64,000 nucleotides of DNA from NCBI GenBank assembly GCA_017619615.1, contig JAFZRY010000032.1, forward strand, positions 42,951 through 106,950, read 5' to 3'. Below the pieces are notes generated by a model, which was not told the origin of the DNA, did not search any database, and saw only the letters and a list, made by a program, of their open reading frames with translations. Source of the stretch: Lachnospiraceae bacterium. Lineage in GTDB: Bacteria; Bacillota; Clostridia; Lachnospirales; Lachnospiraceae. Position numbers and translations under genes: made by a program. Each line of letters starts with the position of its first letter. Position 1 is the stretch's first letter. Below, piece after piece: positions 1-64,000 of this stretch.

Positions 1-1
1 C

Positions 2-148
2 GTGCTGGACGGCCGCTCCTTCAGCCTTTCCGTGAAAATGGCGGAGGGGCAGGAAATCTACGCGCGCGGCTACATGAAGTGGCCGAAGAATTATTCCGAA
101 GTGGCCGGCGCCCTGAAGGCGCTGATGCAGGAGCTGGCCGGAAACTGA
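2..148 (+). CDS. 3' end of a protein of unknown function (partial)
   Basis: The window opens inside a forward reading frame that ends at TGA 146-148. The last 48 residues are visible (ending ALMQELAGN). They are soluble and amphipathic, with no recognisable motif, so I assign no function. The stop lies 12 nt before the ATG of the next gene, so the two are probably co-transcribed. Confidence 0.55.
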   Translation: MLDGRSFSLSVKMAEGQEIYARGYMKWPKNYSEVAGALKALMQELAGN

Positions 149-160
149 CGGGGGAGACCT

Positions 161-1348
161 ATGTTTGATTACGCAGCACCCTGCCATTTCGGGCTGGAAG
201 CGGTCTGCAAGCGGGAGATCCTGGACCTCGGGTACGAACCGACCCGGGTGGAGGACGGCCGCGTCTTCTTCCGGGGAGACGCGGAGGCCGGCGTGCTGGC
301 CGACCTGTGCCTGCGCACCGCGGAGCGCGTGCTCCTGATCGCAGGCGAATTCACGGCTGAAACGTACGATGAGCTGTTCGAAGCCACCAAAGCCATTCCC
401 TGGGAGCAGTACCTGCCCCGGGACGCGCACTTCTGGGTGGCCAAGGCCGGCTCCATCAAAAGCAAGCTGTTCAGCCCGTCGGACATCCAGTCCGTCATGA
501 AAAAGGCCATGGTGGAGCGCCTGAAAAGCGCCTACCATCTGACGGTGTTCCCGGAGACCGGCGCGTCCTTCCCCGTCCGGGTGGGGCTGCTGAAGGACCG
601 GGTCACCGTCGGGCTGGATCTGTCCGGGGATTCGCTGCACAAGCGCGGCTACCGGAAACTGGTCAGCAAGGCGCCCATCACGGAAACGCTGGCCGCGGCG
701 CTGCTGGACCTGACCCCCTGGCGCGCGGACCGCATCCTGGTGGACCCGTTCTGCGGGAGCGGGACGTTTGCCATCGAAGCGGCCATGAAAGCCGCGGGCA
801 TGGCGCCCGGCCTGCAGCGCAGTTTCACGGCGGAGCAGTGGCCGCACCTCTTCCCGGAATCGCTCTGGAAGGAGTGGCGGGAAGACCTGGCGGCGCGCAT
901 CGACCGCAGCGTCCGCCCGGACATCCAGGCCTACGACCTGGACGAAGCCGTCATCAAAGCCGCGCGGGAAAACGCGCGCCTGGCCGGCGTGGAGGACATG
1001 ATCCATTTCCAGGTCCGCGACGTCAAGAACTTAAGCCACAGTAAGAAATACGGCTTCCTCCTGACCAACCCGCCGTACGGCGAGCGGCTGGAGGACCGGG
1101 AAGCGCTCCCCGCCCTTTACAAGACTCTCGGCGAACGCTTCGCCGCCCTGGACTCCTGGTCCGCCTACGTCATCACGTCCTACGAGGGGATCGAGCAGGC
1201 CTTCGGCCGCAAAGCCGACAGGAACCGCAAGATCTACAACGGGATGATGAAGACCTACTTTTATGAATTCCGCGGCCCCCGCCCGCCGCGCCAAGCCGGA
1301 GGTGAACCCCGTGAAACAACTCATCCTGGCCACTCACAACCCGAATAA
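161..1348 (+). CDS. THUMP-domain class I SAM-dependent rRNA methyltransferase (RlmL-type, 23S rRNA guanine-N2)
   Basis: A 395-aa protein with the architecture of the RlmL/YpsC family, which methylates a guanine N2 of 23S rRNA using S-adenosylmethionine. An N-terminal ferredoxin-like and THUMP RNA-binding region (about residues 1-155) precedes a Rossmann methyltransferase domain. The SAM-binding motif DPFCGSGTF is at 195-203 and the catalytic NPPYGERL at 303-310; an NPPY tetrad is typical of enzymes that act on exocyclic amines. The ATG has a GGGGAG ribosome binding site just upstream. The C-terminal tail after about residue 370 is Pro/Arg-rich and overlaps the rdgB start by 38 nt, so translation is probably coupled. 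Which guanine is modified cannot be read from the sequence. Confidence 0.9.
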   Translation: MFDYAAPCHFGLEAVCKREILDLGYEPTRVEDGRVFFRGDAEAGVLADLCLRTAERVLLIAGEFTAETYDELFEATKAIPWEQYLPRDAHFWVAKAGSIKSKLFSPSDIQSVMKKAMVERLKSAYHLTVFPETGASFPVRVGLLKDRVTVGLDLSGDSLHKRGYRKLVSKAPITETLAAALLDLTPWRADRILVDPFCGSGTFAIEAAMKAAGMAPGLQRSFTAEQWPHLFPESLWKEWREDLAARIDRSVRPDIQAYDLDEAVIKAARENARLAGVEDMIHFQVRDVKNLSHSKKYGFLLTNPPYGERLEDREALPALYKTLGERFAALDSWSAYVITSYEGIEQAFGRKADRNRKIYNGMMKTYFYEFRGPRPPRQAGGEPRETTHPGHSQPE

Positions 1349-1922
1349 AGTCCGTGAGATTCGCGAACTCCTGGCCGGCGAGCCCGTCGAGGTCCTGAGC
1401 CTCTCCGACGCCGGCTGGACCGAAGAGATCATCGAAAACGGCGAGACCTTCGAGGCCAACGCCCTGATCAAGGCGGAGACCGTCTTCAAAGCGACCGGCC
1501 GCGCCGTGCTGGCTGACGATTCCGGCCTCACAGTGGAAGCCATGGGCGGCGCCCCCGGTGTGTATTCCGCCCGCTACATGGGGGAGGAAGTCCCCTATTC
1601 CGTCAAGAACCGCGCCATCATCGACCTGCTGGCGCGCGTGCCGGACAAGGGCCGCGGCGCCGCGTTCGAATGCGTCATGGCCTTCGTCCGCCCGGACAAA
1701 AAGGGCCGTCCGGTCCGGAAAACGGCCCGCGGAAAAGTGGAGGGCCGCATCGCGCGCGAACCCGCCGGAAGCGGCGGCTTCGGCTACGACCCCATCTTTT
1801 TCCTGCCTGAGAAGAACTGTACCATGGCGGAACTGTCCGCCGCGGAGAAAAATATCATCAGTCACCGGGGGAGAGCCCTGCGGGCGATCCTCCCGGAGAT
1901 CGTCAAATGGTCCCGGAACTGA
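1311..1922 (+). CDS. rdgB: RdgB/HAM1 non-canonical purine NTP pyrophosphatase
   Basis: A 203-aa cytosolic enzyme of the ITPase (HAM1) family, which hydrolyses dITP, ITP and XTP to monophosphates and keeps deaminated purines out of DNA and RNA. Family motifs are complete: THNPNK at residues 8-13 (nucleotide binding), DDSGL at 69-73 (catalytic Asp), GGFGYDPIF at 155-163 and SHRGRAL at 184-190. I chose the GTG at 1311 because GGAGGTG lies 7 nt upstream and the family motif THNPNK follows directly. An ATG at 1263 is in frame but would add 16 residues absent from the family. The gene starts inside the end of the methyltransferase gene, which suggests translational coupling. Confidence 0.92.
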   Translation: MKQLILATHNPNKVREIRELLAGEPVEVLSLSDAGWTEEIIENGETFEANALIKAETVFKATGRAVLADDSGLTVEAMGGAPGVYSARYMGEEVPYSVKNRAIIDLLARVPDKGRGAAFECVMAFVRPDKKGRPVRKTARGKVEGRIAREPAGSGGFGYDPIFFLPEKNCTMAELSAAEKNIISHRGRALRAILPEIVKWSRN

Positions 1923-1937
1923 CAAAAGGAGGTATTT

Positions 1938-2837
1938 ATGCGTCAGGAATTCACATTCCCCTCATCTGATAAAAAAACCACCATCCACGGCTTCTGGTGG
2001 ATCCCGGAAGGCGAGCCGAAGGCCGTCGTCCAGCTGGTCCACGGCATGGAAGAGCATATCGGCCGCTACGACCACGTGGCGCGGTTCCTGAACGAGAACG
2101 GCTACGCGGCGGTCGGCCACGACCACCTGGGCCACGGCGCGTCCGTCACGGACGACGACCAGAACGGCTATTTCGCGTCGGAAAAAGGCCATCACTGCGT
2201 GCTGAAGGATATGCGCACGGTGACCCGCCTGGCGGAGGAAAAGTACCCGGGCAAGCCCATCTTCATGCTGGGCCACAGCATGGGCTCCTTCTTCGCCCGC
2301 CGCTTCATCACCTTGTACCCCCACGTTCTGTCCGGCCTGATCCTGAGCGGCACCGGCTCCAAGCCGTACATGATGGTCCACGCGGGCAAGCGCCTGGCGC
2401 AGACGCTGAGCAAGACCAAAGGCGACCACTACCGCAGCAAGACCGTGGAGACCACCGCGCTGGGCAACGCGCCGCTGGAAGCCTGGCTCTGCTCCGACCC
2501 GCAGGTCGTGGAAGATTACAAGAACGACCCGCTCTGCGGCCGCCCGTTCACCGTAGGCGCTTACAAAGACTTCTTCAAACTGATGGAAGAACTGTCACTC
2601 GGCAAGGACCTGAACCAGGTCCCGCGCGACCTGCCCATCCTGCTGATCGCAGGCATGAAGGACCCCGTGGGCGACAATTCCAAGGGCGTCCTGAAGGTCT
2701 ACAACAAGTACAAGGCCAAGGATTTCAAGGATGTGGACGTGATCTTTTACCGCGACGACCTGCACGAGATCCTGAACGGCCTCAAGAAAGAGGACGCCCT
2801 GCGCGACGTCCTGCATTTCCTGGATGAAAGGGTGTAA
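1938..2837 (+). CDS. Alpha/beta hydrolase, monoacylglycerol-lipase-like (serine aminopeptidase S33 family)
   Basis: A 299-aa soluble alpha/beta hydrolase. The oxyanion-hole segment HGMEEHIGRY (35-44) and nucleophile elbow GHSMGS (112-117, Ser114) match the Hydrolase_4 / lysophospholipase-monoglyceride lipase family. Likely triad partners are Asp242 (GMKDPVGD) and His276 (DDLHEIL). There is no signal peptide, so it acts in the cytosol, and the substrate is probably an acylglycerol or another small ester. The ATG has an AAAGGAGG ribosome binding site. It sits 15 nt after rdgB and 5 nt before dgt, inside the same operon; nothing in the sequence links it functionally to these neighbours. Confidence 0.88.
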   Translation: MRQEFTFPSSDKKTTIHGFWWIPEGEPKAVVQLVHGMEEHIGRYDHVARFLNENGYAAVGHDHLGHGASVTDDDQNGYFASEKGHHCVLKDMRTVTRLAEEKYPGKPIFMLGHSMGSFFARRFITLYPHVLSGLILSGTGSKPYMMVHAGKRLAQTLSKTKGDHYRSKTVETTALGNAPLEAWLCSDPQVVEDYKNDPLCGRPFTVGAYKDFFKLMEELSLGKDLNQVPRDLPILLIAGMKDPVGDNSKGVLKVYNKYKAKDFKDVDVIFYRDDLHEILNGLKKEDALRDVLHFLDERV

Positions 2838-2842
2838 ACCGG

Positions 2843-3850
2843 ATGACGATACGGGAACAGACAGAGGCGCTGGAGCGCCAGACGCTCAGCCCCTATGCGT
2901 CGCTGAGCGTGAACAGCCTCGGCCGGGACTTCCCGGACGACCCCTGCCCGATCCGCACCTGCTACCAGCGGGACCGCGACCGCGTCCTGCACAGCAAGGC
3001 GTTCCGGCGGCTGAAAAACAAGACCCAGGTCTTCCTGGCCCCGGCCGGGGCGCATTACCGCACCCGCCTGACCCACACGCTGGAGGTCCAGCAGATCTCC
3101 CGCACCGTGGCGCGCGCGCTGCGGCTCAACGAGGACCTGACCGAAGCCATCGCGCTGGCCCACGACCTGGGCCACACCCCCTTCGGCCACGCGGGCGAAC
3201 GGGCCCTGAACGCGCTCTGCCCCAAGGGCTTTTCGCACTATGACCAGGGCCTGCGCGTCGTGGAACTCCTGGAGAAGGACGGCCGCGGCCTGAACCTGAC
3301 GAAGGAGGTGCGCGACGGCATCTACCACCACCGCGTGGACGGCACGCCGATGACCCTGGAGGGCAAGGTCGTGCAGCTCTGCGACAAGATCGCCTACATC
3401 AGCCACGACATCGACGACGCCATGCGCGCCGGCATCCTCAGCGAGGAGATGCTCCCCCGCGAATACACCGCGGTGCTGGGCCATTCCGTCCGCGAGCGCC
3501 TGGACACGATGGTGCACGGCATCATCGACTGCAGCCTCGGCCAGCCCAAGGTGGACGTCACGCCGCGCGTCAAGGACGCGGTGGCCGGCCTGCGCAGCTT
3601 CATGTTCAACCACCTGTACATCAACAGCATCGCCAAGTCTGAAGAAGGCAAGGCGCAGCTGCTGCTCAAAAGCCTGTATGACTATTACATCGAGCACGAC
3701 ACGGAACTGCCGCGCGAGTACGTGGAAGCGGTCTGGATCCGCGGCGAATCCTGGAGCCGCGCCGTCTGCGACTATATCTCCGGCATGACCGACGAATACG
3801 CCATGGAGCGTTATAAAGAACTGTTCCTCCCCCGCCCGTGGGAATATTAA
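2843..3850 (+). CDS. dgt: Deoxyguanosinetriphosphate triphosphohydrolase-like protein (HD domain)
   Basis: A 335-aa HD-superfamily dNTPase of the Dgt type 2 group, which releases triphosphate from dGTP or other dNTPs. The metal-binding residues are present: His78 in TRLTHTLEV, His107-Asp108 in AHDLGHTPFGH, and a later Asp in CDKIAYISHDIDD. The length fits the short Firmicutes form rather than the 505-aa enterobacterial enzyme. The gene ends 6 nt before dnaG; dgt next to dnaG is a common arrangement in Clostridia. It may tune the dNTP pool during replication. Whether dGTP is the real substrate cannot be told from sequence. Confidence 0.9.
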   Translation: MTIREQTEALERQTLSPYASLSVNSLGRDFPDDPCPIRTCYQRDRDRVLHSKAFRRLKNKTQVFLAPAGAHYRTRLTHTLEVQQISRTVARALRLNEDLTEAIALAHDLGHTPFGHAGERALNALCPKGFSHYDQGLRVVELLEKDGRGLNLTKEVRDGIYHHRVDGTPMTLEGKVVQLCDKIAYISHDIDDAMRAGILSEEMLPREYTAVLGHSVRERLDTMVHGIIDCSLGQPKVDVTPRVKDAVAGLRSFMFNHLYINSIAKSEEGKAQLLLKSLYDYYIEHDTELPREYVEAVWIRGESWSRAVCDYISGMTDEYAMERYKELFLPRPWEY

Positions 3851-3856
3851 AGAATT

Positions 3857-5647
3857 ATGCCTGTCTACCCGAAAGAGATCATTGACGAGATCCGCACCCG
3901 GACGGATATCGTGAAAGTCGTGGGGTCCCGCATCAAGCTGGAGCGCAAAGGCGCGAATTACTTCGCCTGCTGCCCGTTCCACAGCGAAAAGACCCCTTCT
4001 TTCAGCGTGTCCTCTTCGCGGCAGATGTATTACTGCTTCGGCTGCCAGGCCGGCGGCGACGTGATCTCCTTCGTGCAGAACTACGATAACGTGAGCTTCA
4101 CCGAAGCGGTCACCGAACTGGCGCGCCAGGCGGGCGTCACGCTTCCGCAGCGCGAAATGACCGGCGCAGAGAAGAAGCAGCAGGCCCGGCGCGACCGGCT
4201 GATGACCATGAACGGCGAGGCCGCACTGTATTATTACTATAAGCTCCGCAGCGCCGCGGGCCGCGAAGGCATGGACTATTTTGTCCGCCGCGGCCTCAAA
4301 CCCGAGACCATGAAGCAGTTCGGCCTGGGCTACGCGGGCAAGGAGTGGGACGGACTGTACCGGTACCTCAAAGAAAAAGGCTACGGCGATGAGGAGATGC
4401 GCGACGCCGGCCTGGTCCGTTTCAAGGAAGACCGCGGCGGCTACGACTATTTCCGCGACCGCGTCATGTTCCCGATCATCGACTCCCGCAAGCGCGTCCT
4501 GGGCTTCGGCGCGCGCCTGCTGGGCTCCGGCGAACCCAAATACCTGAACACGCAGGAGACCGCTGTCTTCGACAAAGGCCGCAACCTGTACGGCCTGAAC
4601 ATCGCCCGCAGCAGCAAGCGGCCGTACCTGATCCTCTGCGAGGGCTACATGGACGTGATCGCGCTGCATCAGGCGGGCTTCGACTGCGCGACGGCCACGC
4701 TGGGCACGGCCTTCACGGACAAGCACGGGCCGCTCGTCAAGCGCCTGAACAAGCCGGTCATGCTCTGCTATGACAGCGACGCCGCGGGTGTGAAGGCGGC
4801 CATGCGCGCCATCCCGCTGCTGCGCGAAGCCGGCGTGGAGGCCCGGGTCGTGAATATGAAGCCATATAAGGACCCGGACGAATTCATCGTCCACGAGGGC
4901 GGCGCGGCGTTCGAGGAACGCATCGCGCAGGCGCTGAACGGCTTCCTGTTCCAGTCCGACGTCTGGCGCAGCCAGTTCGACGTCAGCAACCCCGCGGAGC
5001 GCACCGCGTTCCACCGGCGCGTGGCGGAGGAACTGACCTCCTTCACGGACGGCATCGAGCGGGAAAACTACCTCTCCGCCGTCTGCGCGCGTCATCAGAT
5101 CCCGCAGGAACCGCTGCGGAAACTGGTCTCCGGGCTGGGGAACCGGCGCTATGAAACGGAGATCGAAGTCCCGGAGGCGGAAGACCTGGTCCGCGACTCC
5201 TTAAGCCGCGCCGGCAAAGGCAGCAACGGCCTCCTGGTCGGCGCCCAGCTGCTGCTCTGGTGGGCCGCGGAAAGCGGCGCCTCGCCGGAGCGCGTGGCGG
5301 AACTGCTGCGTCCCGAAGACATGCCCGACGCGCTGCAGCAGGAGCTTCTGGGCCACATCCTGCGGCTCAAAAAAGAAGCCTCCTCGGTCACGCCGGCCGC
5401 GCTTCTCAGCGAATATCCGGAGAACGAGGAGGCGGCGCGCCAGATCGCGGCCGTTTTCAGCAAGGCCCTGGATCCGGACCGGGATCCGGCCGAGCGGGCC
5501 CATATCCTGACCGGCAACTTAAAGCGCCTGCGCAAAGAGGCGCTGCATAAAGCACTCAAGAGCAATCCCGACGCGCAGACCGCCAGACAGATCACACAGG
5601 AACTGGCGGGGCTGGAGCGGATCAAAATCACGGAAGCGGACCTGTAG
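3857..5647 (+). CDS. dnaG: DNA primase
   Basis: A 596-aa bacterial primase that makes RNA primers at the replication fork and binds DnaB through its C-terminus. The N-terminal CHC2 zinc finger is seen as CPFH (39-42) with CFGC (60-63). The RNA-polymerase/TOPRIM core follows, with the catalytic Glu in LCEGYMDV near residue 261 and the acidic cluster YDSDAAG near 305-311. The last 150 residues are a helical DnaB-interaction region. The length is normal for Firmicutes. In many Clostridia the next gene is rpoD; here deoC follows instead, 19 nt downstream. Confidence 0.95.
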
Positions 5648-5666
5648 GCCGCGGAAAGGACCAAAC

Positions 5667-6326
5667 ATGAGCGAGATCAGTTTACAGGAGATCCTGGGCT
5701 ACTGCGATCACACCCTGCTGAAGCAGGAGAGCACCTGGGAGCAGATCAAGGACATCTGCAACGACGGCATCAAATTCGGGACCGCATCGGTCTGCATCCC
5801 GCCCGCTTTCGTGCGGCAGGCCCGCGAACTGGTGGGCAACGATCTGGCGATCTGCACCGTCATCGGCTTCCCGAACGGGTACAACACCACGGCCGTGAAG
5901 GTGTTCGAAACGACGGATGCGATTGCGAACGGCGCGGATGAGATCGACATGGTCATCAACATCGGCTGGGTGAAGGAAGGCCGCTACCGTGACGTGCAGC
6001 GGGAGATCGAGGCCGTGCGCGAAGCCTGCCGCGGCCGCATCCTGAAAGTCATCGTGGAGACCTGCCTGCTGACGAAGGAAGAGAAGATCGAGCTCTGCCG
6101 CGTCGTCACCGACGCCGGCGCGGACTTCATCAAGACCTCCACCGGCTTCTCCACCGGCGGCGCCACCCGCGAGGACGTGGCCCTGTTCGCGGAGCACGTC
6201 GGCTCCGGCCTGCAGATCAAGGCCTCCGGCGGCATCGCCAGCCTGAAAGACGCGGAAGACTTCATCAAACTCGGCGCCACCCGCCTGGGCACCAGCCGCC
6301 TGGTGAAGATCGCGAAAGAACAGTAA
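5667..6326 (+). CDS. deoC: Deoxyribose-phosphate aldolase
   Basis: A 219-aa class I aldolase that cleaves 2-deoxyribose 5-phosphate to glyceraldehyde 3-phosphate and acetaldehyde. The Schiff-base lysine is Lys156 in FIKTSTGF; Asp94 (DEIDMV) and Lys185 (LQIKASGG) complete the active site. The length is typical. With cdd and pdp downstream it forms a deoxynucleoside catabolic set, in which phosphorylase-derived deoxyribose phosphate is fed to glycolysis. The start ATG follows a GGAAAGGA ribosome binding site. No DeoR-type operator is evident nearby. Confidence 0.95.
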
Positions 6327-6344
6327 CAACTGCGGAATATAACT

Positions 6345-6371
6345 GTAGGGGCCGATGTTCCATCGGCCCGG
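6345..6371. repeat. Dispersed palindromic repeat, family A (copy 1)
   Basis: The palindrome GGGCCGATG-ttc-CATCGGCCC (6349-6369), preceded by GTAG, lies in the deoC-cdd gap. Almost the same element recurs at 40444-40468, and related GGGCCGTTG-aaa-CAACGGCCC copies occur at 30248 and 33798. It can fold as a 9-bp hairpin but has no T-tract here, so it is better read as a dispersed repeat than as a terminator. Confidence 0.7.
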
Positions 6372-6382
6372 GTGAGAATGCC

Positions 6383-6790
6383 ATGAATTACCAGGAATTA
6401 TACGATTTATCTTTGCAGGCCCGTGAAAACTCCTACTGCCCCTACTCCCACTTCGCCACCGGCGCCGCGCTGGTGGGGGAGAGCGGCCGTATCTACCTGG
6501 GCTGCAACGTCGAAAACAGCGCCTTCGGCCCCACCAACTGTGCCGAACGCACCGCCGTCTTCAAAGCCGTGAGCGAAGGCGAACGCCGCTTTACCGCGAT
6601 CGCCGTCTGCGGCGCCCCGGAAGGCAAAGTCCCGGACAAGCTCTGTGCCCCCTGCGGCGTCTGCCGCCAGGTCCTCAGCGAATTCGTGGACGATGATTTC
6701 CCCGTCATCATGTACGATGAGGAACTGGGCGTCAAAGCCTACCCATTCCGGGAGATTCTTCCCTTCCGTTTTGACCTGAACGAATACTGA
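6383..6790 (+). CDS. cdd: Cytidine deaminase
   Basis: A 135-aa tetrameric-type cytidine/deoxycytidine deaminase converting (deoxy)cytidine to (deoxy)uridine. The zinc site is intact: Cys53-Ala-Glu55 in NCAERTAVF (Glu55 is the proton shuttle), with Cys91 and Cys94 in PCGVC. NVENSAFG (42-49) binds the ribose. It lies between deoC and pdp, as expected for pyrimidine nucleoside salvage. The ribosome binding site (GGGTGAG, 8 nt upstream) is weaker than those of neighbouring genes, and the gap upstream holds a dispersed repeat. Confidence 0.95.
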   Translation: MNYQELYDLSLQARENSYCPYSHFATGAALVGESGRIYLGCNVENSAFGPTNCAERTAVFKAVSEGERRFTAIAVCGAPEGKVPDKLCAPCGVCRQVLSEFVDDDFPVIMYDEELGVKAYPFREILPFRFDLNEY

Positions 6791-6810
6791 TACCTTGCGA
6801 GGGCAAACCC

Positions 6811-8112
6811 ATGTTGATGACCGACCTGATCCAGAAGAAGAAAAACGGCGAGCCGCTGACCCGGAGGGAACTGTCCTTCCTGGTGCGCGGCGTGACCGAC
6901 GGTTCGATCCCGGACTACCAGCTCAGCGCGCTGTGCATGGCGATCCTGTTCAAGGGGATGAAAGACCGGGAGATCGCGGACCTGACCGATGAAATGGCGC
7001 ATTCCGGCGACATGATCGACCTGTCCGAGTTCGGCACCCTGTCCGTGGACAAGCATTCTACCGGCGGCGTGGGCGATAAGACCACGCTGATCCTGGCCCC
7101 GCTGGTGGCCGCCTGCGGCGCCAAGGTAGCCAAGATGTCCGGCCGCGGCCTGGGCCACACGGGCGGGACCGTGGATAAGCTGGAGTCCATCCCCGGCTAC
7201 CGGACGGAACTGCCGGAAGAGGATTTCCGGCGCATTGCCCGCGAAGTGGGCGTCTGCGTGATCGGCCAGAGCGGCGAACTGGCGCCGGCGGACAAGAAAC
7301 TGTACGCGCTGCGCGATGTGACCGGAACGGTGGATTCCATCCCGCTCATCGTCTCCAGCATCATGTCCAAAAAGCTGGCGGCCGGCGCGCATTCCATCGT
7401 CCTGGACGTGACGGTGGGCAGCGGCGCGTTTATGAAGACGGTGCCCGATGCCGTGGAGCTGGCGCAGAAGATGGTGACCATCGGGCGCGCCTGCGGCCGG
7501 AACATGTCCGCGCTGATCACGGACATGAGCGAACCGCTCGGCTTTGCCATCGGCAACGCCATGGAAGTGCAGGAGGCGCTGGCCGTGCTGCGCGGCGAGG
7601 AGATCGAGGACCTGAAGGAGGTCTGCCTCGCGCTGGCGGGCGAGATGCTGTCCCTGTCGCTGCAGATGACGCCCGAAGAGGGCCGGAAGCTGGCGGAGGA
7701 AACGCTGGCCAGCGGCGCTGCCTACAAGAAAATGAAGCAGTGGGTCGCGGCCCAGGGCGGCGACGAGCGGTATATCCGGGAGCCGGAGCGCTTCCCGGCG
7801 GCCGCGTATTCCCGCGAGATTCTCGCAAAGGAGGAAGGGTATATCGCCGCGATGGATACCGAAGCTATCGGCCGCGCGGCGTGCCAGCTCGGTGCGGGGC
7901 GCAAGACGAAAGCGGACGTCATCGATATGGCCGCGGGCATCCGGCTCTGCAAAAAACTCGGCGACCACGTGGAAAAAGGCGACGTCCTGGCCGTCCTGTA
8001 CACCGAACGCGAAGAGACCCTTTACGAAGCAGTCCGCCTGTACAAGCAGGCGCTGACCTTCAGCCCCGACCCGGTGAAAAAACCGCCGCTGGTCCACAGG
8101 ATCATCCGATGA
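6811..8112 (+). CDS. pdp: Pyrimidine-nucleoside phosphorylase
   Basis: A 433-aa member of the thymidine/pyrimidine nucleoside phosphorylase family, which releases thymine or uracil with (deoxy)ribose 1-phosphate. The phosphate-binding signature KHSTGGVGDK is at 81-90 and GRGLGHTGGTVDKLE at 111-125. The length equals that of the Gram-positive Pdp enzymes. It is downstream of cdd and deoC and completes the path from deoxycytidine to deoxyribose phosphate, lacking only a phosphopentomutase. Its TGA overlaps the ATG of the next gene (ATGA at 8109-8112). Confidence 0.93.
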   Translation: MLMTDLIQKKKNGEPLTRRELSFLVRGVTDGSIPDYQLSALCMAILFKGMKDREIADLTDEMAHSGDMIDLSEFGTLSVDKHSTGGVGDKTTLILAPLVAACGAKVAKMSGRGLGHTGGTVDKLESIPGYRTELPEEDFRRIAREVGVCVIGQSGELAPADKKLYALRDVTGTVDSIPLIVSSIMSKKLAAGAHSIVLDVTVGSGAFMKTVPDAVELAQKMVTIGRACGRNMSALITDMSEPLGFAIGNAMEVQEALAVLRGEEIEDLKEVCLALAGEMLSLSLQMTPEEGRKLAEETLASGAAYKKMKQWVAAQGGDERYIREPERFPAAAYSREILAKEEGYIAAMDTEAIGRAACQLGAGRKTKADVIDMAAGIRLCKKLGDHVEKGDVLAVLYTEREETLYEAVRLYKQALTFSPDPVKKPPLVHRIIR

Positions 8113-9263
8113 ATGTCTTTGACTATCTGACCTGGCGGGGGGACGTCCCCTTTTCCGCCGACCCGTTCAACGAAGTGGACGGCTTGGTATTGTCCCTGCT
8201 CGCCTACACGGATTTCGGGGCCATCGTCCCGGCCGAGGGCGAGATCTCCCTGAAGGAAGCTGCGGCGACGTTTTTCGAGCGCTTCCCGCGCAAAGTAGTG
8301 GAAGCGCGCTCCGGCTTCACGGCCCCCGCGCCGCTGCTGATGGAGGACATGGCGGCCGGCGCCCGCTTCCGGAACACCATCCTCGCGGACTACATCAACG
8401 TCGTGGACAAGGACAACACCGAGCAGCTGTCCGCCGTCAGTTTCCTGCTGGAGGACGGCAGCCTGTTCGTGGCCTTCCGGGGCACGGACAGCAGCCTGAC
8501 CGGCTGGAAGGAGGACCTGGCGTTCAGTTACCTGAGCGAAACGGCCGGGCAGAAGCGGGCGGTGTCCTATCTGGAGCGGGAGGCCGCTTCCTTCTCCGGG
8601 AAGATCCGCGTGGGCGGCCACTCCAAGGGCGGCAATTTCGCCGTCTACGCCGCCTCATTCTGCGAGCGCGCGGCGCAGGACAAGATCTCCGTGGTCTATT
8701 CCTACGACGGCCCGGGCTTCCGCGACGAGATCCTGCGGACGGACGGCTATACCCGCATCCTGTCCCGCATCCGCCACATCGTGCCCGAGGCGTCGTTCTT
8801 CGGGATGCTGATGGCGGACCGCGCCGAACCCATCGTGATCAAAAGCACCGCCTCCGGCTTCGTCCAGCACGACGGCTTTACCTGGCAGATCGTCCGCAAC
8901 CGCTTTGAGCGCGGCGAACTGACCGAGACCGCCCTGATGATGGAGAAGACCTTCGACGGCTGGCTGGAGGAGATGGACGACGGCGAGCGCGAGTCTCTGT
9001 TCGACACGGTTTTCTCCCTGCTGGAAGCGACCGGCGAGGAGAGCATCAAGGGGGTCTTCAGCAAGAAACTGAAGAGCGCGGACGCCGTATTTGATTCCCT
9101 GCGCGGCCTCCCGAAGGACAAGCGCAAAGAAATGCTGTCTCTGCTGGGCCGGCTCCTGCAGACCGGCGGCCGGAACGCGGTCTCCACGGTCGCCTCGGTG
9201 ACCGCGGCGAACCTGCCGGGCAAAAAGGACGGAGACAAGACAAACAAAAAAGCGGGAGAGTGA
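8109..9263 (+). CDS. Mbeg1-like (DUF2974) lipase-fold protein
   Basis: A 384-aa soluble protein beginning MNVFDYLTWRGD at the ATG that overlaps the pdp stop by 4 nt. It resembles the DUF2974/Mbeg1-like family: a class-3-lipase-like core with FRGTDSS near 125-131, the nucleophile elbow GGHSKGGNF near 168-176 and YDGPGF near 198-203. The C-terminal 100 residues are charged and probably helical. Family members are found mostly in Firmicutes and have no established substrate; the Ser suggests an esterase or lipase. An open frame extends upstream to 7740, but that part lies inside pdp and is not credible. The ATGA overlap implies coupled translation with pdp. Confidence 0.8.
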   Translation: MNVFDYLTWRGDVPFSADPFNEVDGLVLSLLAYTDFGAIVPAEGEISLKEAAATFFERFPRKVVEARSGFTAPAPLLMEDMAAGARFRNTILADYINVVDKDNTEQLSAVSFLLEDGSLFVAFRGTDSSLTGWKEDLAFSYLSETAGQKRAVSYLEREAASFSGKIRVGGHSKGGNFAVYAASFCERAAQDKISVVYSYDGPGFRDEILRTDGYTRILSRIRHIVPEASFFGMLMADRAEPIVIKSTASGFVQHDGFTWQIVRNRFERGELTETALMMEKTFDGWLEEMDDGERESLFDTVFSLLEATGEESIKGVFSKKLKSADAVFDSLRGLPKDKRKEMLSLLGRLLQTGGRNAVSTVASVTAANLPGKKDGDKTNKKAGE

Positions 9264-9313
9264 AGCTGATATGTAGCCTCTTTACTGGACAACCAGTAAG
9301 GTGGGAATTTTTT

Positions 9314-9466
9314 ATGCGTTACAGTTTCGACTACAAGCGGAAATGTATCGAGATATACAGGGAAGGGAAGTGGCCAGAGTCTCCGGAAGGGACAATGAAT
9401 TCAGATCGTTTCCATCACAAGATCCGGGAATTACGTTATGCTGATGCGGCAAAGGTGATAGACTAA
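9314..9466 (+). pseudogene. IS3/IS150-type transposase OrfA remnant
   Basis: A 50-codon frame starting MRYSFDYKRKCIEIYREGKW resembles the N-terminal helix-turn-helix of IS3-family OrfA proteins (MxYSFExKxxCVExYRxGxW). It stops at 9466 in a region that no longer reads as transposase, so only the first third survives. A frame beginning upstream at 9260 is in phase, but the GTAAGGTGGGA ribosome binding site favours 9314. No inverted terminal repeats or orfB are visible. It marks the left edge of an AT-rich insert. Confidence in the family is moderate because the fragment is short. Confidence 0.55.
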
Positions 9467-9475
9467 TAATCATGC

Positions 9476-9504
9476 GTGACATGGCTTCTCTTGTGTGATA
9501 TTAT
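9476..9504 (+). promoter_or_regulatory. Sigma-70-type promoter for the secreted protein at 9575
   Basis: GTGACA (9476-9481), a 17-nt spacer and TATTAT (9499-9504), each one mismatch from consensus. The site lies 70 nt upstream of the ATG at 9575, in an otherwise non-coding AT-rich gap. Confidence 0.5.
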
Positions 9505-9574
9505 AAAAATATAGAACGATTCTTATCATTATTCCGCCCTGTTATAAAACGAAACAGGCTAAAGGAGTTTAATC

Positions 9575-10597
9575 ATGAAAAAAACTATCTTACTTATTTT
9601 ATCTTTGATAGTATTTTCGTCTCTTTTATTTCCTTGCCGGGTTATGGCAAATAGATTACAACCGGAGACTATTGATGACCAAGAATATTATACATTAATC
9701 CTACGAAAAGACGGAACTGTTGGAACAGCAACTGTTGCAGAAATTGACAAAATGATTTTTGAAAGAAATCTGGCCATTTTATCCGGAGACACAGAGCGGG
9801 AAATAATTATACAGCAGGAAATGTATAATGCAGGAGTGTATCCTAGCACAGAAGAAGAATTGAGTGTTTTTATAGATAATAAAAAAGCATCACTGCCGAG
9901 CAGAGGGATGTCGAGTGTTTCATATGATACAACATACTACTCTATTTCGGGATATGATGGGAATATTTATGAAATTAAAAGAATCACAACACATCCAACA
10001 ATGAACTGTAATTTGTATCATACGGCTACAGTAAGCCAAAAAACCATCTCTTCAAGTGTTAGCGCTGGCCTTTACAAACTTTGTAAGGTAATAGGTTCTG
10101 TTGCAGCGGGATTAGCTTACAATGCCAGTAATGCATTTATAACTGCCTATGACGCACTCCATTCGGTTATTAGCGGTTTCTATTCGACCACTACAGTGTA
10201 CAATATTACCGCTACGTATGTTTGTGCAGCACTGGAACAAGTGAGTTTCTACGAATATAAGGTTTCTGGTTATTGGACACCGTTTGCCTCAAGTAGCTAC
10301 ATCCAGACCGGATTTAGCAGTACTGTTTTTAGCGTGAATTACAGTGGAGGAAGCCAGCAAGGCCTGAATATGTCTGTAACATAGCAGCAGGACACGCTAT
10401 ATTCTACATATTCACTGAATAATAGTCACACAGGATATGTTACCGCGAGCATGCTCGACAGGTTTTTAACGACCTATATCTTTGATAAAAAGTCTCAAGT
10501 TACAAATGCCATGTTCTTCCATGATGCAAACGGAACCAGCAAACACATAAAAACTCTTGGAATGTTGTGCCCTACTACTCTTACAGATATATATTGA
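9575..10597 (+). pseudogene. Secreted protein of unknown function, interrupted by an in-frame TAG
   Basis: From the ATG at 9575 (AAGGAG ribosome binding site) a 269-aa product begins with a clear signal peptide (MKKTILLILSLIVFSSLLF, cleavage near VMA-N). It ends at TAG 10382-10384. The same frame then stays open for 70 further codons (QQDTLYSTYSLNN to TTLTDIY) and ends at TGA 10595-10597, so the ancestral protein was probably about 340 aa. The mature part is rich in Ser, Thr and Tyr and has a Gly/Ala-rich hydrophobic stretch near residues 160-200 (SVAAGLAYNASNAF). I recognise no family. Base composition is much more AT-rich than the flanking housekeeping genes. Elsewhere in the window TAG ends genes normally (dnaG, the gene at 10881), so general recoding is unlikely. 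Confidence 0.6.
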
Positions 10598-10880
10598 TAG
10601 AATGATATGACACGAGGGGCAAAATGACTTTTGACCCTGACATCATGATATCAGAGCCCAAATGCCTCTTGGCCTTGATATTTGACTTGCATAGCTTCAC
10701 GCCATACCAAAAACACATGATTGTCAACGTTTATCTGGCACAATGTCTCCACCACTCGCGTTTGCGGCCCCCAAGGTTGGTCGTTTCGATGTTGGCAGTG
10801 CTCCAATGATTTTATGACCTTCGTGTCAAATGATCGGGCTTCAGCTCCTAAAAAAGTAAGAACAATACAGAGGTTGACTG
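10598..10880. other. Non-coding AT-rich gap with no recognisable gene
   Basis: A 283-nt gap between the broken secreted-protein gene and the next gene. It holds a near-palindrome around GACATCATGATATC (10636-10649). Short open frames on both strands lack ribosome binding sites and family resemblance. It is probably decayed mobile or repeat DNA; I cannot identify its source. Confidence 0.35.
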
Positions 10881-11378
10881 ATGAAAAAAAGATACTACCT
10901 TCTAATTATTGCAGCGATCCTGATTGCTGTCTGTATCTGGCGTTTCCGGCCTCATTCTTTCACCTGGGTGCTTGACGCGGATTTGGAGCAGATTTCCGAT
11001 ATTTACGCCAATGCCGTCGTCTGCACAATCCGGGAAGGCAATCTTCAAATGGATACGTATACCGCAGATTTCTCCCGGGGAGATGAAGAACTGTCTGAAC
11101 TGATAAGGATCCTGTCATCTGCCGGATATACCAATGATTTCCGGAATATGTTTCTTTCATCCCCGGATGCTGCAGAGTCACGCGGAGGAGATAAAACGGT
11201 ATGTTTAACAGTTCGGTGGGATAGTGGGACGGACACACCCCGTACGCTTGTGTTTTCGAAAGGCCTGATCCTGGTGACACCCGCTGACGGATTACGGGGC
11301 CGGCTCTGTCATCCAAACAGTTCTTCCGTATTGGACATGCTGACAGAGTATATTCAGAAAACCGGGAAGAAACAATAG
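10881..11378 (+). CDS. Membrane-anchored extracytoplasmic protein of unknown function
   Basis: A 165-aa protein with an N-terminal hydrophobic segment (residues 5-20, LLIIAAILIAVCIW) that would act as a signal anchor; the remaining 140 residues would lie outside the membrane. The soluble part is mixed alpha/beta in character with no catalytic motif I can name. The ATG has AGAGG 7 nt upstream. It sits alone at the right edge of the AT-rich segment, converging on the MATE gene. The function is unknown. Confidence 0.65.
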   Translation: MKKRYYLLIIAAILIAVCIWRFRPHSFTWVLDADLEQISDIYANAVVCTIREGNLQMDTYTADFSRGDEELSELIRILSSAGYTNDFRNMFLSSPDAAESRGGDKTVCLTVRWDSGTDTPRTLVFSKGLILVTPADGLRGRLCHPNSSSVLDMLTEYIQKTGKKQ

Positions 11379-11407
11379 ACTTCCCGGAAAAGAGGACAAA
11401 GAAAACA

Positions 11408-11430
11408 GCGGGCGGCCGATGGCCGCCCGC
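11408..11430 (-). terminator. Hairpin terminator of the MATE-ATPase fusion gene
   Basis: GCGGGCGGCC (11408-11417) pairs with GGCCGCCCGC (11421-11430), a perfect 10-bp stem with a 3-nt loop. Read on the minus strand, it is followed by a T-rich run after the stem. It lies between two converging genes and may also stop the forward gene at 10881. Very similar GGGCGGCC hairpins recur at 17346, 30345 and 44058. Confidence 0.75.
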
Positions 11431-11452
11431 TTCGCATACGTCCCTGCGATAT

Positions 11453-13213
11453 TTAAGACTTTTCACCCTGCTCCCGGAATACCACCGTCAGGTTGTTCAG
11501 GTTCATGGAATAGGTGTAGCGCACTTCGTCCGCCATCTTCATCACCAGCTTGATGCCCATGCCGGAGGCGATGTCGTTCGTGGACGGCACGTAGCTGACC
11601 GGGTCGAAGGAACTGCAGTCGTCGCGGAAGCGGAGAACATAACGGCCGCCCTTATGCTGCACGCGGATGGAGAGCGAGTTGTTTTTGCCTTCCTGAAAGC
11701 CGTGCAGCACCGTATTGCCGGCCATTTCCTCCACGCAGAGGGCGACATGGTTGGAGGTCTTGACGGGCTGGCCGTGATCCCGGCAGAACTGCCCGGCGGC
11801 TACGGAAGCCGCGATGACGTCGTCCATGCTGCGGATATCCATTTCCAGGAGCTCGTCCCCGCTCACGCCGAAATCCGGGCGGAGGAGCAGGAGGCTGTCC
11901 GCTTTGACGGGATTCTGATGCGTTTTGACGGCTATGTAAACCACCAGGATCGCCAGCATCAGGAATTCGCCACCCAGGAAGTACAGCCACAGGCCGTTCG
12001 TGCCCCGGATCAGGAACATCACGCTGCCGGCCAGGATGGGCAGGAGCGCGCCTTCGGCCATCGAGATGATCTCAGTGAGGAGTGGGCGCCCGCAGGCCTG
12101 GTAACTGCCGCGCAGCGCGTTGGTCATGCAGCAGAAGATGAGACCGGGGGCGTAGAGCCGCAGGCCCTTGACAGCCATGGCCTGCGCGGGTCCGGCCTGC
12201 TTGATGAAGAGGGACACCAGCTGTGGCGCGAAAATGAACAGCAGCACGCCCATGACGGCGCCCAGCACGGCCGCGTTTTTCAGCAGGTAGTCCAGCAGGT
12301 CGCGCAGACCCCGCCGGTCCTCTTCGTTGTACAAAATGCCGGCCAGCGTCAGGGAAACGCCGTTCATGCCGGTGGAGATGCAGTTGCTGGAATTGCCCAG
12401 GGTCGTGATGACCGTGAACGCGGTCACCGCCGTACTGCCGCCGTCGGAAAACAGGATCAGCCGGTTCATGACGAAGATCAGGATCACGGACGCGGCCATC
12501 GCGAACAGCGACGGCACGCCGCCCTTCATCAGTTCCAGGATCTTTTCCCTGGTGATCAGCTTCCTCGAAAATTTGAATACGCACTTTTTGGAAAGGAAAT
12601 AGCCGCCGCCGATCAGCATGGCGGTGTAATAACTCAGCGAGGAGGCCAGGCCCATGCCGAACATCCCGCCGTGGAAGACCAGGACGCTCAGCAGGTCAAA
12701 CGCGACGTCCGCGACGGTCATGCCCAGAACGGCGGCGATCAGCAGGCCGCTCTTGCCGGCCATCTGCAGGAAGGGCACCAGGATCAGCGCGCCCATGGAG
12801 GCCGGCGCCCCGATCACGAAGCCGGCCAGGTAGTTCCGCGTATTGTCGTACAGTTCCTCGCTTTTGCCGGCGCCCATCGCCAGCGCCATCTGGTTGCGGA
12901 ACAGCAGTACGATCACCGTGAAAACGATGGAAACGACCGCGGCGACGCCGATGGCGGAGGAGTACCCCTTATTGGTCTCTTCCTGCGAGCCCATGCCGAG
13001 CGAGCGCGAGCACGCGACCTGCACGCCGGCGGACAGCATGGTCCCCAGCGCGCCGATGAACAGCAGGACCGGGGTGGACAGGCCGTAGGCGGCGGTGGCT
13101 TTCTCGCCGAGGAACTGCCCGATCATGATGTTGTCGATCAGCAGGCAGAGGGACACGGTGAGGGCGGATAATATCTGGGCGGCCAGCATCTGGCGCACGA
13201 GTTTTCTGATCAT
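11453..13213 (-). CDS. MATE-family efflux transporter fused to a C-terminal RsbW-like (HATPase_c) domain
   Basis: A 586-aa protein. Residues 1 to about 440 carry the twelve hydrophobic helices of a MATE multidrug/sodium antiporter (starts MIRKLVRQMLAAQ; early motif ALGTMLSAGVQVACSRSLG). The last 130 residues are a cytosolic GHKL ATPase domain of the RsbW/SpoIIAB anti-sigma type: the N-box CVEEMAGNTVLHGF (493-506), FRDDCSSFDP (528-537) and GMGIKLV (551-557). Ordinary MATE proteins are about 450 aa and lack this domain. The fusion suggests transport linked to a phosphorylation or partner-switch signal; whether the ATPase half binds ATP or a STAS-type partner is unknown. The start ATG has a GGAG-type ribosome binding site (GGAGACCTCCCATG). 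Confidence 0.85.
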   Translation of the reverse strand: MIRKLVRQMLAAQILSALTVSLCLLIDNIMIGQFLGEKATAAYGLSTPVLLFIGALGTMLSAGVQVACSRSLGMGSQEETNKGYSSAIGVAAVVSIVFTVIVLLFRNQMALAMGAGKSEELYDNTRNYLAGFVIGAPASMGALILVPFLQMAGKSGLLIAAVLGMTVADVAFDLLSVLVFHGGMFGMGLASSLSYYTAMLIGGGYFLSKKCVFKFSRKLITREKILELMKGGVPSLFAMAASVILIFVMNRLILFSDGGSTAVTAFTVITTLGNSSNCISTGMNGVSLTLAGILYNEEDRRGLRDLLDYLLKNAAVLGAVMGVLLFIFAPQLVSLFIKQAGPAQAMAVKGLRLYAPGLIFCCMTNALRGSYQACGRPLLTEIISMAEGALLPILAGSVMFLIRGTNGLWLYFLGGEFLMLAILVVYIAVKTHQNPVKADSLLLLRPDFGVSGDELLEMDIRSMDDVIAASVAAGQFCRDHGQPVKTSNHVALCVEEMAGNTVLHGFQEGKNNSLSIRVQHKGGRYVLRFRDDCSSFDPVSYVPSTNDIASGMGIKLVMKMADEVRYTYSMNLNNLTVVFREQGEKS

Positions 13214-13304
13214 GGGAGGTCTCCGTTCGGGGGTCTAAAGAAATCCGGAAATATTATAGTACATTTTGCGGGGAAAAGGAATTGCCCGGAGAAAAATATT
13301 TCCG

Positions 13305-13333
13305 TTGACCGGACGGCTTTCATTGATTATAAC
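13305..13333 (+). promoter_or_regulatory. Strong sigma-70-type promoter directly abutting the CLC gene
   Basis: TTGACC (13305-13310), a 17-nt spacer and TATAAC (13328-13333). The expected transcription start, 6-7 nt after the -10 box, falls on or next to the A of the ATG at 13340, so the mRNA may be leaderless. Confidence 0.65.
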
Positions 13334-13339
13334 AGAGGT

Positions 13340-14584
13340 ATGAAAACGAGTGTTCCGCGCCATCCGGTCATCGAAAGCCTGATCTACCTCCTCCGCTGGA
13401 CGGGGTATGCTTTGGTGTGCGGCGGGATCGGCGGCGTGCTGGGCGCGCTGTTCGCGAAAGCCATCGGGCTGGCGGCGGCCGCGCAGCAGGGGAACAGCTG
13501 GCTGATCTTCCTGCTCCCGCTGCTTGGAATGGTCATCGTTTTTCTGTACCGGGCGGCCGGCGAGGAGAAGAACCGCGGCACCAACATGGTCATTTCGGCG
13601 GTCACGGAGAAGGAGAAAGTCTCGGTCCCGACCGGGTTCCTGATCTTCGTGTCCACGGTGCTGTCCCATCTGGGCGGCGCGTCCGTGGGCCGGGAAGGGG
13701 CGGCGCTGCAGCTGGGCGGCTGGCTCGGCGCGCGGCTGGGCGAACTGTTCCGGCTGGACGAAAAGGACCGGCACACCGCGGTCATGTGCGGGATGGCGGC
13801 GCTGTTCGCGGCACTCTTCGGGACGCCGGTGGCGGCGGCCGTCTTCTGCATCGAAGTGGCCAGCGTGGGCGTGTTTTATTATTCGGCACTGATCCCGTGC
13901 ATCTTTTCGGCGTTCCTCGGGACGGGGATCGCCACGCTGATGGGGGTGGCGCCGGAGGAATTCATTCTGGCAGGCGTGCCGGACTTAAGCCCCGCGAACG
14001 TGGGGCTGTCCGTAGTGCTGGGCCTGCTGTGCGCGTTCCTGGCGATCCTGCTGGTGGAGAGTTTTCACGGCGCGGAAAAGCTGGCAAAGAAATATCTGAA
14101 AAACGCGTATGTGCGCGCGTTTGCCGTCGGCTGCCTGATCGTGGGGCTGACGCTGCTGCTGGGAACCCGGGAATATACGGGCGCCGGCGCGGGGCTCATC
14201 GAAAAGGCGCTGGCCGGAGAGACGAAGGCGTACCATTTTATACTGAAGCTGGCGTTCACGGCGTTAGCCATCGCCGGCGGCTTCAAGGGCGGCGAGATCG
14301 TGCCCACGCTGAGCATCGGGGCGTGCTTCGGCGCGCTGTTCGGGAGCCTGACCGGGTATCCGGTCTCCCTGGGCGCGGCGTGCGGGATGATCGCGCTGTT
14401 CGCGGGGGCGACGAACTGCCCCATCGCGGCGCTGCTGATCGCCATGGAGATGTTCCGCGGCGTCGGCCTGCCGTATTTCGCCGTCACAGTGGCGATGTCG
14501 TTTATCCTGTCGGGCTACTACAGCCTGTACGGGAGCCAGCGCTTCGTGTATTCCAAGACGAAACATGAACAGAGAACTCAGTAA
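13340..14584 (+). CDS. CLC-family anion channel/antiporter, probably the fluoride-type (CLC-F) branch
   Basis: A 414-aa membrane protein with about ten hydrophobic helices and the CLC signature GREGAALQLGG at 117-127, where Glu119 is the gating glutamate. The usual chloride-site motif GSGIP is missing; the equivalent loop reads GTNMVI (80-85). GREG followed by xxxQ and loss of GSGIP are features I associate with fluoride/proton antiporters, so fluoride export is the best guess. It is shorter than EriC-type chloride antiporters (about 440-470 aa). No fluoride riboswitch is visible upstream. The promoter -10 box ends 6 nt before the ATG. Confidence 0.85.
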   Translation: MKTSVPRHPVIESLIYLLRWTGYALVCGGIGGVLGALFAKAIGLAAAAQQGNSWLIFLLPLLGMVIVFLYRAAGEEKNRGTNMVISAVTEKEKVSVPTGFLIFVSTVLSHLGGASVGREGAALQLGGWLGARLGELFRLDEKDRHTAVMCGMAALFAALFGTPVAAAVFCIEVASVGVFYYSALIPCIFSAFLGTGIATLMGVAPEEFILAGVPDLSPANVGLSVVLGLLCAFLAILLVESFHGAEKLAKKYLKNAYVRAFAVGCLIVGLTLLLGTREYTGAGAGLIEKALAGETKAYHFILKLAFTALAIAGGFKGGEIVPTLSIGACFGALFGSLTGYPVSLGAACGMIALFAGATNCPIAALLIAMEMFRGVGLPYFAVTVAMSFILSGYYSLYGSQRFVYSKTKHEQRTQ

Positions 14585-14618
14585 ACATCAACATAAAGAC
14601 AGAAAGAAGGAAATGACT

Positions 14619-17333
14619 ATGCGGCACTACAGAAAATTCATGACCCTGCTGCTCGTTCTGGCGCTCTGCCTCACCACGCTGGCGGGCTGCCAGGGAGGGC
14701 AGAAAGAGACCACGGCGGCCACGCAGGCCACCACGGCGGCGCCGGAGACCACGGCCGCCCCGACGGAAGCGCCGACCACCGCGGCCCCGGAGACGAAGGA
14801 ACCGGCCACCGAACCGCCGGCCACCGAACCCGTGGAAGAGACCTTCCTGCCCCGCGAGCCCGGCACGCGCCAGCTGACGCTGTACTGGAAGAAAGCGGGC
14901 GCGGACATCAACACCTGCGACGTCTGGATGTGGTGGGACGGCGGCGACGGCGCCGGCCATCTGTTCAGCCCCTGCGCGTACGGCTTCAAATGCCAGGTGA
15001 ACGTTCCGGAGAGCGTCAGCGAAGTAGGCTTCATCGTCCGTACCGACTGCTCGGAGCCCGGCGGCAAGAGCTGGGGCAGCGCGACCAAAGACTATGACGG
15101 CGACCGCTTTGCGGTCCTGGAAGGAGAGGAGACGTTTATTTATCTCGTGAGCGGCGACGGCGAACAGTATCACAGCAGCGACGGCGGCCAGACGCTGGAA
15201 GGCATCCGCGTCTTCAACATGGCCGGCATCGTGTCCGACAATGAGATCCAGTATTTCATCAGCCCGGCGACCCGCCTGAGCAAAGACCAGGTGTCGGTCC
15301 GCGCGGACGGCAAGGAACTGGCCGTCGCGTCCCTGAGCTCGGAGAACAACGAAGTGATCACCGGCCGCATCGTCATGGCGGAGCCGCTGGACATCACGAA
15401 ACAGTACGAAGTGGAGATCGAAGGCTTCGGCGTGCATCCCGCGATGCCCACCGGCATTTTTGATTCGCCGGCCTTCGCGGAGACGTACCTCTACGACGGG
15501 GACGACCTCGGCGCCGTCATCACCGAAGAGGGCACGACCTTCAAACTGTGGGCCCCGACGGCCGCGCAGGTGGACCTGAAGCTCTACCCGGCCGGCAGCG
15601 ACAATGAACCGATCCCGCTGGACGTCCCCGCGCCTCCGAGCGGCAATATCGCGATGGAGAAGGGCGACAAGGGCGTCTGGAGCGTCACCGTCCCGGAAGT
15701 CGGCGCCGGCGTTTACTACGTCTATGAAGTCACCACGGCCGTGGGCACCCAGGAAGTGGTGGATCCTTACGCGAAGGCGGTCGGCGTGAACGGCAACCGC
15801 GCGATGGTCGTGGACCTGGACGCGACCGATCCGGAAGGCTTTGAGGACGACACCTTCGTCGACACCATCGACGCCTACTCCGACGCGGTCATCTGGGAAG
15901 TCCACGTGCGCGACTTTTCCAACCGCATCACCTCCTCGAAATACCCGGGCAAATACCTCGCCTTCACGGAGACCGGCCTGGTCAACGAAGCCGGCGTGCC
16001 GGTCGGCGTGGATTACCTGAAGGAACTGGGCATCACCCACGTCCATCTGCAGCCCGTGTACGATTACGCGACGGTGGACGAGAGCAGCGACGAGCCGCAG
16101 TTCAACTGGGGCTACGACCCGAAGAACTACAACGCGCCCGAGGGCAGTTACTCCACCGACCCGTTCCACGGCGAGGTCCGCATCAACGAATTCAAGCAGA
16201 TGGTGCAGGCCCTGCACGCGGCCGGCCTCGGCGTCGTCATGGACGTGGTCTACAACCACACGTATGACGGCAACTCCTGCCTGAATAAGGCCGTCCCGTA
16301 TTACTACTACCGCTACAACGCCGCCGGCGAGAACTCCAACGGCTCCGGCTGCGGCAACGAGACCGCGTCCGACCGCGCGATGTTCCGCAAATACATGGTG
16401 GATTCCGTGACCTACTGGGCCGAAGAGTACCACATCGACGGCTTCCGCTTCGACCTGATGGCGCTGCACGACGTGGAGACCATGCAGGCGGTCGAACAGG
16501 CCCTGCACGCGATCAACCCGAAGTGCCTGATCTACGGCGAAGGCTGGACCGGCGGCACCTCCGAACTGCGCGAAAACTTCCGGGCCTCGCAGGCGAATAT
16601 CAAGCAGGTCAAGGCCTCCGAAGGCGCGGCGGGCAGCATCGCGGTGTTCAACGACTCCATCCGCGACGGCCTGAAGGGCAGCGTGTTCGATTCGAAAGAC
16701 ACGGCCTACATCAACGGAACCGTGAGCGGCGAGACCGCCAACAAAGTCGGCTTCGGCCTGACCGGCGGTGTCAAGGGCATCGGCGCTTCCTGGAGCGTGG
16801 AGAACGCGATGGTGATCAACTACATGTCCTGCCACGACAACCTGACCCTGTGGGACAAACTGGCCATTTCCTGCCCGGACGCCACCGAAGAGGAGCGCCT
16901 GGCCATGAACCGCCTGGGCGCCTCCATCGTGATGTTCTCCCGCGGCACCCCGCTCTTCCTGGCCGGCGAAGAAATGCTCCGCAGCAAGGACGGCGACGAG
17001 AACAGCTACAAGTCCTCGGATGAAGTCAACAACATCGACTGGGAAGCCCTCGTCCCCGGCAGCGCCGCGTACGAGATGGCGGAGTTCTACCTGCAGCTGA
17101 TCGACGTCCGCAGGGAATACGACTTCCTGCGCCGGGCCGACGTCTCCTATGAAGTGGCCTCCGACGGCTCGCTGCTGGTGACGTACACAATGGACGGCGC
17201 CACCGTCGCGCAGGCTGTCGTGAACCCCGGCGACGAAGCCATCCCGCTGACCGTTTCCGGCGGCCGCGTCATCTGGGGCAGCGACGCCCAGGTCGACGCG
17301 AAGTCGGTGACGCTGGTCTACTTCGGCGACTGA
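14619..17333 (+). CDS. pulA: Lipoprotein type I pullulanase (GH13) with CBM41 and CBM48 modules
   Basis: A 904-aa secreted alpha-1,6-glucan debranching enzyme. The N-terminus is a lipoprotein signal with lipobox LAGC (cleavage before the Cys near residue 22), then a Thr/Ala/Glu/Pro linker to about residue 75. A CBM41-like module follows (LTLYWKKAGAD; WMWWDGGDG), then a linker domain, a CBM48-like region (TTFKLWAPTAAQVDLKLYP) and the GH13 barrel: DVVYNHTY, nucleophile Asp612 in GFRFDLMAL, acid/base Glu641 in IYGEGWTGG, and Asp740 in SCHDNLTLWD. The enzyme would be tethered outside the cell to attack pullulan or starch. The ATG at 14619 is favoured by AGAAGGA about 7 nt upstream; ATGs at 14565 and 14613 are in frame but less well placed. 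Confidence 0.93.
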   Translation: MRHYRKFMTLLLVLALCLTTLAGCQGGQKETTAATQATTAAPETTAAPTEAPTTAAPETKEPATEPPATEPVEETFLPREPGTRQLTLYWKKAGADINTCDVWMWWDGGDGAGHLFSPCAYGFKCQVNVPESVSEVGFIVRTDCSEPGGKSWGSATKDYDGDRFAVLEGEETFIYLVSGDGEQYHSSDGGQTLEGIRVFNMAGIVSDNEIQYFISPATRLSKDQVSVRADGKELAVASLSSENNEVITGRIVMAEPLDITKQYEVEIEGFGVHPAMPTGIFDSPAFAETYLYDGDDLGAVITEEGTTFKLWAPTAAQVDLKLYPAGSDNEPIPLDVPAPPSGNIAMEKGDKGVWSVTVPEVGAGVYYVYEVTTAVGTQEVVDPYAKAVGVNGNRAMVVDLDATDPEGFEDDTFVDTIDAYSDAVIWEVHVRDFSNRITSSKYPGKYLAFTETGLVNEAGVPVGVDYLKELGITHVHLQPVYDYATVDESSDEPQFNWGYDPKNYNAPEGSYSTDPFHGEVRINEFKQMVQALHAAGLGVVMDVVYNHTYDGNSCLNKAVPYYYYRYNAAGENSNGSGCGNETASDRAMFRKYMVDSVTYWAEEYHIDGFRFDLMALHDVETMQAVEQALHAINPKCLIYGEGWTGGTSELRENFRASQANIKQVKASEGAAGSIAVFNDSIRDGLKGSVFDSKDTAYINGTVSGETANKVGFGLTGGVKGIGASWSVENAMVINYMSCHDNLTLWDKLAISCPDATEEERLAMNRLGASIVMFSRGTPLFLAGEEMLRSKDGDENSYKSSDEVNNIDWEALVPGSAAYEMAEFYLQLIDVRREYDFLRRADVSYEVASDGSLLVTYTMDGATVAQAVVNPGDEAIPLTVSGGRVIWGSDAQVDAKSVTLVYFGD

Positions 17334-17345
17334 TATCAGGCGAAA

Positions 17346-17364
17346 GGGCGGCCGTCGGCCGCCC
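17346..17364 (+). terminator. GGGCGGCC hairpin after the pullulanase gene
   Basis: GGGCGGCC (17346-17353), a gtc loop and GGCCGCCC (17357-17364), 12 nt after the pullulanase stop. Only a weak T-run (TTCTC) follows. It is the same hairpin family as at 11408, 30345 and 44058. Confidence 0.6.
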
Positions 17365-17375
17365 TTCTCGAAAAC

Positions 17376-17433
17376 CTGACAAAAGAACCGTCCCCCCGTC
17401 AGAAAACCTGACAAAGGGACGGTTCTTTTGTCA
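17376..17433. repeat. Paired inverted repeat, family B (copy 1)
   Basis: Two copies of a 27-bp element in opposite orientation. A 17-bp arm beginning GACAAAAGAACC (17378-17394) is mirrored exactly by GGGACGGTTC...GTC (17416-17432). The units are joined by AGAAAACC, the same short joiner seen in the copies at 30279 and 33756. Each unit begins CTGAC or ends GTCAG. It lies between the pullulanase and the minus-strand gene at 17450 and could fold as one long hairpin. Confidence 0.85.
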
Positions 17434-17449
17434 TCTTATCACACCGGGA

Positions 17450-17920
17450 TCACAGCCTCACGCTGTTCAATATCTCCCCGATCACCCTCCTTGCCTCCTC
17501 CGTCACCGGGATGCGCGTATACGTATAGATTATATACACGTTCGTTTTCTTCTTGAGAAGATACACCTCCCCTTCCTGCATCACGCCATGCACGCGGTAT
17601 TCGTAGCGGAAGGCGCGGGCGTCGCGGCCGGCGATCTCGCGGGTGAAGGTGTCCGTCTTGTGGTATTCGGAGTCCTTCAGGAGGCGGCGGAGGCGGAATT
17701 CGGCGCCGCGCAGCGTGGATTTCGGGTCGGTCAGGGCGGCCAGCAGGACGTTGGCTTTGTGCCACTGCACGACGAGGATGATGTGGCGCGTTTCGTCCCA
17801 GATGCCGGCCCGTTTTGCGGTCCGGTCCGCGTAGGCTTTGGCCAGTTCCTCCTGCGACATCTCGCGGAACCCGTCGGGGCAGGAGAGGGTGAGTTCTCCG
17901 TTGACTGTCAGTTTTTTCAT
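17450..17920 (-). CDS. Small soluble protein of unknown function
   Basis: A 156-aa protein beginning MKKLTVNGELTLSCPDGF. The pattern (beta strands, a central GRDARAFRYEYRVHG segment, then EVYLLKKKTNVYIIYTY near the end) recalls DcrB/PsbP-like single-domain proteins, but I cannot assign a family with confidence. It lacks a signal peptide and membrane segments. Its ATG overlaps the stop of the upstream SNF2 gene by 4 nt (ATGA), so it is probably translated with that ATPase. Confidence 0.65.
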   Translation of the reverse strand: MKKLTVNGELTLSCPDGFREMSQEELAKAYADRTAKRAGIWDETRHIILVVQWHKANVLLAALTDPKSTLRGAEFRLRRLLKDSEYHKTDTFTREIAGRDARAFRYEYRVHGVMQEGEVYLLKKKTNVYIIYTYTRIPVTEEARRVIGEILNSVRL

Positions 17921-20130
17921 GGCGTATCATCTCCTTGCGTATCAGTATGTTCCGTCGGTTCGTTTGTGTTCAGCACCGGTTTCCGTTCCGTTTCCTGTTT
18001 CTTTTTGATCCGCTCGATCTCGTCCTGGATCAGACTGCCGAAGCTCTTTTCATCCAGCTCCAGGCTCTGCCGCGCGGCCTCGGACTTGTCTGCGAAAGCA
18101 TCGAAGATGGCCTGTTTTTCCGCCAGCAGGTCGGTGATCCGCTCGTCGATGGTCTCATCGCAGAGCAGGCGGAAGACCAGGACGTTCCGGGTCTGGCCCA
18201 TGCGGTAGGCGCGTGAGATGGCCTGGTTTTCCGTGGACGGCTTGAACTGCGGCTCGCAGATGATGACGACGCTCGCAGCCTGGATATTCAGCCCCGTGCC
18301 GCCGGACTGGATCTGCGCGGCCAGCACGGTACCTGCCGGCGCTTTCTCGAATTCGTCCAGGATCTCCTGGCGCCGCGCGGGGGGCACGGAGCCGTTGATG
18401 GGCTGCAGGCAGCGGTCGCCCAGCAGTTCTGTGATGCGCCGCAGCGTCTCCAGGAAGAAGGAGAAGACGATGATCTTCCGCCCGTCCTCCGCCGCCTCGT
18501 CGATCAGTTCCCGCATGCGCCGCGCCTTGGACGAATGCGCCGGGTCCGGCGCGGTCCAGGAGACCCGCCGCGCCTGCGCGTAGCGGCCTTCCAGCACGTC
18601 GGCCTCGTACACTGCTTCCTCCGCCGGTTCCAGGTCGCACCATTCCCTGCTCTCGATCATTTCCGGCAGTTCGGCCAGCACGTCCTCGCGCTTCCGCCGG
18701 TAATACACCGGGGCGACCTTCAGCCGGAACTGCGGCGCGGACGCCATGTATTCCATCCCGCTCACCTGCTCCGCCACCGCGGGGTTCAGCAGGCGGATCA
18801 GCGCGACCATCTCGTCCACGCGGTTTTCCAGCGCCGTGCCGGTCATGAACAGCAGGCGGTCCGCGGCCTCGCTCAGCCGCTTCACGTTCTGCGTGCGGCG
18901 CGCCGCCGGGTTCTTGATGTAATGCGCTTCGTCCGCCACCAGCAGGCCGAGGCGGAAGCCCTCGGGCAGCAGCAGATGGCCGGTCGTCTCATAGGTCGTG
19001 ACCGCCGCGCCGCCGCTCTTCAGCCAGCTCCGGAGCGCTTCTTTGCGCCCCTCGCCGTGGATGCGGGTGACGGACAGCCGGCTCTTGCTCTGGATCTCGC
19101 GGACCCAGTTCGTGAGCACGCTGGCGGGGCAGACCACCAGAAAATGCGTCGCGCCGGTGTTCCGCAGGGAGACCATGGCCGCGATGGCCTGCACGGTCTT
19201 GCCCAGGCCCATCTCATCGCCCAGCAGCACACGCTCCTGGTGCAGGATGTATTTGACGCCCCATTCCTGATAGCGGCGCAGCTCGCAGAGCAGGCCGTCC
19301 GGGAAGCATTCCTCCTCGCTGATCTCCCGCGCGAGGTCCTCGGGCAGGCCGTAGACCGCATCGCTGCCGCCTATAAGGCCGGGGCAGATCTCTTCTAAAA
19401 TGTTGAAAAAGCGGATGCTGTTCTGTTCAAAGTCCGCCCACGCGGCTTCGTCCGTCGTGTTCCGCAGGATGGCGGCGATCTTATCGTACGAGCCGCGCAC
19501 GCCGCTGCCGTACGCGCCGCGGGACAGCTCCGTCAGCCGCCCGTACGCGCGCTCAGCCCGCTCCCGCTTCCCGCTGCCCGTGAACAGCCAGCCGATGCTT
19601 TTTGTGGCCGGCTCCAGGTCCGTGAGCAGCCCGGGCACTTCCTTCTCCGCCGCGGAAAAATGCGTGCACGCGTCCGTATATGGCCGGATCTGGCGGTACG
19701 CAGACAGCTGGCGGACCAGCGCCGAAGCGGACGGCGTCTTCTGATCGGTGCTCAGGCGGATCCGCACGGTCTCCGCGGTGTGGTCAGCCATTTCCTGCGC
19801 GATCCGTTTGATGGTCCGCGCCCCTTCGGGACTGATCCCGTTCACGGACGCGAGCTCCGCCGCGGAGGCCGTGAACACCTGCGCGATGTTCTCGAACCCC
19901 GCTTCCCGCAGCGCCCGGACCCGCAGGCCCAGTTTGTCGCGGTTCAGTTCCTCCACGGGGACCGTGCGCAGGATCTCCAGCGCCTCCGCCGTCTGCAGCG
20001 CCTTCGCCGCGGCGGCGATCGCCTCCCGCTCCTTGCCCGGCAGGTCCAGGACCTGGCACAGCTTCGCCTGCAGGGATCTGTGCTCCTGAATCAGTTTTCT
20101 GGCGTCCTGCGCGGAAAATGTCCTGGCCAT
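17917..20130 (-). CDS. SNF2-family DNA-dependent ATPase (helicase superfamily 2)
   Basis: A 737-aa protein with both helicase lobes. Walker A is DEMGLGKT at 305-312, the DEAH box at 400-403 (VADEAHYIKNP), and the C-terminal lobe carries QSGGTGLNIQ and the arginine-finger motif ISRAYRMGQ. The first 280 residues include a helix-hairpin-helix-like stretch (VFTASAAELASVNGISPEG), consistent with DNA binding. Proteins of this kind remodel protein-DNA complexes; the exact role is unknown. The ATG at 20130 is preferred because GGGAGG lies 5 nt upstream; an in-frame ATG 21 nt earlier has no such site. The gene is divergent from 20238 and overlaps its downstream partner by 4 nt. Confidence 0.88.
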   Translation of the reverse strand: MARTFSAQDARKLIQEHRSLQAKLCQVLDLPGKEREAIAAAAKALQTAEALEILRTVPVEELNRDKLGLRVRALREAGFENIAQVFTASAAELASVNGISPEGARTIKRIAQEMADHTAETVRIRLSTDQKTPSASALVRQLSAYRQIRPYTDACTHFSAAEKEVPGLLTDLEPATKSIGWLFTGSGKRERAERAYGRLTELSRGAYGSGVRGSYDKIAAILRNTTDEAAWADFEQNSIRFFNILEEICPGLIGGSDAVYGLPEDLAREISEEECFPDGLLCELRRYQEWGVKYILHQERVLLGDEMGLGKTVQAIAAMVSLRNTGATHFLVVCPASVLTNWVREIQSKSRLSVTRIHGEGRKEALRSWLKSGGAAVTTYETTGHLLLPEGFRLGLLVADEAHYIKNPAARRTQNVKRLSEAADRLLFMTGTALENRVDEMVALIRLLNPAVAEQVSGMEYMASAPQFRLKVAPVYYRRKREDVLAELPEMIESREWCDLEPAEEAVYEADVLEGRYAQARRVSWTAPDPAHSSKARRMRELIDEAAEDGRKIIVFSFFLETLRRITELLGDRCLQPINGSVPPARRQEILDEFEKAPAGTVLAAQIQSGGTGLNIQAASVVIICEPQFKPSTENQAISRAYRMGQTRNVLVFRLLCDETIDERITDLLAEKQAIFDAFADKSEAARQSLELDEKSFGSLIQDEIERIKKKQETERKPVLNTNEPTEHTDTQGDDTP

Positions 20131-20181
20131 ACCGTCCTCCCGGGTCTTCATTCCCTACCAGTATACCAGTCCGCCTGCCGG

Positions 20182-20210
20182 TTGACAAGCGCCCCTTCCG
20201 GCACTATGAT
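20182..20210 (+). promoter_or_regulatory. Near-consensus sigma-70 promoter for the gene at 20238
   Basis: TTGACA (20182-20187), a 17-nt spacer and TATGAT (20205-20210). The -35 box is perfect and the -10 has one mismatch. The predicted start is near 20217, giving a leader of about 20 nt with a GGAGG ribosome binding site. Confidence 0.75.
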
Positions 20211-20237
20211 AATGGCATCGGTCAACCGGAGGCAGCA

Positions 20238-21578
20238 ATGGATTATCAGAGCAATACCGAATATGTTTTTATTCCGTTTTCTTACAACGACGAGCGCGTT
20301 TTTCTTCCTTTGGTCCGTAAAGTGGAGGACAGCGGGCTGTGGGATCCCGTTCAGGACAAGTTCGCCTATCTGCTGAAATATGTAGCGAACAAGATGGACA
20401 GCAATAACAGGGAAAACTGTCAGTGCTTTCATTTTATACTGAAAGACTCCAGCCGGGAACGCTGCGGCCTGGGCGGTGCCGAAGACTGGTTTTTGACGGA
20501 AAGAAAGCACAGCTTCGGAGGGAACAAAGAAAGGATCCGCTTTCAGATCATGGGGACCCAGCTGTTCTGCTTCAGTTCGACGGTAGGGATCCTGGCTTTT
20601 CAGCTCCGTATGGAACGGGACGATCCTTTCTGGATATCCCACGCGCTGTATCATCTCAAAAAAGTCTCCCGGGCTTACGTGTTTCAGGAAAGTCTCGGCG
20701 GGGAGGCAAGAACGACCCTGACCGAAATGGCCGGCAGGATCCTGAAAGAGTATGAAACCGCCAGCCCGGTCGAACTGTTTTATTTTGCCGACCCCATACA
20801 GGCCAGAGCTAATGTGCTGACTTTCCTGGAAGTGCATTCGCAGGAGGATTACCGCAAAGAACTGTTCTATCTGCGGCACTGCTACGGCGAAAGATTTCCC
20901 TACTTTGAAGACAGAAAGGCGGAAGAAAAGGAGATCGCCAATTATACCACCAACGTGACCTGGGGCGTGACTTCGGAAGCGCTGGTGGCGCTGGCCTGTC
21001 CGGACAACGGGCAGGAGGACTTTGTCCGGAAACGGTTTTATAACAATTTCAACACGGAATACCTGTTTATGTATGTGCTGCTCCTGCATCAGAAGTTTGT
21101 CCTCTATCTGTTCCTGACCCGGATCGATATGAAGACCTGTGACAATCTGGAGTCGCTGGAAAAATACCGCAGGGAACTTTACGCATTTGAGACGAATTTC
21201 GTTTTCTCCCGCGTCACGGAAGTCCCGCAGTACAGAGATCTGTATGATAAAGTGGTGGAAGCCTTTGCTCTGGACAAAATGTATCAGGACGTGCGCGAAC
21301 CGCTGGTCTCCCTGCGGGAACTCCGCCGGGAGGCGGTGGAAAAAGAGCGGGATAAAAGAGAGGACAAGGTCAATAAAGCGCTGCTGCTGCTTTCCATTCT
21401 GAGTGTTTTCTCCGCGCTGACGGACAGTTACCATGCAGCGGAAGAGATATGCGGCCTTCTGCATGTGGATAATGCGGTGCGCGCCGTACAGGTAGTAGTT
21501 ATTCTGGCCATCTTTGTTGTCGGATTCTTCGTTCTGAAAAATCTGGTGGGAAATAAAAAGGAAAACAGTGAGGAGTGA
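20238..21578 (+). CDS. Unknown protein with a large soluble domain and two C-terminal membrane segments
   Basis: A 446-aa protein beginning MDYQSNTEYVFIPFSYND. About 340 residues are soluble and rich in aromatic residues. They are followed by a charged, probably helical stretch (RELRREAVEKERDKRED) and two hydrophobic segments: about 381-394 (LLLLSILSVFSAL) and 417-434 (AVQVVVILAIFVVGFFVL), with a short charged tail. This layout recalls CorA-like transporters, but their GMN motif is absent, so the likeness may be only topological. The ATG has CCGGAGG 6 nt upstream; an in-frame upstream extension to 20118 lies in the promoter and is rejected. It overlaps the metallopeptidase gene by 1 nt. Confidence 0.75.
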   Translation: MDYQSNTEYVFIPFSYNDERVFLPLVRKVEDSGLWDPVQDKFAYLLKYVANKMDSNNRENCQCFHFILKDSSRERCGLGGAEDWFLTERKHSFGGNKERIRFQIMGTQLFCFSSTVGILAFQLRMERDDPFWISHALYHLKKVSRAYVFQESLGGEARTTLTEMAGRILKEYETASPVELFYFADPIQARANVLTFLEVHSQEDYRKELFYLRHCYGERFPYFEDRKAEEKEIANYTTNVTWGVTSEALVALACPDNGQEDFVRKRFYNNFNTEYLFMYVLLLHQKFVLYLFLTRIDMKTCDNLESLEKYRRELYAFETNFVFSRVTEVPQYRDLYDKVVEAFALDKMYQDVREPLVSLRELRREAVEKERDKREDKVNKALLLLSILSVFSALTDSYHAAEEICGLLHVDNAVRAVQVVVILAIFVVGFFVLKNLVGNKKENSEE

Positions 21579-22147
21579 TGGGCAGCGGGATCGATTATGA
21601 GATCGTCCGCAGCAGCCGCCGGACGATGTGCGTGCAGATCAAGGGCGGCCGCGTCATCGTGCGGGCCCCGCTCAGGGCTTCTGAAAGGAGCATCCGCAAA
21701 TTCGTGCAGGAGCACGAAAGCTGGATCCGGACGCATCTGGAAAGGCTTCAGGCCCGCGAGGAACAGTTGGGAGCGCCGCAGCCGCTGACGCCGGACGAGA
21801 TCCGGATCCTGCAGGAGAAGGCCCGGATCATCATCCCGATGCGCGTGGCCTTCTATGCGCCGCGCGTCGGCGTGACCTACGGCCGCATCACGATCCGCTG
21901 CCAGAAGACCCGCTGGGGCAGCTGCAGCAGCGCCGGGAACCTGAACTTCAACTGGCTCCTGATGCTTGCCCCGATGCAGGTCCTGGACAGCGTCGTGGTC
22001 CACGAGCTCTGCCACCGCCTGGAGCCCAACCATTCCGCCCGCTTCTATGCGCACGTGCTCCGCGTTTTTCCGGAATACCGCGAATGGAATAAATGGCTCA
22101 AACAAAACGGCTCATACCTGATGGCCCGGGTCCCGGGCCGGGAGTGA
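21578..22147 (+). CDS. YgjP-type (M48-like, DUF45) zinc metallopeptidase
   Basis: A 189-aa protein of the YgjP/SprT-like metal-dependent hydrolase family. The zinc motif HELCH is at 142-146 (VVHELCHRLEPNH), with a further His at 152, and the family signature TRWGSCSS is at 111-118. There is no signal peptide. The physiological substrate of this family is not firmly established. The ATG overlaps the stop of the preceding gene (TGATG); a GTG codon 3 nt upstream is an alternative start. AGGAG lies immediately before. Confidence 0.88.
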   Translation: MGSGIDYEIVRSSRRTMCVQIKGGRVIVRAPLRASERSIRKFVQEHESWIRTHLERLQAREEQLGAPQPLTPDEIRILQEKARIIIPMRVAFYAPRVGVTYGRITIRCQKTRWGSCSSAGNLNFNWLLMLAPMQVLDSVVVHELCHRLEPNHSARFYAHVLRVFPEYREWNKWLKQNGSYLMARVPGRE

Positions 22148-22176
22148 AGATACAGTAACAGAAAGGAAATATCGTT

Positions 22177-22674
22177 ATGAAAACTTTGATCGTTTATTAC
22201 TCGCTGGAAGGCAATACCGCTTACATCGCGGACAAACTGGCCGCCCGCTTGGGCGCGGACACGCTGCGCCTGGTGCCGAAGAAAGCGTATAAAACCAAGG
22301 GCCTGTCCAAGTTTTTCTGGGGCGGCCGGAGCGCCCTCATGGCCGAGCAGCCGGAGCTGGAGCCCTACGAAGCGGACCCCGCCGCCTACGAACAGATCAT
22401 CTTCGGCTTCCCCGTCTGGGCCAGCCGCCTGACGCCTCCCCTCCGCACCTTCATCTCCGAGAACCAGCGCGCCTTAAAGGCCGTGACTCACATCTCCGCC
22501 TTCGCCTGCCAAAGCGGCATGGGCGGCGAAAAAGCCCTGCAGAACCTCGCGGACTGCCTCGGGATCCCGGCGCTCGAAAACAAAGCGATCTTCATAGACC
22601 CGCTCAAACGCGAGAAGGAAGCCAACGAGGCGAAATTTGAAGACTTCTGTAAAATGCTGGAGTTTGAGCGCTGA
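22177..22674 (+). CDS. Flavodoxin-family protein
   Basis: A 165-aa protein with a flavodoxin fold: an N-terminal beta strand and phosphate loop (IVYYSLEGNTAYIADKL), a mid-protein FGFPVWASRLTPP loop expected to flank the FMN ring, and a C-terminal FACQSGMGGEKAL segment. It would bind FMN and carry electrons, or act as a small NADPH-type reductase. It is slightly longer than short-chain flavodoxins (about 140 aa) and closer to flavodoxin_4-type proteins. A GAAAGGA ribosome binding site is present. Confidence 0.88.
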   Translation: MKTLIVYYSLEGNTAYIADKLAARLGADTLRLVPKKAYKTKGLSKFFWGGRSALMAEQPELEPYEADPAAYEQIIFGFPVWASRLTPPLRTFISENQRALKAVTHISAFACQSGMGGEKALQNLADCLGIPALENKAIFIDPLKREKEANEAKFEDFCKMLEFER

Positions 22675-22678
22675 CACA

Positions 22679-22711
22679 GGTGGGTTACGGGGACGGTTCT
22701 CATAACCCACC
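22679..22711. repeat. Palindrome carrying a GGGACGGTTC core (family B variant)
   Basis: GGTGGGTTA (22679-22687) is inverted exactly as TAACCCACC (22703-22711). The loop between them contains GGGGACGGTTCTC, the same core as the paired repeats at 17376, 30279 and 33756 but with different outer arms. Confidence 0.7.
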
Positions 22712-22728
22712 TTCCGCCTGCCATCTAA

Positions 22729-22770
22729 AAAAGGACCTGTGAGAATTGATCTGTTCTCACAAGTCCTTTT
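22729..22770. terminator. Bidirectional terminator between flavodoxin and hydroxyacid dehydrogenase genes
   Basis: AAAAGGACCTGTGAGAA (22729-22745) pairs with TTCTCACAAGTCCTTTT (22754-22770), a 17-bp stem with one mismatch and an 8-nt loop. A-runs on one side and T-runs on the other let it act in both directions for the two converging genes. Confidence 0.85.
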
Positions 22771-22787
22771 CAATTGCCTGTTTTTTT

Positions 22788-23744
22788 TCAGTTGTTTCCT
22801 TCCCCGGCCGCCGCCCGGAAATGCAGCGCTTCGTCGCATTTCTCAAAGATGAAGCGGCTCAGTTTGGAGACGGCGTCTTTCGTCTGCCCGCCGGAATGCG
22901 GGGAGACAATGAAGCGGTCGCAGCCGATGAGGGGAGAGGAGAGCGAGGCCCGCTGGCCCTCCAGTTCCTGCTCCATCACGTCCGTTGCATAGCCGCCCAG
23001 CTGGCCGGAGATCAGCGCCGCGTACATGTCCTGCTCCACGACGATCCCGCCGCGGCTCATGTTGATCACGAACGCGCCGATCTTCATCTTGACGATCTCC
23101 TGCGCGGAGATCAGGCCCCGGGTCTCGTCCGTGAGCGGTGCGTGGATCGTGATAAAGTCGGAGTTCCGCAGGATCCCGTCCAGGTCCGTCCCGACGGCGC
23201 CGCGCTGCTCGAAATACTCCGCGGACCGCCCGTGCGGATTGTACGCCAGCACCTGCATCCCGAACACCCGGCACAATTCGCCGACGCGCTGGCCGATGGT
23301 GCCGAAACCGATGATGCCCACCGTCTTGCCGTACAGTTCGGTCCCCAGATACTTATATTTGTTCCACTGGCGCCGCTCCTGTACTTCGGCATTGGACTGG
23401 ATCGTGCTGCGCGCCAGCTCCAGCATTTTGCAGATCGTCAACTCCGCGACGCCGTTGGCGTTCATGCCCGGCGCGTTCTGCACGATGATGCCCCGCTGCT
23501 TCGCGGCTTCCAGATCGATGTGATTCATCCCCGTGGAGCAGACGCCGATGAACCGCAGGTTTTTGGCTGCCGCCAGCACTTCTTCATCGATCTCCGGGTC
23601 CACGCGCATGATTAGCACTTCGTACGGCTCGATGATCTTGAGGAGCGTCTGCCGCGTCGGCAGCATCATCAGATCCACTTCCATGTACTTCCGGAATTCG
23701 CGGAAAACATCCTCGTCAATGTAATCGATCACAAGACATTTCAT
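22788..23744 (-). CDS. D-2-hydroxyacid dehydrogenase (phosphoglycerate-dehydrogenase-like)
   Basis: A 318-aa NAD-dependent dehydrogenase. The dinucleotide-binding motif GFGTIG is at 146-151, the substrate-binding Arg lies in NMSRGGIV, and the catalytic His is His283 in SPHSGGQT. It lacks the ACT domain of full-length SerA, so it fits a short SerA-like, glyoxylate/hydroxypyruvate or other 2-ketoacid reductase. It lies downstream of the SDR/FAH/aminotransferase set on the same strand, but a terminator at 23896 separates them and the 200-nt gap suggests its own promoter. Confidence 0.88.
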   Translation of the reverse strand: MKCLVIDYIDEDVFREFRKYMEVDLMMLPTRQTLLKIIEPYEVLIMRVDPEIDEEVLAAAKNLRFIGVCSTGMNHIDLEAAKQRGIIVQNAPGMNANGVAELTICKMLELARSTIQSNAEVQERRQWNKYKYLGTELYGKTVGIIGFGTIGQRVGELCRVFGMQVLAYNPHGRSAEYFEQRGAVGTDLDGILRNSDFITIHAPLTDETRGLISAQEIVKMKIGAFVINMSRGGIVVEQDMYAALISGQLGGYATDVMEQELEGQRASLSSPLIGCDRFIVSPHSGGQTKDAVSKLSRFIFEKCDEALHFRAAAGEGNN

Positions 23745-23889
23745 AACGGCGCTCCTGTCTCTTGGTTTTGCGGAGCCCTGTGGGCAGGACTCCGCTCCTG
23801 ACCTGTATCATATAGGAGAATGGACGGAAAAGCAAGCGGAAGCCCTGCTGCCGGGGAGTCCGAAAGTCCGTTTTGACCGGAAAAAGATG

Positions 23890-23931
23890 CAAAAAAGAGC
23901 CGGCAGGGGCTTATGCCTTTAAACCGGCTCT
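23890..23931 (-). terminator. Rho-independent terminator of the SDR gene cluster
   Basis: On the minus strand AGAGCCGG and CCGGCTCT (23924-23931 and 23896-23903 in window coordinates) form an 8-bp stem, with a further partly paired GGC/GCC inner stem, followed by TTTTTT. It sits 16 nt after the SDR stop. Confidence 0.8.
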
Positions 23932-23946
23932 ATTATTGTTGTAGGA

Positions 23947-24741
23947 TCAGTACGCCGTGGTCATTGCGCCGTCGCACAGGAAGGCCTGGCCGGTCAGTGA
24001 GCCGTTGGCTTCGCTCATCAGGAAGGCGGCCAGACGGCCGATCTCGTCGACGGTCTGATAGCGCTTCTGCGGGAAGTCCGCGCTGTCGCGCTTCGTGTAT
24101 TCTTCCTCGGTAATGCCTTCTTTTTCCGCGCGGATCGTGTTCAGGTACTTGATGCGGTCGGTGTAGATGCGGCCGGGGCCGATGGTGTTGACCAGGATGT
24201 TGTACGGCGCCAGCTCGCGGGCCAGGGACTTGGACAGGCCGACCACGCCCATGCGGAAGGTGTTGGAGATGATCAGGTTGTCCAGCGCCTGCTTGATGGA
24301 AGAGGAGGTGCTGTTCAGGATACGGCCTTCGCCGCCTTCCTTCATGTAGGGCAGGGCCGCGCGGATCGCGACGATGTAGCTGTGCAGGCACTTTTCGTAG
24401 CCGTCGGCCCAGTCGTCTTCGTTTACGCCTTCAAACTTGCCGGCTTTCGGGCCCGGGCACAGGTTGACCAGGCCGTAGATGCCGCCCAGGTCCTTCGCCG
24501 CGTCGTTGATCAGCTTTACGATACTGTCGGGATCCTTGATGTCGGAGAGGTAGGTGTAAGGCCGGTTGCCGGTCTCTTTTTCGATGAAAGCGACGGCTTC
24601 GTCCAGATCCTTCTTGAACGGCTCAGCCGTGGTCAGGACGACCTTCGCGCCTTCGCGGGCCAGCTCAGTGGCGATGCCGCGGCCGATGCCGGCGGCGGAA
24701 GATAAGCAGACGATGACTTTGTTCTGTAATCCGAGATCCAT
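23947..24741 (-). CDS. SDR-family oxidoreductase with a non-canonical active site
   Basis: A 264-aa Rossmann-fold short-chain dehydrogenase/reductase. The cofactor loop reads SSAAGIGRG near residues 14-22 in place of TGxxxGIG. The Ser of the triad is seen in STSSSIKQ, but the usual YxxxK is not present: the aligned positions read SNTFR before MGVVGLSKSLA. This matches a known atypical SDR subgroup with an SVKxPIxxLxxSNxxR-like pattern. The enzyme may still bind NAD(P), but its catalytic mechanism is unclear. The ATG at 24741 follows AGGAG by 7 nt; an in-frame extension to 24801 is rejected. It is third in a minus-strand set after the aminotransferase and the FAA hydrolase. Confidence 0.83.
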   Translation of the reverse strand: MDLGLQNKVIVCLSSAAGIGRGIATELAREGAKVVLTTAEPFKKDLDEAVAFIEKETGNRPYTYLSDIKDPDSIVKLINDAAKDLGGIYGLVNLCPGPKAGKFEGVNEDDWADGYEKCLHSYIVAIRAALPYMKEGGEGRILNSTSSSIKQALDNLIISNTFRMGVVGLSKSLARELAPYNILVNTIGPGRIYTDRIKYLNTIRAEKEGITEEEYTKRDSADFPQKRYQTVDEIGRLAAFLMSEANGSLTGQAFLCDGAMTTAY

Positions 24742-24814
24742 GGTATTACTCCTTTGAATTGTTTTTGTTGTATTCGGTTTTCCGCACGGCCGCTGTCTCA
24801 ACGGCCCATCATTC

Positions 24815-25729
24815 TCAATGCTTCTTTAAATCCTTCACCGGATTCTTCAGCGGCTCCATCTCGAACCCTTCCGGCCCGAAGATGCGGCATTCCGCCACGT
24901 CGCCGTCCTTGATCTCGAACGCGCGGGGCGTCCCGGTGGAGAGCACGTCGCCGGCGTACCAGCCCTGGATGCTGCTGTGCAGGGAGACCAGGCGGGCAGG
25001 GCGGTGGGTCATGTTGGCGACCACGTTTTTCGCGTAGACTTCGCCGTTGCGGACGCTCTGGACTTCCAGCTTCAGGACGTCCGGGACCTCGTCCGGGGTG
25101 ACCATGGTGGGGCCGAAGGAGAAGAAGGTCGGGAAGTTCTTCACGATGGTGAGGTAGCGGGGGTTGCCGTTCAAGAAATCATTGCCCTTCAGGATGGATT
25201 CCTCGGTCATGTCCAGGATGGTGGTGTAGCCGGCTACGGCGTCCAGCCAGTCTTCCTCGGCCACGTCGCGGCAGTCCTTGCCCAGGATCACGCCCAGTTC
25301 GGCTTCCGCGGTGGTGCGCTGCGCCTCTTTCAGGCGGGGCAGTTCGATGTCGTCGCCGGGGCCGATCAGGGTGTCGGCCATCTTGAAGAAGCTGCCGGGG
25401 AAGCCCTGCGGCGCGGCGGAGCCGATGTCGCCCGCGTGGTCCACATAGTTCAGGCCGATGCCGAAGATCCGCTTGGGATCCCGGTACAGCGGCGCGTACA
25501 CGACCTGATCCTGCGGCACGAGGCCGGGCAGGGTCTCCAGTTCGGCCTTTCCGCCGGCGTTGTACCAGTCGGTCAGGTTCTTGAGCTGGCCGGACTTGAT
25601 GAGCGGCAGCAGCGTTTCTTCCCAGATGGTGCTTTTGGCCTGATTCAGTGCACGGATGGGCAGGATGCCCTTTTCCAGCACGATGCCGGCGAGTTCTTCG
25701 TTGTTGAGTTTGATGGTGGCGAGTCTCAT
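24815..25729 (-). CDS. Fumarylacetoacetate hydrolase (FAH) family protein
   Basis: A 304-aa protein of the FAH/acylpyruvate hydrolase fold, which cleaves C-C bonds in 2,4-diketo acids or dehydrates 2-keto-3-deoxy sugar acids. Seen are GIGLNYVDHAGDIG and the metal-binding acidic residues around AEAELGVILGKD, with FFKMADTLIGPGDDI between. The ATG at 25729 has GGAGC 7 nt upstream; an 18-residue extension has no such site. Together with the SDR and aminotransferase it suggests breakdown of a keto-acid intermediate. FAH-plus-SDR pairs occur in non-phosphorylative deoxysugar pathways, but this assignment is only a guess. Confidence 0.87.
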   Translation of the reverse strand: MRLATIKLNNEELAGIVLEKGILPIRALNQAKSTIWEETLLPLIKSGQLKNLTDWYNAGGKAELETLPGLVPQDQVVYAPLYRDPKRIFGIGLNYVDHAGDIGSAAPQGFPGSFFKMADTLIGPGDDIELPRLKEAQRTTAEAELGVILGKDCRDVAEEDWLDAVAGYTTILDMTEESILKGNDFLNGNPRYLTIVKNFPTFFSFGPTMVTPDEVPDVLKLEVQSVRNGEVYAKNVVANMTHRPARLVSLHSSIQGWYAGDVLSTGTPRAFEIKDGDVAECRIFGPEGFEMEPLKNPVKDLKKH

Positions 25730-25796
25730 GATGACGCTCCTTTTTTTTATTATATTCGGACGGGCCGGACGGCCCGCGGACACAGGCGTTTCGCCC

Positions 25797-26975
25797 TTAT
25801 TTCTTCAGGTTTTCCACGGCTTCCCGCAGTCTGCGGCAGCCTTCCACAATGTTCTCATAGCTGTTGGCGAACGACATGCGCAGATAGCCTTCGCCTCCGG
25901 GGCCGAACACGTCGCCGGGCACCAGCGCGATCTCCGCGTTCTCCAGCAGGTAGTCCGCCAGTTCCGCGGACTTCACGCCCAGCGCTTTGCAGTTGATGAA
26001 GATGTAAAACGCTCCTTTGGGCTTCAGGCACGACAGGCCGGGGATCTCGTTGATGGCCTTGACCGCGTAATCGCGCCGCCGGGCGTATTCCTTCACCATT
26101 TCCTTTACCTCGTCGCCTTCCTCGTTCAGCGCGACCGCGGACGCGGCCTGGGCGAAGGAAACGGCGCAGGTGGTGTTGTGCTGGTGGAACTTGTTCAGCA
26201 CGGGGATGAATTCCTCCGGTGCGGCCACGTAGCCGATGCGCCAGCCGGTCATGGAGTAGGCTTTGGACATGCCGTTCATGGTGAAGGTGCGTTCCTTCAT
26301 GCCCGGCAGGGAGGCGATGCTGACGTGCTTTTCGCCGTCGTAGATCAGGCGTTCGTACACTTCGTCGGAAATGACGGCCAGATCATGTTTGATGGCCAGG
26401 TCGGCCAGCCCCTGCAGGGTTTCCGCGGAGAGCACGCCGCCGGTGGGGTTGTTCGGGGTGATGATGACGATGGCGCGGGTCCTGTCCGTGATCTTTCCGG
26501 CGACCTCGGCCAGATCCAGCTGGTATTCGTTTTCTTCCTTCAGTTCATACGCGACGGGGACGGCGCCCAGCAGACGGGGTACGTTCATGTAGTTGATCCA
26601 GACCGGGTCCGGGACCAGGATCTCGTCGCCTTCCTCCAGCAGGCAGGCCAGAACGGCGAAGACGGCTTCGGACAGGCCGGCGGTGATCAGGACCTCCGTG
26701 GGCTTGTAGTCCACGTGGTTCTCCCGGCGCAGCTTGTCGGCAACAGCCTGGCGCAGCTCCATGGTGCCGAAGTTGGAGGTGTAGAAGACGTCGCCGGCGG
26801 CCAGGCGGGCCTCAGCGGCCTTCTTGATGTATGCGGGGGTGTCGAAATCGGGCCGGCCGATCTCGAAGTGGATGACGGTGCGGCCGGCGCGCTCCATGGC
26901 CAGCGCTTTTTCGTTGACCTTGCGGATGCCGGACGGGGCCATCTTGTCCATACGGGATGCAATGCGGATCGCCAT
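25797..26975 (-). CDS. PLP-dependent class I/II aminotransferase
   Basis: A 392-aa fold-type I aminotransferase. The Schiff-base lysine is Lys238 in NGMSKAYSMTGWRIGY; NNPTGG (175-180) and the downstream SDEVYE bind the cofactor. It resembles the AspC/PatA subgroup acting on aspartate, aromatic or other amino acids, but the substrate cannot be fixed. It is the first gene of the minus-strand cluster, starts at an ATG with CAAGGAG upstream, and is divergent from the LysR gene across a 140-nt control region. Confidence 0.9.
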   Translation of the reverse strand: MAIRIASRMDKMAPSGIRKVNEKALAMERAGRTVIHFEIGRPDFDTPAYIKKAAEARLAAGDVFYTSNFGTMELRQAVADKLRRENHVDYKPTEVLITAGLSEAVFAVLACLLEEGDEILVPDPVWINYMNVPRLLGAVPVAYELKEENEYQLDLAEVAGKITDRTRAIVIITPNNPTGGVLSAETLQGLADLAIKHDLAVISDEVYERLIYDGEKHVSIASLPGMKERTFTMNGMSKAYSMTGWRIGYVAAPEEFIPVLNKFHQHNTTCAVSFAQAASAVALNEEGDEVKEMVKEYARRRDYAVKAINEIPGLSCLKPKGAFYIFINCKALGVKSAELADYLLENAEIALVPGDVFGPGGEGYLRMSFANSYENIVEGCRRLREAVENLKK

Positions 26976-27010
26976 GGGAATAACTCCTTGTCTGCGCGGG
27001 CTGCTTGACC

Positions 27011-27039
27011 TTGCAGTCTCTCTTGCTTTCTGCTATGAT
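27011..27039 (+). promoter_or_regulatory. Candidate promoter for the LysR gene
   Basis: TTGCAG (27011-27016), a 17-nt spacer and TATGAT (27034-27039), giving a start near 27046 and a leader of about 70 nt before the ATG at 27116. Confidence 0.5.
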
Positions 27040-27062
27040 TTTGACATGATCAGAAAGAAAAG

Positions 27063-27081
27063 TAAAATACGTAAGAGTTTA
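27063..27081. promoter_or_regulatory. Candidate LysR-type operator (T-N11-A palindrome)
   Basis: TAAA-N11-TTTA at 27063-27081, in the gap between the divergent LysR and aminotransferase genes. It lies downstream of the LysR promoter and overlaps a weak minus-strand promoter (TTGAAG-18-TATTTT, 27093 to 27064), as expected for an autoregulated LysR-type regulator. Confidence 0.4.
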
Positions 27082-27115
27082 TCACCTCTTCAACTGTTAC
27101 TTATGGGAGGGCATC

Positions 27116-28060
27116 ATGCTCAGCTATCGTGAATATATCCTGGCGATCAGCCGCTGCCGCAGCTTCTCCAAGGCGGCGGAGAAACTGCACATTTCCCAGC
27201 CGTGGCTCAGCGCTGCCGTGAAAAAAACGGAGCAGGAACTGGGCCTGCCGCTGTTCGACCGCTCCACCACGCCCATATCCCTGACGGAGGCGGGCCGGTA
27301 CTACGTGGAGCAGGTGGAGAAGATCGGACACATCGAAGAGGAGATGGAGCGGCGCTTCGCGGAAATGCGCGCGGGTTCGGGCCGGCGCCTGCGCATCGGA
27401 AGCTCCATGTTCTTCTGCACCTACGTGCTGCCGGAACTGCTGACCGACTTCCGGGGCATGCATCCGGACATCCAGATCACGCTGGCGGAGGGCGAGGCGG
27501 AGAACCTGGCCGAGAAGCTGCAGAAAGGCGACCTGGACCTCATGATCGAAGTGGAGGAGGTGAAGGGGCGCCAGCTGGTGACGGTCCCCTGGGCCTCGGA
27601 AGAGGTCATCGTGGCCGTGCCGAAGCGCGACCCGATCAACCGGAAACTGGAGGAGTACGCGTATGATTTCGACGCCTTCCTCAAACGTGATTTCCCCGGA
27701 GGCCGCAGAAAGACCGTCCCCTTCTCCCTGTTTGCGGACGAGGAATTCCTGATCCTGTCGGAAGGTCACGACATCCGCGGGCGCAGCCTGGCCATATGCC
27801 GCCGCGCCGGCTTCGAACCGCGCGTCAAGCTCCAGCTGACCCAGATGATGACCGCCTACTACCTGGTCTGCGAAGGCCAGGGCGTGGCGTTCCTGCGCTC
27901 CACCATCCCCGAATTCGTCGCCCCCACGGACAGCGTCCTGTTTTACGAACTGGACGATCCGGCGGCGGTGCGCAGCATTTACCTGACTTACCGCGAGAAC
28001 GCGGAGCCGCTGACGCTGGACCTGGTGAGATATCTGCAGGAGAGCGCGGCAGAGGACTGA
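27116..28060 (+). CDS. LysR-family transcriptional regulator
   Basis: A 314-aa regulator. The N-terminal winged helix-turn-helix spans residues 1-60 (SYREYILAISRCRSFSKAAEKLHISQPWLSAAV is read in part), followed by a periplasmic-binding-fold effector domain (about 90-300). It is divergent from the aminotransferase/FAH/SDR cluster and by the usual LysR logic controls it, with a metabolite of that pathway as inducer. The ATG has a GGGAGG ribosome binding site. The effector is unknown. Confidence 0.9.
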   Translation: MLSYREYILAISRCRSFSKAAEKLHISQPWLSAAVKKTEQELGLPLFDRSTTPISLTEAGRYYVEQVEKIGHIEEEMERRFAEMRAGSGRRLRIGSSMFFCTYVLPELLTDFRGMHPDIQITLAEGEAENLAEKLQKGDLDLMIEVEEVKGRQLVTVPWASEEVIVAVPKRDPINRKLEEYAYDFDAFLKRDFPGGRRKTVPFSLFADEEFLILSEGHDIRGRSLAICRRAGFEPRVKLQLTQMMTAYYLVCEGQGVAFLRSTIPEFVAPTDSVLFYELDDPAAVRSIYLTYRENAEPLTLDLVRYLQESAAED

Positions 28061-28088
28061 TCCGCCCGCATCGCAGCAAGGAGGACCC

Positions 28089-28772
28089 ATGAAATACAGG
28101 GCCATATTGTTTGACAATGACGATACTTTGATGGATTTTCAGGCCGGGAACCGCAACGCGGTGAACAGCCTGCTGGATGAACTCGGGTATTTCCACCCGG
28201 ACCGCTATGAGCAGTACGAGGAGGTCAACCTGGGCTGCTGGGCGGAGCTGGAGCGCGGCGAGATGGACCAGGCGCGGCTGAAGACGGAACGGTTCGCGCG
28301 GTTCATGGCGCGCTATGGCATTCCCGGCGATCCGGTGTGGGCGGGGGACCGCTTCGTGGAATTACTGGGGCAGCAGAGCATCCTGCTGCCGCACGCGGAG
28401 GAGACGGTGCGGCGGATCGCGGAGGAGCGGCCGGTCATCATTGTGACGAACGGGATCACGAAGGTGCAGAAGGCGCGGTTCGCGAAGTCCCCGCTGAACG
28501 ATCTGGCGGCCGCGGTCGTGATCTCGGAGGAGATCGGCGTGGCAAAGCCGGATCCGGAGATGTTCTGGATGGCGCTCAGGCCGTTCGGGATCGCGCCGCA
28601 GGAGGCGCTGATGGTCGGTGACCGGCTCAGCGGCGATATCCTCGGCGCCAACCGCGCGGGCATCGACGCCTGCTGGTACAACCCGGCAGGACTGCCGCTG
28701 ACGGAAGGCGTGCACGCGGAATACATCATATCGGATATCCGCGAGTGCGTGGCGATCGCGCTGCAGGAGTGA
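28089..28772 (+). CDS. HAD-family hydrolase, YjjG-like noncanonical pyrimidine nucleotidase
   Basis: A 227-aa HAD subfamily IA phosphatase. Motif I is FDNDDT with Asp9 (nucleophile) and Asp11; motif II is seen in IIVTNG; motif IV is GDRLSGDILGANRAG near 177. The pattern and length fit the YjjG family, which dephosphorylates dUMP and non-canonical pyrimidine monophosphates. The ATG has AAGGAGG 6 nt upstream and follows the LysR gene by 28 nt, so the two may be co-transcribed. Confidence 0.85.
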   Translation: MKYRAILFDNDDTLMDFQAGNRNAVNSLLDELGYFHPDRYEQYEEVNLGCWAELERGEMDQARLKTERFARFMARYGIPGDPVWAGDRFVELLGQQSILLPHAEETVRRIAEERPVIIVTNGITKVQKARFAKSPLNDLAAAVVISEEIGVAKPDPEMFWMALRPFGIAPQEALMVGDRLSGDILGANRAGIDACWYNPAGLPLTEGVHAEYIISDIRECVAIALQE

Positions 28773-28792
28773 GGCGGCGCGGAAAACGACAG

Positions 28793-28813
28793 GGCCGGGG
28801 GAATGCCCCGGCC
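28793..28813 (+). terminator. Hairpin after the YjjG-like gene
   Basis: GGCCGGGG (28793-28800), a 5-nt loop and CCCCGGCC (28806-28813), 21 nt after the stop. Only a short weak T-rich tail (TGCATTAT) follows, so termination may be partial. Confidence 0.6.
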
Positions 28814-28835
28814 TGCATTATAGAAGGATAGAATT

Positions 28836-30242
28836 ATGACTTATACACAGGAATATATACACGACGTCACGGAGCGCCAGCGGGCGTTTTTCCGCACGGG
28901 ACAAACGCTGGACGTCTCGTGGCGCATCGAACAGCTGAAGAAACTGAAGCAGGCCGTCCTGGACCGCCAGGAGGCGCTGCAGGCGGCCCTGTACGAGGAC
29001 CTCGGGAAGAGCCCGGCGGAGGCCTGGCTGTGCGACATCGGCCCGCTGCTCCTGGAGATCGATGAGACCCTGCGCGGCGTCCGCCGCTGGGCCCGCCCGG
29101 AGAGCCGTTTCAGCGGCCTCACCTGCTTCCCCAGCACGCGCACGACCGTCTACAAAATGCCCTACGGCGTCACGCTGATCATCAGTCCGTTCAACTTCCC
29201 TGTCCTGCTCTCGCTGGGCGTCCTGATCGCCGCCATAGCCGGCGGGAATACGGCGGTGCTCAAAGCCAGCTCCAAATCTCCGGCCTCGACGCGCGCGCTG
29301 CAGGAACTCATCGCGGATACCTTCCCGGAAGAATATATCACGGTGATCGGCGGCGGCCACGACGCCGCGGACCTGTGCCTCGCGGAGCGCTTCGATAAGA
29401 TCTTTTACACCGGCTCCCCGGCCGTGGGCCGTCACATCCTGGAGATGGCGGCGAAAAACCTGACCCCCGTGGCGCTGGAACTGGGCGGCGAGACCGGCAA
29501 CTGGGCCGTCGTGCGCCGGGACGCGGATCTGAAGGACGCGGCACGGAAGATCGCTTTCATGAAACTCTGCAACGCCGGCCAGGTCTGCATCAACATCAAC
29601 CAGGTCGCGGTGGCGAAGGAAGTCGCGCGCGAATTCCTCGCGGAACTGCGCGCTGCGTTCACGAAGCAGATAGGAGAGAAGCCGGAGACGAACCCCGAGT
29701 ACCCGAAACTGATCTCCCCGGCGGTCTACGACAAATGCGAGCGCCTGACGGAGCAGTACCGGGACCGCCTGATCTTCGGCGGCACCGGCGACCGCGCGGC
29801 CTGCCGCTTCGCGCCGACCGTGTTTTACCCGGTGGACGCGGACGAGGAGATCGTGCAGCACGAGCTGTTCTGCCCGCTGCTCCCGGTCGTCCCCTTCGCG
29901 GACGCGGACATCGACGACCTTATGACCCTCATCGCCTCCCGCGAGCACCCGTTGGCCCTGTACATCTTCACCAAAGACCTGAAATGGGCCCGCCGCACCA
30001 TGTCCTCGCAACAATACGGCGGCGGCTGCATCAACGAAGTCTGCATGCACATGATGGTCAAGGGCGTCCCCTTCAACGGCACCGGCCACTCCGGCATGGG
30101 CGCCTATCACGGCGAATGGGGCTTCCGCGAGTTCACGCATCCGAGCACGGTTTTGACCGGGAGGACGCGCGGGAATATGTCCCTGCGGGAACATCCGTAC
30201 ACGAAGAGGAAACTGAAGTTTTTGAAAATGTTTGAAAAATAA
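28836..30242 (+). CDS. Aldehyde dehydrogenase family protein
   Basis: A 468-aa NAD(P)-dependent aldehyde dehydrogenase that oxidises aldehydes to acids. The general base is Glu215 in ALELGGETGN and the catalytic thiol is Cys251 in NAGQVCININ. The overall pattern, including a C-terminal segment rich in basic residues, recalls class 3 (ALDH3-like) enzymes, which are shorter than class 1/2 forms. The start ATG has AGAAGGA upstream. It stands alone between a terminator and a repeat cluster; the substrate cannot be inferred. Confidence 0.9.
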   Translation: MTYTQEYIHDVTERQRAFFRTGQTLDVSWRIEQLKKLKQAVLDRQEALQAALYEDLGKSPAEAWLCDIGPLLLEIDETLRGVRRWARPESRFSGLTCFPSTRTTVYKMPYGVTLIISPFNFPVLLSLGVLIAAIAGGNTAVLKASSKSPASTRALQELIADTFPEEYITVIGGGHDAADLCLAERFDKIFYTGSPAVGRHILEMAAKNLTPVALELGGETGNWAVVRRDADLKDAARKIAFMKLCNAGQVCININQVAVAKEVAREFLAELRAAFTKQIGEKPETNPEYPKLISPAVYDKCERLTEQYRDRLIFGGTGDRAACRFAPTVFYPVDADEEIVQHELFCPLLPVVPFADADIDDLMTLIASREHPLALYIFTKDLKWARRTMSSQQYGGGCINEVCMHMMVKGVPFNGTGHSGMGAYHGEWGFREFTHPSTVLTGRTRGNMSLREHPYTKRKLKFLKMFEK

Positions 30243-30247
30243 TAAAA

Positions 30248-30268
30248 GGGCCGTTGAAACAACGGCCC
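30248..30268. repeat. Dispersed palindromic repeat, family A (GTTG subtype)
   Basis: GGGCCGTTG-aaa-CAACGGCCC, followed by CTACG, a few bases after the aldehyde dehydrogenase stop. The same subtype occurs at 33798-33818, in both places next to a family B inverted pair. Confidence 0.75.
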
Positions 30269-30278
30269 CTACGACAAT

Positions 30279-30337
30279 CTGACAGGGGGACGGTTCCTTT
30301 GTCAGAAAACCTGACAAAGGAACCGTCCCCCTGTCAG
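30279..30337. repeat. Paired inverted repeat, family B (copy 2, perfect)
   Basis: Two 27-bp arms (30279-30305 and 30311-30337), exact reverse complements separated by AAAAC. Each arm starts CTGAC, ends GTCAG and contains GGGACGGTTCC or its complement. The pair can fold as a 27-bp hairpin. The same arm sequence occurs at 33756 and 33842. Confidence 0.92.
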
Positions 30338-30340
30338 AAA

Positions 30341-30363
30341 AAACGGGCGGCCGATGGCCGCCC
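30341..30363 (-). terminator. Terminator of the pxp/DUF1445 operon
   Basis: On the minus strand GGGCGGCC-atc-GGCCGCCC (30345-30363) is followed by GTTTTTT, 8 nt after the stop of the DUF1445 gene. Confidence 0.8.
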
Positions 30364-30370
30364 TTCGTTG

Positions 30371-31198
30371 TTATTTGTTCTTCATCTCCTCCAGATAATC
30401 ATTCAGCTCCGCGTTCACGATGTCCGTGATGAACATGTGACCCGGCGCGTGCGTGATCACGATGGGCGGTTTGGCGTTCTCCACCGCCGCCTGGGGCGTG
30501 ACGCCGCAGGGCCAGAAGACGGGGATCTCGCCGGGGTAGATGTCCACGGGGTCGCCGTAGTCGGGCTTCGTTACGTCCTGGATGCCGATAGCCGCGGCCG
30601 GGCCCATGTGGACCGGCGCGCCGTGCACGTTGGGCATCTGTGCGGTGATCTGATACGCCTTCCACGCGTTTTCCGGCGTCATGGGACGCATGGAGCAGAT
30701 CATGGGGCCGCGGAACGGACCGGCGGGTCTGGTCGGAAACGCGGGCACTTTGTACATGGGCACGTTGCGGCCCTGCGCGATGTGACGCACCTCGATGCCC
30801 TCGCGCATCAGCGCTTCTTCAAAGGAGAAGGAGCAGCCGATCAGGAAGCCCACGAAGCCTTCCTGCCAGTATTCGCTCGCGTCGGTCACTTCCTTCACGA
30901 ACACGCCGTTTTCATAGATGCGGTAGCGCGGGATATCCGTGCAGATATTTGCTCCGTCGGCCATGGCGCGCGTAAGCGGCTCCGGGCCGTGGATGATCTC
31001 CAGCAGGGGGCAGGGGAAGGGGTTCAGCCGCGCGTATTCCTCAAAATCCGCGGCGTAATCCGGGGGCAGGATCACCAGGTTGGCCTGCGCATAGCCGGCG
31101 CACATGCCGGCGGTAGGGAAATCGATCCGGCCTGCGCGGATCAGCTGCCGCACTTCGGCGGGGCTCATGTTGACGTAAGGGGTAATATCGAATGCCAT
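30371..31198 (-). CDS. DUF1445 putative hydro-lyase (D-glutamate cyclase-like)
   Basis: A 275-aa soluble protein of the DUF1445 family, whose eukaryotic relative DGLUCY converts D-glutamate to 5-oxo-D-proline. Family segments seen are HGAPVHMGPAAAIGI, GEIPVFWPCGVTPQ and a C-terminal ITHAPGHMFITD. It is the last gene of the pxpABC operon, 14 nt downstream of pxpC, which supports a role in pyroglutamate or glutamate metabolism. I chose the ATG at 31198 (GAGG 7 nt upstream); an in-frame TTG at 31216 is possible. Confidence 0.87.
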   Translation of the reverse strand: MAFDITPYVNMSPAEVRQLIRAGRIDFPTAGMCAGYAQANLVILPPDYAADFEEYARLNPFPCPLLEIIHGPEPLTRAMADGANICTDIPRYRIYENGVFVKEVTDASEYWQEGFVGFLIGCSFSFEEALMREGIEVRHIAQGRNVPMYKVPAFPTRPAGPFRGPMICSMRPMTPENAWKAYQITAQMPNVHGAPVHMGPAAAIGIQDVTKPDYGDPVDIYPGEIPVFWPCGVTPQAAVENAKPPIVITHAPGHMFITDIVNAELNDYLEEMKNK

Positions 31199-31212
31199 GA
31201 TCAGCCTCGTTT

Positions 31213-32178
31213 TCAATTATATTCCATCGCCCGGTCGCGGTCCAGGAAAGCCCGGATCATCCGGTAATACTGTTCGTCCAGCTTCCGCGAATTCTGCGCC
31301 TGTTCTACGGTGACGGGGACGAAACGCACCTTGTCGCCGCCTTTGAGCTGGCCCAGATATCGGAAGTCCGCGGATATCACCGCGGCGATCTTGGGATACC
31401 CGCCGGTGGTCTGGCGGTCCGCCGCCATGATGATGGGCAGGCCCGCGGCCGGGACCTGTACGGCGCCCATCGCGATGCCGTCGGAAATGATGTCGGCGCC
31501 GCTTTGGTGCTCGATGACCGCCCCCTCCAGCCGGCATCCCATGCGGTCGGATTCCGCGCTGACGGTATAGACTTCGCTGCAGAACGTGCGCCGGCCGGCC
31601 TCGGTGAAATGGTCGTCCTGCGGACCCCAGACGACACGCAGACTATACTCTTTCTGCGGGACGAAATCAATGCCCAGCTTCCTCCGCTCCGCAAACGCCA
31701 GCTCCGGCCGCGGCGCGCGGAACCTCAGCTCATCCCCGGCCTCCAGCCTGCGGCCCTCATAGCCGCCGATCTTCGCCTTCATATACGTGGACCGGCTCCC
31801 CATGACCGCGGGAACGTCCAGCCCGCCGGCGAACGCCAGATACGCCCGGCAGCCGCTCCGCAGGCCCAGAAAACGCAGCACCTGGCCCGCTTCCACCTTC
31901 ACCGCCTCATACCGCGGCACGGGCCTGCCGTCCAGCACGGCGCCTAAATCGCCGCCTGTCAGCGCGATATAATTGGCCTCCGTAAACTCCAGCTGCGGCC
32001 CCGTTACGGTAATCTCCAGCGTGGCCTCGCCGGGCTCGTTGTCCAGTATAATATTGGCCAGTTTCAGGCTGCGCGGGTCCATGGCGCCGGCCACGGGCAC
32101 GCCGTACTGCTGATAACCGAAGCGTCCCAGATCCTGAACGGTGGTCTGAATGCCGGGCTGCAAAACGCGGATGCTCAT
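31213..32178 (-). CDS. pxpC: 5-oxoprolinase subunit C (biotin-dependent carboxyltransferase family)
   Basis: A 321-aa protein of the PxpC/KipA family, part of the PxpABC complex that uses ATP to open 5-oxoproline to glutamate. It begins MSIRVLQPGIQTTVQDLGR, the classic family N-terminus, and contains GVPVAGAMD. The ATG at 32178 has AGGAGG 8 nt upstream and lies 1 nt after the pxpB stop; an upstream in-frame extension is rejected. Gene order and spacing match known pxp operons. Confidence 0.92.
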   Translation of the reverse strand: MSIRVLQPGIQTTVQDLGRFGYQQYGVPVAGAMDPRSLKLANIILDNEPGEATLEITVTGPQLEFTEANYIALTGGDLGAVLDGRPVPRYEAVKVEAGQVLRFLGLRSGCRAYLAFAGGLDVPAVMGSRSTYMKAKIGGYEGRRLEAGDELRFRAPRPELAFAERRKLGIDFVPQKEYSLRVVWGPQDDHFTEAGRRTFCSEVYTVSAESDRMGCRLEGAVIEHQSGADIISDGIAMGAVQVPAAGLPIIMAADRQTTGGYPKIAAVISADFRYLGQLKGGDKVRFVPVTVEQAQNSRKLDEQYYRMIRAFLDRDRAMEYN

Positions 32179-32179
32179 G

Positions 32180-32920
32180 TCAGACCTCCTCCCGGGCATG
32201 GGTCTTCACCGCACACGTGCCCGCTTCCGCGTCCCGGAGGATCGCGTCGTATTCCGCCTGGGTGACAGGATAAAACTTCATGTAGTCGCCGGCTTCGGGG
32301 AGGATGGGCGGCTCGCGGTGCGGGTCGTACATCTTCATGGGCGTGCGGCCGATCAGGCGCCAGCCGCCGGGGGAATCGATCGGATAGACCCCGGTCTGCG
32401 TGCCCGCGATGCCGACCGAGCCGGCCGGGATCCGCACCCGCGGCTGCGTAAGCCGGGGCGCCGCGATCCGTTCACTCATCCCTCCCAGATACGCGAAGCC
32501 CGGCGTGAAGCCGAGCATATAGATCAGATACTCCGCGGAGCTGTGGATCCGGACGACTTCCTCCTCGCTGAGCCCCGCGTGCTCCGCCACGAAAGCCAGG
32601 TCCGGCCCCGCCTCCCCGCCGTACAGCACGGGGATCTCCAGCACGCGGCCGGGCGGGAGTTCCACGTCCCCGAGCCCGTCCGTCAGCGCCTCCAGCCGCT
32701 CCCGCAGGGCGTGATAGGAGAGCACGGCTGGGTCGTAATGCACCGTCAGGGACCGGTACGTCGGGACCAGTTCCACGACGCCGGGCAGGTCTGCCCGCTC
32801 CAGCGCGATCTTATACGCGCGGACGGCGCGGCTCACGGCCTCGCTGATCTCATCTCCGAATTCCACGGTCAGGGCGGTGTCGCCCATCAGTAAAAAACGC
32901 AAGTTTTCCATTGTGTTCAC
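32180..32920 (-). CDS. pxpB: 5-oxoprolinase subunit B (KipI family)
   Basis: A 246-aa protein of the PxpB/KipI family. Typical segments are [13 protein letters not shown] near the N-terminus and [17 protein letters not shown] with [13 protein letters not shown] near the C-terminus. KipI was first described as an inhibitor of a sporulation kinase in Bacillus, but in this operon the metabolic role in 5-oxoproline hydrolysis is the better reading. The GTG at 32920 overlaps the pxpA stop by 4 nt (GTGA); an ATG at 32911 is an alternative start. Confidence 0.92.
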
Positions 32921-33684
32921 ACGATTTCCGCCAGCGGGGCGATGCAGACGCCTTCCGCCTCCAGGCAGCTCCGGATGGCTTTCACGAACGCCAGCGCGGA
33001 GGGATTGTCGCCGTGGACGCAGATGGAATCGGCGGCCAGCGGGACTTCCTCGCCGGTGACGGCCGTGACGACGCCCTCTTTGACCATCCGGACGGTCCGG
33101 GCGATCGCGGTCTCCGTGTCATGGATCACGGCGCCGGGCTCGCTGCGGGGCACCAGGGTCCCGTCCGCCCGGTACGCGCGGTCCGCGAAGACTTCGCCGG
33201 CGACGCGCAGGCCTGCTGTCCGGCCGGCCTCGACCATACGGCTTCCCGCCAGCCCCAGCAGGATGATATCCTTATCCACCTCTGCGACCGCCTCCGCTAT
33301 AGCGGCGGCCAGCGCCATATCCTTCGCAGCCATGTTGTACAGCGCGCCGTGCGGCTTGCAGTGCTGCAGTTTCAGCCCCTGTGCGCCCGTAAACGCGGCC
33401 AGCGCGCCGATCTGGTATTTCACGTAGGCTTTCACTTCCTGCGGCGTGCAGGCCATCTGGCGGCGGCCGAAGCCCACCAGGTCCGGAAAGCCCGGATGCG
33501 CGCCGATAGCCGCCCCAGCGGCCTTCGCCAGCCGGACCGTCTCCTCCATCACTACCGGATCGCCCGCGTGAAACCCGCAGGCCACGTTGGCGGAAGAGAC
33601 ATAGGCCAGGATCTCCGCATCCATGCCCAGTTTATACGCGCCGAAGCTTTCGCCCAGGTCGCTGTTCAGGTCGACTTTATACAT
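32917..33684 (-). CDS. pxpA: 5-oxoprolinase subunit A (LamB/YcsF family)
   Basis: A 255-aa TIM-barrel-like protein of the YcsF family, subunit A of ATP-dependent 5-oxoprolinase. The N-terminus [17 protein letters not shown] and the [12 protein letters not shown] and GAHPGFPDL segments are diagnostic. It is the first gene of the minus-strand order pxpA-pxpB-pxpC-DUF1445, with a GAAAGAGG ribosome binding site upstream. The control region behind it runs into a cluster of dispersed repeats. Confidence 0.93.
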
Positions 33685-33755
33685 AGCGGTTTCCTCTTTC
33701 GCAACAGTTTCTGCTGATAATATAGCATGACATTGTCTGCAGTGCCACCTAATTT

Positions 33756-33868
33756 CTGACAGGGGGACGGTTCCTTTGTCAGATTTCCGCCCTCCCCGGG
33801 CCGTTGAAACAACGGCCCTTACGAAAGCTTTATTAGAAAACCTGACAAAGGAACCGTCCCCCTGTCAG
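33756..33868. repeat. Composite repeat: family B inverted pair enclosing a family A palindrome (copy 3)
   Basis: Two 27-bp arms (33756-33782 and 33842-33868) are exact reverse complements of each other and identical to the arms at 30279. Between them lies the family A palindrome GGGCCGTTG-aaa-CAACGGCCC (33798-33818). This composite fills most of the 323-nt gap between pxpA and the groESL promoter. Confidence 0.9.
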
Positions 33869-33914
33869 ATTTGCCACCCCCCTCAACTTTTTTCAAAAAA
33901 TTCCCTTCCTCCCC

Positions 33915-33942
33915 TTGCATTTTATTTTTATTGCGCTATAAT
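33915..33942 (+). promoter_or_regulatory. Sigma-70 promoter of groESL
   Basis: TTGCAT (33915-33920), a 16-nt spacer and TATAAT (33937-33942). The predicted start falls within the CIRCE operator that follows. Confidence 0.85.
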
Positions 33943-33946
33943 ACGG

Positions 33947-33973
33947 TTAGCACTCGAAGAAAACGAGTGCTAA
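33947..33973. promoter_or_regulatory. CIRCE operator (HrcA binding site)
   Basis: TTAGCACTC-N9-GAGTGCTAA, an exact match to the CIRCE consensus, located 4 nt after the -10 box and 34 nt before the groES ATG. This indicates HrcA repression and heat-shock induction of groESL; hrcA itself is not in the window. Confidence 0.97.
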
Positions 33974-34007
33974 CAAATCCGAAATTCTTGTAGGAGGCAA
34001 TATCATA

Positions 34008-34295
34008 ATGAAACTGGTTCCTTTAGCAGACCGCGTGGTCTTAAAGCAGGTGGAAGCGGAAGAAGTCACCAAGAGCGGCATCGTGCTGCCCGGCAGCGCC
34101 AAGGAAAAGCCCCAGACGGCGGAAGTCATCGCGGTGGGCCCCGGCGGCGTGGACAAGGACGGCAACAAAGTGAACATGGAAGTCAGCGTTGGCCAGAAGG
34201 TGATCTACAGCAAGTACGCGGGCACCGAAGTGAAGCTGGACGGCGTGGAATATATCATCGTAAAGCAGAGCGATATCCTGGCTATCGTAGAGTGA
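34008..34295 (+). CDS. groES: Co-chaperonin GroES
   Basis: A 95-aa co-chaperonin that caps GroEL. It begins [19 protein letters not shown] and carries the mobile loop around [15 protein letters not shown] (21-35). Length and order (groES then groEL, 17 nt apart) are standard. It is expressed from the CIRCE-controlled promoter just upstream, with AGGAGG as ribosome binding site. Confidence 0.97.
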
Positions 34296-34309
34296 TCGGA
34301 GGAGAATGA

Positions 34310-35935
<1,626 letters not shown>

Positions 35936-35956
35936 TCACCAGCGGATAAGAACTAG

Positions 35957-35998
35957 AAAACCCGGGGAACCATGCTCGCATGGGGACCCGGGTTTTTT
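35957..35998 (+). terminator. groESL terminator
   Basis: AAAACCCGGG (35957-35966) pairs with CCCGGGTTTT (35987-35996). An inner CATG-ctcg-CATG stem caps the hairpin and TTTTTT follows. It lies 22 nt after the groEL stop. Confidence 0.92.
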
Positions 35999-36193
35999 AG
36001 TTCTTAAGCCGCGCCCTTCATGAGCATGCAGCAGGGGCAGGGGCCCCGCGGAATGCGAATGAAGGGGAGCACAGCGGGAGCGCAAGGCGCGGAGCTGTGC
36101 GGGGTGATCACATCCTGAGGTCTTATTATCTGTTAATTGGAACTTTTCTGAAAAACTCGAACTGCTCTATCGGAATTACGCTTCTTTGAATTG
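35999..36193. other. Gap between groEL terminator and the AT-rich island; no gene seen
   Basis: Bases 35999-36115 are GC-rich, rich in purine stretches (GGGGAGCACAGCGGGAGC) and encode nothing I recognise. Composition then switches to AT-rich near 36120, probably the left edge of the island carrying the next two genes. No direct repeat or attachment site is evident. Confidence 0.4.
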
Positions 36194-36223
36194 TTGAATC
36201 ACTTGTGAAAAATATGATATAAT
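36194..36223 (+). promoter_or_regulatory. Promoter of the AT-rich island
   Basis: TTGAAT (36194-36199), an 18-nt spacer and a perfect TATAAT (36218-36223), with a start near 36230 and the ATG at 36259 after a GGGAGGG ribosome binding site. With no terminator visible before 38677, it could drive the nucleotidase, the helicase-like gene and mazG together. Confidence 0.6.
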
Positions 36224-36258
36224 AACTACAACAATATCTGTCGAAAGTAGGGAGGGCT

Positions 36259-36815
36259 ATGAGAAAGCTAACTATTCTTGTTGATATGGATGGAACTATT
36301 GAATCGCTTTTGGACGTCTGGTTGAATAGACTTAATAAAAAGTACAACAGAAACGTCAAGTTTGAAGATATCACATCATGGGATATTTCAAAACTATATG
36401 ACGGATTATCTCAGACGGACGTGATGAATGAAGTACTTGACGATTCAATTTGGCAAGAAGTCCAACCCATCAATGGCGCTTATAATGTGCTGAAAAAATG
36501 GATTGCAGAAGGACATCATGTGTATATAGTGACCGCCACGCCATATCAGTCTTTAAAAGCCAAAATGGACGATCTCCTTTTTCGTTGTTTCCCGTTTATA
36601 TCATGGGAAAATGTTATTATTACTTCAAATAAGCAATTGCTAAAGTGTGATGTAATGATAGATGATGGCATTCATAACCTTATAGGCGGGGAGTATAAAA
36701 AGATTCTGTTTGATGCACCATATAATCGTAGTTTTGATGATAAAAATCAGGTATAATTAGAGTTAAAGATTGGGATTCCATAGATAAACTAATAACGAGT
36801 TTTTGTGACCTGTAA
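36259..36815 (+). pseudogene. 5'(3')-deoxyribonucleotidase (HAD, NT5C-like) with a C-terminal frameshift
   Basis: The frame from 36259 gives 165 aa with HAD motif VDMDGT (Asp9, Asp11), YIVTATPYQS and KKILFDAPYNRSFDD, the pattern of NT5C-type deoxyribonucleotidases that dephosphorylate dNMPs. The frame ends early at TAA 36754-36756. Another frame from 36750 reads GIIRVKDWDSIDKLITSFCDL and stops at TAA 36813-36815, which is the C-terminal helix expected for the family. The shift falls at or next to a run of five A's (36742-36746); one more A would restore the frame. This may be a mutation, an assembly error or slippage. The gene is clearly AT-rich compared with groEL and mazG. Confidence 0.72.
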
Positions 36816-36848
36816 CACCTGCCCAACCGAGAAAGAAGAGAACTTGCG

Positions 36849-38633
36849 ATGAAATCCCCTATCATTTATACCAAACCAGAAACAATTAGTTCTGCATTTG
36901 CAGATGCAGTATATGATGAGATAGTAAAAAGGGGCGATCCGGATAAAACGGTTCTGCTAAATTATCCTACAGTTTATATTCATTACTGGAATAAAGATTT
37001 GTCTGATCCTGACAGCAAATACGATATTTATATTGGGGAGAGCAATGATGTAATTGAGCGTACAAAACAACACTATTATGACAGTTCTAACCCTAAAAAC
37101 TGGCAGTATGATTTATCTCGATCTGGCGCAACTCCGAATCTAGTGATAATCGGACATGATCATTTTAATAAATCACTAACGCTGGACATTGAAAACAGAA
37201 TGATTCAGTATGCGCTTGGCATGTCAACAGTTGAGAATGTCCGCAATGGACGCGGGAATCCTCAGAATTCGTATTATCCTGATGTTGAATTGGATGAATT
37301 GTTTTCTAAAATATGGAGACAGCTCAGAAGATATGATAAGAGATTTTTCTTAACCGAAGCCGAAATAAAAGACTCCGCCATTTTTAAAGCATCACCATTT
37401 CACAAACTGACAGATGAACAAATAAAAGCACAAAATCTGATTACAGATACTGTAAGAAATGCATTATCAAGATTTTCAGCAATGGGGGCAGTCGCTGCTC
37501 AAAACCATCAACTTGTTTTTGTTGAAGGCGAAGCCGGAACCGGAAAAACAGTTCTTACCAATAGTACTTTTTATAAACTGATTGATGAAGGATATAAGTG
37601 CCAGTTACTTGTAAACCATGAGGAACAGGTTAGCGTTTATAAGGAAATTGCAAGAAAGCTTCAGTTACCGGATTACGAAAAGATAGTAAGTAGGCCTACT
37701 ACTTTTATAAATAACCAGAGCATAACAGAACCCATAGATGTTGCATTTATAGATGAGGCACATCTTTTATGGACTCAAGGAAAACAGACATATCGTGGAA
37801 ACAATCAGTTGGACGATATTATGGCCAGGGCTAAAGTAACGGTAATAATGTTTGATGAATACCAGATTCTGACAACTGAAGAATATTGGGAGCCTGCGCA
37901 GATAATAAACAAGCGCGTGTTGTCACAATCACAAGGCAATTATTTGACACTGACCAATCAGTTGCGGATGCACGCAGGAAATGAAATAATGGATTGGATA
38001 GATGCCATAACCAAACGTTTCACAGTGGATAAATTAGTCAGCAATCCATCTGGATATGATTTGCAAATCTTTGACTCGCCAGATGATTTGGATAAAGCGA
38101 TAAGAAAAAAAGCAAATGAACCAGACAAAAAACTATCCAGAATAGTGGCATCATACGACTGGGATTATAGTGACAGAAATACCCCACATACAGGCAAGCC
38201 TTATTGGGGAGTTAATATTGGGGACAGTTTCTTTAAGCCATGGAATCGAGAACTTCTTAAAAGTACTCTTGCAAATATGAAAAAAAGGTCGGAGAAACAA
38301 TCTCTCAGAAAATTGGCTTGGGCTGAACAACCACAAACCATAGACGAGATTGGATCAACTTTTACAATTCAAGGATTCGACTTGGTTTATGCAGGAGTTA
38401 TTATAGGTCCTTCTGTTAAGTATAGAAATGGTAAAATTGAATTCCATCCGGAATGCAGTAAAAACGACAAGGCAATTCGGAATCGGACGTTAAGTGACGG
38501 AACAAAAAGGAAATTTGCCGAGTACCTTCTGAGCCATGAACTTAGGGTTTTGCTGACGCGTGGTGTGAAGGGTATGTACATTTATGCATGTGATGACGAA
38601 TTAAGGAATGCACTTAAGGACTCTTTGATTTGA
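36849..38633 (+). CDS. GIY-YIG nuclease fused to a DUF2075 superfamily 1 helicase-like ATPase
   Basis: A 594-aa protein. The N-terminus (about 40-120) fits a GIY-YIG endonuclease fold: YIHYW, YIGES (61-65), Arg71 in VIERTKQHY, and Glu115 in LDIENRM. A DUF2075 P-loop domain follows: Walker A GEAGTGKT (227-234), DEAH (302-305), LTNQLRMH as a sensor-like motif, and a C-terminal LLTRGVKGMYIY typical of SF1/Schlafen-group-3-like helicase domains. Such proteins are widespread, patchily distributed and often suspected in anti-phage defence, though I know of no proven role for this exact form. It is AT-rich, 33 nt after the frameshifted nucleotidase and 43 nt before mazG. Confidence 0.85.
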   Translation: MKSPIIYTKPETISSAFADAVYDEIVKRGDPDKTVLLNYPTVYIHYWNKDLSDPDSKYDIYIGESNDVIERTKQHYYDSSNPKNWQYDLSRSGATPNLVIIGHDHFNKSLTLDIENRMIQYALGMSTVENVRNGRGNPQNSYYPDVELDELFSKIWRQLRRYDKRFFLTEAEIKDSAIFKASPFHKLTDEQIKAQNLITDTVRNALSRFSAMGAVAAQNHQLVFVEGEAGTGKTVLTNSTFYKLIDEGYKCQLLVNHEEQVSVYKEIARKLQLPDYEKIVSRPTTFINNQSITEPIDVAFIDEAHLLWTQGKQTYRGNNQLDDIMARAKVTVIMFDEYQILTTEEYWEPAQIINKRVLSQSQGNYLTLTNQLRMHAGNEIMDWIDAITKRFTVDKLVSNPSGYDLQIFDSPDDLDKAIRKKANEPDKKLSRIVASYDWDYSDRNTPHTGKPYWGVNIGDSFFKPWNRELLKSTLANMKKRSEKQSLRKLAWAEQPQTIDEIGSTFTIQGFDLVYAGVIIGPSVKYRNGKIEFHPECSKNDKAIRNRTLSDGTKRKFAEYLLSHELRVLLTRGVKGMYIYACDDELRNALKDSLI

Positions 38634-38676
38634 GGACTTAACTCTGCCGTATATCATTCCCCCCAGGAGGCTCCCC

Positions 38677-38994
38677 ATGACCGAAACCACCCTCGCCCGC
38701 ATCCGCCGCTTCACGTCCGACCGCGACTGGGACCAGTTCCACACCCCCGCCAACCTCGCCAAATCCATCGTCATCGAGGCCGCGGAACTCCTCGAATGCT
38801 TCCAGTGGAGCGACGAATACGACCTCCAGCACGTCAAAGAAGAACTGGCCGACGTCCTGGTCTACTGCCAGGACCTCCTGGACAAACTGGGCCTGGACGC
38901 GGACGAGATCATCAACATGAAGATGGATAAGAACGAAGCGAAATACCCGGTAGAAAAATCGAAAGGCAGCGCGGCGAAGTACGACCGGCTGTGA
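38677..38994 (+). CDS. MazG-like nucleotide pyrophosphohydrolase
   Basis: A 105-aa all-alpha NTP pyrophosphohydrolase of the short MazG-like/RS21-C6 group, releasing pyrophosphate from (d)NTPs. The metal-binding motifs are EAAELLECFQW (EExxE-type) and EELADVLVY. The ribosome binding site is CAGGAGG. Base composition is GC-rich like the chromosome, unlike the two genes upstream, so mazG may be resident and the island inserted next to it. DUF2075 and MazG-like genes are, as I recall, often neighbours in Firmicutes. Confidence 0.9.
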   Translation: MTETTLARIRRFTSDRDWDQFHTPANLAKSIVIEAAELLECFQWSDEYDLQHVKEELADVLVYCQDLLDKLGLDADEIINMKMDKNEAKYPVEKSKGSAAKYDRL

Positions 38995-39033
38995 TCCCGC
39001 ATTCCAAACCGCAGAACCAGGAGGTCCCCCCGC

Positions 39034-40428
39034 TTGGCCACTGACCGCAAAAACAAAAAAGAAATCTTCGAAAACCTCCCCGTGCCCCGCGCCCTCTGGG
39101 TCATGGCCGTCCCCACCGTCATCAGCCAGCTGATCAACCTGATCTACAACATGGTGGACGCCTACTTCATCGGCCGCACCGGCAACTCCTACATGATGGG
39201 GGCCACCACGCTGACGCTGACGCTGGTCATGATGAACACGGCGCTGTCCAACATCACCGGTATCGGCGGCGGCAGCCTGCTCGCGCGCCTGATGGGCGCC
39301 GGAAGAGAAGAAGAGGCCCGCCGCGTCAGCGCCTTCAGCATCTGCTGCTCCGCCGCGATCGGCTTCACCTACTCCCTCCTGCTGGGCCTCTTCGCCCGCC
39401 CGCTCCTGCTCTTCCTGGGCGCCTCCGACAACACCATCGGCTACGCCCTGCAGTACACGCAGCTCGTCCTGGTCCTGGGCAGCATCCCCAGCCAGCTCTC
39501 CATGACGCTGGCGCACCTCCTGCGCAACGCCGGCTATTCCGGCAAGGCGAGCCTGGGCCTGTCCGGCGGCGGGATCCTGAACATGATCCTGGACCCGCTC
39601 TTCATGTTCGTGCTGCTCCCGCCCGGCTATGAAGTGGTGGGCGCCGCCCTGGCCACGCTGCTGTCCAACACCGCGGCCTGCCTGTACCTGCTGTTCACGT
39701 ACCGCCGGGCCCGGGAGACCGCGCCCCTGAGCGTCTCGCCCGCGGTAGCGCGCCGGACGGAGCGGGGCAGCGTGCGCGCGCTGTTCGCGGTGGGCGTCCC
39801 TTCCGCGATCCTGACCGGCCTGTTCGACCTGGCCAACGTCTGCGCCAACATGATCGCGGCCGCGCACAGCGATCTGGTGCTGGCCGGCCTGGGCATCACG
39901 ATGAAAGTAGAGCGCGTCCCGAACGCGATCAGCATCGGCATCTGCCAGGGCGCGATGCCCATCATCGCGTACAATTACGCCTCCGGCAACACGGCGCGGA
40001 TGAAAAAAACGATCAACACCGCGCGCCTGTGGGGCCTGTGCGTGGCGGCCTGTGCCATCCTGTTCTTCCAGCTCTTCGCGGAGCCGGCCACGCGCCTGTT
40101 CCTGGACACCTCCAAAGCCGGGGCGGAGAACGCGCTGCTCACGATCTCGTTTGCCGCAATGTTCCTGCGCATCCGCTGCTTGGCCTCGCCCGTGCAGTTC
40201 ATCAACTACCACAGTTCCTTCTGCATGCAGGCCATGGGCCGCGGCCGCTCTACGATGATCCACGCGGCGGTGCGGGAACTGGTGGTGTACATCCCGCTGA
40301 TGTTCCTGCTGGACAAGCTGTTCGCGGAGCCCGGGCTGGCGGCGGCGCTGCCGGCGGCGGAGAGCGTGAGCGCGGTGTTCGCGATGTGGATGCTGGCGAG
40401 GGCGATCAGGTCCGCGACGGAGAAATGA
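39034..40428 (+). CDS. MATE-family efflux transporter
   Basis: A 464-aa integral membrane protein with twelve predicted helices and MATE motifs in both halves (VISQLINLIYNMVDAYFIGR and GIGGGSLLARLMG in the first, SAILTGLFDLANVCANM in the second). It would export drugs or metabolites by sodium or proton antiport. Unlike the MATE protein at 11453, it has no extra C-terminal domain. The start is TTG at 39034 with CAGGAGG upstream, 39 nt after mazG. Confidence 0.88.
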   Translation: MATDRKNKKEIFENLPVPRALWVMAVPTVISQLINLIYNMVDAYFIGRTGNSYMMGATTLTLTLVMMNTALSNITGIGGGSLLARLMGAGREEEARRVSAFSICCSAAIGFTYSLLLGLFARPLLLFLGASDNTIGYALQYTQLVLVLGSIPSQLSMTLAHLLRNAGYSGKASLGLSGGGILNMILDPLFMFVLLPPGYEVVGAALATLLSNTAACLYLLFTYRRARETAPLSVSPAVARRTERGSVRALFAVGVPSAILTGLFDLANVCANMIAAAHSDLVLAGLGITMKVERVPNAISIGICQGAMPIIAYNYASGNTARMKKTINTARLWGLCVAACAILFFQLFAEPATRLFLDTSKAGAENALLTISFAAMFLRIRCLASPVQFINYHSSFCMQAMGRGRSTMIHAAVRELVVYIPLMFLLDKLFAEPGLAAALPAAESVSAVFAMWMLARAIRSATEK

Positions 40429-40443
40429 GGCGGAGATGATACG

Positions 40444-40468
40444 TAGGGGCCGATGTTTCATCGGCCCG
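40444..40468. repeat. Dispersed palindromic repeat, family A (GATG subtype, copy 2)
   Basis: GTAG followed by GGGCCGATG-ttt-CATCGGCCC (40447-40467), differing from the copy at 6345 by a single loop base. It lies between the MATE stop and a terminator. Confidence 0.75.
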
Positions 40469-40477
40469 GAAAGACAT

Positions 40478-40503
40478 AAAAAGGGAGGCCGTTAAGGCCT
40501 CCC
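40478..40503 (-). terminator. Terminator of the surface-protein gene at 40524 (may act both ways)
   Basis: GGGAGGCC (40483-40490) and GGCCTCCC (40496-40503) form an 8-bp stem. On the minus strand TTTTT follows, 20 nt after the stop of the surface-protein gene; on the plus strand a weaker T-rich run follows. Confidence 0.82.
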
Positions 40504-40523
40504 CGTTGTTTTGTTATGCTGTT

Positions 40524-43500
40524 TTACGCTTCCTTCCTGCGGCGGCTCAGGACGGCGGCCAGAGCAGTGCTGGCGGCCATGATGAGGGCAACGAAGAGGA
40601 GGATGCTGCCGTCATCGCCGGTAGGCGGAGGCGTGGCAGGCGTGGTGGTCGGCGCGGGGGTGGTGGTCACTTCGGGCGTTGTGGTTTCCTCGGGGGTGGT
40701 GGTCACTTCGGGAGGCGTGGTCTCCTCGGGGGTGGTGGTCACTTCGGGAGGCGTGGTCTCCTCGGGAGTGGTAGTCTCCTCGGGAGTGGTTTCTTCCGGA
40801 GTGGTGGTCTCTTCGGGAGTGGTTTCTTCCGGAGTGGTGGTCTCCTCGGGGGTCGTGATCTCTTCCGGCGTGGTCTCCTCGGGCGTCGTCGTTTCCTCCG
40901 GAGTGGTGGTTTCTTCCGGCGTGGTCTCGGGCACGTAGGTGTTGGTAAATTCGGCGATGTTGTCTTCCGGGCCGTCCACTTCGGCGACGAGGTGGCCTTC
41001 GCCGTCGTCGGTCACGGTGACGGTGATGGTATAGACCTGCGTGTCGTAGGTCCAGCCGGCGGCGCTGCCGATCTCTTCGGAGATCTCAAAGGTGTAGGTG
41101 CCGGCCGCGTCAAACGTGAGCGGGGCGAACCATTCCTCGCCTTCGCCGTCGATGGTGACGGACTCGGTGTAGTCTTCGCCGTCGGTCAGCGTGAAGGTGA
41201 AGGTCAGCGTGTCTTCCGGCTCGCCTTCGATGTTCTTGCGGGCGCCGAAGGTCACTTCAACCGGCTCGGCTTCGTAGGGGTTGGTCACGGTCAGGGAATC
41301 GTTCCCGTCGTAGCTGACCTCGGCGGTCAGTTCGTTGGTGTCCGCGTCCTTCGTGACGGTCACGACGACGCTGTGAGGTTCCGTGTCATACGTGACGCCG
41401 GGGATGTCGCCGGGCTGCTCAGTGACGGTGTATTCGTAGGTACCGGACTTCTCAAAGGTGATTTCGCCGAAGCTGACGGTCGGCTCGTCCTTGGTGACCG
41501 TCACTTCGGTGACTTCCGGCATAGGAGCGCCTTCGGTCACGGCTTCCAGGACGAAGGTGAAGCTGTCCGTGTCTTTCCATTCGCGGCCGGTCAGTTCCTT
41601 GGTGACTTCGATCTCCGTGACGGCGGGTTCGTAGGTGTTGGTGATGGTCAAGCTGCCTGCGCCGTCGTAGGTCATTTCGGCGGTCAATTCGCCGGTCTCT
41701 TCGTTCTTCGTGACGATAACGGTCAGGGTGTGCGCCGTGGTGTCGTAGGTGACGCCGTCCGCGCCATCGTTCAACTCGGTGATGGTGTACTGGTAGGTGC
41801 CGGCTTCCTTGAAGAGGATGGAACCGTAGACGGCCGTGGGTTCGTCCTCGGTGGCGGTCACGACGGTCTCCGCGGGCATCGGGGCGCCTTCGGTGACGGC
41901 GGCCAGCTTAAAGCGGAACGCGTCGGCCTTGCCCCAGTCTTCGAAGGCCTTGGTGACTTCGGGCTTCACGGAGACGGTGCCGGGCTTGTCGACGGGGACG
42001 TTTTCGATGTATTCGGAGACGACGTCTTCATACACGATGGTGCCGTCCTCGGCCGTGACCGGGTTGGGCAGGGTGATGAAGAACGGATCCGCGACGTATT
42101 TGACCTTCTCCGCGTTCAGGCGCTCCACGACCAGGTAGGAGCCGCGCTCCAGCGCCGTAAAAGCGTAGCCGGTGTCGTCCGTGGTGATGGTGGCGACGAG
42201 GTTGTCGGAGGTGGCGTAGCGGGCGACGTCTTCGTCCGTGGGCTTGGCGGGAAGCTCCTCGCCTTCGTCCGGAACGGCGCGGTAGACGTCAAAGCTGATG
42301 TCGGAGATGGGGTAGTTGGTGCCTTCCGCGGTCTTGTAGACGCGCAGACCCATTTCGACGTCCTGATTGAAGGTGAAGCTGTCCTCGGCGTGGATGCGGG
42401 TGGTGCCTTCGGCGACGCCCACGAGCGACTGGGACTTGTCATAGCCTTCCTTGGGCTCATAGAAGTACACGCCCTTGGCCAGGTCCTGCGTGCCGTCGAC
42501 CGAGACGGTCACGGTATCGCCGTATTTCGCGGTGATGGAGACCTGGTAGACGGTCTTGCCGCTGACGTCCACGGTCTCGCTGCCGTTCATGTCGGCTCCC
42601 TGTTCGCTGATGACTTTAATGGCGACGTTGTCGCCCGCGGACGTGGTCCCGTGGTTCAGGAAGATGTTCAGGTCGACCTGGTAGGTGTCGGACGTGCCGG
42701 GCACCAGCGCGGTGCGGGCGATGGTGACGTCGGTGATGACGATCTGGTTATCGGACGCCTGCACGCCGGGCAGATTGGACAGGAACGTGGTCAGAGAATT
42801 GATGCGGTCTTCCAGTTCCGGATAATAGGTGTAGCTGTAGTAGCCCACGTAGTAGTCGCCGGGAGCGATGGCGTACCAGTCCCAGATCTCGTTGCGGTAG
42901 TCGTGCATGGAGGACATCAGAAGCTTGACGCGCTCGGTGCGGACTTCATTCATGGCGCCGGTGCCGACGTAGCTGGTGTCTTCATAGTGGTTGGAGTAGT
43001 TCCAGATGGCCAGCTGCACGCCGGCGATGATGTCGCTGCGGGTCAGGGCCGCCGCTTTGTCGGCGGGGTAGCCGTTCGCGGCGAGCCATTCCTTCATCTG
43101 GTCGATGGTGACGTACGGGTAGGAGTTCTGCACGATGGCGCGGATGTGCGAGGCGGCCTCCTCGCTGTAGTACGTGGCGTCTTCCAGGTTGACGCGCTTG
43201 TAGTGCCAGCCCCGGACCGCGTTCATGGCGGTGTCGCAGCAGTAAGTCAGATCATAGTTGCTGGAACCGTAGACGAAGCGGCCGTCCGGCTCCCAGGAGG
43301 TGATGCCGGTGCTGGCGTCTATGATGGCGAAGTTGGCGGGGATGCCGGCGTCCGCAAAGCTGAAGCTGATCTCATAGCCGCGCATGAACTCGTAGATGTA
43401 CGGGTCGGACGGGTCGGTGACGGGGGTCACGGAGATCGGGTAGCTCAGCTGGTCGGTGGAGATGGGCGCCACGATCAGGTCTTCGCTGTGCAGGGGGAAG

Positions 43501-43913
43501 GTGGTGGGCAGCGTGTCGTACGGCGTCAGCTTGGCCAGGTTGGCGGCGGCGGTCTCGTCCGCGGCGATGGCGGCCTTCTGGTCGTCGCTCAGGGCGTCGT
43601 AGGCTTCCTTGGCGGCGGCGCGCTTCGCGAACATGTCGTCCAGATAGTCGCGGTACTCCTGCTGGGCGGCGAGGTGCTGATCCGTATAGTTGTTGTACGG
43701 GCGGCGGCCGGTCAGGTTGTTGTGCTGGGTGACCGTGACGCGATAGTACTGCATTTCCGCAAGGGAGTCGATGCCTTCGAGCAGGGTCTTGACGTTCTCC
43801 ACGGCCTCGTCTTCGCCTTCCGCGCGGACGCGGGTGGCGGCGGGGGCGAGCAGGGTGAAGAGCATCAGGAAGGCGATGCCGAAGGCGGCGAGTTTCGTCC
43901 AATACTTCTTCAT
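40524..43913 (-). CDS. Cell-wall-anchored adhesin with thioester (TQXA-type) head and pilin-like isopeptide repeats
   Basis: A 1129-aa surface protein. Signal peptide 1-31 (MKKYWTKLAAFGIAFLML). A TQXA-like thioester domain follows, with YCCD (Cys225/226) and GVQLAIW (Gln300), which in related adhesins form a Cys-Gln thioester that binds host protein covalently. The middle contains a prealbumin-like domain (GYAFTALERGSYLVVERLN). Then come three Spy0128/FctA-like domains (VTKAFEDWG; VTKELTGREW; GARKNIEGEPED). A PEETTTPEETT-type stalk of about 100 residues ends in PPPTGDDGS, a hydrophobic segment and RRRKEA, a sortase signal with Pro in place of Leu. The ATG at 43913 follows AGAGGA; an upstream frame to 43985 is rejected. 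Confidence 0.88.
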   Translation of the reverse strand: MKKYWTKLAAFGIAFLMLFTLLAPAATRVRAEGEDEAVENVKTLLEGIDSLAEMQYYRVTVTQHNNLTGRRPYNNYTDQHLAAQQEYRDYLDDMFAKRAAAKEAYDALSDDQKAAIAADETAAANLAKLTPYDTLPTTFPLHSEDLIVAPISTDQLSYPISVTPVTDPSDPYIYEFMRGYEISFSFADAGIPANFAIIDASTGITSWEPDGRFVYGSSNYDLTYCCDTAMNAVRGWHYKRVNLEDATYYSEEAASHIRAIVQNSYPYVTIDQMKEWLAANGYPADKAAALTRSDIIAGVQLAIWNYSNHYEDTSYVGTGAMNEVRTERVKLLMSSMHDYRNEIWDWYAIAPGDYYVGYYSYTYYPELEDRINSLTTFLSNLPGVQASDNQIVITDVTIARTALVPGTSDTYQVDLNIFLNHGTTSAGDNVAIKVISEQGADMNGSETVDVSGKTVYQVSITAKYGDTVTVSVDGTQDLAKGVYFYEPKEGYDKSQSLVGVAEGTTRIHAEDSFTFNQDVEMGLRVYKTAEGTNYPISDISFDVYRAVPDEGEELPAKPTDEDVARYATSDNLVATITTDDTGYAFTALERGSYLVVERLNAEKVKYVADPFFITLPNPVTAEDGTIVYEDVVSEYIENVPVDKPGTVSVKPEVTKAFEDWGKADAFRFKLAAVTEGAPMPAETVVTATEDEPTAVYGSILFKEAGTYQYTITELNDGADGVTYDTTAHTLTVIVTKNEETGELTAEMTYDGAGSLTITNTYEPAVTEIEVTKELTGREWKDTDSFTFVLEAVTEGAPMPEVTEVTVTKDEPTVSFGEITFEKSGTYEYTVTEQPGDIPGVTYDTEPHSVVVTVTKDADTNELTAEVSYDGNDSLTVTNPYEAEPVEVTFGARKNIEGEPEDTLTFTFTLTDGEDYTESVTIDGEGEEWFAPLTFDAAGTYTFEISEEIGSAAGWTYDTQVYTITVTVTDDGEGHLVAEVDGPEDNIAEFTNTYVPETTPEETTTPEETTTPEETTPEEITTPEETTTPEETTPEETTTPEETTPEETTTPEETTPPEVTTTPEETTPPEVTTTPEETTTPEVTTTPAPTTTPATPPPTGDDGSILLFVALIMAASTALAAVLSRRRKEA
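40640..40935. repeat. Low-complexity tandem repeats encoding the Pro/Thr/Glu stalk
   Basis: Imperfect 15- and 18-bp units built on GGTGGTCTCCTCGGGAGT encode (T)TPEET repeats in the minus-strand adhesin. A shorter version of the same stalk is at 44225-44360 in the neighbouring adhesin gene. Confidence 0.85.
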
Positions 43914-43993
43914 GTTTTTTCCTCTTTTGGTTTTTGAAATAGAGTTAACGTTCATTGACGGAAAGCGCGCGGGCGCTTTTCCCACAATTTTCT

Positions 43994-44022
43994 AATATAC
44001 ATTAAGTAAGAGTACGTGTCAA
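43994..44022 (-). promoter_or_regulatory. Promoter of the adhesin gene at 43913
   Basis: Read on the minus strand: TTGACA (44022-44017), a 17-nt spacer and TATATT (43999-43994). The leader of about 75 nt holds an imperfect GGAAAGCG/CGCTTTTCC hairpin (about 43961-43982). Confidence 0.78.
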
Positions 44023-44051
44023 CATAAAAAGGCGCCCGATGGACACCTTTC

Positions 44052-44076
44052 AAAAAAGGGCGGCCAATGGCCGCCC
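44052..44076 (-). terminator. Terminator of the adhesin gene at 44094
   Basis: On the minus strand GGGCGGCC-att-GGCCGCCC (44058-44076) followed by TTTTTT, 18 nt after the stop. The fourth copy in the window of this hairpin type. Confidence 0.88.
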
Positions 44077-44093
44077 CTGTGGGTTTGGTTTGA

Positions 44094-47000
44094 TTATGCT
44101 TCCTTCTTGCGGCGGCTCAGGATGGCGGCCAGCGCGGTGGAGGCGGCCATGATGAGGACGACGAAGAAGAGGATGCTGCCGTCGTCGCCGGTAGGCGGAG
44201 GCGTGGGGGTCGTGGTGGCAGGCACCGTGGTGCTCTCTTCGGGCGTGGTGGTCTCCTCGGGCGTGGTGGTCACTTCGGGAGTGGTTTCTTCCGGAGTGGT
44301 GGTCTCCTCGGGGGTAGTAGTCTCTTCCGGAGTGGTGGTCTCTTCCGGCGTCGTTTCGGGCACGTAGGTGTTGGTGAATTCGGCGATGTTGTCTTCGGGG
44401 CCGTCCACTTCCGCGACGAGGTGGCCTTCGCCGTCGTCGGTCACGGTGACGGTGATGGTGTAGACCGTCGTGTCGTAAGTCCAGCCGGCGGCGCTGCCGA
44501 TCTCTTCGGAAACCTCAAAGGTGTAGGTGCCGGGATCGGTGAAGGTGAGTTCGCTGAACCATTCCTGGCCCTCGCCGTCGATGGTGACGGACTCGGTGTA
44601 GTCCTCGCCGCCGGTCAGGGTAAAGGTGAAGGTCAGGGTGTCTTCCGGCTCGCCTTCGATGTTCTTCTTAGCGCCGAAGGTGACGCTGACCGGCTCGTGC
44701 TCGTGGCGGTTGGTGATCGTGAATTCGTCGATCTCGGTGACATAGGCTTTTACCGGATCTTCAAGGATCGTGTAGAAGACTTCGTCGCCGTCATGGTAGG
44801 CGGGCAGGTCGGTGAAAGTGTGCTTCCAGCCATTCTCCTCGCTCAGGGTCACGACTTCGATCTCGGAGCCGTCCGCGAACAGGTGGACCGTGATGGTCAC
44901 GGGGCGGAGGCCTTCGGCGTCGTCGTTGTCGTCCCAGATCTTGACGACTTCGATGTCGCGGAGCAGGGTGTTGATCACGAAGAAACCGTCGATCTCGGAT
45001 TCATAGCCTTCGACTTCGACTTCTTCGACCGTGTATTCGATCTCCGCGCCGTCCTTGTACTTGGGCAGTTCGGTGAAGGTGAAGCGCCATTCGTTGTCGG
45101 CGTTCAGGACGGCAGTGGCTACTTCCGTGCCGTCGGCCAGCAGGTGAACGGTGATCTCGGCCGGACGCAGGCCTTCCAGGTCGTCGCCGTCGTTCCAGAT
45201 CTTGATGACTTCGACTTCGGTGAGCTGGGTGTTGGTGATGGTGAATTCGTCGATGGCGGCTTCATAGCCTTCGACCGGGTCTTCAGTGACGGTGTACTCG
45301 ATCTTGACGCCGTCTTCGGTGTAGACGTACAGGGCGGTGAAGGTGTGCTTCCAGCCGTTGTCCTCGTTCAGGACCGCGGTGTCAAGTTCTTCGCCGTCAG
45401 CCAGCAGGTGAACGGTGATCTGTTCGGGACGGAGGCCGTCGGCGTTGTCGCCGTCTTCCCAGAGCTTTTCGACTTCGATGTCGGTGAGCTCGCGGTTGGT
45501 GATGGTGAACTCCAGGATGCCGGTCTCATAGCCGGGGACCGGGTCTTCGGTGACGGTGTATTCGATGCGGTTTTCGCCGTTGAAGACGGGCAGGTCGGTG
45601 AAGGTGTGCTTCCAGTCATTGGTCGCATCCAGGACCGCGCTGTCGATCTCTTCACCATCCGCGAACAGGTGGACGGTAATGGAGTCGGGACGCGTGCCGG
45701 AGGCGTTGTCGCCGTCCTGCCAGATCTTTTCGACCTGGATGGACTGGATCAGGGTGTTGGTGACGGTGAAGCCTTCGACGGAAGCGAGATAGTGCTCGAT
45801 ATCGTCTTCTTCAATGGTGTACTCGATCTCCTGACCGTTCTCCGCGTACTTGGGCAGGGCGGTGAAGGTGTGCTTCCACTCGTTGTCCTGGTCCAGGGTG
45901 ACGGCGTCGATCTCTTCGCCGTCGGCGAACAGGTGGACACGGACGCCGGCCGGGCGGAGGGCGTCGGTGTCATCGGCGTCGTCCCAGATCTTTTCGACGG
46001 GGATGTCGATGAGCTGGGTGTTGACGATAGTGAAGCCGTCGATGACGGTGCTGTAGCCGTCGACCGGGTCTTCGGTGACGGTGTATTCGATTTCCTCGCC
46101 GTTCTCATAGACGTAGAGGTCTTCGAAGGTGTATTCCCAGTTGTTCTCCTGGTTCAGGGTACCGGAGGCGACTTCCTGATCGCCGGCAAACAGGTGGACG
46201 GTGATGGATTCGGGGCGGACGTCATCCGCGTTTTCGCCGTCGTTCCAGGTCTTGGTGACGGTGATGTCGGTGAGCTCGCGGTTGGTGATGGTGAAGCCGT
46301 CGGCGCCGATAACGGTCTCATAGCCTTCGACTTCGACTTCCCGGATCTCGTAAGGGATGGTGCCGCCGTCGTCGAAGTAGACCTGCAGGTCGGTGAAGGT
46401 GTGCTTCCAGTTGTTCTCCGCGTTCAGGGTCGCGGTGCCGGCTTCGGTGCCGTTCGCGAGCAGGGTGACGGAGATGGAGGTGGGACGCAGGTGGTGGGCG
46501 TCGCCGTTGTCGTCCCAGATCTTCTGCACTTCGATCTCGGTGACTTCGTAGTTGGTGATGGTGGAGCCGGGCTCCAGGCGGTCGTCCGGACCGGTCACGG
46601 ACCAGTAGTGGGACACGGGGTCTTCGCTGAAGGTGTAGACGATCTCCGTGATGTTGTCGCCTTCGCCGGTGTTCTTCGGGAGGTCGCGGAATCTGACGGT
46701 GTAGGTGCCGTCGCCGTTATCCGTGCAGGTGCGGAGGTCCGTGTACAGGGAGGTCACTTCCGTACCGTCCGCGTACAGGTGGATGAAGGAAGCGTATTCG
46801 TCGGCGGTGGGGCGGTAGCCGTTGGCGTTGCCGCCGTCGACCCAGACTTTGGTGATGCTGACGTCAACGGCCTGGCGGAGGGAAAGGGTGGCGCGGACGG
46901 GCTCCACGGTAAAGGTGGAGAGCATGCACTGCGGGTCGTTGGCGTAGTAGAGGTTGGCGTAATGGTTGATGGCGCCGGGGACGTTCTCTTCACTCCACGC

Positions 47001-48065
47001 TCTCCAGTAGTTGCGGTCGTGGAAGACCTGGGGATAGTAGATGTAGAGGTAATAGTCGTCCGGATAATCGGTCATTTCGATCAGTTCATGCCAGGCGTCC
47101 TTGAAGTCCTGCGGGAAGACGTAGGAGGAATCGTTCCGGTGATCGTTCATGCCGTGGCTGACGCAGGAGCCGAGGTAGCTGCCGCCGGGTCTCCACTGGT
47201 AGTTGCCGTTATCGTCATAGACAATGGGGCCGGAGGTACCGTCGTTGTCCCGGCGGAGCAGCATGTTGTTGCCGTTCTCGTCGTTCGTTTTCAGCGAGTC
47301 GAGGTCGCCGTCAGTATACTGCTTGATGGCGATGGCCATGACGAGGTCCGTGATGGTGTCGTCAAAGCCGTATTTTTCCTTGATGTAATCGCGGTGATAG
47401 ATGATGGACACGACGTGGTCGTAGAGTTCCTGCGGCGTCAGTTCGAGCGTGCCGTCATAGCCTTTCCATTTGTTCTGGGCCAGTTGGTACAGCAGGTCGG
47501 GCGAGCCGACCAGGCGCTTGAAGCGGGCGTCTTCATCATCCGGGGTCGGGGCGTCGTAGTTCTGGTTGAAGCAGAATGCCCGGACCTGTTCGCCTTCGTC
47601 CTGGATGAAATAGGACTCGATACGGTCTCTGTAGGTGCCGCCGTGGCCGATGCAGTACGGCTCGTAGAGGGGATTGCCGTATTCGGCGGGGACCGTGATG
47701 CCCTGGATGTCATCGCGTTCCTCGGCTTCGGTCAGGCTGATGCTCAGCGCGGCTTCGCTCTTGCTGCCGTCGATCCGGTAGCCGCTGGGGGCGATGTCGA
47801 TGTAGACAAGGTAGTCTCCGGCGGGCAGGAAGAGGGAGAAGGTCGAGTCGGCGTTGGTCAGGGTCTGGATGATGTTGCCATCGGAATCCTGTACCCGGAC
47901 TCTGGCGCCGGAAACGGGGTTGCCGGCTTCGTCAACGACGCTGACGTAGACAGGTTTTTCGATGGTAGGACTGGCCGGCAGGTCATCGTCCGCGAGCGCG
48001 GTGCCGCAGACGGCCAGGACCGCGATCAGGATGAGGGCCGGAATGAGTCTCCACAGTTTCTTCAT
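44094..48065 (-). CDS. Cell-wall-anchored adhesin with thioester-type head and eight Cna-B repeats
   Basis: A 1323-aa surface protein. Signal peptide 1-25 (ends GTALA-D), a carboxypeptidase-regulatory/prealbumin-like domain (38-100, AGNPVSGARVRVQDSDG), then a thioester-like head with FCFNQ (Cys165) and AIAIKQY (Gln249). Eight Cna-B repeats follow (about 400-1110), each with V.K.W.D...RP..I.VHL.ADG, WKHTF..L and YTV.EDPV.GY, the E-box of isopeptide-forming domains. One Spy0128-like domain (GAKKNIEGEPED) and a PEETT stalk lead to PPPTGDDGS, a membrane segment and RRKKEA. Cna-B repeats form stalks stiffened by Lys-Asn bonds. The last 200 codons closely match the adjacent adhesin at 40524. The ribosome binding site is AAGGAGG. 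Confidence 0.9.
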   Translation of the reverse strand: MKKLWRLIPALILIAVLAVCGTALADDDLPASPTIEKPVYVSVVDEAGNPVSGARVRVQDSDGNIIQTLTNADSTFSLFLPAGDYLVYIDIAPSGYRIDGSKSEAALSISLTEAEERDDIQGITVPAEYGNPLYEPYCIGHGGTYRDRIESYFIQDEGEQVRAFCFNQNYDAPTPDDEDARFKRLVGSPDLLYQLAQNKWKGYDGTLELTPQELYDHVVSIIYHRDYIKEKYGFDDTITDLVMAIAIKQYTDGDLDSLKTNDENGNNMLLRRDNDGTSGPIVYDDNGNYQWRPGGSYLGSCVSHGMNDHRNDSSYVFPQDFKDAWHELIEMTDYPDDYYLYIYYPQVFHDRNYWRAWSEENVPGAINHYANLYYANDPQCMLSTFTVEPVRATLSLRQAVDVSITKVWVDGGNANGYRPTADEYASFIHLYADGTEVTSLYTDLRTCTDNGDGTYTVRFRDLPKNTGEGDNITEIVYTFSEDPVSHYWSVTGPDDRLEPGSTITNYEVTEIEVQKIWDDNGDAHHLRPTSISVTLLANGTEAGTATLNAENNWKHTFTDLQVYFDDGGTIPYEIREVEVEGYETVIGADGFTITNRELTDITVTKTWNDGENADDVRPESITVHLFAGDQEVASGTLNQENNWEYTFEDLYVYENGEEIEYTVTEDPVDGYSTVIDGFTIVNTQLIDIPVEKIWDDADDTDALRPAGVRVHLFADGEEIDAVTLDQDNEWKHTFTALPKYAENGQEIEYTIEEDDIEHYLASVEGFTVTNTLIQSIQVEKIWQDGDNASGTRPDSITVHLFADGEEIDSAVLDATNDWKHTFTDLPVFNGENRIEYTVTEDPVPGYETGILEFTITNRELTDIEVEKLWEDGDNADGLRPEQITVHLLADGEELDTAVLNEDNGWKHTFTALYVYTEDGVKIEYTVTEDPVEGYEAAIDEFTITNTQLTEVEVIKIWNDGDDLEGLRPAEITVHLLADGTEVATAVLNADNEWRFTFTELPKYKDGAEIEYTVEEVEVEGYESEIDGFFVINTLLRDIEVVKIWDDNDDAEGLRPVTITVHLFADGSEIEVVTLSEENGWKHTFTDLPAYHDGDEVFYTILEDPVKAYVTEIDEFTITNRHEHEPVSVTFGAKKNIEGEPEDTLTFTFTLTGGEDYTESVTIDGEGQEWFSELTFTDPGTYTFEVSEEIGSAAGWTYDTTVYTITVTVTDDGEGHLVAEVDGPEDNIAEFTNTYVPETTPEETTTPEETTTPEETTTPEETTPEVTTTPEETTTPEESTTVPATTTPTPPPTGDDGSILFFVVLIMAASTALAAILSRRKKEA

Positions 48066-48132
48066 GGATATACCTCCTTGAATGATAAGAGAGTGCTGGT
48101 TTTTTACGATTCATGTTGCTGTAAGCCTATAC

Positions 48133-48161
48133 ATTATAAGGTAGAGAAAGGAGAAAGTCAA
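48133..48161 (-). promoter_or_regulatory. Promoter of the adhesin gene at 48065
   Basis: On the minus strand: TTGACT (48161-48156), a 17-nt spacer and TATAAT (48138-48133), with a leader of about 60 nt to the ATG at 48065. It is a near-consensus vegetative promoter. Confidence 0.82.
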
Positions 48162-48189
48162 ATGTTTTTGAGAGATTTGTACATTATAT

Positions 48190-48619
48190 AAGGACGGATG
48201 ATGCGCTTTTCCGGGCGGATACGCAGGAGGAGGGGAGAGCGGCAGGGTGAGGTCGGGAGAGGTGGGGAAAGACCGGAGCGGAAGGAGGGAAAGGAAGAAA
48301 AACAGCAGATTTTTCTGCTTTATTTTATTAGTTTTTTGCGACTGAAAACGAAAGATAATTTAGCGAAATGCGAATGTGACAATGATAAATTAAACACAAT
48401 CGGACTGCAAACCGCTGTAGTGGCGGTTTTACCCTTCAAAACAGCGCGAAAAACGGTGAAAATTTCCGAAGATTTAAAAATGAAACAATAAAATATGCAA
48501 AATCGCGTTAAAATTTCACAAATCAGGGGCCTTGCAGGGGCGTCCGGTGGATAAGCCGGAAGAGGGCTCTGAAAAGGGCATTTCCCGCCGCCCGGAAGAG
48601 GAGCGGAAGCGGGAAAGAC
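48190..48619. other. Intergenic region between divergent surface-protein genes; no gene supported
   Basis: The first 110 nt are purine-rich on the plus strand (GGAGGGGAGAGCGGC...). From 48300 it becomes AT-rich. A terminator-like hairpin AAACCGC-tgtagt-GGCGGTTT lies near 48410-48430. Short forward frames (for example 48198-48491) have no ribosome binding site and are Arg/Glu low-complexity, so I do not call them genes. Confidence 0.45.
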
Positions 48620-48648
48620 TTGAAAAAAGAGAAAAATTATTATATATT
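48620..48648 (+). promoter_or_regulatory. Candidate promoter of the giant surface-protein gene
   Basis: TTGAAA (48620-48625), a 17-nt spacer and TATATT (48643-48648), predicting a start near 48655 and a leader of about 170 nt before the ATG at 48825. Confidence 0.6.
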
Positions 48649-48654
48649 AAAGCG

Positions 48655-48824
48655 GATTATGGGGTTATGGGGAATACTGTGCCCAAAGAAGAAACCATCG
48701 CAGGAACCGCTGTTTTGCCTGCGAAAAACCGTACAGGAAGCCCTGTACCCGTAGCTGAAAGAGTTGTTTTAAGCACATCATAACCGCCGCGAAAAGCTGC
48801 TGCGGCGGAAGGAAGGAGCAAGAA
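48655..48824 (+). promoter_or_regulatory. Structured 5' leader of the giant surface-protein gene
   Basis: Three perfect stems lie in order: CGCAGG/CCTGCG (48699-48704 with 48718-48723), GTACAGG/CCTGTAC (48731-48737 with 48742-48748, AAGC loop) and CCGCCGC/GCGGCGG (48784-48790 with 48802-48808). The last ends 2 nt before the GGAAGGAG ribosome binding site (48811-48818). No known riboswitch class is recognised. The arrangement is compatible with translational control. Confidence 0.45.
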
Positions 48825-51800
48825 ATGATAACAACCAGAAAGCGTTTGCTCTCACTGCTGCTGGCCTTTAGCATGGTCATCACGCTGCTGCCGCATGTTT
48901 CGCTTGCGGCGGAAAAAGAGCAGAAGCCAGGCACCAATGTGTCCACGGAGACTAAGGATTCTAAGGACACGAAGGAGAAGGATTCTTCGAAAATCGAAGA
49001 ACCAATTACACCTGTGGACGTCAGTGAACTCCTCGGGGACCGCGACGGTGAAGGTGATCTGTCGCCCCAGGAGATCCATGACAGGATCCACCAATATGCT
49101 GACAACCACTATATTTATGGCGCAGCAGAGTATACTCCCAAGCTGGAGATCAGCATCGTAGAATCCAGTTATACAGGCCCTGTAAAAGCCGGTTCTACGG
49201 TGGATTACATGATCAAATACCACTACCTGCGTCCTGACTCCTGGCAGCTCGGCTGGCCGGGCCTGGAGTTTATGGCGGACTGGTACGGCAAGGCAAATGA
49301 CGGAACACTGCTTCCGAACAAGTTGGTCGTGAAGCTTCCGGCAGGCCTTTCTCTGAAGGAGATCGGCGGCAGGACTGACAACCCTTATACGGAAGAAGAC
49401 GGATTCAAGATCTATGAATTGGATCTGGACCCGATCGCAGCGAACGACAAGAGCTTCTTCACGACCATCAAGATCTATGTCGAGAATAACGGCAAAGAAG
49501 GTTCCGTCAACGAGGATCCCGGGTATGTCTTCCCTGCGGACGCTTTCACGTTCACGTCTTCGTTCGAAATCGTAGACAGGCAGAACCAGGCCCCTTCCTA
49601 TGTCGTTGACACTTATACGCAGACCGTTTCGATCGCTCCCGAACCCATCAAGACGTACTCGCCTGATGTGTGGGCTGCGAAGAAGAGCAACCTGAATGCG
49701 GAACTGCAGACGGTCAGCGGCACTCAGATGGCCGTCTTCACCTGGGATATTGCCGTCGGTCTGCTGAACGAAGGCGAGACGCTGCTTCCCGGCAATATCG
49801 CGCCCGGTGTCGAGAACGATGAAAACTATTACAGCCGCAAAGGCCGTGAATACGTCGAATCGATCAAACTGACCGATTCCTTCGTGACGATGCTCAGCAA
49901 GGATGGCAATTATGTCACAGACATGGTCGACAAGTTCGTCATTCAGAAGTATACCGGCAATTCCACTGTCGGCGCTGAGTATGACCTGCTGGAAAACCCT
50001 GCGCCGGTGATCTGGGGCAGCGGCGCGGTCCAGAGTCTGGTGATGGACCAGGTCGAGAGCATCGACTCCGACGGTGATGAGCAGGCGGATACCTCTACGC
50101 CGATCTTCACCAAGTATCGCGTGACGATCGCCTTTGAGGTCGAAGAAGACTGGATCGGGCAGTTCCCGCTTCAGGACGGCTATGATCTGGTTACTACGAA
50201 CACGGTGACCATGGACGCGACCTTCGCGCATCTGGATGACCAGGTCAGCTATTCGACCGCGGAAGAACCGGTCGAACTTCCGACCACTCCTCCCGCCAAG
50301 CTGGAGTTCACCAAACTGATCCATCTCTATACGGGCGGCGAACCGGTCGACTACGACAAGAATTCGCATTCCCCGAGACTGAAGACGGGTTACGGCAACA
50401 TTCAGTACGTCATCAGCGCGAGCGAAGAGTTTTCCTTATATAAGAAAGTCGGCGAAGACACCTATGAAGTCATGGAAGGTTTCTCCGGCAGCAACAGCTA
50501 TACCGTCACCACTCATACGGAGTATTATCTCGAACCGGGTATCACTTACACCCTGTCCGAGGTCCTGAATGATGACCAGGCTGCGAGAATGACCCCCGTG
50601 GACGGCATCAGCTCCTATACGAATACGCCTGCGTCCGGGGACACCTGGACGGAGACCTTCGAGAACAAGGAGACTGTCGGCCGCGTCTGGATCCACAAGA
50701 CGGACGACAGCGGCAGAAACCTGGGCGGCGCCCGTTTCGGTCTGTTCCTGCCCGGCAGCGATACTCCGGTCGTAGCCGATGATACGGACGCCGGCACCGG
50801 CTACCTGTATTTTGAAAATGTTCCTTACGGCACCTACATCCTGCGTGAGATTCACGCTCCTTCCGGATACGCGCCTGACTTTGAGGAAATGACGATCACC
50901 ATCGATGCGGAACATGCGATCCCGACTGAGCCGATCGAAGCTTCCAACACCCTGACCGGCGTTTCCATCACGCTGATCAAGTACGTCGGCGGCGCGGAAG
51001 GCACCAGCCCTACGGATATCGCCACGACGGCCACCACCAGCTTCCCCGGCACCTTCGTCCTGCAGCGCAGGACGGCGGACTCCGCCTGGGAGGACGTTGC
51101 TGGCGTGTCCACCACCGTGGACGCCTACGGCAAGATCTACGCGGAAGTGGACGCCTTCGCGAGCGACGGCAAGGTGTATTACTACCGCTTCGTGGAAACG
51201 ATGCCGGACGGCTACTATGATCCTGTTACCGGTGCGACCGGCACGGTCTACGGCCCTTCCGAAGACGGTATCACGCTGACTGATGACAGCGGCGCCGCTC
51301 AGCCTAAAGAAGTGAAGATGTACAACCGTAAGATCTTCAGCATCAAGGCTGACAAGAACTTCTACACTATTAAAGATGACGGCACTACTCAGATCGAAGC
51401 CAAGACGACCTCCGTCACGCTGTACAAATCCGTAAACGGCGGGACTCCTTCCCCTGTCGGAACGGATACGTTCGGCTGGACGAGCACGAACCCTGAAACT
51501 CACAAGTACGCCGAGTGGTCGAACCTGCGCGGCTTCGAAAATGGCCAGAAGGTCACCTACCTGCTGAAGGAATCCGAGCTGGAAGGTTATGTATCGGCCG
51601 CCGGCAACCTGCTTACCGTATGGGACGTCGATGATTCTTACTATAAAATCAATACCGACGCGCTTCCCGGTGACGCGACGTTCAAGCCGCTGCTGCTGAA
51701 CTATCGTGACATCATCCCGATGTGGATGTACAAATATGATTACGGTGCCACCAATTCTTTCGTGAAAGGCGCCAAGTTTACCGTTTACGAGAGTGACGGA

Positions 51801-54800
51801 ACCACTATCGCCAAGGATGCGAAGACCGGTGCTGAACTGAAAGACATCGAGATCACGAGCAATCCTTATAAGTTCTTCCTGGAAGCCGGTAAGGTTTACT
51901 ACTTCGTAGAAAATCCCACTACCGGCACTTCGGACGGGAAGCCTTGGCACTGGAAAGCGTACTGCAACGGCAAGACCAGTACTATTCAGAACACTGATCT
52001 CCACACGAACTCCAGAGGCACGATCGATTTAAGCGGCGAGCATCAGCCTGCGCGGACGAACAATTCCACTTCGACCGCGAAGTATTACCGCGCTGCCATG
52101 TACAACCAGTACGAGCCTATCGTGAAACTCAAGAAGGTCAGCTCGCTGGCTCCCAACGGATCTCACATCAGCGGCGCGAAGTTCAAAGTCTATACGAAGA
52201 CGGCGGACGGCAAATTTGCTCCGTATCCGAGCGCAGCAGATCAGTACGAGATCTCGGCGACGAACGGCAACGTTGACGGAAAGTACTTCCCTGCGGCTGC
52301 TGACGGGACGACTTACTACTTCCGTGAGACCACGGTTCCTGCCAACTATCTGGATCCCGATGAGAACTTTGATCTGTATCATGCTCTGGATCCTAAATAT
52401 GAACAGGGCCAGATCGTAGGAGAAGGAACGGATCTCCACACCTTCTACCCGGTCACGATCACGAATGTCAGTACCAGAACGACAAACGTCTTCAGCTTCA
52501 CATTCAAGGATATTCCGAACCTGGGCAGCCTGAAAGTCAAGAAGACCGTTGACGGCGTACCGTCCGCGGGCTTTGACATCACGGTCTCCCCGGGCAACAT
52601 CCCGCCGGTCACTACGGATGCCAACGGCTACGCTGTTTTCAACAACCTTCCTGTTTATGATGAAAACGGACAGCTGATCCAGTATACCATCGGCGAGGCA
52701 ATGAACCCGGCGCAGCAGAAGCAGTACATCCAGGTCAGCCCAGACCAGACTGCGACGCTGACGCTGAACACGGTCACCACGGTCGACATCAACGGCGATG
52801 AACTCCTCATCGAAAACGAGACGAGAGTCTCCGTCACCACCACCAAGGTCTTCCGCAGAGCCTGGGAATACGGCTTTGTCGGCTGGGACTACCTGATGCA
52901 GGGCGCGACCATCGGCCTGTTCAAGTATGACGCGGATACTGATAAGTGGGTGCTGGTGCCTGAAAGCGAGCTTTCCGCCCCCGGCAACGAGAACCCTCAG
53001 GATACTGACGGCGCCGGCCAGGTTTGCTTCACCGGCCTGCAGCGCGGCGTGGACTACATCCTGGTCGAGCTGGCTTCCGGCAACGACTCCATGTATCCTT
53101 ATCAGGACGGCGGATTCAAGGAATTCCCTCCTGAGTACGTACTGAACAGCGGCATCCCGGATGATGATCTTCACCTTTACAATGTTCTCCATCTGAACGG
53201 CTCTGAAACGGTGTTCGATCCGCAGGATCCTCAGTACGAGTTCGAGACCGAACGGATGGTCAACTCCAACCACTGGGTACAGTTCCACATCAAGAAGTGG
53301 CTGGATGCGACCTATGACATCGATCCGGAAACCCACGAGATCATAACGCATTATGCGGATGCGACTGAGAGACCGAATCCTGATGAGGATACGCTGCTTG
53401 ACAACGCAGTCTTCGAACTGTACCGCATCGTCATGCCGGACAATGTGGATGAGGTCACCTTTGATGTAACCGGCTGGGAGGATCCTTACAATGTGGATCC
53501 TTACGTCTGGACCCGTATCGGCACCTACACCTCCGGTACGATGTATTTCAATGACGAACGCCAGACCGGTGAATTCATGACCGACTCCGACCAGGACATT
53601 AATGATCACTACGTCTACCTGCTGGTGGAAAAGAACCCCGGCCCTACCGGCGCCCTGATCAACCCGGCCTGGAAGTATACTTTCTGGCACGCAGAGGGAA
53701 CGGATTACAGTGTTAACATTCCGGGCTATACGGCCCGCGATCTGGAGTACACGATGGATTCCATCAATAATGATGAGATCCTGAACGCCACTCCTCACGG
53801 CCCCGGCCCCGGCAGCATCATCTACCTGGCCAGCGTCCGTATCGCGAAGTGGCAGGACAGCTACGATCTGGAATCCGGCAATCTGAACCGCGATTACCAG
53901 CCGCTGCCCGGCGCCGAGTTCGAACTGACGCTGCCGAACGGTACCGTGATCAGCGAGCTGACGGTCGGTCTGGAAACGGCCATGCAGGGTTCGCACGGCG
54001 CTGCCATCGCGCAGAGCGGTACTTTCCTGCTGCGGATCAACGATGACGGCACTTATGATCTGGTAGACTACGAGGCGTCCGACGAGGATGCCGAAGGCGA
54101 TGTCGTCAGCTACCCCGTTGACGCGGAACCGTTCAGCTTCACGCAGACCATCGACGGACAGGAAGTGGTCTTCAACGGATACCGCATCCTGACCTATCTC
54201 CAGGAAGTGTATGCCCCTGAAGGATACAGCTACATCTCGGATCCTTATCCGATGTATCTGTGCTTCGTCAACGTCCTGAAGACGGAAGACGGCGCCTCCT
54301 GGGTATTCAATGATGCCTACTTTGTCCTGACCAGCGGCAAGAATACGACGGAAACGTTGGCTGAGAACCAGATCGGCACCTCCTTCCTGGTCCATCCGAC
54401 CGCTTCCGGCGATTGGCAGATCAGCTACGGCGACGGCCAGTCCCCGCTGCGTATCGTGGACTACCCTACCGAAAACACGATGGTGTTCGTGCAGAAGTAT
54501 GGCTACGTACCGAACGAGAACACCCGCAACCTGACCAGTGACGGCCTGGACGGCGAGGATCCTTCCTCCATCGGCCGGATCGCCCTCGGCGGCGTTGACT
54601 TCTATATTCAGAAGTACGATCCGGAAGAAACAGGCGCCAATAAGTGGAAATACTGGGATTACACCGAGGATAACTACGGCACCGCGGAAAGCGCGAAGTT
54701 CTCGACTCCCAATGACGGAAGAGAATACAAATTCCCGAAGGGCCTGCCGGAAGGTACTTACCGCATCTGGGAAGATTCCCTGAACGTCCACGAGTCCGAT

Positions 54801-57800
54801 TACGAAATGGCCTATCCGGAAAGCAGACCTCGTGTCTTCACCGTGACCAAGGCCACCGCGCACATCCACCTGTACAACCCGAAGAAGGTCTCTCTGGAGA
54901 TCGTCAAAGAGGATATGGACGGCAACGCGCTGGAAGGCGTGGCGTTCGTCCTGACCCCTACCGAAGGCGATCCGCTGAACGCGGTCGAAAACGCCGGCGT
55001 GTACACTTTCTATAATATCCCGACCGGCACCTACGTCCTGTCCGAAACGAAGGCGGGCTACTCCTCCGCATATCTGGAGATGTACCTGAACACGCTTTCC
55101 TCCGGCCTTGGCAGCCTGGCGACGACCGGCGCCCTGATCGGCTATGAATGGAACTATCCGACCGGCGGCGAGGAGACCGACGACAGAGATGTGTCCATCT
55201 CGGAGATCTACCCGCTGACGGATGCGACTCTGGAACTGACCATCAAGAACCCGAAACTGGTCAACGTCAATCTGACCAAGATCAAGGAAGGCAATCCTGA
55301 CACCAAGATCAAGGGTGTCGGCTTCAACGTGTACTACAAGCCTTTCCCGGTGCTCAGCGGCGACGTGACCATGAGCATTCCGGAAGCTGCCTTCACCACC
55401 AGCGTCAGAGGCGCTCAGACGCAGATGGAAAATGACGGCTGGACCGTCGTGGGCGGCACTACCGGTTCTCAGAACAACGCGAAGAGATGGAACACCGGCA
55501 ACAACGGCGTCCTGTCCTTCACCAACCAGGAACCCGGCGTTTACGTCTTCCTTGAAACGGATGCCACTACGGAATACAGCATCATCAAGGATATTGACAA
55601 CAGGCACATCTTCTATGTGGCTGTCGTGACCGGCGGTCTGGATGTCAATGTGAACTTTACGCCTACCTCCGCCACGATCAAGGATTACTCGACCGGCGGC
55701 AACAAGACCATCACCACCTACTTCGAGGCGGCGGACGACGTCACCGCGAACTTCACGGTGGAGAACCGCCCGAAGGTCAAGATCCAGGCCACCAAGATCG
55801 TGGATGCGCACGAACTGACGCTCAGCAACTCCGACGACTGGGCCGTGATCCTGAACCTGTGGAGCGATCCTTCCCACGTGGATGATCCTGAGCAGAAACC
55901 GTACGCTCTCGTTAAACTGACCAAGACCAGAAAAGCCAACGACGCCACCAACTACCCCGGCCCCGGCCCTCTTGATTTCAAGACCAGCCTCTCGGCCAAT
56001 GCCGGCGCCCGCTGGTTCGCGGTCGGCGACACCTACTATCTGCAGGAAGTCATCGTGACGCCGGAAGGCCACATGATGATCCAGAAGGTCAAGCTGAACG
56101 GCCAAGAGCTGACGGCGAACGAAGACGGCTTATACGAGATCACCATCGCCGGCGACCAGACGATGTCTCTCGAGATCACCAACGACTGGCTGTACGGCCG
56201 CGTCATCTTCACGAAGTACGATGCGGATCAGCCTACGACGCTGCTGACCGGCGCTGCCTTCGAAGTCCGTTACCTGAAGGACGGCGAGTGGGTCAAGGTC
56301 CCGGATTCCACCGTAGTGGAAAGCCCGACCCTGCCCGGCACTTATGTGGCCGACTTCCCGCTGGTCAGCCCGGAAGCCACCGAATACCGCATCTTCGAAA
56401 CGGATCCGCCGGAAGGCTTCCTGCCGAATCCGAACCTGTACGTCTCCTCGACTCTGTCCAAGGATCACAACCTGGATGAGACCGGCCTGAGCATGCCGAA
56501 CAGCAAGGGTAACTGGATCACCATTACCAAGTACGGCAACGTCCATGACGCGACCGGCAAGCAGTGGACGGTCGAAGACGGCAAGGTCGAATTCGATCTG
56601 TACATGCTGGTTGACGGCGTGTGGACCTGGCAGGAGTCGAAGGCCGTCGCCAACGGCGGTATCGTCCAGTTCCTGACCATCCCCGGTGAGATCTACGCCG
56701 TCAAGGAAGGTTACTTCGACATCAACTACTACAACGGTCTGGAAAGCATCTGGCTCGGCGATACCGAACTGTTTCCGATCACCGTGACGGACGACAGCGG
56801 AAATAAAGTCGCAATCTACGTACTGGGCGAAAGCACCGGCGCCGTGTCGCTGAATGCCTACAACATCCCGTATATCAGACTGAGGATCGAAAAGGCTGAT
56901 ATCGGTAAGTACCAGGGCGAAGAAGAGAACAACAGAGTCCAGGCGTTCATGTCCTATTCCATCTATGAAGTAACGGAAGAAGACGATCTGCCTCTGGAGC
57001 CTACCCGCGCCCAGGTGGAAGAATTCATTGCTACTCATGAATCGCTGATCGACGGCACCACGGAAGATTATGATCCGGATATCCTGGCCAACGGTACCTA
57101 CTCGTATTGGGAGTCGAGCGATCCCGCGAAGCGCTGGAATCCTGACAAGACCTACCTGCTGGTCGAGACCGACATCGGCGCGAACGGCGACGGCGACTAC
57201 GATACGCTGCGCAAGGACGATCCTCGCGTGAAGTGGTATGACGTGATCGTACCGGAACCCGATCCGAATCCGGACAACAACCTCTTCTACAGACTGGAGA
57301 ACATCTACGGCAATGCCAAGGTGACTCTGGAAAAGACGGTCGTCAACGGTGCGGACGGCGATACCGACAATGACGTCCGCGACGGCGCGGTCGAGAGCCT
57401 GATGAAGGGCCCCCGGAAACTGATCTACACGATCACTCCGACCGTCACCGGCAAGAACCAGATGCTTGACAACTTCATCCTGGAGGAGAAGGGCCTGACC
57501 TTTACGCCTTCCTCGATCGCGATGAACTACAGCTTCACCAAGCTCGTCATCGGTCATGCTTCTCACCACATCGATCCCGACCTGCTCGGCATCAGCGACG
57601 CCACGATCTCCGCGAAGGTATTCTTCTACGATGATCCGGCTGACGACGCGCAACCGATCAGCACGAAGGAGATCGCTGATATCAGCGAGGATGTGACGAT
57701 CACGGATATCCCTACTGCGGCCAGGTACTTCAAGGTCCTGTACTACAGCCAGGATGTGATCGACCGCACGGCCGAAGGCACCGGATTTGACAACCGGTAC

Positions 57801-60800
57801 AGCCTCGGCGAAGAATTCAGAGTATGGCCTACGACGGTTTATGTCACGGTCGCCAAGCAGGCGAACGGCACGTACGGCGCCGGTGTCGATCCGGTCACTG
57901 AGATCCGGAACGACGTCAGCGCTACGCTGGGCTATCCGAAGTGGGCGAGCGACGGCTCCGGCACCTCCCCGGCGGGCAATACCGCTGTTGCCGACGAAGA
58001 GATCGTCGTGAACCCGATCGAACGGCCTAAGCTGCAGGTCATCAAGAAAGTGCAGCCTACGGTCGTCAACTTCGGCACCGAAGGTGTGGCCCATGTCGTT
58101 TACAGGATCGAGATCACCAACAAAGAGGGCGGTGTCGACTTTGTCAACCCGGTCGTCACGGATATCCTTCCTACGGCTGTCTACTATGAGAATGTGACCA
58201 TCGGCACCGGCTCGGCCGGCGAAGTGTTCACCATGGAGACCGACCCTGTCGTGACGGAAGGCGAACCCAGCGTGGTCACGATCGACGGACAGGAAGTCAG
58301 CGAAGCGGAGACCGCCGTGACCTTCTACCTGACCGGCACGCTGAAGAGCGGTTCGACAGTCGTCCTGCTCATCACCGCTAAGGTATTGCTGGCGGCAACT
58401 TACTTCGCCGGCTCCGAGTTCCAGAACGACGTTTACCTGTCGTCCAATGACCCGAATCATTACTACACTACGGATAACCCTTACGGCTGCACCTTCACGG
58501 ACTACGGCGGGAACAACGGCAAGACGCTTGCTGAAGAAGCGGCAAGACGCGGCGGCACAGCTCCCAGCCGTGAGGCGGCCCTGGATGAAGACCTGGGCGA
58601 TCTGGCCACGATGCATTACCCTGCGATCAGCGCTTCGGCCTTTGTGACGGTCGGCAACATGACCTCCGTCACGCTGTCCAAGGCTGTTCAGGGCGATAAG
58701 GATGCCGGCTTCCATGAGACCGGCGTCGGCACGGCCAGCCGCTCCAACGACCACACCGGCAAGATCGGTTCGGTCGAATGGCGTCTCGCCGTCACCAACG
58801 GTTATACGCAGAAGGACTACATCAACAAGCTTGTCCTCGGCGACGTGATCCCGAAGGAAGACGACCTGCTTGAGTCCGCGTGGACCAACAACATGGTTGC
58901 CGTTACCAGCGCGCTCAACAACATGGTCCCTGTTGACGACTACGTCGTGTACTACTACACCGGCGCGCAGCCGTCCGCGTTTGCGGCGATGACGGAAGCC
59001 ATCCACGATGTGACCCTGCTGATCCCGGCGAACGGCTGGTATCCTGCCTCGAGCTTTGCTCCGGCGCCTGAACCGGCCGATCCGGATCCGTACTTCGATG
59101 ACGACAACGAAGCGTGGAATGCGCTGAAGTCCGTCACCGCGTTCGTCGTAGTGTTCGGCGATGACGTCCATCTGGAAAAGAATACGACGCTCCTCCTGAC
59201 CTACACGACCTACGTAGTCAACATCCGCGATGACGATGTCTTCAACGATGAGTACGCGTTCACGAACGCCAACAACGAATTCTATATCACCTTCGACTAC
59301 TACGGCATGAACGACGCGGCCTCCAACCCCGTCTCCGTCACGCTGATGGACAAGCTCGTAGATGTGGAAGGCGACGTCTGGATCGATGAAGACCAGCTTG
59401 GTGTTCAGACTCATTACCGCGACCGTCAGAATTACCTGGATTACCTGATCATCCAGGAACTGGCCGACAGCATCAGCTTTATCGCGCAGGATAACCGCAC
59501 CGGCGACGGCGTCCACCCGACGTTCATGAACGATACCGGCGACCAGGTGGCCCTGGAGGATATCCGCAACGAGTCGATCAAGCACTTCAGATTCGAAGAA
59601 CTGAGCCCTGCCAAGGTCCAGCTGGCTGCCAGCCTGTACCATGAAGACGCAAACGGTCACATGGTGCTGAACCCTCTGGCCCTGAAGGGTCTGGATGCTT
59701 ACAACTACTACCTGAGAGCAACGGTGGAAGACAGCTCGGACGACAACATCCTGTCGGAGATCTTCAAACTCTCGCCGCTTGGTGAAGAGCACTACATGTC
59801 GGATGAGGTCACGGGCGAAGACTTCTATACGGACAACGGTCACGCGAAGGACAACAACTTCTACGATCCGTCCACCAGAGCCATGGTCAAGACTTACGAG
59901 ACCTCGCCGTTCTTCCTGCCTTACTCGCTGCTGACCGACCAGTCCAAGGATATCGGCTTCATGATGTTCCGCGAACTGGAGATCAAGAAGGTGGCCGCGG
60001 ATGATACCGAGACCGTCGTGGAAGGCGCGGAATTCCAGGTATTCGGCCCGTTCAACGAGAACAAGGGCACTTCGGCGAGCGGCAGCGCTCTGCTGTTCAA
60101 CCTGGGCGATGACGGCGTTTACAGACTGGTCAAGGAAACCGAAGACGGCTACATCCTGCTGAAGGAGGAAACTCCTGTTGAGACCACGACGGATAAGCTG
60201 TACACCGATGAAAACGGTCTGATCAAGATCGCAGGCCTGAACTGGTGGAAAGAATACGTCATCCAGGAAACGAACCATGCCGAAGGCTATGACCTCGGCA
60301 GCCTGGTCGCGACCGCGAACAACGAAAGCACGATGATCGCTCCTGTGGAAGGCAGCGACGACAGCTTCACGCTGAAGATCCCGGGCACCACCAAGATGAC
60401 GCCGGCGGATCAGGTCGTGGTCAAGAACCTCCGCAGCGTCAAGGTACAGCTGAGCGTGGAGAAAGTCCTCGAGACGCTGTCCACGAAGACCTACAGCTTC
60501 TTCTTCAACTACAAGCTCGTCTCGGTCACTCCGACCACCACGGCGGAACTGAACGAAGACCTGATGGCACTGGATCCGATCAACGACGAACCGCTCGAGA
60601 TCGTGGTCACGGGCGAAGCCGACGGCTCCGCATTCGCGGTGGGCAGCTTCGACGAGATCACCCTCTACGGCGAAGGGACCTACGTATTCGAGATCACCGA
60701 GCTGACGGATGAGAACTTCCCCGGCGAGTTCGACGAACTCCTGGTGAAGACCGCGACCGTCACGGTCGTCTGGGACGAAGACGAACAGAAGCTCGTTGTG

Positions 60801-63800
60801 GACGATATCGTTTACAGCGAACCCGACACGATCGAAGGCCTGGACTACGAGAAATTTACCAATAAGTACGAAGCGGAAGGCGAATGGACGCCCGAAGCCA
60901 AGAAGAAACTGGTCGGCCGTCCGATCGTTGAAGGCGAATTCACCTTCACGGTGAAAGAAGACGGTACGACCGTAGCGACCGGTGTTGTGGACGGCGAAGG
61001 CAATGTGGTCTTCACGACGATCGAGTACCCTGACCTGTCCTACGTCGGAACTCACACCTACGTGATCTCCGAAGATGAAGGCAGCGCGCCCGGTGTCACC
61101 TACACCGATGAGACCATCACGGTCACCGTCGTTGTGGACGACGTCTGGGATGAGACCGAACAGAAGTACATTCTGAAGGCTACCAGCGTAACCTACGAAC
61201 CTTCCGACAAGACCTTCATCAACACCTTCGACGCCAAGGGCGAATTCACGCCCATCGCCTTCAAGGTCCTGAACGGCCGCGACTTCAACGAAAACGAAGT
61301 CTTCACCCTGACCCTGACGGACGAAGAAGGCACTGTGGTGGCGACCGGTACGGTCAGCGGCGGCTCCAACGGCACGCCCGCGCAGTTCACCTTCAACCCT
61401 GAGAAGCTGACCTATACGCAGCTTGACCTCGGCCCGAACTACTCGCCGAAGACCTACACCTACACCCTCACCGAGACCAAGGGCGAAGCCGGCGGCGTGA
61501 CCTACAGCGAAGTAGAGTACACGGTCCACGTGACCATCTCGCTGCATCAGAACGAAGACGGCACCTACAGCGACATCCTCGATGTGGAAGACGACATGCC
61601 GGAAGACGGCTACTACTTCACCAACACCTATGAGACCATCCCTGCGGCCCTGACGCCGGAGGCGAAGAAGTCCATGGAAGGTGAACCGATTCCGGAACCC
61701 ATGACCTTCGACTTCGTGATGACGCTGAAGTCCCAGAAGGACGAGGAAGGCAACAACATCACCGACGCGGCCTACCTGACCAACGATCCCGATACCTTCA
61801 TCAAGGTCGGCGACAACTGGACCAAGTCGGTCACGATCCCGAAGAACGGCACCACCGGTTCCGTCAGCTTCGACGAGATCACCTACGCCAAGACCGGCAC
61901 CTACGTCTTCGAGATCGTTGAGACCCCGGGCACCAACACCCATATCGACTACGATCCGGCCGTCTGGACCTACACCGTTGTGGTCACGGACGACAAGGAC
62001 GGCAACCTGGTGGCGGTGGACGATTACAGGCTGAACGGCGGCTCCGCGCAGTCCGGCCCGGCTGAATTCGTCAACACCTACACGCCTACTCCTACCACGG
62101 AGAAGGTCAAGGTCCAGAAGATCCTGACCGGCCACCCGCTGTACGATGCCGAGCACACCGTGTTTACCTTCCACCTGAGCTTCCTGCAGGCGAACGTCTC
62201 CAACGGTTACATCCTGCCGGAGAACACGACTGTGGAGATCCTGGGCTCCGACGCGGAAGCCGGCAATGCGGACTCGATCAAGTGGTTCGACCCGATCACC
62301 TTCACCAAGGCTGGCATCTACCAGTTCCTGATCGAGGAGGAGCAGGGCGACAATCCGAAGATCACCTATGACCCTCAGAAGTGGGTCGTGACCATCACCG
62401 TCACCGACATGCTGGGCAACCTGGCGGTCACCGCGGGTCCTTCCTACAAGAACCAGGCGACCTCCGACCAGGCTGACTGGGCGATCTTCACCAACAACTA
62501 CAATCCGGATGACACCTACCTGCAGCCTCAGGTGGACAAGGAACTGATCCAGGCGTTCGGCCCGACGGTGGAAGATAAGGAATTCACCTTCAAACTGACG
62601 CCGGATCCGAACAACCCTGTCGATGATGAAGGCAATCCGGGCGCGATCATTCCTGCGGGCGGCGACGTCACCACGCTGACGATCCCGGCCGGCAGCACCG
62701 CGCACCACATCGCCCTGTTCGGCCAGATCCGCTTCACGGTGGCCGGCACCTACATCTTCACCATCACTGAGGATGAAGGCACTGACGCCCACATCGGCTA
62801 TGACCCGGCTGAATGGACGCTGACCGTCGTGATCGTGGACAATGACGGCGAACTCGAAGTTGACACCGACAACACGGGCTACGACAAGGGCTCGGGCAGC
62901 AACTCCGAGAGCGCGATGATCGAGAACAACTACGTTCCCGAACCGACCTACCTGCAGCCCGGCCTGGACAAGACCGTCACCAACGAGTACGGCCCGACCG
63001 TTGAGGATAAGATCTTCAACTTCAAGCTGACGCTGAAGTCTCAGAAGAACGCGGCCGGTGAAGACATGGAAGGCGGCGTGAACATCCCGGACGGCGGCGA
63101 CAAGGCCACCCTGTTCATCCCGGCGGGCGCCACCAATGCGACCACGCACTTCGGCATCCTCGAGTTCGTAAAGGCCGGCACCTTCGTATTCGAAGTCACT
63201 GAGGACAAGGAAGACGAAGAAGGCATCACCTACGACGAAACCGTGTGGACGCTGACGGTCGTCATCGTCGACAACGACGGTGTCCTGGCCGTGGAGAGCG
63301 CGGACTACAGCGACGGCGACCACGCCGATCCTGAGATGGCGCACTTCACCAACCCGTACAAGCCTGAACCGACCCACTACCAGCCGAAGGTCACCAAGGT
63401 CATCACCATCGACTACGGCCCGACCGTCCGCGAGAAGATCTTCAACTTCGAACTGACGCTCCTGACCCAGGTCAATGCGGCCGGCGAGACCATCACCGGC
63501 GGCGTGATCATCCCGGACGGCGGCGACAAGGCCACGGTCACCATCCCGGCGGGCGGCACCACCGACATCGCCCTGTTCGGCAACCTCGAATTCGTCAAGG
63601 CCGGTACCTACACCTTCAAGATCGTGGAAACCGCGGAGAATGAAGAAGGTATCACCTACGACGCGGCCGAGTGGACGCTGACCGTCGTGATCCGCGACAC
63701 CGACGGTGTCCTGGTCGTCGAAAGCTACGCGTACGAGAAGGACGGCGAGATCGTCGACCACTCCGAAGCCACGTTCGATGAGGACGGCAAGCTGGTCGAG

Positions 63801-64000
63801 GAAGTGGCCGACACCGTGATCGGCGCCGAGTTCACCAACCCGTACAAGCCTGAACCCACCTATTACCAGCCGAAGGTCACCAAGGTCATTGAGATCGACT
63901 ACGGTCCTATCGTCCGCGAGAAGATCTTCAACTTCGAACTGACGCTCCTGACCCAGGTCGACGCGGCCGGCGATCCGATCACCGACGGCGCCATCATCCC
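48825..64000 (+). CDS. Giant multi-domain surface adhesin (at least 5058 aa, 3' end beyond window)
   Basis: From the ATG at 48825 (GGAAGGAG 6 nt upstream) the frame is open to the window end. A signal peptide (residues 1-28, cut near SLA-A) is followed by a Lys/Asp/Ser linker and a head of unknown fold. From about residue 620 there are many SpaA/prealbumin-like modules with the E-box pattern: GTYILREIHAPSGY, TYYFRETTVPANY, GTYRIWED, GTYVLSETKAGY, YRIFETDPPEGF. Around residues 3068-3200 lies a DUF11/fimbrial isopeptide-like domain (IKKVQPTVVNFG). From about residue 3870 at least nine Spy0128-like domains of 140-160 residues run in tandem, each with a K near the start, an EGTY/AGTY strand, an E-box and FTN at the end. 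By family these form Lys-Asn isopeptide bonds. A wall anchor would be expected beyond the window. Confidence 0.9.
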   Translation, partial: MITTRKRLLSLLLAFSMVITLLPHVSLAAEKEQKPGTNVSTETKDSKDTKEKDSSKIEEPITPVDVSELLGDRDGEGDLSPQEIHDRIHQYADNHYIYGAAEYTPKLEISIVESSYTGPVKAGSTVDYMIKYHYLRPDSWQLGWPGLEFMADWYGKANDGTLLPNKLVVKLPAGLSLKEIGGRTDNPYTEEDGFKIYELDLDPIAANDKSFFTTIKIYVENNGKEGSVNEDPGYVFPADAFTFTSSFEIVDRQNQAPSYVVDTYTQTVSIAPEPIKTYSPDVWAAKKSNLNAELQTVSGTQMAVFTWDIAVGLLNEGETLLPGNIAPGVENDENYYSRKGREYVESIKLTDSFVTMLSKDGNYVTDMVDKFVIQKYTGNSTVGAEYDLLENPAPVIWGSGAVQSLVMDQVESIDSDGDEQADTSTPIFTKYRVTIAFEVEEDWIGQFPLQDGYDLVTTNTVTMDATFAHLDDQVSYSTAEEPVELPTTPPAKLEFTKLIHLYTGGEPVDYDKNSHSPRLKTGYGNIQYVISASEEFSLYKKVGEDTYEVMEGFSGSNSYTVTTHTEYYLEPGITYTLSEVLNDDQAARMTPVDGISSYTNTPASGDTWTETFENKETVGRVWIHKTDDSGRNLGGARFGLFLPGSDTPVVADDTDAGTGYLYFENVPYGTYILREIHAPSGYAPDFEEMTITIDAEHAIPTEPIEASNTLTGVSITLIKYVGGAEGTSPTDIATTATTSFPGTFVLQRRTADSAWEDVAGVSTTVDAYGKIYAEVDAFASDGKVYYYRFVETMPDGYYDPVTGATGTVYGPSEDGITLTDDSGAAQPKEVKMYNRKIFSIKADKNFYTIKDDGTTQIEAKTTSVTLYKSVNGGTPSPVGTDTFGWTSTNPETHKYAEWSNLRGFENGQKVTYLLKESELEGYVSAAGNLLTVWDVDDSYYKINTDALPGDATFKPLLLNYRDIIPMWMYKYDYGATNSFVKGAKFTVYESDGTTIAKDAKTGAELKDIEITSNPYKFFLEAGKVYYFVENPTTGTSDGKPWHWKAYCNGKTSTIQNTDLHTNSRGTIDLSGEHQPARTNNSTSTAKYYRAAMYNQYEPIVKLKKVSSLAPNGSHISGAKFKVYTKTADGKFAPYPSAADQYEISATNGNVDGKYFPAAADGTTYYFRETTVPANYLDPDENFDLYHALDPKYEQGQIVGEGTDLHTFYPVTITNVSTRTTNVFSFTFKDIPNLGSLKVKKTVDGVPSAGFDITVSPGNIPPVTTDANGYAVFNNLPVYDENGQLIQYTIGEAMNPAQQKQYIQVSPDQTATLTLNTVTTVDINGDELLIENETRVSVTTTKVFRRAWEYGFVGWDYLMQGATIGLFKYDADTDKWVLVPESELSAPGNENPQDTDGAGQVCFTGLQRGVDYILVELASGNDSMYPYQDGGFKEFPPEYVLNSGIPDDDLHLYNVLHLNGSETVFDPQDPQYEFETERMVNSNHWVQFHIKKWLDATYDIDPETHEIITHYADATERPNPDEDTLLDNAVFELYRIVMPDNVDEVTFDVTGWEDPYNVDPYVWTRIGTYTSGTMYFNDERQTGEFMTDSDQDINDHYVYLLVEKNPGPTGALINPAWKYTFWHAEGTDYSVNIPGYTARDLEYTMDSINNDEILNATPHGPGPGSIIYLASVRIAKWQDSYDLESGNLNRDYQPLPGAEFELTLPNGTVISELTVGLETAMQGSHGAAIAQSGTFLLRINDDGTYDLVDYEASDEDAEGDVVSYPVDAEPFSFTQTIDGQEVVFNGYRILTYLQEVYAPEGYSYISDPYPMYLCFVNVLKTEDGASWVFNDAYFVLTSGKNTTETLAENQIGTSFLVHPTASGDWQISYGDGQSPLRIVDYPTENTMVFVQKYGYVPNENTRNLTSDGLDGEDPSSIGRIALGGVDFYIQKYDPEETGANKWKYWDYTEDNYGTAESAKFSTPNDGREYKFPKGLPEGTYRIWEDSLNVHESDYEMAYPESRPRVFTVTKATAHIHLYNPKKVSLEIVKEDMDGNALEGVAFVLTPTEGDPLNAVENAGVYTFYNIPTGTYVLSETKAGYSSAYLEMYLNTLSSGLGSLATTGALIGYEWNYPTGGEETDDRDVSISEIYPLTDATLELTIKNPKLVNVNLTKIKEGNPDTKIKGVGFNVYYKPFPVLSGDVTMSIPEAAFTTSVRGAQTQMENDGWTVVGGTTGSQNNAKRWNTGNNGVLSFTNQEPGVYVFLETDATTEYSIIKDIDNRHIFYVAVVTGGLDVNVNFTPTSATIKDYSTGGNKTITTYFEAADDVTANFTVENRPKVKIQATKIVDAHELTLSNSDDWAVILNLWSDPSHVDDPEQKPYALVKLTKTRKANDATNYPGPGPLDFKTSLSANAGARWFAVGDTYYLQEVIVTPEGHMMIQKVKLNGQELTANEDGLYEITIAGDQTMSLEITNDWLYGRVIFTKYDADQPTTLLTGAAFEVRYLKDGEWVKVPDSTVVESPTLPGTYVADFPLVSPEATEYRIFETDPPEGFLPNPNLYVSSTLSKDHNLDETGLSMPNSKGNWITITKYGNVHDATGKQWTVEDGKVEFDLYMLVDGVWTWQESKAVANGGIVQFLTIPGEIYAVKEGYFDINYYNGLESIWLGDTELFPITVTDDSGNKVAIYVLGESTGAVSLNAYNIPYIRLRIEKADIGKYQGEEENNRVQAFMSYSIYEVTEEDDLPLEPTRAQVEEFIATHESLIDGTTEDYDPDILANGTYSYWESSDPAKRWNPDKTYLLVETDIGANGDGDYDTLRKDDPRVKWYDVIVPEPDPNPDNNLFYRLENIYGNAKVTLEKTVVNGADGDTDNDVRDGAVESLMKGPRKLIYTITPTVTGKNQMLDNFILEEKGLTFTPSSIAMNYSFTKLVIGHASHHIDPDLLGISDATISAKVFFYDDPADDAQPISTKEIADISEDVTITDIPTAARYFKVLYYSQDVIDRTAEGTGFDNRYSLGEEFRVWPTTVYVTVAKQANGTYGAGVDPVTEIRNDVSATLGYPKWASDGSGTSPAGNTAVADEEIVVNPIERPKLQVIKKVQPTVVNFGTEGVAHVVYRIEITNKEGGVDFVNPVVTDILPTAVYYENVTIGTGSAGEVFTMETDPVVTEGEPSVVTIDGQEVSEAETAVTFYLTGTLKSGSTVVLLITAKVLLAATYFAGSEFQNDVYLSSNDPNHYYTTDNPYGCTFTDYGGNNGKTLAEEAARRGGTAPSREAALDEDLGDLATMHYPAISASAFVTVGNMTSVTLSKAVQGDKDAGFHETGVGTASRSNDHTGKIGSVEWRLAVTNGYTQKDYINKLVLGDVIPKEDDLLESAWTNNMVAVTSALNNMVPVDDYVVYYYTGAQPSAFAAMTEAIHDVTLLIPANGWYPASSFAPAPEPADPDPYFDDDNEAWNALKSVTAFVVVFGDDVHLEKNTTLLLTYTTYVVNIRDDDVFNDEYAFTNANNEFYITFDYYGMNDAASNPVSVTLMDKLVDVEGDVWIDEDQLGVQTHYRDRQNYLDYLIIQELADSISFIAQDNRTGDGVHPTFMNDTGDQVALEDIRNESIKHFRFEELSPAKVQLAASLYHEDANGHMVLNPLALKGLDAYNYYLRATVEDSSDDNILSEIFKLSPLGEEHYMSDEVTGEDFYTDNGHAKDNNFYDPSTRAMVKTYETSPFFLPYSLLTDQSKDIGFMMFRELEIKKVAADDTETVVEGAEFQVFGPFNENKGTSASGSALLFNLGDDGVYRLVKETEDGYILLKEETPVETTTDKLYTDENGLIKIAGLNWWKEYVIQETNHAEGYDLGSLVATANNESTMIAPVEGSDDSFTLKIPGTTKMTPADQVVVKNLRSVKVQLSVEKVLETLSTKTYSFFFNYKLVSVTPTTTAELNEDLMALDPINDEPLEIVVTGEADGSAFAVGSFDEITLYGEGTYVFEITELTDENFPGEFDELLVKTATVTVVWDEDEQKLVVDDIVYSEPDTIEGLDYEKFTNKYEAEGEWTPEAKKKLVGRPIVEGEFTFTVKEDGTTVATGVVDGEGNVVFTTIEYPDLSYVGTHTYVISEDEGSAPGVTYTDETITVTVVVDDVWDETEQKYILKATSVTYEPSDKTFINTFDAKGEFTPIAFKVLNGRDFNENEVFTLTLTDEEGTVVATGTVSGGSNGTPAQFTFNPEKLTYTQLDLGPNYSPKTYTYTLTETKGEAGGVTYSEVEYTVHVTISLHQNEDGTYSDILDVEDDMPEDGYYFTNTYETIPAALTPEAKKSMEGEPIPEPMTFDFVMTLKSQKDEEGNNITDAAYLTNDPDTFIKVGDNWTKSVTIPKNGTTGSVSFDEITYAKTGTYVFEIVETPGTNTHIDYDPAVWTYTVVVTDDKDGNLVAVDDYRLNGGSAQSGPAEFVNTYTPTPTTEKVKVQKILTGHPLYDAEHTVFTFHLSFLQANVSNGYILPENTTVEILGSDAEAGNADSIKWFDPITFTKAGIYQFLIEEEQGDNPKITYDPQKWVVTITVTDMLGNLAVTAGPSYKNQATSDQADWAIFTNNYNPDDTYLQPQVDKELIQAFGPTVEDKEFTFKLTPDPNNPVDDEGNPGAIIPAGGDVTTLTIPAGSTAHHIALFGQIRFTVAGTYIFTITEDEGTDAHIGYDPAEWTLTVVIVDNDGELEVDTDNTGYDKGSGSNSESAMIENNYVPEPTYLQPGLDKTVTNEYGPTVEDKIFNFKLTLKSQKNAAGEDMEGGVNIPDGGDKATLFIPAGATNATTHFGILEFVKAGTFVFEVTEDKEDEEGITYDETVWTLTVVIVDNDGVLAVESADYSDGDHADPEMAHFTNPYKPEPTHYQPKVTKVITIDYGPTVREKIFNFELTLLTQVNAAGETITGGVIIPDGGDKATVTIPAGGTTDIALFGNLEFVKAGTYTFKIVETAENEEGITYDAAEWTLTVVIRDTDGVLVVESYAYEKDGEIVDHSEATFDEDGKLVEEVADTVIGAEFTNPYKPEPTYYQPKVTKVIEIDYGPIVREKIFNFELTLLTQVDAAGDPITDGAII
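62505..64000. repeat. Tandem near-identical pilin-like domain repeats within the giant gene
   Basis: Units begin at 62505, 62937, 63363 and 63849 (spacings 432, 426 and 486 nt). The last two share long stretches of identical DNA (for example the segments encoding YQPKVTKVI and VREKIFNFELTLL), and the array continues past the window edge. The 486-nt unit carries an extra acidic insert (around HSEATFDEDGK). Confidence 0.9.

Follow-up and report, generated by a model that had tools for sequence, protein, structure and literature searches.

A gene of at least 15 kb from an uncultured Lachnospiraceae bacterium probably encodes a giant, isopeptide-stiffened fibrillar adhesin

The window analysed here, a stretch of 64,000 nucleotides from the genome of a Lachnospiraceae bacterium (G000, contig C7, positions 42951-106950), ends within one gene which probably encodes a giant single-chain, sortase-anchored and isopeptide-stiffened fibrillar adhesin of at least 6366 residues. 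This reading is considered probable on account of the Lys-Glu-Asn triads of its modules and the continuity of the gene. From the N- to the C-terminus, the protein is laid out as a signal peptide, a head (residues 86-492), 18 candidate SpaA/Cna_B-type modules, a DUF11-like region, at least 16 FctA modules, a Cna_B domain and a wall anchor (Table 1).

Table 1. Position of the giant gene, its parts and its divergent neighbours within the window (amino acid residues refer to the giant protein).
Feature	Positions	Strand	Content and basis
Second neighbour, 1153 aa	40524..43985	-	thioester domain (TED), three FctA, PPPTGDDG sorting signal
Divergent neighbour, 1323 aa	44094..48065	-	eight Cna_B, one FctA, PPPTGDDG sorting signal
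Shine-Dalgarno-like AAGGAG	48813..48818	+	upstream of ATG 48825; read from sequence
Giant gene	48825..64000	+	5058 codons in window, open at contig end; taken as continuing on C17 (L009:2-3856)
Signal peptide, residues 1-29	48825..48911	+	by eye
Head, residues 86-492	49080..50300	+	without significant match in Pfam, NCBIfam, PDB sequences
Body part 1, residues 492-2830	50298..57314	+	17 candidate SpaA/Cna_B-type modules S1-S17; 9 supported by Pfam over cut-off or profile link
DUF11-like region, residues 2830-3440	57312..59144	+	Pfam DUF11 over cut-off only at ~3070-3211 (1.5e-5)
Unassigned block (B1), residues 3440-3715	59142..59969	+	holds VEGDVWIDED
S18, SpaA-type module before stalk, residues 3715-3868	59967..60428	+	Pfam
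FctA (Spy0128-like) stalk	60426..63998	+	8 complete modules and a cut ninth
Start of ~163-aa (489-bp) unit array, site of contig break	63354..63998	+	sequence

The original prediction of a frame that runs stop-free from ATG 48825 to the window end over at least 5058 codons was borne out, as the ORF 48825..63998 comprises 5058 codons without a stop and is open to position 64000. The stop is missing from the window because the window end is at the same time the end of contig C7, which is 106950 bases long. The first ten residues (MITTRKRLLS) are common to the giant protein and to the protein of its congener G203 (record JAFRRM010000033.1, a Lachnospiraceae MAG from goat omasum), and residues 1-29 fit, by eye, the signal peptide that had been proposed, with similar N-termini being found in G203 and G201. 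Domain matches beyond chance were obtained with Pfam for both SpaA (7.5e-28) and FctA (6.8e-81), and these profile matches support the earlier idea of a single giant surface-protein gene in which SpaA/Cna_B-type modules are followed by FctA modules. The two parts of the giant protein contain seven cysteines within their 6342 residues. For a regulatory RNA before the giant gene, no candidate reached the threshold of its family. Opposite the giant gene, antisense ORFs of 2543 aa (56130-63761, minus strand) and 1358 aa (52029-56105, minus strand) were observed, which are best read as shadows of codon bias: the giant sense frame uses TTA three times, CTA not at all and TCA once among its 5058 codons, and due to this scarcity the antisense frame stays open.

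Stop and sorting signal, both of which had been expected past the window, were found on another contig of the same genome (C17, 161786 bases), which was identified by searching the genome with the last kilobase of the window. The first 2.26 kb of C17 contain copies 82-88% identical to this query, and the contig is open from base 2 to base 3856, corresponding to 1284 aa with FctA modules, one Cna_B domain (3.1e-21) and a Gram_pos_anchor match (5.3e-4), the tail of which reads IPDTGDTS followed by a hydrophobic stretch, then KKKRKEEDEEEK and the stop. C17 starts within the 489-bp (163-aa) repeat array in which C7 breaks off. The last 92 bases of C7 match C17 329-420 exactly, but C17 8-420 overall is only 88% identical to the C7 end, hence the C7 end and the C17 start are considered to be different repeat copies. 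With a period of 489 bp, the smallest gap between both contigs amounts to 69 bp, that is 24 residues when the flanking bases are included, and the frame is kept. From this phase we infer that C7 and C17 belong to one gene, the sequences themselves being unjoined; its minimal product would have 5058 + 24 + 1284 = 6366 aa (~0.70 MDa, with 558.7 kDa for the C7 part and 140.7 kDa for the C17 part), plus 163n for further units. The gene has at least 15 kb and most likely 19 kb or more.

Relatives of the gene bear on this join. The G203 ORF of 5549 aa, open at its contig end, is 62% identical to residues 1-5058 of the window's own protein and 82% to residues 1-667 of the C17 part. In G314, which belongs to another family of the order, a single ORF of 6507 aa, open only at the 5' contig end, was found with 34% identity to residues 57-4229 and 53% identity to C17 residues 736-1280, ending in a PETGD sorting signal; this predicted product is the strongest evidence for both halves being one gene. 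The G204 and G205 contigs end inside the array, and past it they carry genes that also follow it on C17, namely a 470-aa protein, FKBP and, at a greater distance, amylase in G204 and RtcB in G205. That the giant ORF arose artificially during assembly, or is a two-gene chimera with C7 and C17 deriving from different genes, is highly improbable. Such an error would be favored by the fact that both contigs end in repeats and were linked by phase, as well as by the G203, G204 and G205 contigs likewise ending in this array; however, independent assemblies hold single ORFs of 5549 and 6507 aa with the same order, the latter of which spans both halves, and the repeat phase on the two sides of the gap is compatible with a single frame. 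As a side aspect, the 470-aa protein directly downstream on C17 (L009:4238-5650, plus strand) has SpaA and Cna_B matches and an N-terminus ~30% like that of the Cna_B neighbour in relatives, with no sorting signal being seen by eye, and a further ORF of C17 (L009:8032-8934, minus strand) combines GNAT acetyltransferase and NUDIX domains.

In the body, SpaA was found over the Pfam cut-off at residues 620-697 (S2), 1100-1180 (S6), 2023-2077 (S12), 2194-2255 (S13) and 3717-3826 (S18), and Cna_B at residues 1262-1301 (S7, together with its neighbours in frame), while S4 (21.4 of 22.3 bits), S5 (14.9 of 23.1 bits) and S10 (12.7 of 23.1 bits) stayed below the cut-off. Block B1 holds the motif VEGDVWIDED, which we take to resemble SdrD_B. 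Complementary information came from an all-against-all profile comparison of 24 segments with a link cut-off of 50, for which 99% of 576 reversed decoys scored below 3.5 and the highest 25.4. Here, S1, S2, S5, S6, S12, S13 and S15 form one group and S4 pairs with S7, while S3 and S18 score 47 and 46 against S6 and thus lie under the cut-off; both head halves, the DUF11 region, block B1 and the remaining S segments had no partner at 50 in this comparison. The links add S1, S4, S5 and S15 to the six Pfam-backed modules, by which 10 of the 18 candidates are supported. The other eight (S3, S8, S9, S10, S11, S14, S16, S17) possess neither a Pfam match over cut-off nor a link of at least 50, and among them S3, S8, S9, S11, S14, S16 and S17 rest on invariant triads and S10, lacking a triad, on a weak Pfam match only.

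E-boxes of the type Y.[LIVFR].E were counted 22 times in residues 1-3372, as compared to a mean of 3.7 and a maximum of 12 in 2000 shuffles, and the at least a dozen such motifs that had been claimed for the first two thirds were hence surpassed. Conservation of the putative bond-forming residues was derived from an alignment of G000, G203, L062 and G314 (pairwise identity 33-67%), in which 20 glutamates of YxxxE motifs are invariant, some of which (e.g., 1955, 2715, 2996) may not be true E-boxes. An invariant Lys precedes 17 of them by 45-115 residues and an invariant Asn follows 13 of them within 22-55 residues. The Lys-Glu-Asn triads that had been called for are thereby invariant in the four homologues for 11 of the 20, as compared to a mean of 3.4 and never more than 9 in 5000 random draws, a control in which any Lys or Asn of the body could be drawn and which takes no account of conserved residues being clustered.

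For the stalk, Pfam gave FctA (PF12892) matches over the curated cut-off for seven full modules in the window part and for seven full and one partial module on C17 (14 full). By reading, eight complete modules were assigned to the window and seven to C17, to which the smallest model adds one composed of the two cut ends, resulting in at least 16. As a consequence, the at least nine pilin-like domains predicted for the last third hold by reading (eight complete and one cut), but not by Pfam with its seven full matches. Alignment of the 15 complete FctA modules left only four invariant columns, two of which are Lys and Glu, both thus being invariant in 15 of 15; as the module ends were set at Asn, this residue provides no independent count. 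In FctA, the triad follows the order Lys, Glu, Asn, and reference triads for FctA and Cna_B have been tabulated (PMC12617251). The C-terminal Cna_B domain aligns with the collagen adhesin B repeats of known structure (1d2p, 1d2o). The window contains just over one 489-bp unit, and Tandem Repeats Finder listed no array of this period in it. Repeat identity was derived from four genomes, which together supplied 14 units with a length of exactly 489 bp; no unit of the window passed the length rule. These units are 73-93% identical in DNA, with means of 83.8% within (19 pairs) and 83.2% between genomes (72 pairs), by which homogenisation of the repeats within a genome is unsupported. In the four genomes of the genus in which the array was found, each array is cut by a contig end, and because the contigs end inside the array, gene lengths obtained from these short-read contigs are minima; the giant gene thus shows how short-read assemblies break such repeat-bearing genes.

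The observation that the N-terminal region following the signal peptide holds no recognisable head domain was confirmed, as searches of Pfam, NCBIfam and PDB sequences gave no significant match. Precisely, residues 86-492 matched no Pfam or NCBIfam family at 0.01, and two head slices searched at E up to 10 yielded only weak unrelated hits (0.06, 0.13), one slice being without matches. The head alone had no match among PDB sequences, with the good hits of profile A2 beginning behind the head, and a known adhesive domain was not found at the N-terminus (residues 86-492) in any of the three collections. Within the head, residues 101-200 constitute the least conserved 100-residue stretch as compared to G203 (30 identical). 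A first scan of genome contigs with the head alone found no relative; scanning with an alignment of three heads returned 27 loci, three of which (L060, L061, L062) cover the head, while 24 match only from query residue 467, i.e., in the SpaA-type part. The head with the first modules was present in three of 16 genomes of the genus (own, G203, G201) and a C-terminal match of at least 76% likewise in three (own, G205, G204), with some match at 0.001 in 13 of the 16. Among 200 genomes of the family, sampled with one per genus, the head was found in the own genome only. The body profile A3 was detected in three of 392 genomes of the order (own, G314, G198) and in two of 391 genomes of the class (own, G198), both samples overlapping.

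Among the distant homologues, L062 (record CACYXE010000030.1, MAG RUG12358) gave a single alignment that spans residues 117-3868 (31.5%), and collinearity of the body extends across ~3750 residues in L062 and ~4170 residues in G314. After the body, L062 seems to turn to a stretch in another frame that is Cna_B-like by eye, a frame change which may be an assembly error. Before the head, a CHAP domain (PF05257) was identified in both L062 (1.3e-10) and G314 (1.6e-7), and both domains share the Cys of DWC and the His of HVGIV. The CHAP loci are L062:7352-9990 and L091:2-1000, and L062 also possesses, ahead of CHAP, an array whose repeats are short and contain Cys. Other Clostridia records (L064, L066, L073, L077) hold ORFs of 2807-3969 aa, stop to stop, with SpaA-type matches, two of which are cut by the fetched end; the tails of L064 and L066 resemble sorting signals. 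Going by these ORFs, it is not uncommon for these MAGs to encode wall proteins that are several thousand residues long.

The CHAP domains raise the idea that the fibre mainly serves to present a tip with enzymatic or antibacterial activity, or acts as a shield or matrix protein, the window version having lost CHAP or never possessed it. This is considered unlikely: the position of CHAP before the head, its conserved Cys and His and the collinear body of L062 and G314 would fit, but Pfam detected no CHAP match in the window protein, and the N-terminus of G203, as aligned, leaves no room for it. Moreover, CHAP domains also occur in ordinary wall remodelling. A farther-reaching and improbable suggestion is that head and ~3750-residue body form one ordered apparatus which is kept collinear between families rather than being random spacers, with an exchangeable stalk (FctA, or apparently Cna_B in L062) and a tip consisting of the head alone or of a CHAP peptidoglycan hydrolase ahead of it. 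Such an apparatus would act as an arm of long reach, binding the walls of neighbouring gut microbes and, in some species, also cutting them.

Anchoring of the protein was approached via the sortases of the genome. Searching with PF04203 (E <=0.001) gave one match, located on contig C32, which with 21.8 of 26.6 bits is below cut-off and which is of the class B type (TIGR03064, 147.3 bits, below the NCBIfam cut-off of 153.75); a class C sortase was found neither in the gene cluster nor in the genome (~91% complete). As the one sortase found is of class B type, a single-chain fibre is more likely than a polymerised pilus. The latter would require the giant protein to be a pilin-type subunit and a class C sortase to polymerise its FctA modules, giving a pilus of many subunits. 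This possibility is judged to be very unlikely, even though two pilin families, FctA and the TIGR03786 pilin linkage domain, are represented and the SpaH/EbpB model gave a weak match to the neighbouring TED protein (1.5e-4, below cut-off), since the sole PF04203 match is below cut-off and of class B type, and a chain of 6366 residues is long without polymerisation. The stalk domains and the C-terminal wall anchor fit the plan of fibrillar adhesins. The sorting signal of the giant protein reads IPDTGD, that of both divergent neighbours PPPTGDDG, and by their predicted products the giant gene and these two divergent wall-protein genes (40524-48065) form a surface-protein cluster; in G203 both neighbours are found in the same order (78% over residues 1-857; 80% over residues 11-1018). 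Outside of the cluster, a Clostridiales-1 RNA (RF01699, 107.4 bits) locates to 35933-36110 (plus strand), directly at the end of the cpn60 gene, and the chaperonin is followed, ahead of the surface-protein cluster, by a Schlafen group 3 type helicase gene (36849-38633, plus strand) for which the examined G203 stretch gave no match.

For the fibrillar adhesin favored here, the suggested mode of action assumes that the giant chain is exported by its signal peptide and that its C-terminal IPDTG signal becomes joined to the cell wall, most likely by the class B type sortase of the genome. At least 16 wall-proximal FctA modules would be followed further out by 10 supported (up to 18 candidate) SpaA/Cna_B-type modules, each of which most likely closes a Lys-Asn isopeptide bond helped by a Glu, and modules thus closed would give a stiff, protease-resistant stalk. 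One such module is ~4-5 nm long, and ~38 modules would add up to roughly 150-190 nm, by which the original prediction of a fibre of hundreds of nanometres is overstated. The head would thus be held at the fibre tip at this distance from the wall, where it probably binds a gut surface (host, feed particle or other microbe); as the head is without a known adhesive domain, adhesion is unproven. We infer bond formation, anchoring enzyme, adhesion and ligand from sequence.

Divergence between G000 and G203 was found to vary along the gene, with dS being 1.26 (1.01-1.62) for residues 30-600, 0.60 for 600-800, 1.38 (1.02-2.14) for 800-1200, 0.28 (0.23-0.32) for 1200-2700, 1.02 (0.88-1.20) for 2800-4000 and 0.56 for 4000-4800. 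In this single species pair, divergence thus appears higher in the head and in an internal block than in the middle of the gene, as if through recombination exchange. The neighbouring genes showed a dS of 0.42 (TED protein) and 0.45 (CnaB protein), and nine nearby genes 0.09-0.81. This background was obtained from 23 window ORFs compared with G203:C31:26001-60000, of which 15 gave a hit and eight did not; nine were used and six dropped, namely 11453- (dS 0.61) and 38638- (0.16) as short partial matches, 25656+ (0.32) as antisense shadow, and 14565+ (dS 0.93, dN 2.06), 17588+ (0.91, 0.77) and 18535+ (0.09, 0.16) due to an implausibly high dN for which the codon alignment was distrusted. The contrast of the giant gene with other genes is no more than suggestive and is weakened by two of the dropped rows (0.91, 0.93) being near its high dS. 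Positive selection left no sign, as dN/dS is <1 in all 200-codon windows (0.57 and 0.35 for the first two, 0.69 at the highest). The series G203, G204 and G205, followed by the more distant L062 and G314, offers natural material for tracing how the rates of change differ between head, body and stalk.

Giant isopeptide-type fibres are best described from bacteria linked to disease, and the present protein would add one from uncultured gut Clostridia, several times longer than usual fibrillar adhesins and with an N-terminal head that had no known relative in the searches made. The original prediction of a protein far larger than usual adhesins is correct with respect to its giant size, but giant self-crosslinked adhesins are already known: the Mobiluncus mulieris adhesin has 7651 aa with 51 domains, 33 of them predicted to form isopeptide and 18 ester bonds (PMC10619420). 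This adhesin is a clear precedent, larger than the 6366-aa minimum reported here, and both share a giant single chain, an LPxTG-type anchor, dozens of Ig-like modules of self-crosslinking kinds with many isopeptide ones among them, and a shorter homologue in a sister species. In the Mobiluncus adhesin, 18 of 51 domains are of the Cpe0147 ester-bond type and a putative TED resides in the N-terminal region (PMC10619420); the giant protein, in contrast, gave no such Pfam hit at 0.01, its modules are of the SpaA/Cna_B and FctA types, and the TED sits in a neighbouring gene. Fibrillar adhesins likewise combine an N-terminal head, a SpaA and Cna_B stalk and a C-terminal sorting signal (PMC8286594), whereas here the head is without a known adhesive domain and the stalk is FctA-rich. 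Periscope Proteins are similar in being wall-anchored single chains with a tandem repeat stalk poorly resolved by short reads (PMC9704523), but differ in that the 489-bp units are 73-93% identical here and no more alike within than between species. With FctA/Spy0128-type pilins, the protein shares the FctA module with Lys, Glu and Asn in that order (PMC12617251), but it unites at least 16 of them in one chain, and a class C sortase was not found. UniProtKB was reported to hold more than 41000 proteins over 5000 aa, with surface proteins being a main bacterial group (PMC11573180), and among the matches listed, the open-access literature described neither giant FctA proteins nor this family from rumen Lachnospiraceae. 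What is unusual in the predicted architecture is the collinear 3750-residue body shared with distant homologues and the CHAP domain before the head in two of them. Next to the systems named above, the giant protein is hence a new and large representative of a fibre type already known from bacteria, with a head that was not recognised and a body of unusual collinearity.
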